Assembly: GCF_004210375.1 (NCBI RefSeq)
Contig: NC_134827.1
Coordinates: 106,873,285-106,937,284, forward strand
Length of the DNA: 64,000 bases
Direction of reading: 5' to 3'
DNA from: Tachypleus tridentatus
Taxonomy: Eukaryota; Arthropoda; Merostomata; Xiphosura; Limulidae
The stretch's first letter is position 1; the number at the start of each line of letters is the position of its first letter. Shown here piece after piece: positions 1 through 64,000 of this stretch. The notes under the pieces were generated by a model that saw only the letters and a list, made by a program, of their open reading frames with translations, was not told the origin of the DNA and made no database searches. A program made the translations under genes and the position numbers.

Positions 1-361
1 ATTTAGCCGATGTGAGCGTGCGCAACTTAGAAGGGTCAGGTTAGATCAGACCTCTTCCTCTGCTGCTAACTTGTAAAAAAAAATGTATGAACACAGTTTA
101 AAACATGGCACCTCCCGAGTGCCAAGGAGACAGCTAACACGCAACCTGATGTCAGTTTTGGGTTCGGCTGCTCTGAAAAACTTACTTTTAAGCCCCCTTG
201 CGGGCGCATTTCGGCCTCGCTGGGGGGAGTACATCCCCCTACGCCACACATGGTAAGCACCGCCCCGACGCCAACTTTTGTTCTGTTAGCTTTAGAATTG
301 TAGAAAGTATTAATAGAATATAATGTACTCGGGATGGGAAAAGGATGACAGATTCTGGTTC
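1..361. other. Intergenic, GC-richer block
   Basis: No gene recognised. About 100-290 is clearly more GC-rich than the surroundings and is open in two minus-strand frames of 64 and 67 codons, both with proline- and cysteine-containing peptides. I do not recognise the product. It could be a piece of a dispersed repeat. Confidence 0.4.
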
Positions 362-600
362 AGGTTTGGTTTGGTTTTGAATTTCGCGCAAAGCTACACG
401 AGGGCTATATGCGCCAGCCGTCCCTAATTTAGCAATGTAAGACTAGAGGGAAGACAGCTAGTCATCACCACCCGCCTCCAACTCTTGGGCTACTCTTTTA
501 CCAACGAATAGTGGGATTGGCCGTAACATTATAATGCCCCCACGGCTGAAAGGGCGAGCATGTTCGGTGCGACCGGAATTCGAATCCGCGACCCTCTGGC
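362..600 (-). mobile_element. tRNA-derived SINE, head-truncated
   Basis: Reverse copy of the main SINE family. The tail (GAATTTCGCGCAAAGCTAC as read on +), the conserved core and the box-B-like GATTCGAA region are all present. The match stops inside the tRNA-like head, before box A. Confidence 0.85.
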
Positions 601-718
601 TCAGTGACCCCGAAAAGCCACTCTTAGGTTTTCTCACAATGACCCTCAGTCCACCCTGCAACTCTGGTTCTGCCAACGTAAGAGCCGTGGGAGGAAGTAA
701 TTTAACGTACATAGAACC

Positions 719-792
719 AAAGCATGTTTGGTGTGACGAGGATTCGAATCCGCGACCTTCATATTGCAAGTCGAGCACCCCCTAACCACCTG
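719..792 (-). mobile_element. SINE head fragment
   Basis: Only the tRNA-like head of the main SINE family remains (box B and box A regions). It lies about 120 bp beyond the previous truncated copy. The 601-718 stretch between them is unmatched, so this may be one SINE interrupted by an insertion or two separate fragments. Confidence 0.7.
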
Positions 793-907
793 AAATATCT
801 CAAAGTGTCCAAAGCATTAGCGAATTTGTTTGGACTCGTTTATGGACGCCGTGAAAAAGTCAAAAGTGGAAACACATCTTGCTGATACGTGTCCAAGAAC
901 CAGGTTT

Positions 908-1003
908 TAAACCTGAAAGGGCGAGTATCTTTGGTGCGACAAGGATTCGAACCCGCGGCCCTCTGATTACGAATCGATTGCCTTAACCACGTGGCCATGC
1001 AGG
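908..1003 (-). mobile_element. SINE head fragment
   Basis: The tRNA-like head of the main SINE family on the minus strand, with GGATTCGAACCC (box B) and GGCCATGC at the 5' end. The core and tail are absent. Confidence 0.75.
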
Positions 1004-2551
1004 GGCTGTACAGAGAAGGACTAATTTATTTTTTAGTATTTCGCATAAACGTTATGTACATTTGGAAACGTTCTTAAGTATTGCTCAAGAGGCATTTTGA
1101 CTCTTGTATATTGTTGAAATATTCTTCTGAATAAATCTTTATAGATTGAAACACGCAAATTCGAGATCTTTTTGTTAGCCTCCTGAGCTGAAAAAACGAG
1201 TTTTAATTTGGGCAATTTCAAAATTGAAATGCACTGTGGGTAAAACGTGCGGGATATTATACAGGTGTAGTCAATGGATTTCGATTGGTTAAAATTTGGT
1301 GACGTTACTCCAATATGTCCCCTTGGTAACCAATGAATCGTGATTGAGAAGTTCAGTCAATGATTATAATATTTATACACGTGCAATATCAAACGTGAAG
1401 CGCGTGCATTCTCGATTTGGTTTTATTACTCATCACGACCTATACCAACCCACCCTCAACTGTAATTGTTCTCCCAAATTAACGCATCGTATATTTGTGT
1501 GGAAGTATTTTAAAACAGAGTAGAAACATAGTATGGAGAAGTTAAATTAGAATTTAAATAGGGGAGAGGAATGATAGGGCGAAATGTGGTAAATATTTAA
1601 ATAACTCCTTAACAATAAGGGTGAAGTCCACCTTGAGATCTAGCAATTGTCCACCTACGTAATGGATTCCATAGACCTTCGATATGTTCGTTTTTGTTAA
1701 GCTGACTTCAGTAATCACAGGATAATTGCGCGATCTATATTCACTTCGTCACTGGCACACGAGTAACTTAACGAACGAAATTTCAAACCGCTGAGTCGTG
1801 AAAACTTGATACATGAGTGGTGATGTTCCCTGATGGGTAAACGTTTGTAAATTATAGAAACCTAAAACAATGAGGGGAAAAGTTAAAAAGTAAATTCGGC
1901 ATTTTAAAGTTCTCGAACTCTCTGACGTAAATATTAATTTGAAGGATGAATCGAACATGCTTCAGAAAGAGTCAGTATAAATGACGTCATTTAGAATGTA
2001 TTCGTCACCTCTCCACCACGAGCGCTTCCTGCTCGATTCCTCAGTTAACATTGAAGTGTTACGATATTATGTCCACTTCATTTCTCACGGTTAAATGACA
2101 CGAAAATCTACAAACACAAATAACTATTTTAATAAACGATTCTGCGGCTGAGAGACCTCAGATAAGAAAAATGGACGGATCAGGTATATGTTTGTCTTTC
2201 ACGCTACGCTAACTGTCAATATAGATGTTTACGACAAACAGTGTTTGTGGAAGGAACTCGAAGAATCACAGCGTCGATTACAAGACAACCAACCACTTTT
2301 CCTTCACCATGAAACCGATAAAAATTTCCATTAAGTCTTTCCGTGAAAGAGATCTCTACGGTTGAATAATCTGTTAAGGCCTAACGGGGTCATTTCTTTG
2401 TGAAGCAGTTTATTGGTTGTTTTCCCGAAACTGGTGAAACTCTGAAACAAGAACAAACTAACCGAACCAGGGTGTGTTGGAACGAGTGTATACTGATTTG
2501 GAATATACACAACAGTACAAAATGATTGAGGAAGGGATATATTCAGGAAAC
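1004..2551. other. Intergenic, no gene recognised
   Basis: Only short ORFs without recognisable domains. The 1240-1440 part carries several CCAAT/ATTGG motifs (1284-1288, 1329-1333), a TGACGT-like element and a TATTTATA run, so it resembles a promoter, but no attached exon is evident. Confidence 0.4.
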
Positions 2552-2665
2552 TTGTTGTTGTTGTTGTTGAATTAAACACAAAGCTATACAATGGGCTATC
2601 TGTGCTCTGCCCACCACGGGTATCGAAACCGGGTTTTAGCGTTGCAAGTCCTCAGACATGCCGTT
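2552..2665 (-). mobile_element. Second SINE family (Val-like head)
   Basis: A short tRNA-derived SINE with a (TTG)n tail on +, a CACAAAGCTATACAATGGGC 3' module and a tRNA-like head whose anticodon loop resembles C-T-T(G/A)C-A-A. The same family recurs at 7.1, 39.5, 49.9 and 61.3 kb. Confidence 0.8.
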
Positions 2666-3220
2666 TGGACATATTAAAGAAACAATTCACCAAAAAACAA
2701 AACGAAAGGTTCGACTTTATAGACCATTATTAGTAAAGAAACGAACCTTCTGATTTCATCATAACCAAGAAAAACCAATATCTACCCAGTTTACTAACTG
2801 ACCAGTTCTTAAACAGACGAATTTTGACATATGATTCAAGTTGTGTATTATTACAGTTTAAAATAACTATTAACCGAATAAACGAATTATCTCAACTTGC
2901 AGTTTCTAGTCGTAGTAAACATAGAAAAACACGCACAACAGTTTTAGTTGTTTCAGAGAAATATTTGATTTATGAAGAGATTCTACAAGTTTCGCTATGT
3001 GTCGCCATCATCGGGAATAAGAGATAAAAAACTGGGTTTTAATTTATACACACACGTCCTTAACATCACTTCGACCTTGAATACGATTAGAAACAATTGC
3101 CATCAAGCCTACTTATAATTATCCGTATTTGACATTATTTACGGATGACAAAAACATTCATGTCTTTGAGCTGAAAAATTAAACAACATTTTTAATTATC
3201 AAACAGAATTATCATTTCAG
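2666..3220. other. Intergenic, nothing recognised
   Basis: AT-rich sequence with one 67-codon plus-strand ORF (2824-3027) that has no recognisable domain. A candidate splice acceptor (TTTCAG) ends at 3220, directly before the 33-bp repeat. Confidence 0.35.
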
Positions 3221-3830
3221 AAGGTGAGAAAAACATTGGAAGTTTGACGGACGATAATGTGGAAAACATTGGAAGTTTGGCGGAAGATAATGTGGAAAAC
3301 ATTGGAAGTTTGGTGGACGATAATGTGGAAAACATTGGAAGTTTAACGGACGATAATGTGGAAAACATTGAAGTTTAACAGACGATAATGTGGAAAACGT
3401 TGGAAGTTTGATGGACGATAATGTGGAAAACATTGGAAGTTTGGCGGACGATAATGTGGAAAACATTGGAAGTTTGACGGACGATAATGTGGAAAACATT
3501 GGAAGTTTGGCGGACGATAATGTGGAAAACATTGGAAGTTTGATGGACGATAATGTGGAAAACATTGGAAGTTTGGCAGACGATAATGTGGAAAACATTG
3601 GAAGTTCGGCAGACGATAATGTGGAAAACATTGGAAGTTCGGCAGACGATAATGTGGAAAACATTGGAAGTTTGACGGACGATAATGTGGAAACCACTGG
3701 AAGTTTGACGGACGATAATGTAAAAAACATTGGAAGTTTGATGGACGATAATGTGGAAAACATTGGAAGTTTGGCAGACGATAATGTGGAAAACATTGGA
3801 AGTTTGACGGACGATAATGTCAAAACCTAA
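3221..3830 (+). repeat. 33-bp minisatellite, acidic 11-residue coding-like
   Basis: About 18 tandem copies of a 33-bp unit. Because 33 is a multiple of three, a plus-strand frame reads as an 11-residue acidic repeat (DDNVENIGSLx, where x is Ala, Thr, Met or Val). The frame is open from 3390 to a stop at 3830 (146 codons). Upstream copies are in another frame because one base is missing near 3370. The minus strand is also open (up to 203 codons), so openness alone does not show coding. It could be a decayed repetitive exon or a plain minisatellite. Confidence 0.8.
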
Positions 3831-4367
3831 CATTGATCAGTTGCACATGAAAAAATAATTTAAATTTCAGACAACTGATGCAGCTGACAGAGATCGAAAC
3901 TACACCAGTTTACGCTCTAATATCTGGACAAAATAACTATAACAAAATGATTCCAGTAGATGTTATACAACAGATAACCATAGACAGTTACAAAGACATT
4001 AGAGAAATGGTAAATTATTTAAAGTAATCAGACAAAGGGATCGCAATGATCAGTCCACACAAGGGTAAGTAAGAACACCCACAGACCACAGTTTACTAAA
4101 CAGAAGTAAAATTTCTAGTTACCCATGCTGGTTAGAACAAACACAGGTACAGATCACAAACCAGTTACTAATATCCGAATTACAATAACAATAGAACAAT
4201 GGTAAAATGTTTTTAGCATTCGGACAGAGAGGTCGCAACAACCAGTCCACATAAAATTGAAGAACTGATGGGCCGATGACTCCAGTTTTTACTCACGGTG
4301 AGTAAAAACTGTGGTATTTTTTTTAGAAATTCAGTATGCTAAAGGAGGCAAACCAAAAACAACGTCT
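3831..4367. other. Intergenic, nothing recognised
   Basis: No ORF or repeat of note apart from a short inverted repeat near 4283-4312, where an ACTCACGGTGAGT palindrome is flanked by CAGTTTTT and AAAAACTG. Confidence 0.35.
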
Positions 4368-4465
4368 TTCCTGGTGGCTGAGCGGTAAACTTCAAGGGTT
4401 ATAACATTAAAATGTGAGGCTTGATCCCTAGGTGGATACAGCGCATACAGCCAACTGTGCAGACT
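4368..4465 (+). mobile_element. Third short SINE family copy
   Basis: A tRNA-like head (GGTGGCTGAGCGGTAAAC, then TATAACATTAAAATGTGAG and a box-B-like TTGATCCCT), followed by a short GTGGATACAGCGCAT module. A related copy is at 53.1 kb. Confidence 0.55.
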
Positions 4466-5091
4466 TATTAACTACTTAACAAAACAAGCCGTTAAATTCT
4501 TAAGTAAACCTTAAGGTGACTTAAAATCCGTCGACTTACTTTCTTAATAGTTTTTTAAAACTGTCAATGAGTATCGAATGAAACTCAACGAATCAAAATA
4601 GTGTGAGAGAAATAACTAGGTCAAGGGTGAAGTCAGACATTTAACTCAATGTTATAACGTTACTATAGATACAGATATATCAGGAAAAGAACGAAGTCAA
4701 ACATCTTTTTCTCAATACCAATGTTACTACAGATACACAAACATTCGTTTCTGACAGTCCAGATGTACAATGAACGTCACCTCAGCACAAAACCCCCAGA
4801 ACATTACACATGCTGACCGAGACCTCCAGAACTCCCACCATAAAAAAAAAACTATAGATATTGAGTACGTTAAAAGTTTTGTGCATTTTTACAGTTCGTT
4901 ACCTAAAAACTTCATACAGCTCCCGGGGGTCCGCGGTCCCCAGTTTAGGAACCCCTGATCTAACCTATACTGTTTCTACTTCGTATCATCTATCTTGGGA
5001 AATAATGTTATTACGTTAGTCCTGTAATGTGAAATTAAATAGCTTATATATTTAAAAACTGAAAGGATATTAAACAAAATCAGTTTGTATG
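4466..5091. other. Intergenic, nothing recognised
   Basis: AT-rich, with an imperfect doublet of CAGATACA(C/T)A-type segments at 4640-4760. A 62-codon ORF (4770-4958) has no recognisable domain. Confidence 0.35.
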
Positions 5092-5368
5092 TGGCCCGGC
5101 ATGGCCAGGTTGGTTAAGGCGTGCGACTCGTAATCTGAGGGTCGCGGGTTCGCATCCACGTCGCGCCAAACATGCTCGCCCTTCCAGCTGTGTTGCGTTA
5201 TAATGTGACGGTCAATCCCACTATTCGTTGGTTAAAGAGTAGCCCAAGAGTTGGCGGTGGGTGGTGATGACTAGCTGCCTTCTCTCTAGTCTTACACAGC
5301 TAAATTAGGGACGGCTAGCGCAGATAGCCCTCGAGTAGCTTTGCGCGAAATTCAAAAACAAAACAAAT
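5092..5368 (+). mobile_element. Full-length tRNA-derived SINE
   Basis: A near-complete copy. It has the GGCCCGGCATGGCC start, box A (TGGTTAAGGC), an anticodon loop CTCGTAA, box B (GGGTTCGCATCC), the conserved core (GATGACTAGCTGCC; AAATTAGGGACGGCTAGC) and an A-rich tail. The loop suggests a tRNA-Thr(CGT)-like ancestor, which is inference. Confidence 0.9.
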
Positions 5369-7145
5369 AGTTTTATAATAGGTACAACATTAATATCAGT
5401 AGATTACGACACGTTAGGCGTTATTTGTCACTGTGCATTTTTAATCGTAGAAAGTTTTATACATTGCGACAGAAAACAACTCAAAAACTGCCACAAACTA
5501 AGCTACACAGCTCGTTAAAACTAAACATATCAAGAAATTCGCCAGCAATAACTGGCAGTTGACCATAAGATGTTCAACCTTTTAACATTCTGGTTTTAAG
5601 AACATCCGAAACACACGTTTGATTTATATGCAGTATCAATTATTATAATCAAAATTTATTATATTACTTAAGGACAAATTAAACCTAAACACATTTACAA
5701 ATTACTTATAAAATGTATAATTATGTTTACCAAAGACCGGTTTAATAGAAAGGTAAGTGGCTAAACACGTCGGTAACTCCGATATTTTGTTCTGTTTTCT
5801 CTCGTCGAGCTGTGCTCACAGAGACAAATCAATTTACATATAAAACTAACGTCTACTAAGTTCGCAAAACTAAACCTTAAAGTAACTTCAATTTTTTTTT
5901 TAATTTAAAGAAATGGGTGGATAAAATCAAGTTTGAAAACCTTCGAAGTGAGACACAGATATACTTGCTAAAGTGATAGTTTACAATAAATCAAAATATT
6001 CTATCATTGTAGTGTTTTATATGCGTTTACGATTGATAATAGTAGGGACTTTTTCCAGGGTCGATATCATGCAATCCTACCGATTTGTGACATGCGGTTT
6101 GTTTAAGCGCAAGTATACACAATACACAGTCTGCGCTCAGCATCGTAGTTTTCTTTAACTCAGAGATTCAATCGCTTGACATTTATTTATTATCGTTTAA
6201 AGGGAAAATATCATAGAAAGTAGAAAGCTGTTGTTGCCAAAAGGGGCAACGTGTCTTGCCAAGTGTTGTTTTCTAATCCAATGACAACAGAACGCGTGGA
6301 ACATGTTAAAGTGTAACCCTGCGATTTAAACTAAAAATAAATGGTGACTTTTAGTTTCTCGACCAGGAAGTTTAAAAAAAAAACAGCGACCAGTGATTTG
6401 TTCTGAAACAAAGGATGCAAAATTCAAGAAACTACTACTAATTATATGAATTTGTGATTGAAATTAAGGTAGTTTATGTCACAAGATGACAGCCACACTA
6501 TTCCTCAGAAATATCCAGTACCCGACGAGACCTTTCGTATACTACCAAAACTCAATAGGCTGGCCGGAATACCACAAACAGATACTATTTAAATCACAAC
6601 CTTAGGATACAGCTGTTACGATGCGAACTAAACAACGCACTCTAATCTAGTAAGTGAGATGCAATTATTATCAATTAATTTAATTAATTAAACATATCAG
6701 AAGTAGAATAAAAATTATGAACACAAAGTTATTTATTTTACTGGAATAAACGTTAAACTGTCAGGCTTAATGCGACGACATAATAATCATACGTAATACG
6801 TCGTTTCACCAAAGAGTCGTGCTAGGTTACCAGTTATGGTTGGTTAAACGTTCACAATTTCTAATTCATTAGAAAAATTAATTATGATAATTTTAGACTG
6901 CTGTACTATAAGGTTATGTATCTACTTACCACTTAGGCTATTAAATCACGAATGTTGTATCACCATCAATCTATATTAGATACATGTATTGAATATCTCA
7001 CTCTCTGCGTATGGAAACACACACGGTACTAAATGAAAATGCCACTCCACGTGCCCTGCGACTCACGTGCCAAATCGCTATCTTTCACAGCGACCCCTAC
7101 AAGCCGAATTTCTTTACATCTACGTATTACTCCAAACATCTTCGT
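5369..7145. other. Intergenic, nothing recognised
   Basis: AT-rich. The longest ORF is 61 codons (5973-6158) with no domain. No tandem repeats or mobile elements recognised. Confidence 0.35.
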
Positions 7146-7268
7146 CCCCTAGTGGCTCAGCGGTATGTCTGCGGACTTACAACGCTAAAAACCGGGTTTC
7201 GATACCCGCGGTGGGCAGAGCATAGATAGCCCATTGTGTAGTTTCGTGCATAATTCAACAACAACCAA
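7146..7268 (+). mobile_element. Val-like SINE, plus strand
   Basis: A tRNA-like head with box A (GTGGCTCAGCGGTATGTC), loop CTTACAA (anticodon TAC, Val-like), box B (GGTTTCGATACCC), the module GGGCAGAGCATAGATAGCCC and a tail of (CAA)n. Part of an apparent 72-codon ORF here is an artefact of the element. Confidence 0.8.
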
Positions 7269-7489
7269 ACATTTTTGTAATATTACTAACAACACGAACA
7301 TACATGAACGAAATTATGATTGTAAGGAACATAATATTTTGTAATTTGCTGATAATAGTTTAATTAGAAATGAATAACAAATGAAATATAAATCATTATT
7401 ATGGACGACTCTCAACTAGAAGCCCAAGGATTAGTATTTTTGCATTTTTTGCAAAGCCACTAAATCTGTTGTCCCAAAGTTTCAAATAT

Positions 7490-7742
7490 GATCTGGTGGT
7501 TAAGATCTCCAGCTGGTAGTTTGCGGGTTATGGGATCAGATCCCTTTATTGAACATGTTTACCCTTCCAGCCATAAGGGAGGTATTATGTGAAGGTCATT
7601 ATTCTATTAGAGCAGTCCAAGATTTGGCGGTAGGTAAAATTTATTATCTGTCTTCCTTCCATTTTTTTACTTCTGAATTAGGTACGAGTATCCGAGATAG
7701 CCTTCATGTGGCTTTTCGCTAAATTCAACAAACAAACAAATG
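7490..7742 (+). mobile_element. Old, diverged SINE
   Basis: Recognisable main-family order (head, CAAACATG-like junction, TTGGCGGTAGGT core, TCCGAGATAGCC, A-rich tail) with many substitutions and small indels. Confidence 0.7.
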
Positions 7743-7980
7743 AGCCGCGAGTATTTTCAAGGTTATAAGTTCTCAGACGTATTTGTGAGCCACTGTGGGC
7801 TTATATACGAGTACTTAACGAGTTTGGTAAGAGACGTAGACATTCTAAAGAAATGGGAACACAAGTTGGTATTATTTACTTCAATGACACCTTATGCACG
7901 TGTCGATGACAGGTTAAAAGGTCATGACAGTGACTCCTAGGATCCGACGTAATCACCCATGTTCATAGTTTTGGATTATT

Positions 7981-8251
7981 GGTTTGGTGTGTTTTGAATT
8001 TCGCGCACAGCTACACGAGGACTATTTGCGCTAGCCGTCCCTAATTTAGCAGTCTAAGACGAGAGGAAAGGCAGCTAGTTATCAACACCCACCGCCAACT
8101 CTTGGGTTACTCTTTTACCAATGAATAGGGAGATTAACCGTCATATTATACCTCCCTCACGTCTGAAAAGGAGAGAATGTTTCGTGGGACAGGGATTCGA
8201 ACCCGCGATCCTCAGATTGCGGGATCTAACCACCTGTCCACGCCAGGCATA
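7981..8251 (-). mobile_element. Full-length SINE, minus strand
   Basis: All modules of the main family are present in reverse: tail with GAATTTCGCGCACAGC, core, GATTCGAACCCGCG (box B) and the head end near GTCCACGCCAGGC. The box A region carries a short deletion. Confidence 0.85.
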
Positions 8252-9186
8252 TTTCCGTGACTAGCATACTAAGTGTTAAAACAATTCTTATATCCACCTC
8301 TTATAACCATCTGGTTATGCCAAGTATCGAATTATTGACGAAAGGAACGACAGACAGCCAGTAAGAACTGTTCCCAAATCATCAGGATGTCTTCCATTGA
8401 ACCACGTCTCGAGCCTCAAATCCTACGACCGCACAATCCGGCACTTAAAATGAAATAACAAAAAACAAAATCAGTATACTCAGGATACCGACAAACAAAG
8501 AATTTCAAGTTTTGTACGTAAAACAAAAACATGAACTAATGTTTAAATCACTGTTCAGAACTTAACATGTACGTAATATCCTATAAATTCTGAGGTATAC
8601 GTACACGTCCTGACGGAAAGAAAACCGAGAAACTGTAGACTTCGCAACCAACTGGCTTGCTTGTCAGAACCGATAACAAGGTCGGCTTAACTCGCTGTCA
8701 ATATGTCACTTCGACCGTTCTACTAGAAGCAAAACCAACTCCATTCAGTACGACGTGTTACAAGCCTTTCGAGCACGTGATTATCTGTGTTACACAACTG
8801 CTCCACCTTAGCAAAATTTCCTCGTGATTTGGTAGAGAACCTGGACATACAACACATAAAAGGTAAACCAAGAGATTTTGTTTCTAAGGGTCTGAGATAG
8901 CTCAGCCAATATACCGTGCGCAAAGAAATGCGTGTAGTGTTACATTGTTTTCCGTAGCAACGACCACATGCAGTATACAAAGTAGTTGCAAATATATAAC
9001 AAAGAAACACGTGCCTATTTTTAAGCGAGCCCAGTTTTTAAACGATTCAGTATTATTTGCTGCTGCCGACGAGACATTTCGCCTATTAACAGAACTCATT
9101 AAGCCAGCTGGAGTACTACAGACAGGTGAAACATCAATTTCAAGAACAAATGTTACAGTGCGAACAATATTAAATACGTTACAATG
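8252..9186. other. Spacer before the 48-bp array
   Basis: No gene recognised. Overlapping short ORFs on both strands at 8723-9187 show no domain. Confidence 0.35.
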
Positions 9187-12100
9187 ACGCCTATTGCTAC
9201 ATGTTCCAACTCCACATCACACTTTCTAACAATAATTCCTCTTGCTACATGTTCCAAATCCACATCACACTTTCTAACAATAATACCTGTTGCTACATGT
9301 TCCAACTCCACATCACACTTTCTAACAATAATACATGTTGCTACATGTTCCAACTCCACATCACACTTTCTAACAATAATACCTGTTGCTACATGTTCCA
9401 ACTCCACATCACACTTTCTAACAATAATACCTGTTGCTACATGTTCCAACTCCACATCACACTTTCTAACAATAATACCTGTTGCTACATGTTCCAACTC
9501 CACATCACATTTTCTAACAATAATACCTGTTGCTACATGTTCCAACTCCACATCACACTTTCTAACAATAATACATGTTGCTACATGTTCCAACTCCACA
9601 TCACACTTTCTAACAATAATACCTCTTGCTACATGTTCCAACTCCACATCACACTTTCTAACAATAATACCTGTTCCTACATGTTCCAACTCCACATCAC
9701 ACTTTCTAACAATAATACCTCTTGCTACATGTTCCAACTTCACATCACACTTTATAACAATAATACCTGTTGCTACATGTTCCAACTTCACATCACACTT
9801 TCTAAAATTAATACATGTTGCTACATGTTCCAACTCCACATCACACTTTCTAACAATAATACTTGTTGCTACATGTTCCAACTCCACATCACACTTTCTA
9901 ACAATAATACCTGTTGCTACATGTTCCAACTCCACATCACACTTTCTAACAATAATACATGTTGCTACATGTTCCAACTCCACATCACACTCTCTAACAA
10001 TAATACTTGTTGCTACATGTTCAAACTCCACATCACATTTTCTAACAATAATACATGTTGCTACATGTTTCCAACTCCACATCACACTTTCTAACAATAA
10101 TACATGTTGCTACATGTTCCAACTCCACATCACACTTTCTAACAATAATACATGTTGCTACATGTTCCAACTCCACATCACACTTTCTAACAATAATACT
10201 TGTTGCTACATGTTCAAACTCCACATCACATTTTCTAACAATAATACATGTTGCTACATGTTCCAACTCCACATCACACTTTCTAACAATAATACATGTT
10301 GCTACATGTTCCAACTCCACATCACACTTTCTAACAATAATACCTGTTGCTACATGTTCCAACTCCACATCACACTTTCTAACAATAATACCTGTTGCTA
10401 CATGTTCCAACTCCACATCACACTTTCTAACAATAATACATGTTGCTACATGTTCCAACTCCACATCACACTTTCTAACAATAATACCTCTTGCTACATG
10501 TTCCAACTCCACATCACACTTTCTAACAATAATACCTGTTCCTACATGTTCCAACTCCACATCACACTTTCTAACAATAATACCTCTTGCTACATGTTCC
10601 AACTCCACATCACACTTTCTGACAATAATACTTGTTGCTATATGTTCCAACTCCACATCACACTTTATGACAATAATACTTGTTGCTATATGTTCCAACT
10701 CCACATCACACTTTCTAACAATAATACATGTTGCTACATGTTCCAACTCCACATCACACTTTATAACAATAATACATGTTGCTACATGTTCCAACTCCAC
10801 ATCACACTTTATAACAATAATACATGTTGCTACATGTTCCAACTGCACATCACACATTCTAACAATAATACATGTTGCTACATGTTCCAACTCCACATCA
10901 CACTTTATAACAATAATACATGTTGCTACATGTTCCAACTCCACATCACACTTTCTAACAATAATACATGTTGCTACATGTTCCAACTCCACATCACACT
11001 TTATAACAATAATACATGTTGCTACATGTTCCAACTGCACATCACACATTCTAACAATAATACATGTTGCTACATGTTCCAACTTTACATCACACTTTCT
11101 AACAATAATACATGTTGCTACATGTTCCAACTGCACATCACACATTCTAACAATAATACATGTTGCTACATGTTCCAACTCCACATCACACTTTCTAACA
11201 ATAATACATGCTGCTACATGTTCCAACTCCACATCACACTTTCTAACAATAATACATGTTGCTAGATGTTCCAACTCCACATCACACATTCTAACAATAA
11301 TACATTTTGCTACATGTTCCAACTGCACATCACACTTTCTAACAATAATACATGTTGCTACATGTTCCAACTCCACATCACACTTTCTAACAATAATACA
11401 TGTTGCTACATGTTCCAACTGCACATCACACATTCTAACAATAATACATGTTGCTACATGTTCCAACTGCACATCACACTTTCTAACAATAATACATGTT
11501 GCTACATGTTCCAATTCCACATCACACTTTCTAACAATAATACATGTTGCTACATGTTCCAACTCCACATCACACTTTCTAACAATAATACCTGTTGCTA
11601 CATGTTCCAACTCCACATCACACTTTCTAACAATAATACATGTTGCTACATGTTCCAACTCCACATCACACTTTCTAACAATAATACATGTTGCTACATG
11701 TTCCAACTCCACATCACACTTTCTAACAATAATACATGTTGCTACATGTTCCAACTCCACATCACACATTCTAACAATAATACATGTTGCTACATGTTCC
11801 AACTGCACATCACACTTTCTAACAATAATACATGTTGCTACATGTTCCAACTCCACATCACACTTTCTAACAATAATACATGTTGCTACATGTTCCAACT
11901 CCACATCACACATTCTAACAATAATACATGTTGCTACATGTTCCAACTCCACATCACACTTTCTAACAATAATACATGTTGCTACATGTTCCAACTCCAC
12001 ATCACACTTTATAACAATAATACATGTTGCTACATGTTCCAACTCCACATCACACTTTATAACAATAATACATGTTGCTACATGTTCCAACTCCACATCA

Positions 12101-15100
12101 CACTTTATAACAATAATACATGTTGCTACATGTTCCAACTCCACATCACACTTTATAACAATAATACATGTTGCTACATGTTCCAACTTTACATCACACT
12201 TTCTAACAATAATACATGTTGCTACATGTTCCAACTGCACATCACACATTCTAACAATAATACATGTTGCTACATGTTCCAACTCCACATCACACATTCT
12301 AACAATAATACATGTTGCTACATGTTCCAACTCCACATCACACTTTCTAACAATAATACATGTTGCTACATGTTCCAACTCCACATCACACTTTCTAACA
12401 ATAATACATGTTGCTACATGTTCCAACTCCACATCACACATTCTAACAATAATACATGTTGCTACATGTTCCAACTCCACATCACACTTTCTAACAATAA
12501 TACATGTTGCTACATGTTCCAACTCCACATCACACTTTCTAACAATAATACATGTTGCTACATGTTCCAACTGCACATCACACTTTCTAACAATAATACA
12601 TGTTGCTACATGTTCCAACTTCACATCACACTTTATAACAATAATACCTGTTGCTACATGTTCCAACTCCACATCACACTTTCTGAACAATAATACATGT
12701 TGCTACATGTTCCAACTTTACATCACACTTTCTAACAATAATACATGTTGCTACATGTTCCAACTCCACATCACACTTTCTAACAATAATACATGTTGCT
12801 ACATGTTCCAACTCCACATCACACATTCTAACAATAATACATGTTGCTACATGTTCCAACTCCACATCACACTTTCTAACAATAATACATGTTTGCTACA
12901 TGTTCCAACTCCACATCACACTTTCTAACAATAATACATGTTGCTACATGTTCCAACTCCACATCACACTTTCTAACAATAATACATGTTGCTACATGTT
13001 CCAACTCCACATCACACTTTCTAACAATAATACATGTTGCTAAGCATGTTCCAACTCCACATCACACTTTCTAACAATAATACATGTTGCTACATGTTCC
13101 AACTCCACATCACACTTTCTAACAATAATACATGTTGCTACATGTTCCAACTCCACATCACACTTTCTAACAATAATACATGTTGCTACATGTTCCAACT
13201 CCACATCACACTTTCTAACAATAATACATGTTGCTACATGTTCCAACTCCACATCACACTTTTCTAACAATAATACATGTTGCTACATGTTCCAACTCAT
13301 CACATCACACTTTCTAACAATAATACATGTTGCTACATGTTCCAACTCCACATCACACTTTCTAACAATAATACATGTTGCTACATGTTCCAACTCCACA
13401 TCACACTTTCTAACAATAATACATGTTGCTACATGTTCCAACTCCACATCACACTTTCTAACAATAATACATGTTGCTACATGTTCCAACTCCACATCAC
13501 ACTTTCTAACAATAATACATGTTGCTACATGTTCCAACTCCACATCACACTTTCTAACAATAATACATGTTGCTACATGTTCCAACTCCACATCACACTT
13601 TCTAACAATAATACATGTTGCTACATGTTCCAACTTTACATCACACTTTCTAACAATAATACATGTTGCTACATGTTCCAACTCCACATCACACTTTCTA
13701 ACAATAATACATGTTGCTACATGTTCCAACTCCACATCACACTTTCTAACAATAATACATGTTGCTACATGTTCCAACTCCACATCACACTTTCTAACAA
13801 TAATACTTGTTGCTACATGTTCCAACTCCACATCACACTTTCTAACAATAATACTTGTTGCTACATGTTCCAACTTTACATCACACTTTCTAACAATAAT
13901 ACATGTTGCTACATGTTCCAACTTTACATCACACTTTCTAACAATAATACATGTTGCTACATGTTCCAACTTTACATCACACTTTCTAACAATAATACAT
14001 GTTGCTACATGTTCCAACTCCACATCACACTTTCTAACAATAATACTTGTTGCTACATGTTCCAACTCCACATCACACTTTCTAACAATAATACATGTTG
14101 CTACATGTTCCAACTTTACATCACACTTTCTAACAATAATACATGTTGCTACATGTTCCAACTTTACATCACACTTTCTAACAATAATACCTGTTGCTAC
14201 ATGTTCCAACTCCACATCACACTTTCTAACAATAATACATGTTGCTACATGTTCCAACTGCACATCACACATTCTAACAATAATACCTGTTGCTACATGT
14301 TCCAACTCCACATCACACTTTCTAACAATAATACCTGTTGCTACATGTTCCAACTTCACATCACACTTTCTAACAATAATACATGTTGCTACATGTTCCA
14401 ACTCCACATCACACTTTCTAACAATAATACATGTTGCTACATGTTCCAACTTTACATCACACTTTCTAACAATAATACATGTTGCTACATGTTCCAACTT
14501 TACATCACACTTTCTAACAATAATACTTGTTGCTACATGTTCCAACTTTACATCACACTTTCTAACAATAATACCTGTTGCTACATGTTCCAACTCCACC
14601 ATCACACATTCTAACAATAATACATGTTGCTACATGTTCCACCTCCACATCACACTTTCTAACAATAATACATGTTGCTACATGTTCCAACTCCACATCA
14701 CACTTTCTAACAATAATACATGTTGCTACATGTTCCAACTTTACATCACACTTTCTAACAATAATACTTGTTGCTACATGTTCCAACTTTACATCACACT
14801 TTCTAACAATAATACCTGTTGCTACATGTTCCAACTCCACCATCACACATTCTAACAATAATACATGTTGCTACATGTTCCACCTCCACATCACACTTTC
14901 TAACAATAATACATGTTGCTACATGTTCCAACTCCACATCACACTTTCTAACAATAATACCTGTTGCTACATGTTCCAACTTCACATCACACATTTTAAC
15001 AATAATACCTGTTGCTACATGTTCCAACTTCACATCAAACTTTATAACAATAATTCCTGTTGCTATATGTTCCAACTCCACATCACACTTTCTAACAATA

Positions 15101-18100
15101 ATACATGTTGCTACATGTTCCAACTCCACATCACACATTCTAACAATAATACATGTTGCTACATGTTCCAACTCCACATCACACTTTCTAACAATAATAC
15201 ATGTTGCTACATGTTCCAACTCCACATCACACATTCTAACAATAATACATGTTGCTACATGTTCCAACTCCACATCACACTTTCTAACAATAATACATGT
15301 TGCTACATGTACATACATGTTCCAACTCCACATCACACTTTCTAACAATAATACCTGTTGCTACATGTTCCAACTTCACATCACACATTTTAACAATAAT
15401 ACCTGTTGCTACATGTTCCAACTTCACATCAAACTTTATAACAATAATACCTGTTGCTATATGTTCCAACTCCACATCACACTTTCTAACAATAATACAT
15501 GTTGCTACATGTTCCAACTCCACATCACACTTTCTAACAATAATACATGTTGCTACATGTTCCAACTCCACATCACACTTTCTAACAATAATACATGTTG
15601 CTAAGCATGTTCCAACTCCACATCACACATTTCTAACAATAATACATGTTGCTACATGTTCCAACTCCACATCACACTTTCTAACAATAATACATGTTGC
15701 TACATGTTCCAACTCCACATCACACATTTCTAACAATAATACATGTTGCTACATGTTCCAACTCCACATCACACATTCTAACAATAATACATGTTGCTAC
15801 ATGTTCCAACTCCACATCACACATTCTAACAATAATACCTGCTGCTACATGTTCCAACTCCACATCACACTTTCTAACAATAATACCTGTTGCTACATGT
15901 TCCAACTCCACATCACATTTTATAACAATAATACATGTTGCTATATGTTCCAACTCCACATCACACTTTCTAACAATAATACATGTTGCTACATGTTCCA
16001 ACTTCACATCACACTTTATAACAATAATACCTGTTGCTACATGTTCCAACTCCACATCACACTTTCTGACAATAATACATGTTGCTACATGTTCCAACTC
16101 CACATCACACTTTCTAACAATAATACATGTTGCTACATGTTCCAACTCCACATCACACTTTCTAACAATAATACATGTTGCTACATGTTCCAACTCCACA
16201 TCACACTTTCTAACAATAATACATGTTGCTACATGTTCCAACTCCACATCACACTTTCTGACAATAATACATGTTGCTACATGTTCCAACTCCACATCAC
16301 ACTTTCTAACAATAATACATGTTGCTACATGTTCCAACTCCACATCACACTTTCTAACAATAATACATGTTGCTACATGTTCCAACTCCACATCACACTT
16401 TCTAACAATAATACATGTTGCTACATGTTCCAACTCCACATCACACTTTCTAACAATAATACATGTTGCTAGCATGTTCCAACTCCACATCACACTTTCT
16501 AACAATAATACCTGATGCTACAGGTCCCAACTCCACATCACACATTTTAACAATAATACCTGTTGCTACATGTTCCAACTCCACATCACACTTTCTAACA
16601 ATAATACCTGTTGCTACATGTTCCAACTCCACATCACACTTTCTAACAATAATACCTGTTTGCTACATGTTCCAACTCCACATCACACTTTCTAACAATA
16701 ATACCTGTTGCTACATGTTCCAACTCCACATCACACTTTCTAACAATAATACCTGTTGCTACATGTTCCAACTCCACATCACACTTTCTAACAATAATAC
16801 ATGTTGCTACATGTTCCAACTCCACATCACACTTTCTAACAATAATACATGTTGCTACAGGTCCCAACTCCACATCACACATTTTAACAATAATACCTGT
16901 TGCTACATGTTCCAACTCCACATCACACTTTCTAACAATAATACCTGTTGCTACATGTTCCAACTCCACATCACACTTTCTAACAATAATACCTGTTGCT
17001 ACATGTTCCAACTCCACATCACACTTTCTAACAATAATACCTGTTGCTGCATGTTCCAACTCCACATCACACTTTCTAACAATAATACCTGTTGCTACAT
17101 GTTCCAACTCCACATCACACTTTCTAACAGTAATACCTGTTGCTACATGTTCCAACTCCACATCACACTTTCTAACAATAATACCTGTTGCTACATGTTT
17201 CCAACTCCACATCACACTTTCTAACAATAATACCTGTTGCTACATGTTCCAACTCCATATCACACTTTCTAACAATAATACCTATTGCTGCATGTTTCAA
17301 CTCCACATCACACTTTCTAACAATAATACCTGTTGCTACATGTTCCAACTCCACATCACACTTTCTAACAATAATACCTGTTGCTACATGTTCCAACTCC
17401 ACATCACACTTTCTAACAATAATACCTGTTGCTACATGTTCCAACTCCACATCACACTTTCTAACAATAATACCTGTTGCTACATGTTCCAACTCCACAT
17501 CACACTTTCTAACAATAATACCTGTTGCTGCATGTTTCCAACTCCACATCACACTTTCTAACAATAATACCTGTTGCTGCATGTTCCAACCCATATCACA
17601 CTTTCTAACAATAATACCTGTTGCTGCATGTTTCAACTCCACATCACACTTTCTAACAATAATACCTGTTGCTACATGTTCCAACTCCATATCACACTTT
17701 CTAACAATAATACCTGTTGCTACATGTTCCAACTTCACATCACACTTTATAACAATAATACATGTTGCTACATGTTCCAACTCCACATTACACTTTATAA
17801 CAATAATACTTGTTGCTATATGTTCCAACTCCACATCACACTTTCTAACAATAATACCTGTTGCTACATGTTCCAACTCCACATCACACTTTCTAACAAT
17901 AATACCTGTTGCTACATGTTCCAACTCCACATCACACTTTCTAACAATAATACCTGTTGCTGCATGTTCCAACTCCACATCACACTTTCTAACAATAATA
18001 CCTGTTGCTACATGTTCCAACTCCACATCACACTTTCTAACAATAATACCTGTTGCTACATGTTCCAACTCCATATCACACTTTCTAACAATAATACCTA

Positions 18101-18413
18101 TTGCTGCATGTTCCAACTCCACATCACACTTTCTAACAATAATACCTGTTGCTGCATGTTTCAACTCCACATCACACTTTCTAACAATAATACCTGTTGC
18201 TACATGTTCCAACTCCACATCACACTTTCTAACAATAATACATGTTGCTACATGTTCCAACTCCACATCACACTTTCTAACAATAATACCTGTTGCTACA
18301 TGTTCCAACTCCACATCACACTTTCTAACAATAATACATGTTGCTACATGTTCCAACTCCACATCACACTTTCTAACAATAATACCTATTGCTGCATGTT
18401 TCAACTCTAAATC
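9187..18413. repeat. 48-bp satellite array, about 190 copies
   Basis: An essentially uninterrupted array with a 48-bp period. The unit contains CCAACTCCACATCACACTTT, then TAACAATAATA, then ACATGT-TGCT-ACATGT-T. Since 48 = 3 x 16, several frames stay open for hundreds of codons on both strands, for example MFQLHITLSNNNTCCY on + and EHVATCIIVRKCDVEL on -. None is credible as a gene. Frequent variants are ACATGT/ACCTGT/ACTTGT, TTTCTAAC/ATTCTAAC/TTTATAAC and CTCCAC/CTTTAC/CTGCAC. ACATGT dominates the middle, while ACCTGT dominates the first kilobase and everything after about 16.5 kb. Occasional 1-bp indels shift the frames. Confidence 0.97.
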
Positions 18414-18794
18414 ACTTAATAAACGCTAGATCTAACATTCCAGTTACTGTAAGTAATGTTTACGTTACCACGTAAGCTTTTCTTATCCGCAGTGAGGTGT
18501 GGATTTATTTTCTTGGTTTACTGTATATTTTCAAGCTAGGGTCAAGTTTTCTGCTAATATCGTACTGTATGTAACCTTACCTAGGGTTCTTTTTACCGCT
18601 GAAATCTCTGAGTGGGCAACCTCGAAAACTAACCTCTTTTAGACGACATCGGCTCTCGGGACAACGAACAGATCTCAGCTTCTTTTAAGAATTCATAGGT
18701 CAGAGGTACATCTGGATTAATTCATAGGTCAGAGGTGCATCTGGATGACATGAAACCAATGGGGAGTACAAGGTTGACTTTCGTGTCCATCGAC
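18414..18794. other. Spacer between arrays
   Basis: No gene recognised. It contains a short direct doublet, ATTCATAGGTCAGAGGT, at about 18690-18735. Confidence 0.4.
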
Positions 18795-19062
18795 GAACTA
18801 CCCTCTGACCAACCGTAAAAATAACAACAACAAAAATACCCTCTGATTCACCGTAAAAATAACAACAGAAATAACCTCTGACCAACCGTAAAAATAACAA
18901 CAACAGAAATATCCTCTGAACAACCGTAAAAATAACAACAAAAATACCCTCTGACCAACCATAAAAATAACAACAACAGAAATACCCTCTGACCAACCGT
19001 AAAAATAACAACAACAGAAATACCTTCTGACCAACCGTGAAAATAACAACAACAAAAATACT
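18795..19062. repeat. 38-bp tandem repeat, about 7 copies
   Basis: Units built from CTCTGACCAACCGTAAAAAT followed by AACAAC(AAC)AGAAATAC. Unit length varies from about 31 to 38 bp through loss of AAC triplets. Three overlapping minus-strand ORFs here, rich in Phe, Leu, Val and Cys, are repeat artefacts. Confidence 0.85.
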
Positions 19063-19244
19063 CTCTTTTAAGTATTTTCAAGAAGACTATGATTGGCCAG
19101 ATGACACGTGCAAGAATAATTTATTCACAGAAGTATGGTCTAATTATTCACTTGTTCGAACTGCACTTCAGAGGATCCATGGTTCGCAATCCCTTTTCTG
19201 TATTGACTTAAAAAGACACTGAAGTGTATTGTTGTCTTTTAAGA

Positions 19245-20405
19245 TTGTTTCAAGTCAGACCTAAATTCAGTGAGACACTGTCTCACGTAATAAGTTATCC
19301 TTTAGTCTCTTCCAAACCAGAACTAGTCTTAATGAGAAACTAACTGGTCTAGTTATCCTTCAAGTTGTTCCAAGTCAGGCCTACTCTTAATGCGAAACTA
19401 AAGGGTTGAGTTATTCTTTAGGTTGTTCCAAGTCAGACCTAGTCTTAATGACACAACGATGAGTCGAGTTATTCTCTAAGATGTTCTAAGTCAGACCTAG
19501 TCTTAATAAGAAACTGACAGGTAGAGTTATCCTTCAGGTTGTTCCAACTCAGACCTAGTCTTAATAAGACTCTGATTGGTCGAGATTCTCTCTAGATTAT
19601 TCAAGCCAGACCTAGTCTTAATGAAACACTGATGGGTCGAGTTATTCTTTACGTTGTTCCAATTCAGACCTAGTCTTAATTACACCCTGATGGGTAGAGA
19701 TATACTTCAGGTTGTTCCAAGTCGGACCTAGTCTTAATTACACCCTAACGGGTGAAGGTATCCTTCAGGTTGTTCCAAGTCAGACCTAGTCTTAATTACA
19801 CCCTGACGGGTCAAGGTATCCTTCAGGTTGATCCAAGTCAGACCTAGTTTTAATTACACCCTGATGGGTCGAGGTATCCTTCAGGTTGTTCCAAGTCAGA
19901 CCTAGTCTTAATTACACCCTGATGGGTCGAGATATCCTTCAGGTTGTTCCAAGTCAGATTTAGTCTTAATTACACCCTGACGGGTCAAGGTATCCTTCAG
20001 GTTGTTCCAAGTCAGACCTAGTCTTAATTACACCCTGATGGTTCGAGGTATCCTTCAGGTTGTTTCAAGTCGGACCTAGTCTTAATTACACCCTGATGGT
20101 TCGAGGTATCCTTCAGGTTGTTCCAAGTCAGACCTAGTCTTAATTACACCCTGACGGGTGAAGGTATCCTTCAGGTTGTTCCAAGTCAGACCTAGTCTTA
20201 ATTACACTCTGATGGGTAGAAGTATCATTCAGGTTGTTCCAAGTCAGACCTAGTCTTAATTATACCCTGATGGGTCAAGGTATCCTTCAGGTTGTTCCAA
20301 GTCAGATTTAGTCTTAATTACACCCTGATGGTTCGAGGTATCTTTCAGGTTGTTCCAATTCAGACCTATTCTTAATTACACCCTGATGGGTCGAGGTATT
20401 CTTCT
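19245..20405. repeat. 58-bp tandem repeat, about 20 copies
   Basis: The unit consists of GTTGTTCCAAGTCAGACCTA, GTCTTAATTACACCCTGATG and GGTCGAGGTATCCTTCAG. Copies before about 19.65 kb are the most diverged, while copies from 19.7 to 20.4 kb are more alike. This fits decay at one edge and homogenisation inside. Confidence 0.93.
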
Positions 20406-20998
20406 GTGTAGCCTCAAATTTTGACATTATTTTTCTGGTTTTGGTCGACTTCTAGAGTAATGAAAAACTTTTGCCCATAGTTGTAGAATGAACGTGTGGA
20501 TTGAGAACTTTGAGTCATCTCTTCAAACACTCGTATTGAAGAATTATTAGATGGGTGGCACCCTACTCGGTTGTCCGACAAGTACATCATTTAAGTTTCT
20601 GATATCTTAACCCGTTATAGTCTTGTCACACTGAAAAGTCTGTTAACGTACTGTTACAGAAAGAAACTTGTATAGAAGAACGAGCTAGTAGCGATCCCTG
20701 TTGGTATTTATAAGTACTATATATTATATTTCGTTTTTTATTTTACTATCCTTACTTCTTACGAGTGAATTCTAGCATAGCAGGATGAGTTGTTGTGTGC
20801 TTTATCTTGACTTTATTGAAATCGATCGCCGACCTTCTCAATCTGAGAACTTCTACAGGGAAAAACCGACAATCTCTGCTAACAGATGTATTTTTTTCTA
20901 AACGCGTGGCAGTTTTTGAAGGTTTTACAATCTACGTTTAGTCATTTTACCCTAAAGTTTTCGTTGGCTTGACGAGTACTGGGAACGGTCGTAAGAAT
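20406..20998. other. Spacer between arrays
   Basis: No gene, SINE or repeat recognised. AT-rich. Confidence 0.4.
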
Positions 20999-23900
20999 TC
21001 GTTGGTTCTGAGTACAACAAATGTAGTGTGGTTTTCATATTACAAAGCCACATGTTGGTTCTGAGTACAACAAATGTAGTGTGGTTTTCATATTACAAAG
21101 CCACATGTTGGTTCTGAGTACAACAAATGTAGTGTGGTTTTCATATTACAAAGCCACATGTTGGTTCTGAGTACAACAAATGTAGTGTGGTTTTCATATT
21201 ACAAAGCCACATGTTGGTTCTGAGTACAACAAATGTAGTGTGGTTTTCATATTACAAAGCCACATGTTGGTTCTGAGTACAACAAATGTGGTGTGGTTTT
21301 CATATTACAAAGCCACATGTTGGTTCTGAGTACAACAAATGTAGTGTGGTTTTCATATTACAAAGCCACATGTTGGTTCTGAGTACAACAAATGTGGTGT
21401 GGTTTTCATATTACAAAGCCACATGTTGGTTCCTGAGTACAACAAATGTAGTGTGGTTTCATATTACAAAGCCACATGTTGGTTCCTGAGCACAACAAAT
21501 GTGGTGTGGTTTTCATATTACAAAGCCACATGTTGGTTCTGAGTACAACAAATGTGGTGTGGTTTTCATATTACAAAGCCACATGTTGGTTCTGAGTACA
21601 ACAAATGTGGTGTGGTTTTCATATTACAAAGCCACATGTTGGTTCTGAGTACAACAAATGTAGTGTGGTTTTCATATTACAAAGCCACATGTTGGTTCTG
21701 AGTACAACAAATGTAGTGTGGTTTTCATATTACAAAGCCACATGTTGGTTCCTGAGTACAACAAATGTAGTGTGGTTTTCATATTACAAAAGCCACATGT
21801 TGGTTCTGAGTACAACAAATGTAGTGTGGTTTTCATATTACAAAGCCACATGTTGGTTCCTGAGTACAACAAATGTGGTGTGGTTTTTTCATATTACAAA
21901 GCCACATGTTGGTTCTGAGTACAACAAATGTAGTGTGGTTTTCATATTACAAAGCCAGATGTTGGTTCTGAGTACAACAAATGTAGTGTGGTTTTCATAT
22001 TACAAAGCCACACGTTGGTTCTGAGTACAACAAATGTGGTGTGGTTTTCATATTACAAAGCCACATGTTGGTTCTGAGTACAACAAATGTAGTGTGGTTT
22101 TCATATTACAAAGCCACATGTTGGTTCTGAGTACAACAAATGTGGTGTGGTTTTCATATTACAAAGCCACATGTTGGTTCTGAGTACAACAAATGTAGTG
22201 TGGTTTTCATATTACAAAGTTACACGTTGGTTCTGAGTACAACAAATGTGGTGTGGTTTTCATATTACAAAGCCACACGTTGGTTCTGAGTACAACAAAT
22301 GTAGTGTGGTTTTCATATTACAAAGCCACATGTTGGTTCTGAGTACAACAAATGTGGTGTGGTTTTCATATTACAAAGCCACATGTTGGTTCTGAGTACA
22401 ACAAATGTAGTGTGGTTTTCATATTACAAAGCCACATGTTGGTTCTGAGTACAACAAATGTAGTGTGGTTTTCATATTACAAAGCCACATGTTGGTTCTG
22501 AGTACAACAAATGTAGTGTGGTTTTCATATTACAAAAGCCACATGTTGGTTCTGAGTACAACAAATGTGGTGTGGTTTTCATATTACAAAGCCACATGTT
22601 GGTTCTGAGTACAACAAATGTAGTGTGGTTTTCATATTACAAAGCCACACGTTGGTTCTGAGTACAACAAATGTAGTGTGGTTTTCATATTACAAAGCCA
22701 CATGTTGGTTCTGAGTACAACAAATGTAGTGTGGTTTTCATATTACAAAGCCACATGTTGGTTCTGAGTACAACAAATGTGGTGTGGTTTTCATATTACA
22801 AAGCCACATGTTGGTTCTGAGTACAACAAATGTAGTGTGGTTTTCATATTACAAAGCCACATGTTGGTTCTGAGTACAACAAATGTAGTGTGGTTTTCAT
22901 ATTACAAAGCCACATGTTGGTTCTGAGTACAACAAATGTAGTGTGGTTTTCATATTACAAAGCCACATGTTGGTTCTGAGTACAACAAATGTAGTGTGGT
23001 TTTCATATTACAAAGCCACATGTTGGTTCTGAGTACAACAAATGTAGTGTGGTTTTCATATTACAAAGCCACATGTTGGTTCTGAGTACAACAAATGTAG
23101 TGTGGTTTTCATATTACAAAAGCCACATGTTGGTTCTGAGTACAACAAATGTAGTGTGGTTTTCATATTACAAAGCCACATGTTGGTTCTGAGTACAACA
23201 AATGTAGTGTGGTTTTCATATTACAAAGCCACATGTTGGTTCTGAGTACAACAAATGTAGTGTGGTTTTCATATTACAAAGCCACATGTTGGTTCTGAGT
23301 ACAACAAATGTGGTGTGGTTTTCATATTACAAAGCCACATGTTGGTTCTGAGTACAACAAATGTAGTGTGGTTTTCATATTACAAAGCCACATGTTGGTT
23401 CTGAGTACAACAAATGTGTGTGGTTTTCATATTACAAAGCCACATGTTGGTTCTGAGTACAACAAATGTAGTGTGGTTTTCATATTACAAAGCCACATGT
23501 TGGTTCTGAGTACAACAAATGTGGTGTGGTTTTCATATTACAAAGCCACACGTTGGTTCTGAGTACAACAAATGTAGTGTGGTTTTCATATTACAAAGCC
23601 ACATGTTGGTTCTGAGTACAACAAATGTGGTGTGGTTTTCATATTACAAAGCCACATGTTGGTTCTGAGTACAACAAATGTAGTGTGGTTTTCATATTAC
23701 AAAGCCACATGTTGGTTCTGAGTACAACAAATGTAGTGTGGTTTTCATATTACAAAGCCACATGTTGGTTCTGAGTACAACAAATGTAGTGTGGTTTTCA
23801 TATTACAAAGCCACATGTTGGTTCTGAGTACAACAAATGTGGTGTGGTTTTCATATTACAAAGCCAACACATGTTGGTTCTGAGTACAACAAATGTAGTG

Positions 23901-24560
23901 TGGTTTTCATATTACAAAAGCCACACGTTGGTTCTGAGTACAACAAATGTAGTGTGGTTTTCATATTACAAAGCCACACGTTGGTTCTGAGTACAACAAA
24001 TGTAGTGTGGTTTCATATTACAAAGCCACACGTTGGTTCTGAGTACAACAAATGTAGTGTGGTTTTCATATTACAAAGCCACATGTTGGTTCTGAGTACA
24101 ACAAATGTAGTGTGGTTTTCATATTACAAAGCCACATGTTGGTTCTGAGTACAACAAATGTAGTGTGGTTTTCATATTACAAAGCCACATGTTGGTTCTG
24201 AGTACAACAAATGTAGTGTGGTTTTCATATTACAAAGCCACATGTTGGTTCTGAGTACAACAAATGTAGTGTGGTTTCATATTACAAAGCCACATGTTGG
24301 TTCTGAGTACAACAAATGTAGTGTGGTTTTCATATTACAAAGCCACATGTTGGTTCTGAGTACAACAAATGTAGTGTGGTTTTCATATTACAAAGCCACA
24401 TGTTGGTTCTGAGTACAACAAATGTAGTGTGGTTTTCATATTACAAAGCCACATGTTGGTTCTGAGTACAACAAATGTAGTGTGGTTTTCATATTACAAA
24501 GCCACATGTTGGTTCTGAGTACAACAAATGTAGTGTGGTTTTCATATTACAAAGCCACAT
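20999..24560. repeat. 53-bp satellite array, about 67 copies
   Basis: The period of 53 bp is visible from the start (copies begin at 21001, 21054 and so on). The unit is made of GTTGGTTCTGAGTACAACAA, ATGTAGTGTGGTTTTCATAT and TACAAAGCCACAT. Two subtypes alternate irregularly (ATGTAGTG and ATGTGGTG), plus CACAT/CACAC. Rare 1-bp indels occur. The array ends exactly where a SINE begins, and the unit's GTGTGGTTTTC...CAAAGCCACAT half resembles the reverse complement of that SINE family's tail. Confidence 0.97.
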
Positions 24561-24647
24561 CGGGCTATCTGTTGAGCTCACCGAGGGGAATCGAACCCCT
24601 GATTTTAGCGTTTTAAGTCCTAGACATACCGCTGTACTAGCGTGGGG
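24556..24647 (-). mobile_element. SINE joined to the 53-bp satellite
   Basis: Reverse copy of a short tRNA-derived SINE. The 3' module (AGATAGCCCGATGTGGCTTT on -) runs straight into the satellite. Box B (GGGGTTCGATTCCCC) and the box A region (TAGTACAGCGGTATGTC) are intact. A close relative is at 53.29 kb. Confidence 0.85.
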
Positions 24648-24971
24648 CGTTGGAAAGAAAATTGCCTACAATGTGAGAAATGAGGCCCCTCTATTAATAT
24701 TATTTACAATGAATTGTTGTCATCATTGTAATAAATAATCATTGAAAAATTGTACGTTAAACTCCGGAAAGACAAACTGTATAAAAACGAACTTAAGAAG
24801 AGAACAAATGACATTGAGGAAACAGCGGATGTCATGAAATAAATCAACGAATAAGGTGAACACTGAAACTGTCAGTGTCAGAGTTCAGGGAAGAAACACC
24901 TAGAATAAGGTAAAGGAAAGTCTACTTTAATATTAATGTTGTTAATGACAAAGTTATAGCCACTCTCAGGG
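24648..24971. other. Spacer, nothing recognised
   Basis: AT-rich sequence without a recognisable gene or repeat. Confidence 0.35.
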
Positions 24972-25235
24972 CTTTTTTGAATTTCGCGCAAAGCTACACG
25001 AGGGCTATCTGGACTAGCTGTCCTTAATTTAGCAGTGTAAAACTAGAGGGAAAGCAACTAGTCATCACCACCCACCGCCAACTCTTGGGCTACTCTTTTA
25101 CCAACGAATAGTGGGATTAACCGTAACATTGTAACGCCCACACGGCTGAATTTGTGAGCATGTTTGGTGTGACGGGGATTAAAACCGCGACTCTCGGATT
25201 ACGAGTCGAGTGCCTTAACCATCTGGCCATACCGG
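24972..25235 (-). mobile_element. Full-length SINE, minus strand
   Basis: All main-family modules are present in reverse, ending in the head at CTGGCCATACCGG. The box B region is mutated (GGGGATTAAAACCGCG on +). The next tandem array starts directly at its head end. Confidence 0.85.
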
Positions 25236-25440
25236 ATCTCAGTGTGGAAGTAAGTTTGTTAGTAACTTAATTATCAGTCTGGGAGTAGCTTTGTAACTTA
25301 ATTATCAGTTTGGGGGTAGCTTTTTAACTTAATTATCAGTCTGGGAGTAGCTTTGTAACTTAATTATCAGTCTGGGAGTATCTTTGTAACTTACTTATAA
25401 ATTTGGAAGTAAGTTTGTTATAGCTTAATTATTAATGTGT
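25236..25440. repeat. Short tandem repeat, about 31 bp
   Basis: About six copies built from GTAACTTAATTATCAGTCTG and GGAGTAGCTTT. Unit length varies and the end copies are degenerate. Confidence 0.8.
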
Positions 25441-25722
25441 GAGTAAATTTGTTGGTAAATTACTTGTTTGTTTTGTTTCTGAAACTCTTGGAAAGATGCA
25501 CAGTTGTTCTTGGTGATAACCATCCGTAGTTCTGGATTGAGAGACTAAAGATAAGGCAGGTAACGCACCATCATATCATGAGTTAAAATTACCGAATAGT
25601 GATATTTGAATGACAGTTTAATAATACATCCACGGTCCTAAAATACGGGACGCGATTTTGTGGCAACAGGAAGCGAACCATGAACCCCAGTTTCACAGTC
25701 AGGCACACTAATTACTATGTCA

Positions 25723-25989
25723 GGCCCGGCATGGCCAGGTGGGTTAAGGCGTTCGACTCGTAATCTGAGGGTCGCGGGTTCAAATTCCCGTCGCACCAAA
25801 CATGCTCGCCCTTTCAGAAGGGGGGTTGGAGTGGTTGTAATGTCATGATCAATTCCACTATTCGTTGGTAAAAGAGTTGGCGGTGAGTGGTGATGATTAG
25901 TTGCCTTCCCTCTCGTGTTACATTGCTAAATTAGCAACGGCTAGCGCAAATAGCCTTCGTGTAGCTTTGCGCGAAATCCAAAAAAACAA
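25723..25989 (+). mobile_element. Full-length SINE with perfect TSD
   Basis: Complete main-family copy. It is flanked by an exact 13-bp direct repeat, AATTACTATGTCA (25710-25722 and 25990-26002), the target-site duplication expected of LINE-mobilised insertion. Confidence 0.93.
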
Positions 25990-26134
25990 AATTACTATGT
26001 CACACAATTTAGAGTAAGTCGGGATTTGTACAGGATGTTAATGGTATTATTCAGTGAAAGTTGTATAATCAAATATTTACGGTTAAACGGTTTGAAAAAC
26101 TACGTAAGTATCATGGTTTGAGTTTTATCTAAAC

Positions 26135-26402
26135 ATGGCCCAGCGTGTTAAGGCGTGCGACTCGTAATATGAGGGTCGCGGGTTCGCATCCCTGTCGCGC
26201 CAAACATGCTCGCCTTTCCAGGCGTGGGGGCGTTATAATGTTACGGTCAATCCCACTATTCGTTGGTAAAAGAGTAGCTTAACAGTTGACGGTGGGTGGT
26301 GGTGACCAGCTGCCTTTTCTCTAGTTTTGCACTGTAAGTTAGGCACGCCTAGTTCAAATAGCACTCGTGTTGCTTTGTGCGAAATTCAAAAACAAGCAAA
26401 AT
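26135..26402 (+). mobile_element. SINE, plus strand
   Basis: Main-family copy with a shortened start (box A abbreviated to CAGCGTGTTAAGGC), intact box B and core, and a tail ending in CAAAAACAAGCAAAA. Confidence 0.88.
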
Positions 26403-26960
26403 ATTAATAAAAAATCATGTATTTATTGTAGATTGAACCAGAACTGATTATAATTAACACACTGTAAAATACACGAAAAAAGGATAAAGAGAAGGAGACA
26501 GTGTCATCTATCGGAGCATATTTAAACTTACAATATGTGAATGATTGTTGTTTAATAAAGTATAACGAATAACCTTAAAAACAAAACTTATTACTTATTT
26601 GTAGTTATTTAGGCACAAAGATGCACAATGGAATATCGATGGTCTACCCATCAGGAATACTGAACCCCAGTTTCAAGCTGCTTTGTCCCTGGAGGGCTTA
26701 TAAAAGTAATATAATTAAATAATTTATATAATAGATGTTGCATCTCGCATACAGGTTTTAAAAATTAAAGTAATAATCACTTTTGCGCTTTTTTTAATAA
26801 TTAGTGAAAAACGAAGTATTTGTTTTGGCAACACACAAAATTAATCATTAATAAAAATTGTTGTTCTAGTTGGAAATTCATTCCTATAAATGATATTTCT
26901 AAATGCACGTGATTACGTAGTCACAAATATATATATTTTTTTAATTTGAATTCGTTTAAG
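26403..26960. other. Intergenic, nothing recognised
   Basis: Very AT-rich. A partial match to the Val-like SINE 3' module may lie at about 26605-26680 (GGCACAAAGATGCACAATGG). Confidence 0.35.
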
Positions 26961-27300
26961 TTTTGTTTGTTTCTTTTTAATTCTGTACAAAACTGTTCAA
27001 AGACTATTTGCGCTAGATGTCTCCACTTTTCAATGTGTGTGTGTGTGTGTTTTCTTATAGCAAATCCACATTGGGCTATTTGCTGAGACTACCGAGGAGA
27101 ATCGAACTCCTGATTTTAGCGTTGTAAATCCAAAAACTTACTGCTGTACCAGTTGGGGACCCTAACTTTTGAAGTGAGAGTCTAGAAGAAGGCAAATAAT
27201 CAACATCACCCGCCGCCAACTCTTAGGCCAACTTCTACCAATGTATAGTTGGGTTGACCATCACTTTATGCCCCCTGTAGCTCAATGACAAGTTTTAAGA
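26961..27300 (-). mobile_element. SINE interrupted by another SINE
   Basis: The tail part of a diverged main-family SINE (about 26961-27038) and its core part (about 27166-27300) are separated by a short SINE of the other family. A (GT)n run sits at the junction. Confidence 0.7.
27050..27165 (-). mobile_element. Short SINE inserted in a SINE
   Basis: Reverse copy of the same short family found beside the 53-bp satellite. It has the tail TTGCTATAAGAAAAC (on -), the module CCAATGTGG, box B (GAGTTCGATTCTCC) and a tRNA-like head. Confidence 0.75.
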
Positions 27301-27479
27301 CTAAAGGAGCTAAAATACAAAGATAGCTCTTTTTTTTTTGTGTGGTTAATAATAACAAACTAACAGCTCGTTAAATTAGCATATGTGTGACGACGAAGTT
27401 TGGATCATAGACTTCGAGGTTTTGAGTCCTTTGTCCTAAACACAAGGAAACTCAATCTGTTTTGGAGGGCATAGAAAAA

Positions 27480-27672
27480 TCCGGTTCAAATTCTTGAGCC
27501 ACCAAACATGTTTACTCTTTCAGCCGTGAAGACCTTATAAAATTATGGACAGTCCTACTATTCGTAGTTGGCGGTTGGTGGCGATGACTAGCTGCCTTCT
27601 CTCTTGCGTTTCACTGCTACATTAGAATCGCAGATATCCTTCATCCAGCTTGGCATGAAGTCCACAACAAAT
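27480..27672 (+). mobile_element. Diverged SINE
   Basis: The box-B-like GGTTCAAATTC, CCAAACATGTTTACTC junction, GATGACTAGCTGCC core and a degenerate tail mark an old main-family copy. The head is poorly preserved. Confidence 0.7.
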
Positions 27673-27907
27673 TAAACCATGTTCATAGATGTGTATAAAT
27701 CCTGAGAATGCAAAATAATTATAATTTTTCATGTTAAAATAATATAATTTTAATTATTAGAGTGTTTAATCACTACCGAAGAGATGAGAAACCATGAAGA
27801 ATCTTTCCCCAAATTATTTAGATTATTGTTAGTTTAAAAAACTTAGCGCGAATCTGCACAACGACCATAAGTACACAGACTTCCCTAATATTTATATAAT
27901 AAACAGA

Positions 27908-28183
27908 GTGTTTGTTTGTTTTGAACTTCGCGCAAAGCTACACCAGGGCTATCTGCACTAGCCGGCCCTAATTTAGCAGTGTAAGACTAGAGGGAAGGCA
28001 GCTGGTCATCACCAACCACCATCAACTCTTGGGCTACTCTTTTACCAGCGAATAATGGGATTGATCGAAACTTTATATCGCTCCCACGGCTGAAAGGGCG
28101 AGCATGTTTGATGTGACAGGGATTCGAACCCGCAACCCTCGAATTACCAGTCGAGTGCTTTAACCACCTGGCCATGCCGGGCC
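27908..28183 (-). mobile_element. Full-length SINE, minus strand
   Basis: All modules are present. The 62-codon ORF through the head and core is part of the element, not a gene. Confidence 0.88.
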
Positions 28184-29000
28184 AAAAAGTGGGAAGGTAA
28201 CTAGTCGACAGTATTGCCTGACTGAATAGTGAGGTTTAACTGTCACTGTAATAATAATTCATATTCTATGATTTTTGAAAGAAAAATATCACAAGTAAAT
28301 TATTACATAAAAATTGACACATTTGTCCCGAATATGTAGTAATATTTAGTTTAAAATCCCGAATATGTAGTAATATTTAGTTTAAAAACAAAGTTTTGTT
28401 GGAGGTGGATTTAAATATTTGACTTATAAATGCGTTTCAATATATTTAGTACAAACTTGAAATGAAATTCTTATTTTATCAACAGAAAATATAAAAACTC
28501 TCTAATTTAGTAAGACTTTCCACATCTTTTCAGTATGTTAATTTTTGTACAATGGTTTCGTAGCAGTTTTTTCTCTATTTCAATTTGGATGAGTATAGTA
28601 TAATTATACTATTATTAGTTAAACACTCTTTTAAATCTTGAAAATAATTACTTTTAAATTATGTTTTCATTTATTACGTAGATACAAGTATAAATAAATA
28701 AAATGACCTTTCTCGTATGTGTAGTTACATCATCATTTAGATATTATCGAATTAAAAAAGTAATTTTTCGCATTTTCTTTCATATTCTGCTCGTCATAGA
28801 GTGAGTAAATTTTTATGCTATAAAAAGTTTCAGATAAATACTTCCACACGCTATATTACATAAACTTGTTTTTTCACTTCCGTATCGTCGAATGTTCGAG
28901 TATGTGACGAAATAACAACACAGAAAATGACCAACATATTTGTGTTCAAAAGTGCATAATCATTTTCGAGAACGAGAGTAAAATTGTAAGCTTGAACCCA
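28184..29000. other. Intergenic upstream of SQSTM1
   Basis: AT-rich, with a short direct duplication (CCCGAATATGTAGTAATATT, two copies at about 28328 and 28358). No gene recognised. Confidence 0.4.
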
Positions 29001-29016
29001 GAGATTATAATAAATA

Positions 29017-29180
29017 AACCAATCAGATTGTAAGCAGATTGAGTGAGTCATCAAAATTTGTCAACTTAGTGACGTTTATTCATAACAACTGTTTGTGTTT
29101 TGTGAGTCAGGTGTGGTTTATGTTGGTTTCATCAGTTTTCTTTGTGGAAAGGTTAGTTATTGAAGAGTATATAAGCAAGT
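29017..29180 (+). promoter_or_regulatory. Candidate SQSTM1 promoter
   Basis: In order: a CCAAT box (29019-29023), two TGAGTCA heptamers (29044-29050 and 29103-29109) and a TATA-like TATATAAG (29168-29175). TGAGTCA is bound by AP-1 and is close to the core used by CNC-bZIP/Maf factors. In vertebrates p62 is induced by NRF2, so the context fits. The order and spacing are what a promoter would show, but the start site and first non-coding exon are inferred, about 1.6 kb upstream of the first coding exon. Confidence 0.5.
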
Positions 29181-30776
29181 AGTTTTGTTAAGTGATTATT
29201 TCTGTTATGTTATCTGTAGTGTAAAGTTGTCAGTAAACGAATAACGTAAGGAAACTGTTTAAACTTCGAGAACGGCCATATCTACACATTACTAAAAGTA
29301 AAACTTACCTGTCTGAAGTTAAACGACGTCACGTCATTTTAATTGTTATAATCTCGAGAAGTGTTCAAAGAGAAGAAAAGGTATATTTTTAATTTGAGAC
29401 TTGACAGAGAAAGCTAGAAATATTTGATTAATATATATATATAAGTAACTTGGTTAGAGCCTGTTAGTATTAATGTGTGTTAACTTGTTTATGTAACTTC
29501 TGAGACTACGTTTTTGTAACTGTTTATGGTGGTATTTTGATAGGCCTAATCAAACAACATCAGTCGAACAGTGAGTGAACTTTAATCATGTGATTCATTT
29601 CATTTAAAATGAAATGTACTGAACCCATAAATAGGCTTAGACGTAATTTTTAACATGAAGTTATAACTAATATATATTATAAAGAAGTTTGCAGAAATAA
29701 AACAAGTAATTTCGTTAAGTATCAAAGCATTTAAATTACTTGCCATATAAGGTTTAGTACAATCAATAGTAATTAATACATAATACTATTTTGTAGTGTT
29801 AGTTATAAATATATATCGTTTTTGTTGTTCATTTTATGTAAATAAATTTATTATTGTTATTATCATAATTGTTGCTGTCGTGTAATTGAACACTTGATTA
29901 TGAAGTATTAGTTGCACTTCGGAACATTTGTTTGTCTATTAGTTTTTGGTCTGATAAATTAAACTCTTGTAAGTAATAAGACCGATAGTGTGAGGATATG
30001 TGCCATATCTTTAACTTTACTGCTACAGATAGAGCTGCTGTCAGTTTTACTAGTATAGTTCATTTCTAAGTTTCGTTAAATTATATGTGTAATAACAGTA
30101 AAAATTTATTATTTAAATGACCTAAGTGGTAAATGCCAAGCTCATTGGGCCAGTAGTTTACTTGTATATTAAAAATGGTTTCTTCCAACTTGTTGCATTT
30201 TGTGTGAAATGTTAAGTAAATAAGTATTATAAGATTGTTTAATTTATTGAAACAAAACTGTTGGTCAGTGTTTCCTTAGTGATAAAGAATTTTCTTTACA
30301 TACCTGAACTGTATATATACATCTGCAAACATGTATAGTGGGAGTTGTCTTGTCAATATTATTTAATGTGAAGTGAATGTTATAGCTAAACGTTCAAGTG
30401 TTGAAAGTAGGACCACATAGTCTAATTGTTAATCTAGGTCTTATGTTACATCCTTGAAATAAGAAATTTTCTTTCAGATATCTTGTATGGAAAGTTTTGT
30501 TTTTAGATTTTAGTGATGGTTATAAAGATGTAAAGGAAAGACATCTACATACCAAGTTCAGAATATGTGTGACATAAATTTAACTTGACTTTGATTTGCT
30601 ATCATAGTGGCACGTTGTTGAACTAGGTGATACTGTCTTCTGTACATGTACTGGAATCTAAGTTATTGTTACTGTTGAACAGCCTGGCACTTTTAATTAA
30701 GCCCAAAAATAGTGTTGAAATAGGTTGTATCTTTGGTAGTTATTAAATGTAATGTTATTTGTTTTGTGTATTTCAG
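29176..30776 (+). other. Probable 5' UTR exon plus first intron
   Basis: No ORF of note. Candidate donors for a non-coding first exon are AAC-GTAAGG near 29246 and AAAAG-GTATAT near 29381. I cannot choose between them. A CRE-like GACGTCACGTCA lies at 29325-29336. Confidence 0.35.
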
Positions 30777-30791
30777 ATTAAAGAAGTGATA

Positions 30792-36321
<5,530 letters not shown>

Positions 36322-36918
36322 TGTTGAATACATATGCTAAATTGAAAGAATTTAATTAATTAGGGCTAATGTTGGTTTAATTTACTTATAAAAGACGTAT
36401 GCTTATAGTTTTAAAGACTTGTATCTTTCAATGTTAGTCTATTTTATGCGACAAGTATACTTTTGAATAATTTTTTTAAATTCAGGTATGTTTGTCAAAA
36501 TTATTAATGTATTGTTGTTGTTGGATTTAGGGCTTTAATGTTGACAAAGTGAGTCAAAAACTGAAACTATTTACAAGTGACTGCAGGATGGAAAAATAGC
36601 TGTTTTATCATCCAAAAGTTCTTGAAAGTACACTAATGTTTACTGAATTATTGTTAAAACTTGCTTCATATGCTGATTCTGAAATTATATATTTTAACTT
36701 GCTTGACTGAATTCTTGTATCCTTATTATTTGTTTATTTCACAGAATATATTAAGATGTAAGTAATCTACTCTTTTGCTTTTAATTAGATTTTTTAAACA
36801 TTCAAACTCTCTTAATTTTCATGTTAGAAGCACCAACATTATTCGCAATTTATATTTTTACACTAGTTTTTTCAGGTTGGTTTAAATATTGTTTTGGTGT
36901 ATAGAATTTATTGGAGCA

Positions 36919-36962
36919 AATAAATCTGTTTTAGCACTGCAATCATTGTGTGTGTGTGTGTT
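36919..36962 (+). terminator. SQSTM1 poly(A) signal and GT-rich element
   Basis: AATAAA (36919-36924) is followed after about 25 bp by a (TG)n run, the usual arrangement of a cleavage and polyadenylation site. It implies a 3' UTR of about 620 bases. Confidence 0.7.
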
Positions 36963-37047
36963 TTATATTTGTTTTATTTTAATATTACACTGATTTAGTT
37001 ACTGCATCACACAACTTTAATAATGGTTTCAACATTTCTATTGAAAC

Positions 37048-37155
37048 AACTCCATTGGTGTGATAGTGGTAAGTCTGTGGACCTAAAACGATAAAACCCA
37101 ATGTTCGATTTTCCCACAGTGGACACAGCAGATAGATCAATGTGACTGCTCTAAA
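37048..37155 (+). mobile_element. Short SINE relic
   Basis: TGGTGTGATAGTGGTAAGTC, a box-B-like TGTTCGATTTTCC and CAGTGGACACAGCAGATAG resemble the head and module of the short SINE families. It is diverged. Confidence 0.5.
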
Positions 37156-37417
37156 AACAACCAGTTAACTTTTAGTAATGAGAAAACATTTATCCAAACA
37201 ACAAAACTAAATAAAAGCACAATTTTACAAGTTTTAAATTTTACCAGTAAATCATAAGTAAATTTTTTAAAAAATAAATTGTAAAAATTGAACATCTAAA
37301 CAAGCTTGTCAATTGAGTATTCCTTAGTCTCCTGGAATAAAGACCTCGTCAGATAAGTGTGAAGTCTGGTATATGTCAGCGTTTTGGTATTTGTGTGCGA
37401 CCTGGAAGGGTCAGGCT

Positions 37418-37664
37418 CAATTCAGAGCTACACGAGGGCCATCTGCGGAAGCGGTCCCTAATTTAGCAGTGTAAAACTAAAGGGAAGGCAGCTAGTCATC
37501 ACCACCAACTCTTGGGCTACTCTTTTACCAACGAATAGTGAGACTGACCGTCACATGATAATGCCCCCACGGCTGAAAGGGCGAGCATGTTTGAGAGGGG
37601 GATTCGAACCCACGACCATCCGATTACGAGTTCAACGCCTTAACCCACCTGGTAACTCTAGCAT
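37418..37664 (-). mobile_element. SINE, minus strand
   Basis: Main-family copy lacking the very end of the tail and about 10 bp of the core. Box B and the head are intact. Confidence 0.85.
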
Positions 37665-37667
37665 ATA

Positions 37668-37893
37668 TGATCCTGTAGTTAGGGCACTCGACTCACAATC
37701 TTAAAATTTCAAATTCGAGTTTGTCGCTGAACATGATTTCCATTTCAGCAATAGGGGCGGTGTAAGTAACGGTCAATCCCACTTTTATCTATAGAAAAGT
37801 GCCCCGAGTGTTGGCGGTGGATATTGTTAACCAACTGCAACATCTAATTAGCTCTGATAGCTTACGAGTATATTTGTGCAAAAACAAACAAAA
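37668..37893 (+). mobile_element. Diverged SINE, head-to-head with its neighbour
   Basis: An old plus-strand copy (CGGTCAATCCCAC, GTTGGCGGTGGA and an A-rich tail visible). Its head lies only a few bases from the head of the preceding minus-strand copy. Confidence 0.75.
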
Positions 37894-38679
37894 CGGGTGA
37901 ATGACTAGGGATAGAAATCCACAAAACTGGAAGAACTCTGTAGGAAGTGGTGATTGGTTGGTTGGTGTTTTATGGTGCAAAGCATCTGGGCTATCTGCGC
38001 GAGGAGGTGGCGAACTCGATTGATAAGTATTAATATTTATTCTTTGGTATCTTGTTAAGTGATACTGTTGTACAATACAGAAAAATAAATTAATATCGTC
38101 AATACCATGTAAATATAAGAAGTAAAACAACATGCATACGAGAAAAGGTATATAATTTTACAAATATACAGGGAATATTTGCAAATAATGTACAACAGAT
38201 GGAGCCACTTCACTTAGTTTGTCATTTCATCCCTGGTAAAACTTTAAACGTTAGCTATTATTTAATTACCTTAAACTATCGGTTATAAAATGAGAGTGAA
38301 TATTATATGTGGTTAAAAAACAACAACAACAAAAATTTTAACGTCTATTAGAACTGTACACACGAATAAAAATAGCACAACATCTGAGTGCACTATTGGT
38401 TTTAACTTTTGTTGTAATTGACACTGATCGGATATTTTGTCATGCATCTTAATGACGTAATAGAAAGTTTCGTGGTAGTTTTGGTAACATTGTAACACTA
38501 GTTAATATAAAGTTTTGTATGAGGTTTTAAGTTGAAAACAATATTTGATTCATCATATCGAAGCCACTGAACAACTGCAAAGTTACAAGAGTCAAGAGAG
38601 CCTAGAGGGCGTGGCAACTTTAAATATAACTAAATAACATTTTTAATAAACCAATATATCTTTTCCTTTATTTATGTGG
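37894..38679. other. Intergenic, nothing recognised
   Basis: No SINE core or domain seen. A minus-strand 114-codon ORF (37789-38133) overlaps the preceding SINE and has no recognisable domain. Confidence 0.35.
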
Positions 38680-38962
38680 TGTCGGGCGTGGTCTAGTGAT
38701 TAGCATACCGTACTGTGATCCAAGGGCTCATGGTTCGAATCCCGTTGACCTAGAAGTGGGCTCTGCGCTTTGGAATAATGAATGTGTTTGAAAGAGTGGC
38801 GGTCAAATATCGTTATTCGATTAGAGAAGATGAACAATTGGCGGTGGGTGCTGTTGACTAGCTAGGTGTCTTTCTTCTGGTATGTAAGTTCCAAATTAGG
38901 GACGGTTAGCGGAGATAGCGCTTTTCAGCTTTGCGTGAATGTTCGGAACATACAAGTATGAC
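38680..38962 (+). mobile_element. SINE with a different (His-like) tRNA head
   Basis: The head reads GTCGGGCGTGGTCTAGTGAT and has an anticodon loop CTGTGAT (GTG, His-like) with box B GGTTCGAATCC. The downstream core (GGCGGTGGGTG, TTAGGGACGGTTAGCG) is that of the main family. It looks like a chimeric family that shares the core but not the promoter head. Confidence 0.7.
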
Positions 38963-39199
38963 TAGCAAATCGAATTTGCTAAAACCTTGCACCAAAAAAT
39001 ATAAAATACTTTTCTCTTTGCAGAATAAATAACAGACTGTATTTATAATTAGTATTTATTGAGCATATATATATATATACGCTAAATTAAATTCTATGGC
39101 AACGGGCGTCGTATTTTATTTCTGAGCCTCAATTGTAACAGAAAATCAGCTTTGTTTTGGTTTAGATTACAGTTTCAGTTCTGTTGCTTACATTTGTTA

Positions 39200-39468
39200 C
39201 ATGACCAGGTGGTTAAGGCACTCGACTGGTAATCTGAAGGTCGCGGGTTCGAATCCCCGTCACATCAAACATGTTCGCCCTTTCAGGCGTGGGGGCGTTA
39301 TCATGTGACGGTCAATCCCGCTATTCGTTGGTAAAAGAGAAGCCCAAGAGTTGGCGGTGGGTGGTGATGACCAGCTGCCTTCCTTCTTGTCTCACACTGC
39401 TAAATTAGGGACGGTTAGCGCAAATAGCTCTCCTGTGGCTGTACGCGAAATCCAAATAAACCACACTA
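39200..39468 (+). mobile_element. Full-length SINE, plus strand
   Basis: All modules are present, with box B GGGTTCGAATCCCC perfect. The overlapping 103-codon ORF is not a gene. Confidence 0.9.
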
Positions 39469-39509
39469 CTTGTTGCATGTCAGAAATAACGACTACTATT
39501 CTTTTATTT

Positions 39510-39601
39510 GGCTTCTTGTGCTCTGCCCACCACGAATATCGAAACCTGGTTTTTAGCGGTGTGAGTTTGCAGGCTTACTGTTATGCCACTGGGGGGGGGG
39601 G
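39510..39601 (-). mobile_element. Val-like SINE fragment with poly(G) edge
   Basis: Reverse copy of the Val-like family head and GTGCTCTGCCCACCACG module (as read on +). On + it ends in a run of about ten G. Confidence 0.7.
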
Positions 39602-40236
39602 TGATATTCTTTCGAACGACATTTTGGAATCTTTTCTCTGTGCGTCAGACAGCGTTTCATAACTCTTTAGGACGTTTGAACAAGACTTCTTTCACCTACG
39701 AGAAGTAAATGAAAAATGGATTTTAGGTCTTGATATCCTTCATAAAGTAGAAAACGTACGACAGTCTTGGAATGAAAAAGGAAGGGAGGGTTGTTTAACA
39801 AAGCCTTAAGTAGAAATAACACTCTAGAAACTCGAAACCACATACGAACAATGGCTTCTTAATGTGTACTCTTAAAGAAGTAGATTTAATTTTTACCGTG
39901 CGAGTTTTTTAGGCAAATTATTGAATAAATCGACACGTGTTACTCGATTTTTTTCTAATATACCTTTTCTAAAAATCCCTAAAGAGGTCAGAACAAGAGT
40001 TCTACTCTGAAAATAATTTTTTTTTTCATTATCACTGCCCAATGGATACTTTTAAAAAATGACTGTACCATTGTTCAGCACTTGTTCTCCATACGAAATA
40101 AATGATTATTGAAAATTATCTTGAAATATTCCTATGGTAAAATACAATAACTAGCCCTTCTAGAATAGTAGAAACGAAGAATGTCTCGTGATGAGATAAT
40201 GTCATTAAAATAAAAAAAAAGGCAATCCATTCTCTT
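39602..40236. other. Intergenic, nothing recognised
   Basis: AT-rich, no gene or repeat recognised. Confidence 0.35.
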
Positions 40237-40490
40237 AGGCCTGGCATGGCCAAGCGCGTAAGGCGTGCGACTCGTAATCCGAGGGTCGCGCTAAACATGC
40301 TCGCCCTCCCAGCCGTGGGGGTGTATAATGTTACGGTCAATCCCACTATTCGTTGGTAAAAGAGAAGCCCAAGAGTTGGCGGTGGGTGGTGATGACTAGC
40401 TGCCTTCCCTCTAGTCTTACACTACTAAATTAGGGACGGTTAGCACAGATAGCCCTCGAGTATCTTTGTGCGAAATTCCAAAACAAACAA
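40237..40490 (+). mobile_element. SINE with box B deleted
   Basis: Main-family copy in which the head runs from GAGGGTCGCG straight into CTAAACATGC, removing the box B region. The core and tail are intact. It should be transcriptionally dead. Confidence 0.88.
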
Positions 40491-41469
40491 ACAAGATGTG
40501 GTTGTTCCTCCTTTGAAATTATCTTGAGAAACTCCAAAGAAAATTCTGCAATAGACATCTAGTCACCTTTCAAAAATGTTGTGGGTTAAGAAAGAGTTGA
40601 ATTGCTAAAGGGTAGACGCTTTTGAATCTGCGCAGTCAACTTTATCAGAAACTGAAGAAGAGATTCAAACATACATTCAGTGTCCCAACTGTCCCTCTGA
40701 CAAGTAAATACTTTAAAGGAACTCGGAAAATCTAACTACTTTATACTTACGGCAAATTTCAATGAATTATTCCAAATGAGGGTAAACATTCCAGAATTAT
40801 GTTAAAACATCATTAATGTTAAAAATCATGCCAAATGGAAAAATTATCTTGAAATTGCACTAAAAGCACAACATTATGCTAGATCTGGTAATACCAATCT
40901 AATTACAATTTCGGACTCAGGATGTTGAACGCTTTTGATTGAGGTATAAGACCATGCCCAAGGACTCATCGGTTAATTTATTCCAATCCTGTCTAAACAG
41001 AATTTCAATTTGAAGGATGGCTGGTAAATATCCTGATGAGTAATGAAATCTAGCTGGGTTTAAGGGTACACGCGCGCCCCAAACTTGGTATTGTTGGCAC
41101 AATAAAATATAGTTAATTAAAAGGAGAAAGAAACAGGTCTCCTAAGTTATTAATTCTAATCATATCCAAAATAATTTTTAGGGTTAAGGCTAATATGTCT
41201 TTTTTAAGTTTTTGGATTATTAATTTTTCATCATTTAATGTAACCTTAATTTTTCATCATTTAATGTAATGTTAATTTAATTACACGTGTGAATGTTGTT
41301 TTTGTTCAAACAGAAGCAAATATTTTGTGTTTGTTCAAAACGACAAGCCACCAGAAGTTCATAAACGGGAATGTAGACATGTTCACTAAGTCTCGTCAAA
41401 CTTCGAGTATTTTTGACTGCATTATAGAGCATAAATAGTTTGAAAAATTGGTCCTATGCTAAGAGAAGG
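40491..41469. other. Intergenic, nothing recognised
   Basis: No gene. There is a short direct repeat, ATTTTTCATCATTTAATGTA, in two copies at about 41224-41270. Confidence 0.4.
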
Positions 41470-41752
41470 GTTTGTTTGTTTGTTTGTTTGTTTTCGAATT
41501 TCGCACAAAGCTACTCGAGGGCTATCTGTGCTAACCGTCCCTAATTTAGTAGTGTAAGACTAGAGGGAAGGCAGCTAGTCTTCACCACCCACCGCCAACT
41601 CTTTGACTACTCTTTTACCAATGAATAGTGGGATTGACCGTAAAATTATAACTACCCCATGGGTGAAAGGGCAACCATGTTTGGTGGTACCGGGATTGGA
41701 ACCCGCAGATTAGGAGTCGCACGCCTTAACACGCTTGGTCATGCCAGGCCTA
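41470..41752 (-). mobile_element. Full-length SINE, minus strand
   Basis: The (GTTT)n tail on +, the core and the head are present. Box B is partly changed (GGGATTGGAACCC on +). Confidence 0.88.
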
Positions 41753-42257
41753 ACCACATCTTGACAGTGGATGATATTCATTGTTACTGTGTGATGATGT
41801 TAGTAAATTTATTTCTCAAGATATCAAAACTAAATCATTTTGATATCAAGTTCATGAGTGTAAAAAGTATCCCACTATCTTCATATTAATTAGGGCCTTG
41901 CTCGGTGCAAGTGGCTACTGCGAGCGCATATTTTTCTGGGTAAACTTTTAAAAAAATCTGGGAAGCGCAACAAAGTGATTGATCAGTTTGACCCCTTCTC
42001 CACTCAAACTGAGAAGAAAGTGTGTAAAGTTTAATTGATATACTGTAATTTTGAAACCAATAACAGACATACACCAATGAGAGTTTGTATATTGAATCAC
42101 ATTATGATTTAACTATAGTTGATTATTTTAAATGGCATATCACTCAAAGTTTTACTTTAATCCTGGTAGTATTTGGGGATATTAAATGTTTTACGTTTTT
42201 TGTTCACTTGTGATACAAAGTGTTGGAAGTTGGTTTATGTTTTATGTTCTTCTCTTA
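41753..42257. other. Intergenic, nothing recognised
   Basis: No recognisable gene, SINE or tandem repeat. Confidence 0.35.
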
Positions 42258-42528
42258 GGCCCGATCTGGCCATGTGGTTAAGACACTCCACTCCTAATCT
42301 GAAAGTCGTGGGATCGAATCCCCGTCACACTAAACATGCTCGCCCTTTCAGTCGTGGGGGCGTTTAAATGTGACAGTCAATCCCACTATTCGTTGGTAAA
42401 AGAGCAGCCCAAGAGTTGGCGGTGGGTGATGATGACTAGCTGCCTTCCATCTAGTCTTATATTGCTAAATTAGGGACGGCTCGTGCAGATAGCACTGGTG
42501 TAGCTTTGCGCGAAATTCAAACTAAGCA
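42258..42528 (+). mobile_element. Full-length SINE, plus strand
   Basis: Head (GGCCCGATCTGGCCATGTGG), box B (GGGATCGAATCCCC), core and tail are all recognisable. Confidence 0.9.
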
Positions 42529-44697
42529 TTTTTTATTAATTTCTGGCGGGACTCTTGTATCTTCCCAGATCCTGTGGTTAATACTCCCCCCCCCACCTAC
42601 ACTCCTCATTCTGTGGAAGTGTAAATAATAAACGATAGCAGTTGTTTCTCTTTAAGATAATTTTGTATGAGGAGCAGGAGACAGGAAACTTGGATGATAC
42701 ACGTGTTTTAAGATTTATTTCTGGTATGTGGAAAATATGTTTCAATCAGAATAAACTCCTGTTCGTAACTAGATTGTTTGTATGTTGAACAAACACTAAA
42801 ATTAAACATTCAGGTCGTATTAAATTGTTTAATTTTTGAATAACCAATTTTAATAAACTCTCAGAGTGTATTAACTTATTTGATAAATCCACCAGTCAGA
42901 ACAAATTCAACAACAGTCGTTGTTGGTTTGTTCAATTACTGAAAAATCTAGCAACCAGAAGAAAATTAAAGTATCTGTTGGTCGTTCGTGATGACGATAA
43001 ATCCACTTGAAGTAAAAATGTATCCCAGGACGGCTGGTATGGGTTTTAATAATTAATACTTTTACCAAAATAAAGTAAATAACAATGTTTCGACCATCTT
43101 ACGTCATCTTCAGGTAAATAAAAAGATGTCGTTGTATTGTTTGATTAACGAACAATATACCAAACAGAAAAAAACAACAACAATTTGGTCTTAAATTATT
43201 TTATTAATAAACAATATAGTATTTTTAAAGATAGAGACAGTTTTAATATATTTTACTTTAAAAATATTTCGTATCCTGCCAAGTTTTTAAGTTCTGAACG
43301 AATCGAAGTGACAAATCGTCGTAGATAGGAGTGTCGACGTGTTTAAAAACGATTAGAAGTCAGCAGACGAGATTCGATATCGACGTGTCTAGGGCTAATG
43401 GAGCAAGTGCGTGTGACCTAAGCCTTTTAATCTGTAAGTAACAACCATTTTCTGGACAGATATTAATAAAGGCGTAGTAGTTTCCCTTTAGTTTATTATA
43501 GGTTTACGTAGTAGAATAGTTTGACTGTTAGACTGGGAAATGAACATTTAAGTGATTAGATACAAGTCTTTAATATTCATAATATCCCTTAGGTTTAGGC
43601 ACATGATGTGGTTTTTGCTCTAAGTTTAAGTATGTTTTGATCTTTCCTTTGCAAAATAATATACAAGTGAATCTATATTAAGTTCGACGTTTCGAACAAA
43701 AGGTTATTATCTGGATTTAGGTTAAACTGTCGCTAATGTTAGGGTTAACCAGCCGACTTCGTTTCTTCTGTTAGGCTTAAGTTTTTGTAAAACTAAAATT
43801 TCTGTTGAATACTTTATGTGAAGTAATAAGTTTATAATATATTTTTAACTGGACTGCTTGGGCGATTCGTTTATTATTTGATATACGTCAAGGGTGTCTA
43901 GTATTAATTAATGCACTTTGAGAAAAATAGCACCAATAACAATGTTAAATGTGAAAAAAAAAAACCAATAGGCACAAATTTAATAAACGGATTTTAATTC
44001 AGTAAAGTGTGGAAATATATGTAGGTTTTAAATGTCGCTATTATAACTCGCTAAGATTAAAAAAATGCTGATTAATGAAACCATCCTACAGCTATGTGAC
44101 ATGTGTGTAAAACAAATTATAATTGATCATGCCTAGTTAAATATACGTTTAATATTAACTAGGTTACAAAAATTAAAACTCATAAGAGATGTTTTGTTCT
44201 GAAAAATATTCCCAGTGGACGGACCGACGGGCACACACACACTTAACTGTTGATTCAACAGAATTTTGCACTTTTTAAAATAAAGAGTTAAGGTTGGACC
44301 CACTTTAAAATCTTGTTTCCATCCAGCTCACGTTTGTTCATTTATATCATGAGACGGTTAGTTATTTGGTGCTGCTCTAAAAAAATAATATCCTTCAAAT
44401 TAGGCTTAACACAAAGAACAAACTATTTTCTTCATAATTAATTTTGTCGTTTTATTAAGAATTGATATATACATGAACTGTTACTTATTGAGGTGTTTAG
44501 TCACTGTGGTTTTATTAAACGTGACTATGCTCTTTGTGGTGCATTGCACTCAGTCAGTATGGATTCGATTTCTTTTAAGTTAGTTACCATAATGGTCATG
44601 TTCAAACGCTTCAAATTAAGATTCTTGACCACTTCTTTACTTTTCAAGTGTTATTTGTGTTAACGTTTTATATAACACACAAGTACTAAATGACATG
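42529..44697. other. Intergenic, no gene
   Basis: AT-rich. At 43086-43114, GTTTCGACCATCTTACGTCA followed by TCTTCAGG resembles a motif I recall from dispersed arthropod repeats, but that identification is weak. No ORF over 60 codons. Confidence 0.4.
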
Positions 44698-44907
44698 CAC
44701 TGTTGGCTAAGATCTTAACGTCAATGAACATAAAGAAAAATATGCATTTTACGTTGTTAGACTCAACCACTTATTTGAGTAGAGTTTCGAAAGATTAAAA
44801 TAAGAAAAGTGAAAATAAAAAAAAAACTTTTTTAGCATTTAATTGGGAAAATGTGAACACTATGAAATTAGTATAAATACTCGCTGGTCAAAAGTTTAAG
44901 GCCATAC
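44698..44907. repeat. Left terminal inverted repeat (IR/DR)
   Basis: Matches the reverse complement of the right end over about 210 bp with scattered substitutions. Outer site: GGCTAAGATCTTAACG. Inner site: CTGGTCAAAAGTTTAAGGCC. Confidence 0.88.
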
Positions 44908-44952
44908 CAAAATGAAGTCCTAAACAGGGTAGGAAATGCCCAACAAGAGATC

Positions 44953-45954
44953 TCAGTAGTGAGTTGCAAGACCGTCATTGTGAATAACTGCAAACATTCG
45001 CTTTGGCATGGTCGATATAAGCGTTTGCAGAAGGCTGGCTGGAATGTTATTCCAAGTGGTGAAGATGGCTTCACGAAGATCATGCACTGTTTGGAATTGA
45101 CGTTCATTTCCATAGACTTCCCTTGCCATCTACCCCTAAATATTTTCAGTGGGGTTCAGTTTGGGCGAACACGCTGAATGGTTCAAAAGAGTCACGTTAT
45201 TCACCATGAAAAAGTTCTTTGTCCTGCGGGCATTGTGGATTGCAGCGTTGTCCTGCTGAAAGATCCAGTTATTTCCGCACAAGCGAGGGCCTTCATTCAA
45301 TAAGGATGTTCTCTCCAACATGTCAATGTAGCCAGCTGCTGTTTGACACTCCTGTATAACATGAAGCTCCATTGTTCCATGGAAGGAGAAAGCACCCCAG
45401 ATCATGATTGAATCTCCTCCACTGTGTCGTGTAGAAAATATCTCCGGTGGGATATCCTTATCGTGCCAATAACGTTGGAAGCCATCTGGACCATCCAAGT
45501 TAATTTTTTCTCATCAGAGAACAAAACCTTCGTCCACTTTTCTGTGTCCCATGTTTGGTGCTTCTCAGCAAAGTTGACCCGAGTTGTTTCGTGGTGTGGA
45601 AGGAGGCGTAGCCTTTGAAGATGTTTACGGTTTTTTAAAACCTTTCTCTCGTAGATACCGTCTTATTGTTGTTGAGCTGCATTCTGCGTCCGTAAGGGCC
45701 TTAATCTGGTTCAACGATTGGCCGGTGTCTTGCCGGACAACCCGTCGAATCTTCCTGCTCAACGCCGGCGCAATTTTCTTGGGCCGACCACTTTAAATTC
45801 TCGTTCCGTATCCCTCAGGGTCTTTTAAGAAATTTGCAACAGCAGTTTTACTACACCCAATCTCACCAGCGATGGCACGTTGAGAGAGACCTTGCTTTTG
45901 CAGCTCGACAATTCTGCCACATTCAAACTCTGTCAACTTTTTAGCCTTTGCCAT
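44953..45954 (-). pseudogene. Tc1-type transposase, degenerate
   Basis: The N-terminus starts MAKAKKLTEFECGRIVELQK, followed by a helix-turn-helix (GLSQRAIAGEIGCSKTAVANF). The catalytic core shows the first Asp in LFSDEKK, the second in [10 protein letters not shown] and the Glu in SPKLNPTEN, with 34 residues between the last two (DD34E, the Tc1 spacing). Breaks seen: a stop after EGYGTRI, a frameshift after KGFK(K/N), a second frameshift near SDEKK, and two stops after NPTENI where Trp codons are expected. The remainder reads to GLATHY and a stop. Clearly non-functional, since both DNA-binding and catalytic parts are interrupted. Confidence 0.93.
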
Positions 45955-46065
45955 GTTTTTACCCAGTGTAACACAAGAGATATCAGTGGGAGATTTGACA
46001 ACGCTAATGCTTAAACACAAATAACTAAATTTCTTTGCGTGTTTACCGATTAACGCTTCGTTTCA

Positions 46066-46279
46066 GTATGGTTTTAAACTTTTTTGACCAGCTAGTATTT
46101 AGGCTAATTTCATAGTGTTCACATTTTCCTTATTAAACGCTAAAAAAGTTTTTATTTCTATTTTCCCTTTTCTTATTTTCATATTTCGAAGCTCTACTCA
46201 AATAAGTGGTTGAGTCTAACAACGTAAAATGTATATTTTTTCTTTATGTTCATTGGCCTTAAGATTTTGGTCAGCTGTG
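46066..46279. repeat. Right terminal inverted repeat (IR/DR)
   Basis: Counterpart of the left repeat. The outer end on - reads CACAGCTGACCAAAATCTTA, and the inner site reads GCTGGTCAAAAAAGTTTAAA. Confidence 0.88.
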
Positions 46280-46281
46280 TA

Positions 46282-47069
46282 TGTGAGGTCATTGTAACAG
46301 GGTCTATGATATGATGTTGACAATTGAATCTAGACTGCAGACTTTACAGTGTGTTATGTTCAGATCAATCTTTGGAAGTTTTGTTAATTCACCACGTTTT
46401 TTCCAAAGCAATTTTCTTTTGTTCGTGTCATTCTGTTTTTAACAAGATCGCATTTTTTCCAATAAAATTTTGAAAAATAAGTGTTTTCATTGTTTCGTTC
46501 GGCGTTTTAATATTATTTTTACTGCAATACTGTTATATCAGCTAAAAAATACAGCTTTGTGTTAGCGCACTGGTTTTAATGATTTATTAGACAATAAAAA
46601 ACCGTAATTTGAGTCACGAAATGCAACACAGAGGGGTTAATTTTACAGTCATGAAAAAAACAACAACAATCAAAACAAAACATGAATGTCGAATATTATG
46701 CTTAGTTCGGTATATCTCGAATTCAAACTTTTATTTTACATTTCGTGACTTTTAAAGTCTCGACCACTATTCAAGGAACAACAATTAAACGTATGCTGAA
46801 TGTTATTTGTTCTGTCGTGACAATTGTCCACGAACAACCCCGGATTAAGGCATGGGTATACCGTGCTGAAATCTAGGGCCTCTCACTAATTAGGTATCTT
46901 CAAGTTGTCACTGTAAATGTATTGCACGCAGAGGCTCTGTCTCGAGGGGACCTGTATAAGTTGAAAAGCGTGGGGTCAATAAACCCTGAATCCAGCCTAG
47001 TCCACAACTAAGTTTTATTCTTTGTTCTCTAACGCAACGAAAAGAAAAACTGTGTTTTTCTTTCAACAA
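46282..47069. other. Intergenic, nothing recognised
   Basis: AT-rich, no gene or repeat recognised. Confidence 0.35.
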
Positions 47070-47329
47070 GGCCCGGCACGGCCAAGCGTGTTAAGGCGTT
47101 CAACTCGTAATCCGAGGATCGCGGGTTCGAATCCCGGTCGCACCAAACATGATCGCCCTTTCACCCTTTTACAAATGTTACGATCAATTTCACTATTCGT
47201 TGGTAAAAGAGTGGCCCAAGAGTTGGCGGTGGGTGGTGATGACTAGCTGCCTTCCCTCTAGTCTTTCACTGCTAAATTAGGGACGGCTAGCGCAGATAGC
47301 CGTCGTGCAGCTTTGTGCGAAATTCAAAA
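47070..47329 (+). mobile_element. Full-length SINE with 20-bp TSD
   Basis: Complete copy starting GGCCCGGCACGGCC, with a small deletion after the head. It is flanked by CTGTGTTTTTCTTTCAACAA (47050-47069) and a copy differing at two positions (47330-47349), a clear target-site duplication. Confidence 0.93.
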
Positions 47330-47595
47330 CTGTGCCTTTCTTTCAACAAACGTATACACATTCTGTGATAATACGTCTTTGCGTGCTCGTGTCACGTGAC
47401 TAATACATCGAATTCTTCAGCCATTCTCGCAGATTGTGTCATTCTCTGATAAACTATGGTTATCGGGGATTTACAGTCGATTAATTGTACAGTTATCCGT
47501 ACTTGATTTCACGAAGGACACTGAATTTAATAGTGTGATGAATAACGGATCAGTGGACATGTGGTTAAAAAATGTAATTGTCTGCGGTCGGTTTA

Positions 47596-47950
47596 TCAGT
47601 TGTGATATTTAGGGTTGTCTTCAACCCGAAATGAGCACCTTACGCGACACTTGCCAGTGATTTTGGGATAGAGCCGTCTATTCTTTTGAACTACTGACCA
47701 AAGGAACTGCAAATAGTTATCAGTATCTGCTATAACTAGGGTATTAGACCGAATAAGAGGATCCATGTCACTCTTATGATGTACCAACAGCTGAAAGTAT
47801 TGAACGGCTCGAATGTGCATACCTTTACGGTTAGCCGCCTGGTACGTGAACCACTCGTTCTCCTCTAGCATAAGCTGTGGTCTTACTTTAGTAATAGATG
47901 GAATAAGGAACCAGACCCCCCACAGTACCGATTGAGATTAAATGAGCGTC
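47596..47950 (-). CDS. Unrecognised ORF, possible exon or gene fragment
   Basis: A frame open from about 47950 down to a stop at 47596, with the first ATG at 47871 (91 codons). It has a balanced, protein-like composition (for example WFTYQAANRKGMHIRAVQYF and LVIADTDNYLQFLW). It ends with three Cys/Arg-rich residue groups and PKYHN. A second open frame directly upstream (47883-48101) is also protein-like, so a frameshifted older gene is possible. I recognise no family and no good splice acceptor. It might be a fragment of a mobile or viral-type element, or chance. Confidence 0.25.
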
Positions 47951-49861
47951 CTCTTGTGTTACTGTACAGTTTAGTTAATCTTGAAGATGTTTTTTTACCT
48001 TTAATTAGCGTGATTACAGGGCAAGTGGTTTGGATTTCAAGCTTTGAATAAGGGATACTAAAAACAAAGTATTTGTGTATTTTAACTTGAGCCCTGAACA
48101 AAGGTCACCTTTGAACTTTTCTAAATCCAGTCCTGGTTCTCGAGGGCTTGTAGTGTAATCGCTTTCAGTAAGTGGTTAAAACAGTATAAAATGTATATAA
48201 ACAAATTTTAACAAGTATTCCCAGAATCCGTAAAACGGTGTACTGTCCATACGTTTATTAAACCTACGCACGTGTTGTGAAAGTCAGTAAAACAAAGTAA
48301 AAATATATATATATATATGTTGAATTTATCTTTTGTTTTAAAATTGAAAAAAGAGTAAAATGTAATTTAATGAACCTAAACGTGTAATTGGACCTTTACA
48401 TGTGACATCACACAAGATATTTATCAGAGTTTATGTTTTATCATTTTCTTTTGAAGCTGTTATTCGTCATGAATATTTTCGTACGCGATACTTCACTTGT
48501 AAACATATTAATATTTCGTTATTTCTGTTGAAGTTTATTCCACTTCAAAATAGTTGTTGAGAGAGTTAATATCATGAGAGTTAGGTTACACTTGCGAATT
48601 AATTGAGTCCGAAATAAATGTTTGAACTTTCCAGTTTCCTGAAATAAAAACAAGGTGTTCGATACATGACACTTGAAAGCCACGTAGAATTATTTATTAT
48701 TTTATTTACAATGAACAGAAAATTTCATAATTTAAATGAACCGTATTTACCAAAAGAAATATCCTTTCTATATGTATAGAAGTATACGTACATTTATTTC
48801 TATAGCCTTACAAGTTTCCTCCACCAAAACGTTTTGAAAAACAACAAAAAAACAAACTCTGTATATTAGTTAGAATTACTTTTTAATATAACACACTTTT
48901 AACACGTTAAACGTTAACAGGTATCGTAAAATAAAACTTAATCAAAAGGCACTTCGTCCTTTTTTGAGTATCGCGAATCTCCAACACGTAAAATATAATT
49001 TCATGCGACCTACGTCACAAAACTATAATTATGTTCACGACAGGAGTTTTGTGGACAAAGTTAAGCGCAAACTAGTTTGGTTGTTAGGTTATGTAGTTCT
49101 GATAACTATTCGCCGCAAAATAAACTAACCCCGAAATCATACAAGTTCTGAGGATTCATCTAATGGTATTCCCCATAGTGGGATACAAGTTCTACGGAGT
49201 TTATCTAGTGGTATTGACCAGACTGATAATTTTAAACCGTCTCTTATCGAGCCTTGCATTTTAGGGATAAACACTAAGCCTCTTTATTGATGAGAACGTG
49301 TTAATGCCACGTTTCTCGACTCTTCGCATCTAGAGTATTACACTGTTATGATCAAATTATCTGGTAAAGCCAGTGTTCTAGCTGAGAAGGACTGTTTCCA
49401 TTGTTAAAACAAATTTTTATTTTGTTTCTCTTCTTAACCAAACTACGGGGGGGGGTCACGTTTCGAGAGTGAAGGGAGGGCAAAACTTAAGCCCATATTA
49501 TCTTGTAATTGACTAATAAAAGAGGTAGCTAAATTAATATATTTTCATTATATCTACAGAGTTAAAAGTTCCTAAATAGATAGGACTGGATGGAACAAAG
49601 TTGCAACGTTTTGGTTTGCGTTGAGAATATATAAATTAGAATAATTTGTCCTAATGTGGGTAGAAATGTTTACCTACACTGCACATTAACATCAAATTAT
49701 CAAACCACCAACTCTTTCTAATATATTCTAAAAGCCAGCGTCAGACAAAATATATTTAGGTTTATGTAGAAACGTGTTTCAAAACGCATGAAAATTACAT
49801 ATCTGATTTTGATAATCGCATGCATTTTAATATGTTGACAAAATCAAGCAATAGTTTCTGT
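47951..49861. other. Intergenic, nothing recognised
   Basis: AT-rich, apart from the open minus-strand frame at 47883-48101 mentioned with the neighbouring ORF. Short direct doublets (TACAAGTTCT...) at 49140-49215. No gene recognised. Confidence 0.35.
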
Positions 49862-49978
49862 TTGTTATTTAGCACAAAGGTACACAACGGTGCTGTGCCT
49901 ACCATGTTATCGGAACCCGATTTCTAGTGTTATAAGCCCTCAGACTTACCCCAGTGCCACAAGGTAGGCGAATCCAAC
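49862..49978 (-). mobile_element. Val-like SINE, diverged
   Basis: Reverse copy with the module GCACAAAGGTACACAACGG and a recognisable head (CCTCAGACTTACCCCAGTG on +). Confidence 0.65.
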
Positions 49979-50009
49979 AATAATAATAGGTTATATACAC
50001 CGCATTAAT

Positions 50010-50015
50010 TTTATT
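50010..50015 (-). terminator. Candidate lipoxygenase poly(A) signal
   Basis: AATAAA on the minus strand, about 360 bases after the stop codon. It is the first canonical hexamer I see downstream. Weak evidence alone. Confidence 0.35.
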
Positions 50016-50371
50016 TTAAAAACTACACGTAACGCCCTCTATAATAAAATAGAACTTTGTGTCATAAATGCTTCCTATTGGCCAAGATGTTTTTTTTTTT
50101 CTTTTCTGAGTGAAATAAACACAGTTTCATGTATATTCCCCCACTCACATTCATTATAATAATCAATATATAGATTTAGGAACTATTTAGTTCTAATATG
50201 GTACCCCTTCCCCCCAACAACAGCCCCAGAAATAAAAATAATAAAGCCGCGAAAAATAGTATTGATAATGATAAAGAATAAAATATTTTCCTCAAGAAAG
50301 AAAGCTTCTATTAAAACTTGGGAACAATCCCTGCTGTTATTAAAACTTGGGAACAATCCCTGTGTGGAATA

Positions 50372-50486
50372 TCAAATTGCCACTGAATTAGGGATTATCT
50401 CTGGATCGAGCCACGTGTAGGCACACTTTCGGGTCTCGTTCCGTTTTTTAATTTTTTCGCTGATGTTTTTAAGCTCTTCCACAAAC
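50372..50486 (-). CDS. Lipoxygenase last exon
   Basis: Encodes [20 protein letters not shown] to the end at NSVAI and a TGA. The terminal Ile carboxylate is a LOX iron ligand, so the exact C-terminus matters and is preserved. Acceptor TTTCAG. Confidence 0.95.
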
Positions 50487-53400
50487 CTGAAAGGAAAGAC
50501 AAAAACAGCTTTTCAAAACTATTCATATCAAACTGTTACTTATCTGTTTATATTGCTATATTTTTTATCGGACTTGATACTTTTGTCATTTCAAAACTAA
50601 AAGTTTATTTGGTTGGAGTTTCGAGAAATCTTGTAGAATGCCCTTTCAATTTTGGTATAACACGATGGATGTCAAATTACTGGGAATTTCTCTTCAGTTG
50701 TTTAAAGTTGCTTAGACAAAATGATTAGTTAAAGAAAACAAACTACAAAATGTGTCTCTCGTTGGAACAGTCCATTTCTTAATGAAATATCAGAACTTAA
50801 GTTATAGTTATAACTTTGGTCATTAACTAATTGGTTTTTATCCAAGTCAAACACTATGGTCACTGACTGATTGGTTTTATCTTATAGTTGACCTTAAGTC
50901 AAACACCATGGCCATTGACTAATTGATTTCTATCTTCTGTATGATCTTAAGTCAAACACTTTGTCATGACGTGGGTTCGACAAATGATAATAAAACTTAC
51001 ATTGAATAATGGTTAGTCATCTTTTTTTTTTTTAATGAAGGTGGTCTTAATTTTGTTTTGATTAAACATAAGTTTCGAGTTTGTTTAACCGCAACTGTTA
51101 ATTCAATATCATCTGTTAGTTGTTAACTTTGTACTTGATGGTAAAATGTTAAAAACTCATGACAAATAAATTACTGGATATTCGAAGTAATGGATACATT
51201 GGACTTGGAAATCTTATTTTTACCTTTTCCTGTTCACATGAATGAAACTGTATACAACTGGATTATTAACACTACACCTGGACGTTACCATTTGGATAGA
51301 GAGAATATATTATTGAAAAGTTGTATATGATTGACCGTTATTAAGCAATACTTTATTTTTTTTCTCTCAAAAATATATTGGGTTGGGTAGATACGACATG
51401 ACGTAACATTAATGAATGCTCTTATTATATCTACTTTGCCATACAAACGCTAGAGCTGCATGTCTAATGACTTTATTGTTTTTTTCTCTTTTATTGGAGG
51501 ATGGGACAACCAGGATTTACCAGTAGGTCTGTTGTGTTTTCAAAAATTCGTTTCCAAGCAACTTACTCTCTATGTGCCTCCACGTCGGAAGGATCAAAGA
51601 GGTATCGAACTTCAAAGTCACCCAAAGACTTGGTGGCTTTGGTGCTTAACATGCGCATAGCAAGTACTACATCAAACGTTGTCTCTTTGTTTGGCAGTTG
51701 GTCAAGAATATCTTTCTCCGTACGAGGGCGCTATAAAAAATATGAAATTATAGGTTATGTCAAGATACAATAAATTTGTACAAAACCGTCATATAGGTTT
51801 TAAATTAATGGTATTTCTGCTGTCAATTATTGAATTTCTCGTTTGGAAATATGTTTTAATAAAACTGTTATTTAAGGATTTTACCCAACAAACTCTTTAA
51901 ATACGTGCTACTAAAACGTATAATTAGAAAATATGGTCATTCAAGAATAAGTGCACGCTTTAAATAAATAAGTTACGAAACAAACTGTGTGATTAATGCG
52001 CGATAATAATAAGTACCTGAAATATGAAATAAGATGGTTAATTAGTGTTACTACACTACGAACCAAGTATAATTTTAGGAAGATATTTTATTGAACTATA
52101 TTAAATGTTAAAACAATTGTTAATAACCAAACACCAACTGTTCATTAAAAGAATAAAATATCAGTGTTTATTTGAGAAAATCGTTGAGTCGACCAAGTTC
52201 AAAATAGTAATAATAATAAAAACGTTATATAGAGGAATGTAAGTTACGGAAACATTTTGGAAATGTGAAACGAACCATAATTATTGTGACCTTTTATTGA
52301 CCTTTAATTATTTTAAGCAACAGAAAACTTATTTTCAGTTAGTGTTGGCAGCAAGTTTTACACAACAGTAGTTTAGTCTTTAACGATATGGTTTAGAGAG
52401 TGCATATTATTTGTGTGTGTGTGTGTGCTTACCTAACCACATTGTGTTGGATTTGGAGAAACATGCTGTTATCTAGTAGTGCGTGATCATCTAAAATATT
52501 TACTGTGCTTAAATGAAAAGATGGTGAACCACAAACTGGTCAATTTTGTTGTGGTTAAAATAGATCGATAATATGGATGAAAACACACATCACTTTTTTA
52601 GATTTGCTACGATGTTAATTCTGTAACATGTTAAAATTTACTACAGTGCCAATAGTGTTATATTGTTGAAGTCTGTTTATTAGCTGCCTGAGTATTGTGA
52701 TATAATAAGCGGTAAATAATGTTTAGAATATTGTGAAAAAAAATAATATAACAATTATCTCACGTTAGGATGTAAAATAGGTTTCAGCACGAGCTTGTTA
52801 ATGTGTGTACGTTTTAAAACCGACAGACATCTGCCAGTTTCTCACGCAAGTGACGTCACCCTTTCAGATAGTAAGGAACCAATGAGGGTTCACGAAGCAA
52901 ACAACTACTTTTTTATGCGTCTTATAGGTAAGTTGTATTTCGTTATTTGTTGAACGTTAGTTTATAACGGTGTTAATTAAGTGTCTACATAAGTTTTTTT
53001 TTTATTATATGTATTTATTTATTTTGAAGTTTCTTTTACGTTTTTAGCTTCATACTTGAATTCCGAAGTAATTTAAATCTCTTAAGATGGTTGTCCCCCG
53101 CCCCGTGGCTTAGCGGTGAGCTCAGGGAGGATTATAACATTAAAATTTGAGATTCGATCTCTGTCGTAGACACAATAGAGAATAAAAAGAGCCCTACGTA
53201 TAACTTCGGGCTGAATAAACAAACAACCTGACGAACATTGTAAAATGATACTAGGATTACGACTGGAACATCTACAATATTTGTTGTGTGTGGGGCGCCC
53301 TGCTAGTACAGCGGTATGTCTCCGGATTTACAACACTATAATCAGGGGTTCGATTCCCCTCGGTGGGCTCAGCAGATAGCCCAATGTGGCTTTGCTAAAA

Positions 53401-56400
53401 GAAAACCCACGTGTGGGGGGAGCACTTGATTGATAAACTGATTCATTCTGATCATTAGGTTTTCCGTAATTTTCTTCATCATAATTTTCCGTAATTTTAT
53501 CCATCGAGATACGACTTCATTTGATATCATTAAATTCCCTTTGTTAAATAATATACGTTATCTTCTGGTTTGTGTGGTGTATCTGATTTATGTAGGTAGC
53601 TTGCTTTTATCTAAATTTGTGTTAATAAAACATTGAAATCTAATATTCGTGATTTAAAAGCCGCACTAAACTGCAGATGTTTGATGATTGGAATCTTCTA
53701 TTCGGAGTTTTTAATTCTATGTGTTGATGTTTTATCTCAGATATCATTCTGAAAAAGAATACACTGGGGTGTCCAAGCATACAGATTTAGTAAACTCAGT
53801 CTTTTATTCTGAAAGCATCAATTATTTTTATGATGCCTCAAATCAACCATTGCCTTTACTGCTGACGTCATTAACATGTACACTTTCCACTGACCTCTTA
53901 AGCCTACTTACCTTGTCCCTCAAGATGACCTCTTAAGCCTACTTACCTTGTCCCTCAAGCTGATCTCTTGAGCCTACTTACCTTGTCTCTCAAGCTGATC
54001 TCTTGAGCCTACTTACCTTGTCCCTCAAGCTGATCTCTTGAGCCTACTTACCTTGTCCCTCAAGCTGATCTCTTGAGCCTACTTACCTTGTCCCTCAAGC
54101 TGATCTCTTGAGCCTACTTACCTTGTCCCTCAAGGTGACCTCTTGAGCCTACTCACCTTGTCCCTCAAGGTGACCTCGTAAGCCTACTTACCTTGTCCCT
54201 CAAGCTGACCTCGTAAGCCTACTTACCTTGTCCCTCAAGCTGACCTCGTAAGCCTACTCACCTTGTCCCTCAAGATGACTCCTCTCATGGACTGTGGATA
54301 GTTAGGGGGAAACGAACATTCGTCATATTGTTGAAAGTTCACTGCAGCATGGAAGACGGAGCAGTTTGCTATTATGGCCGTTAGGGTTTCGATAATTTCT
54401 TCTACATTAGTGAAGCCAAGTTGATGATCCCCAGGGACACCCTGGAAAACAGCAAACGGAGTTTTAACTTTTTTAAATAGATGTTGTAAGAAAAGATGAA
54501 CTGTGCATTGGCGCAACGATGTATTCAATCACTAAGCAACGAGCTTTTTTACAAACTCGTACTTAAAGTGGAATCAAGGAAAAAAAACTAAATCTTTAAA
54601 AATTATTACACCTTTTCTTAGTCACATTTTTTTTACATTAGTGTCTGTCTCTCTATCCACTTGTCTTTTATTCAACCTGGTTCATACGGGGTTCGGTTCC
54701 CTGTGGTAGACAGAGCGCATATAGCCATTGTGTAGCTTTGAGCTAATAGAACAATAGGAAAACAGTTGTCTACCTGTTTGGTTATCCGTCGGTCCGTTCG
54801 AATGTCTGTATGTTTAAGTTTTGAAAATCTAACCTAAAACTGTTGATATGATTGATTTTTTTTATAAACATAGTTATGGTAATGACGTAAAACTTTGATC
54901 ACAACACTTGTAAAGACATTGATCAGCCCCAAAATTGGTGGTGGGTGATATTGACTAGCTGTTTTTCTCTCAGGCCTATCACTTCAATATTAGAGATGGC
55001 AGGTTGGTTGTCTTTGAGTAGCTTTGCGTGAAATTAAGAAATTAAGAAACGAAACAAATAAATTCCTTTTAAATACATTTTCCTCTTTGTCAGTTTACAA
55101 TTTTAAACGCAAATACACTAACATTTTATGTAATATAATAAACTTAGAAGAAGAGCCGTTAGGATAACACAGATCAGTGGAGATCTCAATTTAGTATATG
55201 AACTTCACTGAAATGAAATACATTTAACCGTCGCCATTTTAACCTCTGTACACAGTTAATAACCTTCCAACGAGCTGATTATTCCATTCGGTGTATCAGT
55301 CGCCTGCCCGAGGGCTTATAAGGCTAAAACTCCACGTTCAATCCTTGCGGTTCTGTGCCCAATAGCACACATAATCACTAGTAAGCCAGCGAAGTTAATG
55401 AAAATCCACCACATCATCTAAGCCTTTTTTTAAACCCAAGTATTTTGAAATAAACTTTGCAGTAGTTTGGGTCTGAGGGTAATTAATTGTATTCATGTTT
55501 GGATGATTTACATGTAATATTCATAATGACTGTTTGGAGCGTCGCCTGGTGGTTAGATGCTCGACTCACGAATCGTGAGTTCGCGTCCCATCATCGAACA
55601 TACCCACACTTTTGGGGAGGGGAACTGTGCTATAATGTTACGGTCAATCCCAATATTGTATAAGAGTAGTCTGAGAGTTGGCGGTAGGTGGTGTTGGCTC
55701 GCTGCCTTCCCTCTAGTTTATTACTTCTAAGTTAGGGACGGCTAGCATTGATAGCCCTCGAGCAGCTTTTCGTGAAATTCAACAAAACAAACAACTAAGA
55801 AATATAAATCACCAAAGGCGAAGTACCATGATGTGGCAACCACCTTCCTCTCTTGGCTTCATCAGCTCCTCTCGCCAGTTCTGAAGCTCAGTATCTTCTG
55901 AGATTTGTCCATCTTTTCCTAAGAAGAAGAACATCATGTCACTGAATACGTTATCTGAACCACTAACAAGTTTTATACAACTTAGTAAACTTCTGAAAAT
56001 CGTATATGTTGGAAGTAAATGTATCTAAATTGGAAGCATCCAAAATGGCACTCTTTGTTAAAGAAATATTAAGTTTCTTTGTTGAGACAAGACTCAAGTT
56101 CTTGTTTGTGAAAACGATTCATAATACTGAACAAAATGAGTAATTACTTCCTTTTATTGTTGAGATATTAACATTGTAACAAGTATCTATCGCTGGGGAT
56201 ATTACATCTAGAAACTTCAAAGATAACGACTTCTCGAATAACTGTGGTAAACATTGGTTAAAGAATGATAGAGTATTGAATACATATGGTGAACATTGAA
56301 CAAAAGATGACGGTTTATAAAATAAACATGGTGGACATTGATCAAAGGATGAGAAACATTTATAAACACGAATGGACCTTGTTTAAACGATGATAATCAC

Positions 56401-59400
56401 TGAATAGATATGTCGAACAAATGAAGATGTAGAGTAGCTTTGATAAATAGAGGGAATTGTGATCAAAAGAAGGTTCACAAATGGAGAAATTTGGTCAAAG
56501 ATCAAGTGTAGTGAAATGACCACAAAGAATCTTCTGCAGAAAGTCAAGGTTCTCTCTTTGTAACACAGAATTTTTTTTTTTATTTAAAATGCACATCATA
56601 AAGTGCAGTGATAATGGTTGCAAAGATTTTTATCAAAGAAAGCTGTTAATATAAGGACGACATATGCCACAAATCAACAGCAATATTAATCATAGATGTC
56701 TTTATACACGCGCACAAAGCGATTCGGATAAAGTTCCGACAGAACTTACCATAATGGTGCTTGACAATTCGCGATACGTAATTGTGGATTGCTTTATAAA
56801 CGTCCACAGCGTCATCTCGATATGGGTAATATGGCAGAACTTCCGGGTCCATCACCTGAAAATAAAACAACAACAAAAAAAACGTGTGTGTGTAACTGGG
56901 AGGGATGTCTCACTACGTCACAAAGTCTGTACTGTTCTATATAACGAATAAATATCTCGTCCATATATTGCATAAGATACATAGATTCCGTTGTGCACAG
57001 ATCAAATTTGTGTGGTTTAATTCATTTTATTGACTGTAAGAACGTATGCTCACGATGGATGGGGCTGATTGAACAAGTTTTATTCGTTTTGAAAATATAA
57101 TGTTTTTAATGTTACCTGTTTGAGATTTTGTTGTACTATCATTACTGATAAGAAATCATTGCGGCAAATTATGTATTGTTACGTGTGTCGTTACTTGTCA
57201 GTGGACATTTTACACGAGGGATCGTTTTTGATACGAAGTGATCATTACAGTCAAATGACAGACACCAGAACAATCTCGCTTGTGTTCAGAGATGAAATTG
57301 TAATTTCAAAGAAACTATCATAATAAAGTCACCTTGGTAATGACAAACAGCCTAACTCAAAATAGTGACAAAATTTAAAGTAGGTATATACTAGCTTTAG
57401 ATATAATTTTAGCAGTGCAGTAGTTTATGGCCGTATTATGCGAGTTCAACGTTTAGTTTATGAGTTTAATAATAGATGTCGCTACTATAAAAATGCTTGA
57501 ATTGCAAGTGTAAAAGTAAGGCGGAGCAGTACTATCTCGGCTACTACACAGTTGGTTTAATATTCTAAAACATTTTGATTTAATATTAAAAGTAGAACAT
57601 ACTATTTAAATGTACTTATTAGTTATGCACAGCGTTTTACTTACACCACGAGATTCAATCTCACGTGGAATGTTGAGGTCCCGGTCAATTTTCCACTCTC
57701 GAAATCTAAAACAACAACAACAACTGTCAATTTAGACACACACACAGTTGTTGGCACTAAACACTTTTAAGTTTCACATTAACTAATTTTGTTACGAAGC
57801 GAACATGAATTGCAAACGTGTCACTAGCTCGTCTGTTTTTAGTATATTCTTACCACTTTGATCATGGTTCAATAACAGCTTCATGTCATTACCAAAAAAG
57901 ATGTTATTTTTGGGACGACATAGATTAAATAAAATTTTGGTTACGAGCCCTATGTGTTTCAAATTCCTAATGTTTGTTACGTGAAACCTGTGAATACCAA
58001 AAGTACTGTCAGGTGGACACCATCTTCACTGTCCAGTGTGAGAGATCAGGTTTATAGTTGAAATACACTGTAACCTTCACTGTCTAGTGTGTGAAATCGG
58101 GTTTGTAGTGAAAATACACTGTAACCTTCACTGTCTAGTGTGCGAGATCAGGTTTATAGTTGGAATATCTGTTATAGGAACTATTAATAACTTGTTCTAC
58201 TTCTGACCAAGTATTGAAGTAGTAATAGTGAACGATCCGTTTAATAACACTGGACAACAATTTTTTTGAAAAGTTTTTGCTGACTGTGACAGGTACTTGG
58301 TGGATATGCACAAATATAGTTTTGGTTTTGCTTCATCATGTAGGAACTCTGAGAAATAGACAGTTAACTGTTTACCGGCAATAACGTATTTAATTGTGTT
58401 TATGTTTCTAATACGCTATTAAGTTCAACATAATTAAAAGTGTTTTGCTCCTGATTTTCGTTTGTATTCAATGTCTGGTGCATCACGTTGCAGTGTCGAA
58501 CAGTAGTCAGCAAGCATCGACGGATTCCAGTTGTCCTGATATCGTTTTTCCATTATAGCAAAACTGAAGATTTCGATGAAACGGTACGTGATGGGCAAAT
58601 TTGGATGTGATTTTCGTGATCAGCAGCCAAAAATCTATAAGGAACACCCAGCAGTGTTCAAGAAGCAAAAGCTTTGTTGTGCAGTGTAATGAATAAAAAA
58701 ACTCTGATTACAACGCCAGGGGGCCATTTTATGATACTAGTACCTAAAGATAATGAAATAAGTTTCTCCACAATAAGTAACATTTGCTTAACAATACCAT
58801 GATCACAGGACATGTTTGTACATCCAGTTTGCTGAGAAATGGTGTCGTTTAAGTATAAGCTATAACTTAGGGTTCGATCCCTGTTCCAGACGCAGTGCAG
58901 ATAACCTGTTGTATAGAGTTATGCATAAAACAAACCAGAGGATGTCCCAGATATTTGTGTTTTATATCTAATTGTTATTTAAAACCTTTGTGATTAAACA
59001 GAATAAAGTGTGGTGCGAGAGTGGCGCCCTGTACCGATTGTGAAGGTAACTATGTTTTTGTTTATTAAATAAGGTAAATTTTGAGCTTATAACGATTATT
59101 GTTAAATACCACCAACTGAAATATTTACTTGAATAAACGAAAGAAAACCTTTTATTGTTATTCAAAATTTTTATGGGATATGGCTTTTACACCACAGGAA
59201 ATACGTACACCTTGTAATGGTTACATTTGAAAACGGAATACTGTTGGTTGCTACACAGAGTTAGGCTTAGTCGTGTGAAAGTTTAAAGTAGTGATTCAAT
59301 TTCCTTGAATTTCGTTTCTCAGCTGTGTGAGGAAAAAACAATATTTTGTTGATAGACCGAAACTGTACTCTGTGATTTACACAGTTTAGTTTTGTGTTAA

Positions 59401-62400
59401 ATACAAAACTATCACAAAAAATCGCATACAGTGTCAGAATAATAGTTAAAGGTCACATTTTCTCTTTTCTACTCGAACAAGTTTTAATAAATCGACAGTT
59501 TGAGTTCCTGCTCTGTAAAGAAGTTAAAGTTTTTGTCTTTCTATTTAACTCTAGTAGTTAAAACTTAGTGGCCACGTCTTTCTATTGTTATTTCCGAATT
59601 CCTTTATTATGTGTACAGCCTTAAGAATGTTATTTTTTATTTTTTCCAAATGTTTTTTGTTTGTTTGTGTTTCAGGTTTTCTCTTACCTGTTTCTCCCAT
59701 GACATTAACTTTGACTTGTTTCTTACGAGAAATACGAAATACTGAATTCATTACCAACTGACTTACTCGTTTGATGTACCGTTAGCTGGCTCTTTTATTT
59801 TATTTAAAAAAACGACAGGAGGCGGAGAGTAATTAGAGATACAGAACGAAAAAAACAAAAACAAGTTAAATAATCATACGTTTTTAATACTTTATACCAC
59901 TGTTTTTCTGGTTTTTTTTTCTTTGAAAACTTTGAGTGAGCCGTATGAAATTATTTTATTAATTTTAAGTATGCTGACTAAAATTCATCGTGGTGGTGTT
60001 TAGTAATAAAATTTTTTGTGTTGTTTTTTTGCGTGTGATGTAGTTATTTGGTTTGGCCATAAAAGCTGTGAAAAGCACGTAAGTCGGAAGTAACAGTATA
60101 GACTCGAAATAAAAAAGTTTTAATTCAGTGACGAACCACCAGTGCTCGACTTTGGTATTAGATACACAGAGTGATAGGGAAGCTGGCTTTTCATCTTTAT
60201 TTATAAATTCGGCCGTTACCATGAACTTTTCAAATCTTATGAGTGTTTTCTGTCTGTTTTTCATTTGTAACAGTAGTTGTTTTGATTGTCATTAATATCG
60301 CAAGAACTTGTGGAATGCATTCTTTTGTGTGGCAATCCTGAATGGAGTTAGTGACAGGTCACAGGATAGTGTTGTTCGTGTGGAAGACCTGTGGTGGAAG
60401 ACCTTTGAATAAGAACTTGTGGCTCTGCTGTGACACTCCTGAGTGGAGTACCTATGAATTGTGGTTCTCCTGTGACACTTTTCTGTGGAATACCATGAAT
60501 AATAGCACTGATGCTTCTGTGACATTGTCAAGATATCAGTCACACGAAATTCGAACAGTTTGAAGGGCAGAACTTAAAGGTGTTTGTATTAATCACCACG
60601 AAGGAAAAAGCGCATTACATATCTTAAAGGCATCCAGGTTTTCCAATAATGTGCCTGTAATCTTGGTATATCTATTGATGAATATTTTCAAACTTTTTAT
60701 TTCAGGGGAAACGCATACGAAACACTACGTTCCGTTTGTTTGAATCTTAAAACAGTCATATGAATACTGCTACGTTTGAGTTTGGAATTTTGTATCATCA
60801 CGAAGGATTGTTTCCTTGTATATGTTCCCAACCAATGATATCGAAAGTGTTAGCACTTATAATGGCTTGAATCCTACCAGAGCACAAAAGTACGATGTTA
60901 TGTAACATTAGTGGACAAAACGGATCTGGTTCTGAGATTGTATTAAGTCTCAAAACTTTGTGTTTAGTAAAGTAGATGCTTCCGATGGTTGAAACAGCGG
61001 TATCGTTAGATTTTATGTTTCCCTCTACCGTTGTTACACCATGACACATTAGCTCAGATCTTAGTCATTAGAGAGTTAAGTGTCTGTTGAGCTCTAGTGT
61101 TTATTTCTAAGTGTTGAGCTCTAGTGTTTATTTCTAAATGTTTATAGGAAAAACTAATGCCCAACTCTGGGGTAAACGAATTTATTAAACGTTGTGGTGA
61201 AAAAAAATGTAAAATGTCTTTTTTTATAACTTTTAACAACTTTTCATAAACTGAAAAAAAAAGTTTTATCTTCTTTCATAGTTTTTTTTTTTTTTGTAGC
61301 CAAGTACAGAGCTACGCAATGGGCTATCTGTGCTGTGCCCACTACGATTATTGAAACCTATTTTCTAGAGTTTTAAGTCCGCAGATTTACAGCTATGCCT
61401 TGGGGGGATGATGAGGGGTTATTCAGTGGTTCAGCTCCACCTGCAATTATGCTTCCAGCATCGCTACCCAGAAGGTTAAGTCACGGACTAATAAAACATG
61501 TCTAGTCTCGATATTTTTACATTATGTACATAAAAATAAACCCCGTACTGGATTATTCGCTTTCATTTATAGAATTAGAATTAAGCGTATTACGTTTCTC
61601 TTTTCTGGCTTTATGTATTGAGGCACATTAATTAAACGAACGCTATACAACTAGCAATATTAATCCCTCAAACTTTATGGCGTAGTTTAATAAACTAAGG
61701 CTAGTTTCTTCCAAGGTTCTTTAGTTTAGACTATTTTAAGGAAGTTCTTAAGTTCAAACAGCATAACTCCAAGCTACCAGGAAACCAAACTGCACACAGA
61801 ACAATATTGAGTAGATGCTTACCCTCTGGCGATCAAAGAACAAAGCCCTCGCATGCCAATAGTCATCACTCTGTCCACCCACCCTCCCATCGCCATGAAT
61901 TTTTCCATGATCATTCTAAAAAAAAAATAAAAAATGAAACTTCAGTCATTACATCTTATATTCATTAAAGTTTCTCATTTATATTGTAAGAAACCAATAA
62001 TGTATTTAAAATATTTACAAGTCTTGTATGTGCGTTACCTTTACAAATAGATACCTCCTGTTACTTATATTATTTTGCTTTCTATCTCAAAATTTAAAAT
62101 TCTGTATATTTCTAACAATTGTCATACTTACCAATAATGTGATAAAGTGGTTCTATAATTACTGTATTACATTGAGATAATATTGAACATATTCACAGCA
62201 CTCACCAGTTTTTATTTTATAAACAAATAGTAAGAATTATGTGTTCCACCAAAACTAGCGGAAATAATCTTTGTTAAAACATTTTCGGTTGTTGCTGAAA
62301 CGTGAATACCTTTAGAAATAAACTATTGTGGATACTCGGTACCAGTTTAAAACAAACAGTTAAAACAAATATTGTGGTTACTTGGAAACGAATCGTTTAG

Positions 62401-63796
62401 TAGTTTAAAAAACCACTCACGAGTTGACAGCTAAGAGGAAGTAGAAGTGAGGTGCTAGGAGCTTGAATAGTGGATGTGAGGGTGAAAGGTTCCTGTTTGT
62501 ACAGACCCAGACACTTTCCATCATCAGGTGAGTTCGACCTACAGATGGAGAGACAACTTACTGCTTTAAAATCTTATCTTTATCAGAGCGGCTGTATAAA
62601 GTTATCTGAAACTCATGTGCGAGATTTCTCTCACCAGGAGAACACTGTGTAATTAATGTAATAAATCTGGATTATATTTAACGAACAGTGTAGAATGACG
62701 TAACGTAAGATGGTGGGGTTTTAACAGGATTATGTTCTACAAAGATGCCAGCAGATAATTAATATAGAACAGCCGTAAGTGATCTTATGTTAGTGCCAGT
62801 TACAATCATTAACATGGTTGCTTTAAAAGTATTTAATATAAATGTGTTTACATTCTTTCCTTGAAGATTTAATTAAAAAAACGGCTGCAGCTAATTTAAC
62901 ACAAAGACTTTATCCAGAACATTGCTGTACTTACCATTTCAGTCATAAAATTACCTCTATTTTTACTTCCGTATTTAATCAGGAAGTTACTCCACCTGAG
63001 TTTCTTTACTAACATTTTAAATAGCTGTTTCTCTTGGATAAGTACTACTTTATACCACTTTTGTATTGTGGGCTTGGCTGAAGCCGTCTTGGATTTTATT
63101 ACCTCAAATTGAACATACAATTTTGTTTTTGAATTTCGCGCAAAGCTACTCGAGAGCTATCTGCGCTAGCCGTCCCTAATTTTGAAGTGTAACAATAGAG
63201 GGAAGGTAACTAGTCATCACCACCCACCGCCAACTCTTGGGCTACTCTTTTACCAACGAATAGTGGGATTGATCGTAACTTATGACGCCCCCACGGCTGA
63301 AGATGCGAACCCGCGACCCTCAGATTACGAGTCGCACGCCTTAACCCACCTGGCCTTGCCGGGCTGAACACACAAATTTTGACTGTATTTGAGATATAAA
63401 AGTCATTATTTTTAAAATGTTAAGAGCTAAAGATTTTATTTTTAATTACTACGACAACAACATTGTCAACAACATTGTAAAACAATAAGTACCACGGTGG
63501 GACAACGATAAATATTCAAATTCACAACGCTGAAATCAGGGGTTATATTCCCATCAGTAGACATAGGAGAAAGCAAGCACTGGCTGCTGGTTTATTAATC
63601 TGTATATTGATGAGGTAACAGCAACATACTTCAAAATGTCTAATTCTAACACATTTATTTATATTCTTGTTAATACTGAAGAATGTTAATTTTTCTTACC
63701 AATAGCGAGACAAGCTCTATGGTATGTTGCATCAGCGTTGTTGAAAAACATTTTAGCCAACATCCATGTGTAAGGTGGATCAGTGGGGAAAAACAC
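50372..63796 (-). CDS. Lipoxygenase-family gene, 3' part (5' end off window)
   Basis: Animal-type lipoxygenase (LOX), a non-heme iron fatty-acid dioxygenase fold. Nine exons in reading order: 63700-63796, 62421-62538, 61823-61915, 57645-57705, 56750-56855, 55827-55918, 54262-54441, 51567-51730 and 50372-50486. Every junction is in phase, giving 341 residues and a stop, equivalent to about the last half of human 5-LOX. Landmarks are [74 protein letters not shown] and the C-terminal PNSVAI. The ligands corresponding to 5-LOX H372, H550, N554 and the terminal Ile are kept, but the H367 position is Ala (GCT, 63704-63706). The frame is undamaged, so this is either a non-catalytic paralogue or an unusual enzyme. 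The N-terminal PLAT domain and promoter lie past 64000. Confidence 0.95.
51567..51730 (-). CDS. Lipoxygenase penultimate exon
   Basis: Starts [20 protein letters not shown], then [19 protein letters not shown], and ends at HRE across the junction. Matches the LOX segment between the NPP region and the C-terminal helix. Acceptor TTATAG, donor GTAAGT. The overlapping plus-strand ORFs are shadows. Confidence 0.93.
51731..53097. other. Lipoxygenase intron, first stretch
   Basis: No exon found. A CRE palindrome TGACGTCA (52851-52858), a CCAAT box (52879-52883) and a GTAAGT donor-like site (52928) occur together on the plus strand, which is promoter-like but has no recognisable gene attached. Confidence 0.4.
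53098..53225 (+). mobile_element. Third short SINE family copy
   Basis: CCCCGTGGCTTAGCGGTGAG head, TATAACATTAAAATTTGAG, box-B-like GATTCGATCTC, then GTAGACACAATAGAG. Relative of the copy at 4.37 kb. Confidence 0.6.
53291..53412 (+). mobile_element. Short SINE, intact relative of the satellite-linked copy
   Basis: Box A region (TAGTACAGCGGTATGTC), loop with TTTACAA, box B (GGGGTTCGATTCCCC) and the tail AATGTGGCTTTGCTAAAAGA then AAACCCAC. This tail is what the 53-bp satellite resembles. Confidence 0.85.
53891..54275. repeat. 35-bp minisatellite duplicating a splice donor
   Basis: Exactly eleven 35-bp copies (385 bp, no indels). Read on the minus strand each contains CTTGAGGGACAAG (GAGACAAG in one copy), the last bases of a lipoxygenase exon, followed by GTAAGTAGG or GTGAGTAGG, a consensus 5' splice site. 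The last copy overlaps the real exon end at 54262. Reading past the first donor hits TGA within nine codons. Confidence 0.95.
54262..54441 (-). CDS. Lipoxygenase exon with His/Asn iron ligands
   Basis: Sixty codons, [16 protein letters not shown] to [10 protein letters not shown]. It holds the HAAVN motif, with His at 54349-54351 and Asn at 54337-54339 (5-LOX H550 and N554), then [13 protein letters not shown]. Acceptor TTTCCAG. The donor GTGAGT at 54256-54261 is the first of the duplicated series. Confidence 0.95.
54676..54750 (+). mobile_element. SINE relic
   Basis: Box-B-like GGGTTCGGTTCCC and the module GTAGACAGAGCGCATATAGC with CATTGTGTAGCTTTG mark a short-family SINE relic. Confidence 0.5.
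54936..55050 (+). mobile_element. SINE core/tail fragment
   Basis: GGTGGTGGGTGATATTGACT to GTAGCTTTGCGTGAAATTAA: the core and tail of the main family without a head. Confidence 0.7.
55305..55385 (+). mobile_element. SINE relic
   Basis: GCCCGAGGGCTTATAAGGCT, box-B-like CGTTCAATCCTTGCGG and a short module. Degenerate short-family copy, low certainty. Confidence 0.4.
55540..55798 (+). mobile_element. SINE, plus strand, diverged head
   Basis: A head beginning GGAGCGTCGCCTGGTGG and a box-B-like GAGTTCGCGTCCC, followed by the main core and tail. The overlap with a lipoxygenase intron is antisense to that gene, ending about 30 bp from an exon donor. Confidence 0.8.
55827..55918 (-). CDS. Lipoxygenase exon (ELQNW)
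   Basis: [20 protein letters not shown], then [10 protein letters not shown]. Corresponds to the EDPELQ segment of 5-LOX. Acceptor CTTCTTAG. The donor GTACTT is weak compared with the others in this gene. Confidence 0.92.
55919..56749. other. Lipoxygenase intron
   Basis: AT-rich with loosely repeated ...GAACATTG(A/G)...AAA(G)GATGA... phrases at about 56240-56400. No coding segment recognised. Confidence 0.4.
56750..56855 (-). CDS. Lipoxygenase exon (PYYPYRDDA)
   Basis: [20 protein letters not shown], then [15 protein letters not shown]. Strong match to the LPYYFYRDDGLLVWEAI helix of animal LOX. Acceptor TTTTCAG, donor GTAAGT. Confidence 0.95.
57645..57705 (-). CDS. Lipoxygenase short exon
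   Basis: Twenty codons, [20 protein letters not shown], matching the LOX stretch just before the PYY helix. Acceptor GTTTTAG, donor GTAAGT. Too short to appear as an ORF, but required by phase on both sides. Confidence 0.9.
57706..58018. other. Lipoxygenase intron, start
   Basis: AT-rich with a (CAA)n and (AC)n patch directly at the acceptor of the short exon. Nothing else recognised. Confidence 0.4.
58019..58165. repeat. Short tandem repeat, about 51 bp, 2-3 copies
   Basis: Copies of AACCTTCACTGTC(T/C)AGTGT followed by GAGATC(A/G)GGTTTATAGT, in the intron. Confidence 0.75.
58840..58935 (+). mobile_element. SINE relic
   Basis: GGTGTCGTTTAAGTATAAGC, box-B-like GGGTTCGATCCC and GACGCAGTGCAGATAACC with a degenerate tail. 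Diverged short-family copy. Confidence 0.5.
58936..61284. other. Long lipoxygenase intron, no exon found
   Basis: No LOX segment is missing between the flanking exons, so this is intronic. Short ORFs on both strands are unsupported. Imperfect 50-odd-bp repeats (CTGTGACACTCCTGAGTGGA and variants) lie at about 60330-60520, and a doublet TTGAGCTCTAGTGTTTATTT at 61086-61135. Confidence 0.45.
61285..61405 (-). mobile_element. Val-like SINE, minus strand
   Basis: A T-run on +, then the tail-module AGAGCTACGCAATGGGCTAT, TGCTGTGCCCACTACG, a weak box B and the head (CCGCAGATTTACAGC on +). Confidence 0.7.
61823..61915 (-). CDS. Lipoxygenase exon (GGWVDRV)
   Basis: [20 protein letters not shown], then [11 protein letters not shown]. 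Corresponds to the GG(x)VD segment of LOX. The position where many LOX have Arg in INxxAR reads Met here. Acceptor TTTTTTAG, donor GTAAGC. Confidence 0.92.
62421..62538 (-). CDS. Lipoxygenase exon (RTHL)
   Basis: [20 protein letters not shown], then [19 protein letters not shown]. The His of RTHL (62528-62530) equals 5-LOX H372. Acceptor TCTGTAG, donor GTGAGT. The plus-strand ORF over it is a shadow. Confidence 0.95.
63118..63366 (-). mobile_element. SINE in lipoxygenase intron
   Basis: Main-family copy in the same orientation as the gene. A deletion near the CAAACATGCTCGCC junction removes part of it, while the head and tail are intact. Confidence 0.87.
63490..63580 (+). mobile_element. Possible SINE relic
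   Basis: CACAACGCTGAAATCAGGGG, TTATATTCCCATCAGTAGAC and a short tail resemble a degenerate short-family copy. Low certainty. Confidence 0.35.
63700..63796 (-). CDS. Lipoxygenase exon with the missing iron ligand
   Basis: [20 protein letters not shown], then [13 protein letters not shown]. It aligns without gaps to the 5-LOX stretch ending ...HQTITHLLRTH across the next exon. The residue at the H367 position is Ala (GCT). The nearby His of TYHR corresponds to the non-ligand His five residues earlier. Acceptor TTTCTAG, donor GTAAGA. Upstream exons lie beyond the window. Confidence 0.94.
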
Positions 63797-64000
63797 CTAG
63801 AAATTATTAAAACGCAGAAATAAAACAATTTTAACAGTTTTTACTCTATGTGGTCTGATGTACTATAGTAATAACTTATAAAGAGCTAGGAAGGAAAAAT
63901 TATTAGAGCTAGGTTTAGCTGGAAAGCTAGGAAGCCTCAATTTTTTGTCGTTATGAAGAGTACAAAAAGTGTATTTGTGTAAGTTCAATTCAAAAAATAC

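Follow-up and report, generated by a model that had tools for sequence, protein, structure and literature searches.

A lipoxygenase homologue of the horseshoe crab Tachypleus tridentatus with alanine at the position of the first iron-ligand histidine

The window analysed here is a stretch of 64,000 nucleotides of the Tachypleus tridentatus genome (C3:106873285-106937284, where C3 is NC_134827.1), and its minus strand, in spliced reading, contains the 3' portion of a lipoxygenase (LOX) gene in nine exons running from 63796 to 50372. AG/GT (GT-AG) is present at every intron border, the phases join, and the exons together give 341 codons with the C-terminus IPNSVAI and a stop codon. The Lipoxygenase profile PF00305 matches this product with an E-value of 1.3e-46 and 159.8 bits, against a curated cut-off of 23.6. 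Four further upstream exons, also in phase and bordered by AG/GT, lie 0.9-3.9 kb beyond the window (67875-64885 in window-extended numbering), and the resulting 13-exon model of 492 residues matches the profile at 1.4e-57 with 196.1 bits. The window copy showed no frame or splice damage in any of its 13 exons, and the statement of the sequence-only reading that the frame and all splice sites are intact holds for the nine exons within the window, all of which are open, in phase and flanked by AG/GT.

All of the exons lie on the minus strand. Exon A (63700..63796), which was aligned to LOX chains, encodes residues 1-32 and the first base of codon 33, is entered in phase 0 and left in phase 1 between AG and GT borders, and holds the motif YHRACLAI; its translation, [32 protein letters not shown]+G, is joined to RTHLMMESV... 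of exon B. From the gene model and alignments, exon A contains the GCT codon of Ala31 (63704..63706) at the first iron-ligand His site (5-LOX H367) and, from the gene model and the alignment of prokaryotic loci, the CAT codon of His26 (63719..63721) at the position of 5-LOX H362, which we take to be conserved and non-ligand. Exon B (62421..62538; GRTHLMMES...LLAVNS) carries the second ligand His36 at 62528-62530 (5-LOX H372), exon C (61823..61915) has Met75 at the Arg position of the INxxAR segment (61906-61908), and exon G (54262..54441) encodes HAAVN, with His220 at 54349-54351 (5-LOX H550) and Asn224 at 54337-54339 (N554). Exons D (57645..57705), E (56750..56855; YPYRDDA...), F (55827..55918) and H (51567..51730) were placed by the gene model and paralogue comparison, and exon I (50372..50486) ends the protein with the terminal Ile at 50375-50377. 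A 35-bp minisatellite of 11 copies (53890..54279, minus strand) takes in the splice donor of exon G together with the final 18 bases of that exon, and ten of its units are donor-like, the true donor among them. Rfam and tRNA scans of the window gave no matches.

Ala31 stands opposite the first His of HxxxxH, and that ligand is thus absent from a metal helix through which the printed phmmer alignments are gapless. The alignments printed over the helix are those with five coral allene oxide synthase-lipoxygenase (AOS-LOX) chains, with the 15-LOX chains 5mef, 5med and 5mee, which are presumably cyanobacterial, and with the 12S-type chains 3rde and 3d3l. For 5-LOX (3o8y), whose alignment itself was not printed, query residues 1-79 were matched to chain residues 355-433, stretches of equal length, and window residue n corresponds to 5-LOX n+336 in this region. 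This offset agrees with the 5-LOX residue names in PMC9181373 and PMC3480706, the former naming His-367, His-372 and His-550 as iron ligands, so that the alignment and numbering of the sequence-only reading, with Ala at the H367 site, were right. That reading was equally borne out on the remaining ligands: the second helix ligand is kept as His36 in RTHL, the HxxxN cluster as HAAVN, and the C-terminal carboxylate as the terminal Ile of ...NSVAI, making four of five iron ligands, and Gln227 is kept as well. It had allowed for another His filling the ligand position; none that is new occurs within the metal helix (residues 20-42). Its further point, that the Arg of the INxxAR segment is lost, stood as to the residue, which is Met75, and not as to its significance. 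The three modelled paralogues have Leu at this position (AINARGL or AINGREL at the mammalian INxxAR segment), and as they also do without the Arg, its absence adds no weight to a pseudoenzyme or an altered metal site; the Arg is present in just 4 of 38 covering loci of our first survey of prokaryotic lipoxygenases, described below, against 48 of 60 in the second. A change from CAT or CAC to GCT takes at least two base changes, and the helix is locally remodelled relative to the paralogues, from THL to LAI. A compensated frameshift behind this remodelling was considered and found to be weak, the shifted-register identity, with the best shift chosen, being equalled at 11 of 295 and 20 of 547 positions (the site included).

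A PF00305 profile search of the 2.17-Gb assembly gave nine LOX gene copies, counted as at least five loci, a lower bound set by the 30 candidates that were scored. On C3 these are the window gene with its inverted partner at 107.41 Mb and a further pair at 108.1 and 108.4 Mb; C6 and C10 each carry a pair, and C2 carries one copy. Partner copies are 95-99.5% identical in the stretches compared, and most of the pairs are probably two haplotypes, judging from sequence; the two C10 copies lie 48 kb from each other and may have arisen by tandem duplication. Exon A was read in seven paralogous copies from four loci, and all seven have YHQSCTHLG with the His kept, followed by an exon B that starts FTHL. 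Three of the paralogues were modelled over nine exons and the fourth (C10) over exons A-C. Exon sizes in the window gene equal those of the three, except for exon G (180 against 177) and exon H of one model (155 against 164), and the A-B junction falls at an identical place in the four paralogues with exons A and B modelled. The three modelled paralogues keep all five ligands, and in the C10 gene both helix His are present, as are the His and Asn of its exon G, which was read separately. Our literature search, which covered titles and the starts of abstracts and had most subscription journals outside its coverage, found no report of a horseshoe-crab lipoxygenase among the papers listed, and the lipoxygenases of this lineage may be little studied. 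The genome also contains exons of coagulogen (PF02035), the horseshoe-crab clotting protein: one place matches at 1.5e-25, 18 others match as well, and 14 control genomes gave no match.

The second copy of the window gene lies at C3:107412524 on the plus strand. Over 21,015 aligned bases its identity to the window copy is 99.47%; the two differ by 37 mismatches and 55 indels, and 44 of these indels fall in homopolymers of four or more. Its exon A is identical, Ala included, and the coding SNPs between the copies number two, both synonymous. It has three small coding indels, two in the upstream exon e4 and one, of two bases, in exon G, that is three per 1479 coding bases where 3.9 would be expected at the rate of the whole block. 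From its sequence this copy is probably the other haplotype, and assembly error is the simplest reading of its coding indels; it is also possible that it is a broken allele or a decaying duplicate.

How unusual the loss is was assessed in two surveys of prokaryotic lipoxygenases. The first comprised 41 loci from GTDB genomes found by patterns on WM[LM]AK or HAAVNF, a procedure that biases the counts of His220 and Asn224 and does not directly bias that of the first His, and the first His is present in all 38 loci that cover the site (3 of the 41 do not cover it). For the second, bacterial genomes from two phyla, 195 in one search and 386 in the other, were screened with a profile, with matches in 57 and 56, and the best-scoring 30 of each search were taken (one match of one search being passed over in the ranking); all 60 loci have the first His, in a sample that leans to well-matching lipoxygenases. 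With the coral protein and the three paralogues, the first iron His is thus without exception among the 102 covering lipoxygenases compared, a set that is mostly of well-matching bacterial sequences, is not thinned for relatedness, may contain overlap between the surveys, and takes its animal comparators outside this genome from those printed from PDB. Twelve positions are invariant in this set, counted where at least 90 sequences cover the position and with the C10 gene, of which exons A-C alone were modelled, left out; the window gene keeps 11 of the 12 and changes one, the first His. In columns conserved at 95% or more it changes four, against two, three and four in the three paralogues. 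An apparent concentration of the changes in the active site did not hold up. In a first set of 36 bacterial loci, the coral protein and the three paralogues, four of eight conserved pocket or ligand columns were changed (H31A, L32I, I70V and L78F) against none of 30 others (p 0.00095), on a site list compiled after the sequence was known; in the larger set the test gave p 0.33 at full invariance and 0.13 at 95%, and of the 60 loci of the second survey, 30 have Ala at L32, 14 have Asn at I70, and 5 have F78. PMC6612559 regards both iron-ligand clusters as essential for true ALOX sequences. A literature search limited to titles and the starts of abstracts, with most subscription journals outside its coverage, found no report of a lipoxygenase lacking a ligand His. 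The predicted protein is a lipoxygenase by fold and profile, but by its ligand set should be called a homologue with an incomplete iron site.

The window gene branches outside the three paralogues placed in the tree, and its tip lies 0.54 from their shared fork, compared with 0.46, 0.50 and 0.44 for the paralogues. As such, its branch length appears ordinary and not clearly faster than theirs, in a comparison that is rough: one long coral branch serves as root, support for the paralogue fork is 94/85, and the residue make-up of the window gene was flagged as unlike the rest. The tree has 19 rows, with 14 of the 36 bacterial rows picked by hand and the C10 gene left out, and in the alignment behind it 5 of the 41 loci were dropped, having no single hit at 1e-20 that spanned more than 300 residues without a stop. 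The ratio dN/dS, which the sequence-only reading had suggested estimating, was calculated against the paralogues and is uninformative because dS is saturated in every pair that includes the window gene.

It is somewhat probable, in our judgement from these comparisons, that the usual production of hydroperoxides has been lost and that the protein is maintained as a pseudoenzyme. The combination expected of a pseudoenzyme, an intact gene that has lost a catalytic residue kept by its homologues, is found over the 13 exons. The product would keep the lipoxygenase fold and four of five iron ligands with the first His lost (H367A in 5-LOX terms), standard lipoxygenase dioxygenation would most likely be gone, metal would perhaps be held weakly, and a role could lie, for example, in fatty-acid or membrane binding, in scavenging, or in acting as a regulatory partner of the full-ligand paralogues. 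The gene model is intact, the Ala is in two assembled copies, all paralogous copies and relatives read have the His, and divergence is ordinary; loss of activity, retention by selection and a cellular role are what we infer. The sequence-only reading had argued for a maintained pseudoenzyme or altered metal coordination rather than decay, and this is favoured by the 13 open exons, the paralogue-like exon sizes, the 11 of 12 invariant positions, the ordinary branch and the four kept ligands, and is weakened by the saturated dS and by the three small coding indels of the second copy. That the four other ligands are retained counts against a pseudoenzyme, for it suggests a metal site of continuing importance, and a pure scaffold would have no need of one; it points either to a site that was important along most of the branch or to a late loss of the His. 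On sequence, the gene is best read as a maintained paralogue lacking normal iron coordination, and either a pseudoenzyme or an altered-metal protein would fit. Low iron alone need not mean inactivity, as PMC6612559 describes a bacterial LOX with an iron load of only 5.6%.

An enzyme with altered metal coordination is the possibility we consider next, and tentatively hold to be unlikely. Two His, the terminal carboxylate and Asn would hold the metal, and Ala would leave an open site suited to other chemistry, such as that of a hydroperoxide isomerase, a peroxidase or another enzyme. His36, His220, Asn224, Gln227 and the terminal Ile have all been conserved along a branch with 0.54 changes per column, which would be unexpected if metal had been absent for most of that time, and the His at residue 157, a position occupied by Tyr in 29 of 37 aligned sequences, may also point this way. 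Against it, mutagenesis of LOX ligand His gives iron-poor, inactive proteins (our literature search found no such report among the papers listed), the metal helix has gained no His that could substitute, and if the loss of His is recent the kept ligands prove nothing. In Fe/2-oxoglutarate enzymes, Ala or Gly replaces the carboxylate ligand in halogenases relative to hydroxylases. By analogy, the change from His to Ala might have turned the iron site into one of 2-His-1-carboxylate type, whose open position takes an exogenous ligand and supports a new reaction on fatty acids or hydroperoxides, an idea to which we give a small chance.

Early decay, meaning that loss of the His is recent and that the gene has not yet broken elsewhere, seems to us doubtful. 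The three coding indels of the second copy, in exons e4 and G, would fit such a course, as would the minisatellite, which repeats the exon G donor such that use of any later donor leads to a stop after eight codons. However, the window copy is open over all 13 exons, the indels between copies follow the pattern of long-read error, being largely in homopolymers, and those in coding sequence occur at about the block rate; in addition, the His change requires at least two substitutions and is accompanied by changes in flanking residues on both sides. There is very little chance that the His is restored through a different exon or by alternative splicing: the site is two codons from an exon junction, but no LOX-like exon is present in intron A-B, as had been envisaged as an alternative at this junction, exon A is matched only once in the 54 kb searched around the gene, and the junction is at the same place in four paralogues. 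Translated in its three sense frames, intron A-B contains a single HxxxxH, which has a stop a little way upstream and lacks LOX-like surroundings. A sequencing or assembly error at the codon is equally far-fetched, since the homopolymer noise that the assembly carries consists of indels, and this is a substitution that needs two or more changes from CAT or CAC and is identical in two assembled copies.

A maintained pseudoenzyme is the reading we prefer, and if the gene is indeed maintained, an animal gene without the first His would test, in nature, which of its ligands a lipoxygenase can do without, and would represent an unusual pseudoenzyme or a re-purposed metal site in eicosanoid biology. 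Diverged LOX-like partner genes of Myxococcota (L136-L141), located near a true LOX and possibly non-standard in function, match the profile weakly, but both helix His are present in all six that were read (NHLGQCH or NHLAQCH), and they therefore provide no precedent for the window gene. The four other LOX loci of the genome (on C2, C3, C6 and C10), among which the three modelled have an exon plan in common with the window gene, encode the same residue at 51-55% of aligned codons; they have HQSCTHLG joined to FTHL, with the His, and a C-terminal cluster H(A/S)(A/S)AN, where the window gene has Ala and HAAVN. Human 5-LOX (3o8y) was matched over query residues 1-341 at 6.2e-46 (alignment not printed), and the helix of the mammalian 12S-type LOX (3rde, 3d3l) aligned to that of the window gene without gaps; in contrast to both, the window gene has Ala at the first helix ligand and Met at the Arg411 equivalent. 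The best solved relative is the LOX domain of coral AOS-LOX (3fg1, 2fnq, 3dy5), matched at an E-value of 1.5e-55 from residue 8 to the terminal Ile, which has His at the first ligand position where the window gene has Ala.

The final 18 bases of exon G of the minus-strand lipoxygenase (LOX) gene, the exon that carries the HAAVN motif, lie together with its splice donor inside a minisatellite of 11 copies of a 35-bp unit (53890-54279). This array offers 10 donor-like units, and the reading frame stays open only when the first of these is used as the donor. In the LOX paralogue on another contig of the horseshoe-crab assembly, C10, the sequence of exon D appears to be repeated in 39-base steps (VSEIIPNGFEARK and kin; stretch L070, G000:C10:15319611-15319865), and minisatellites seeded near exon junctions may therefore recur.

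Two further arrays in the window are very long: one of 192 copies of 48 bp that extends over 9.2 kb (9194-18415) and has several frames open, and one of 67 copies of 53 bp (21001-24560). Shorter minisatellites are found at 3230-3820 (33 bp, 18 copies) and at 19296-20404 (58 bp, 19 copies). Fragments of a Tc1-type transposon are present on the minus strand at 45139-46062, where HTH_38, HTH_Tnp_Tc3_2 and DDE_3 each score slightly below the Pfam cut-off, and an acidic open frame of 153 aa on the plus strand (34917-35378) had no match in a Pfam search.

The LOX locus has an inverted partner, 99.5% identical and about 476 kb away (L050-L053, G000:C3:107392001-107432000), and of the four remaining LOX loci of the genome, three likewise have close partners. 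Both haplotypes may be present in places of the assembly.

Many Myxococcota genomes carry a diverged LOX-like gene about 2 kb from a true LOX gene and in divergent orientation, recovered as weak matches at about profile positions 293-416. In the six examined (stretches L136-L141), the equivalent of 5-LOX H362, a conserved metal-helix histidine that is not an iron ligand, is absent; all six keep both helix histidines (H367 and H372 equivalents) and HAWAN, and the terminal Ile is present in all five whose end was covered.
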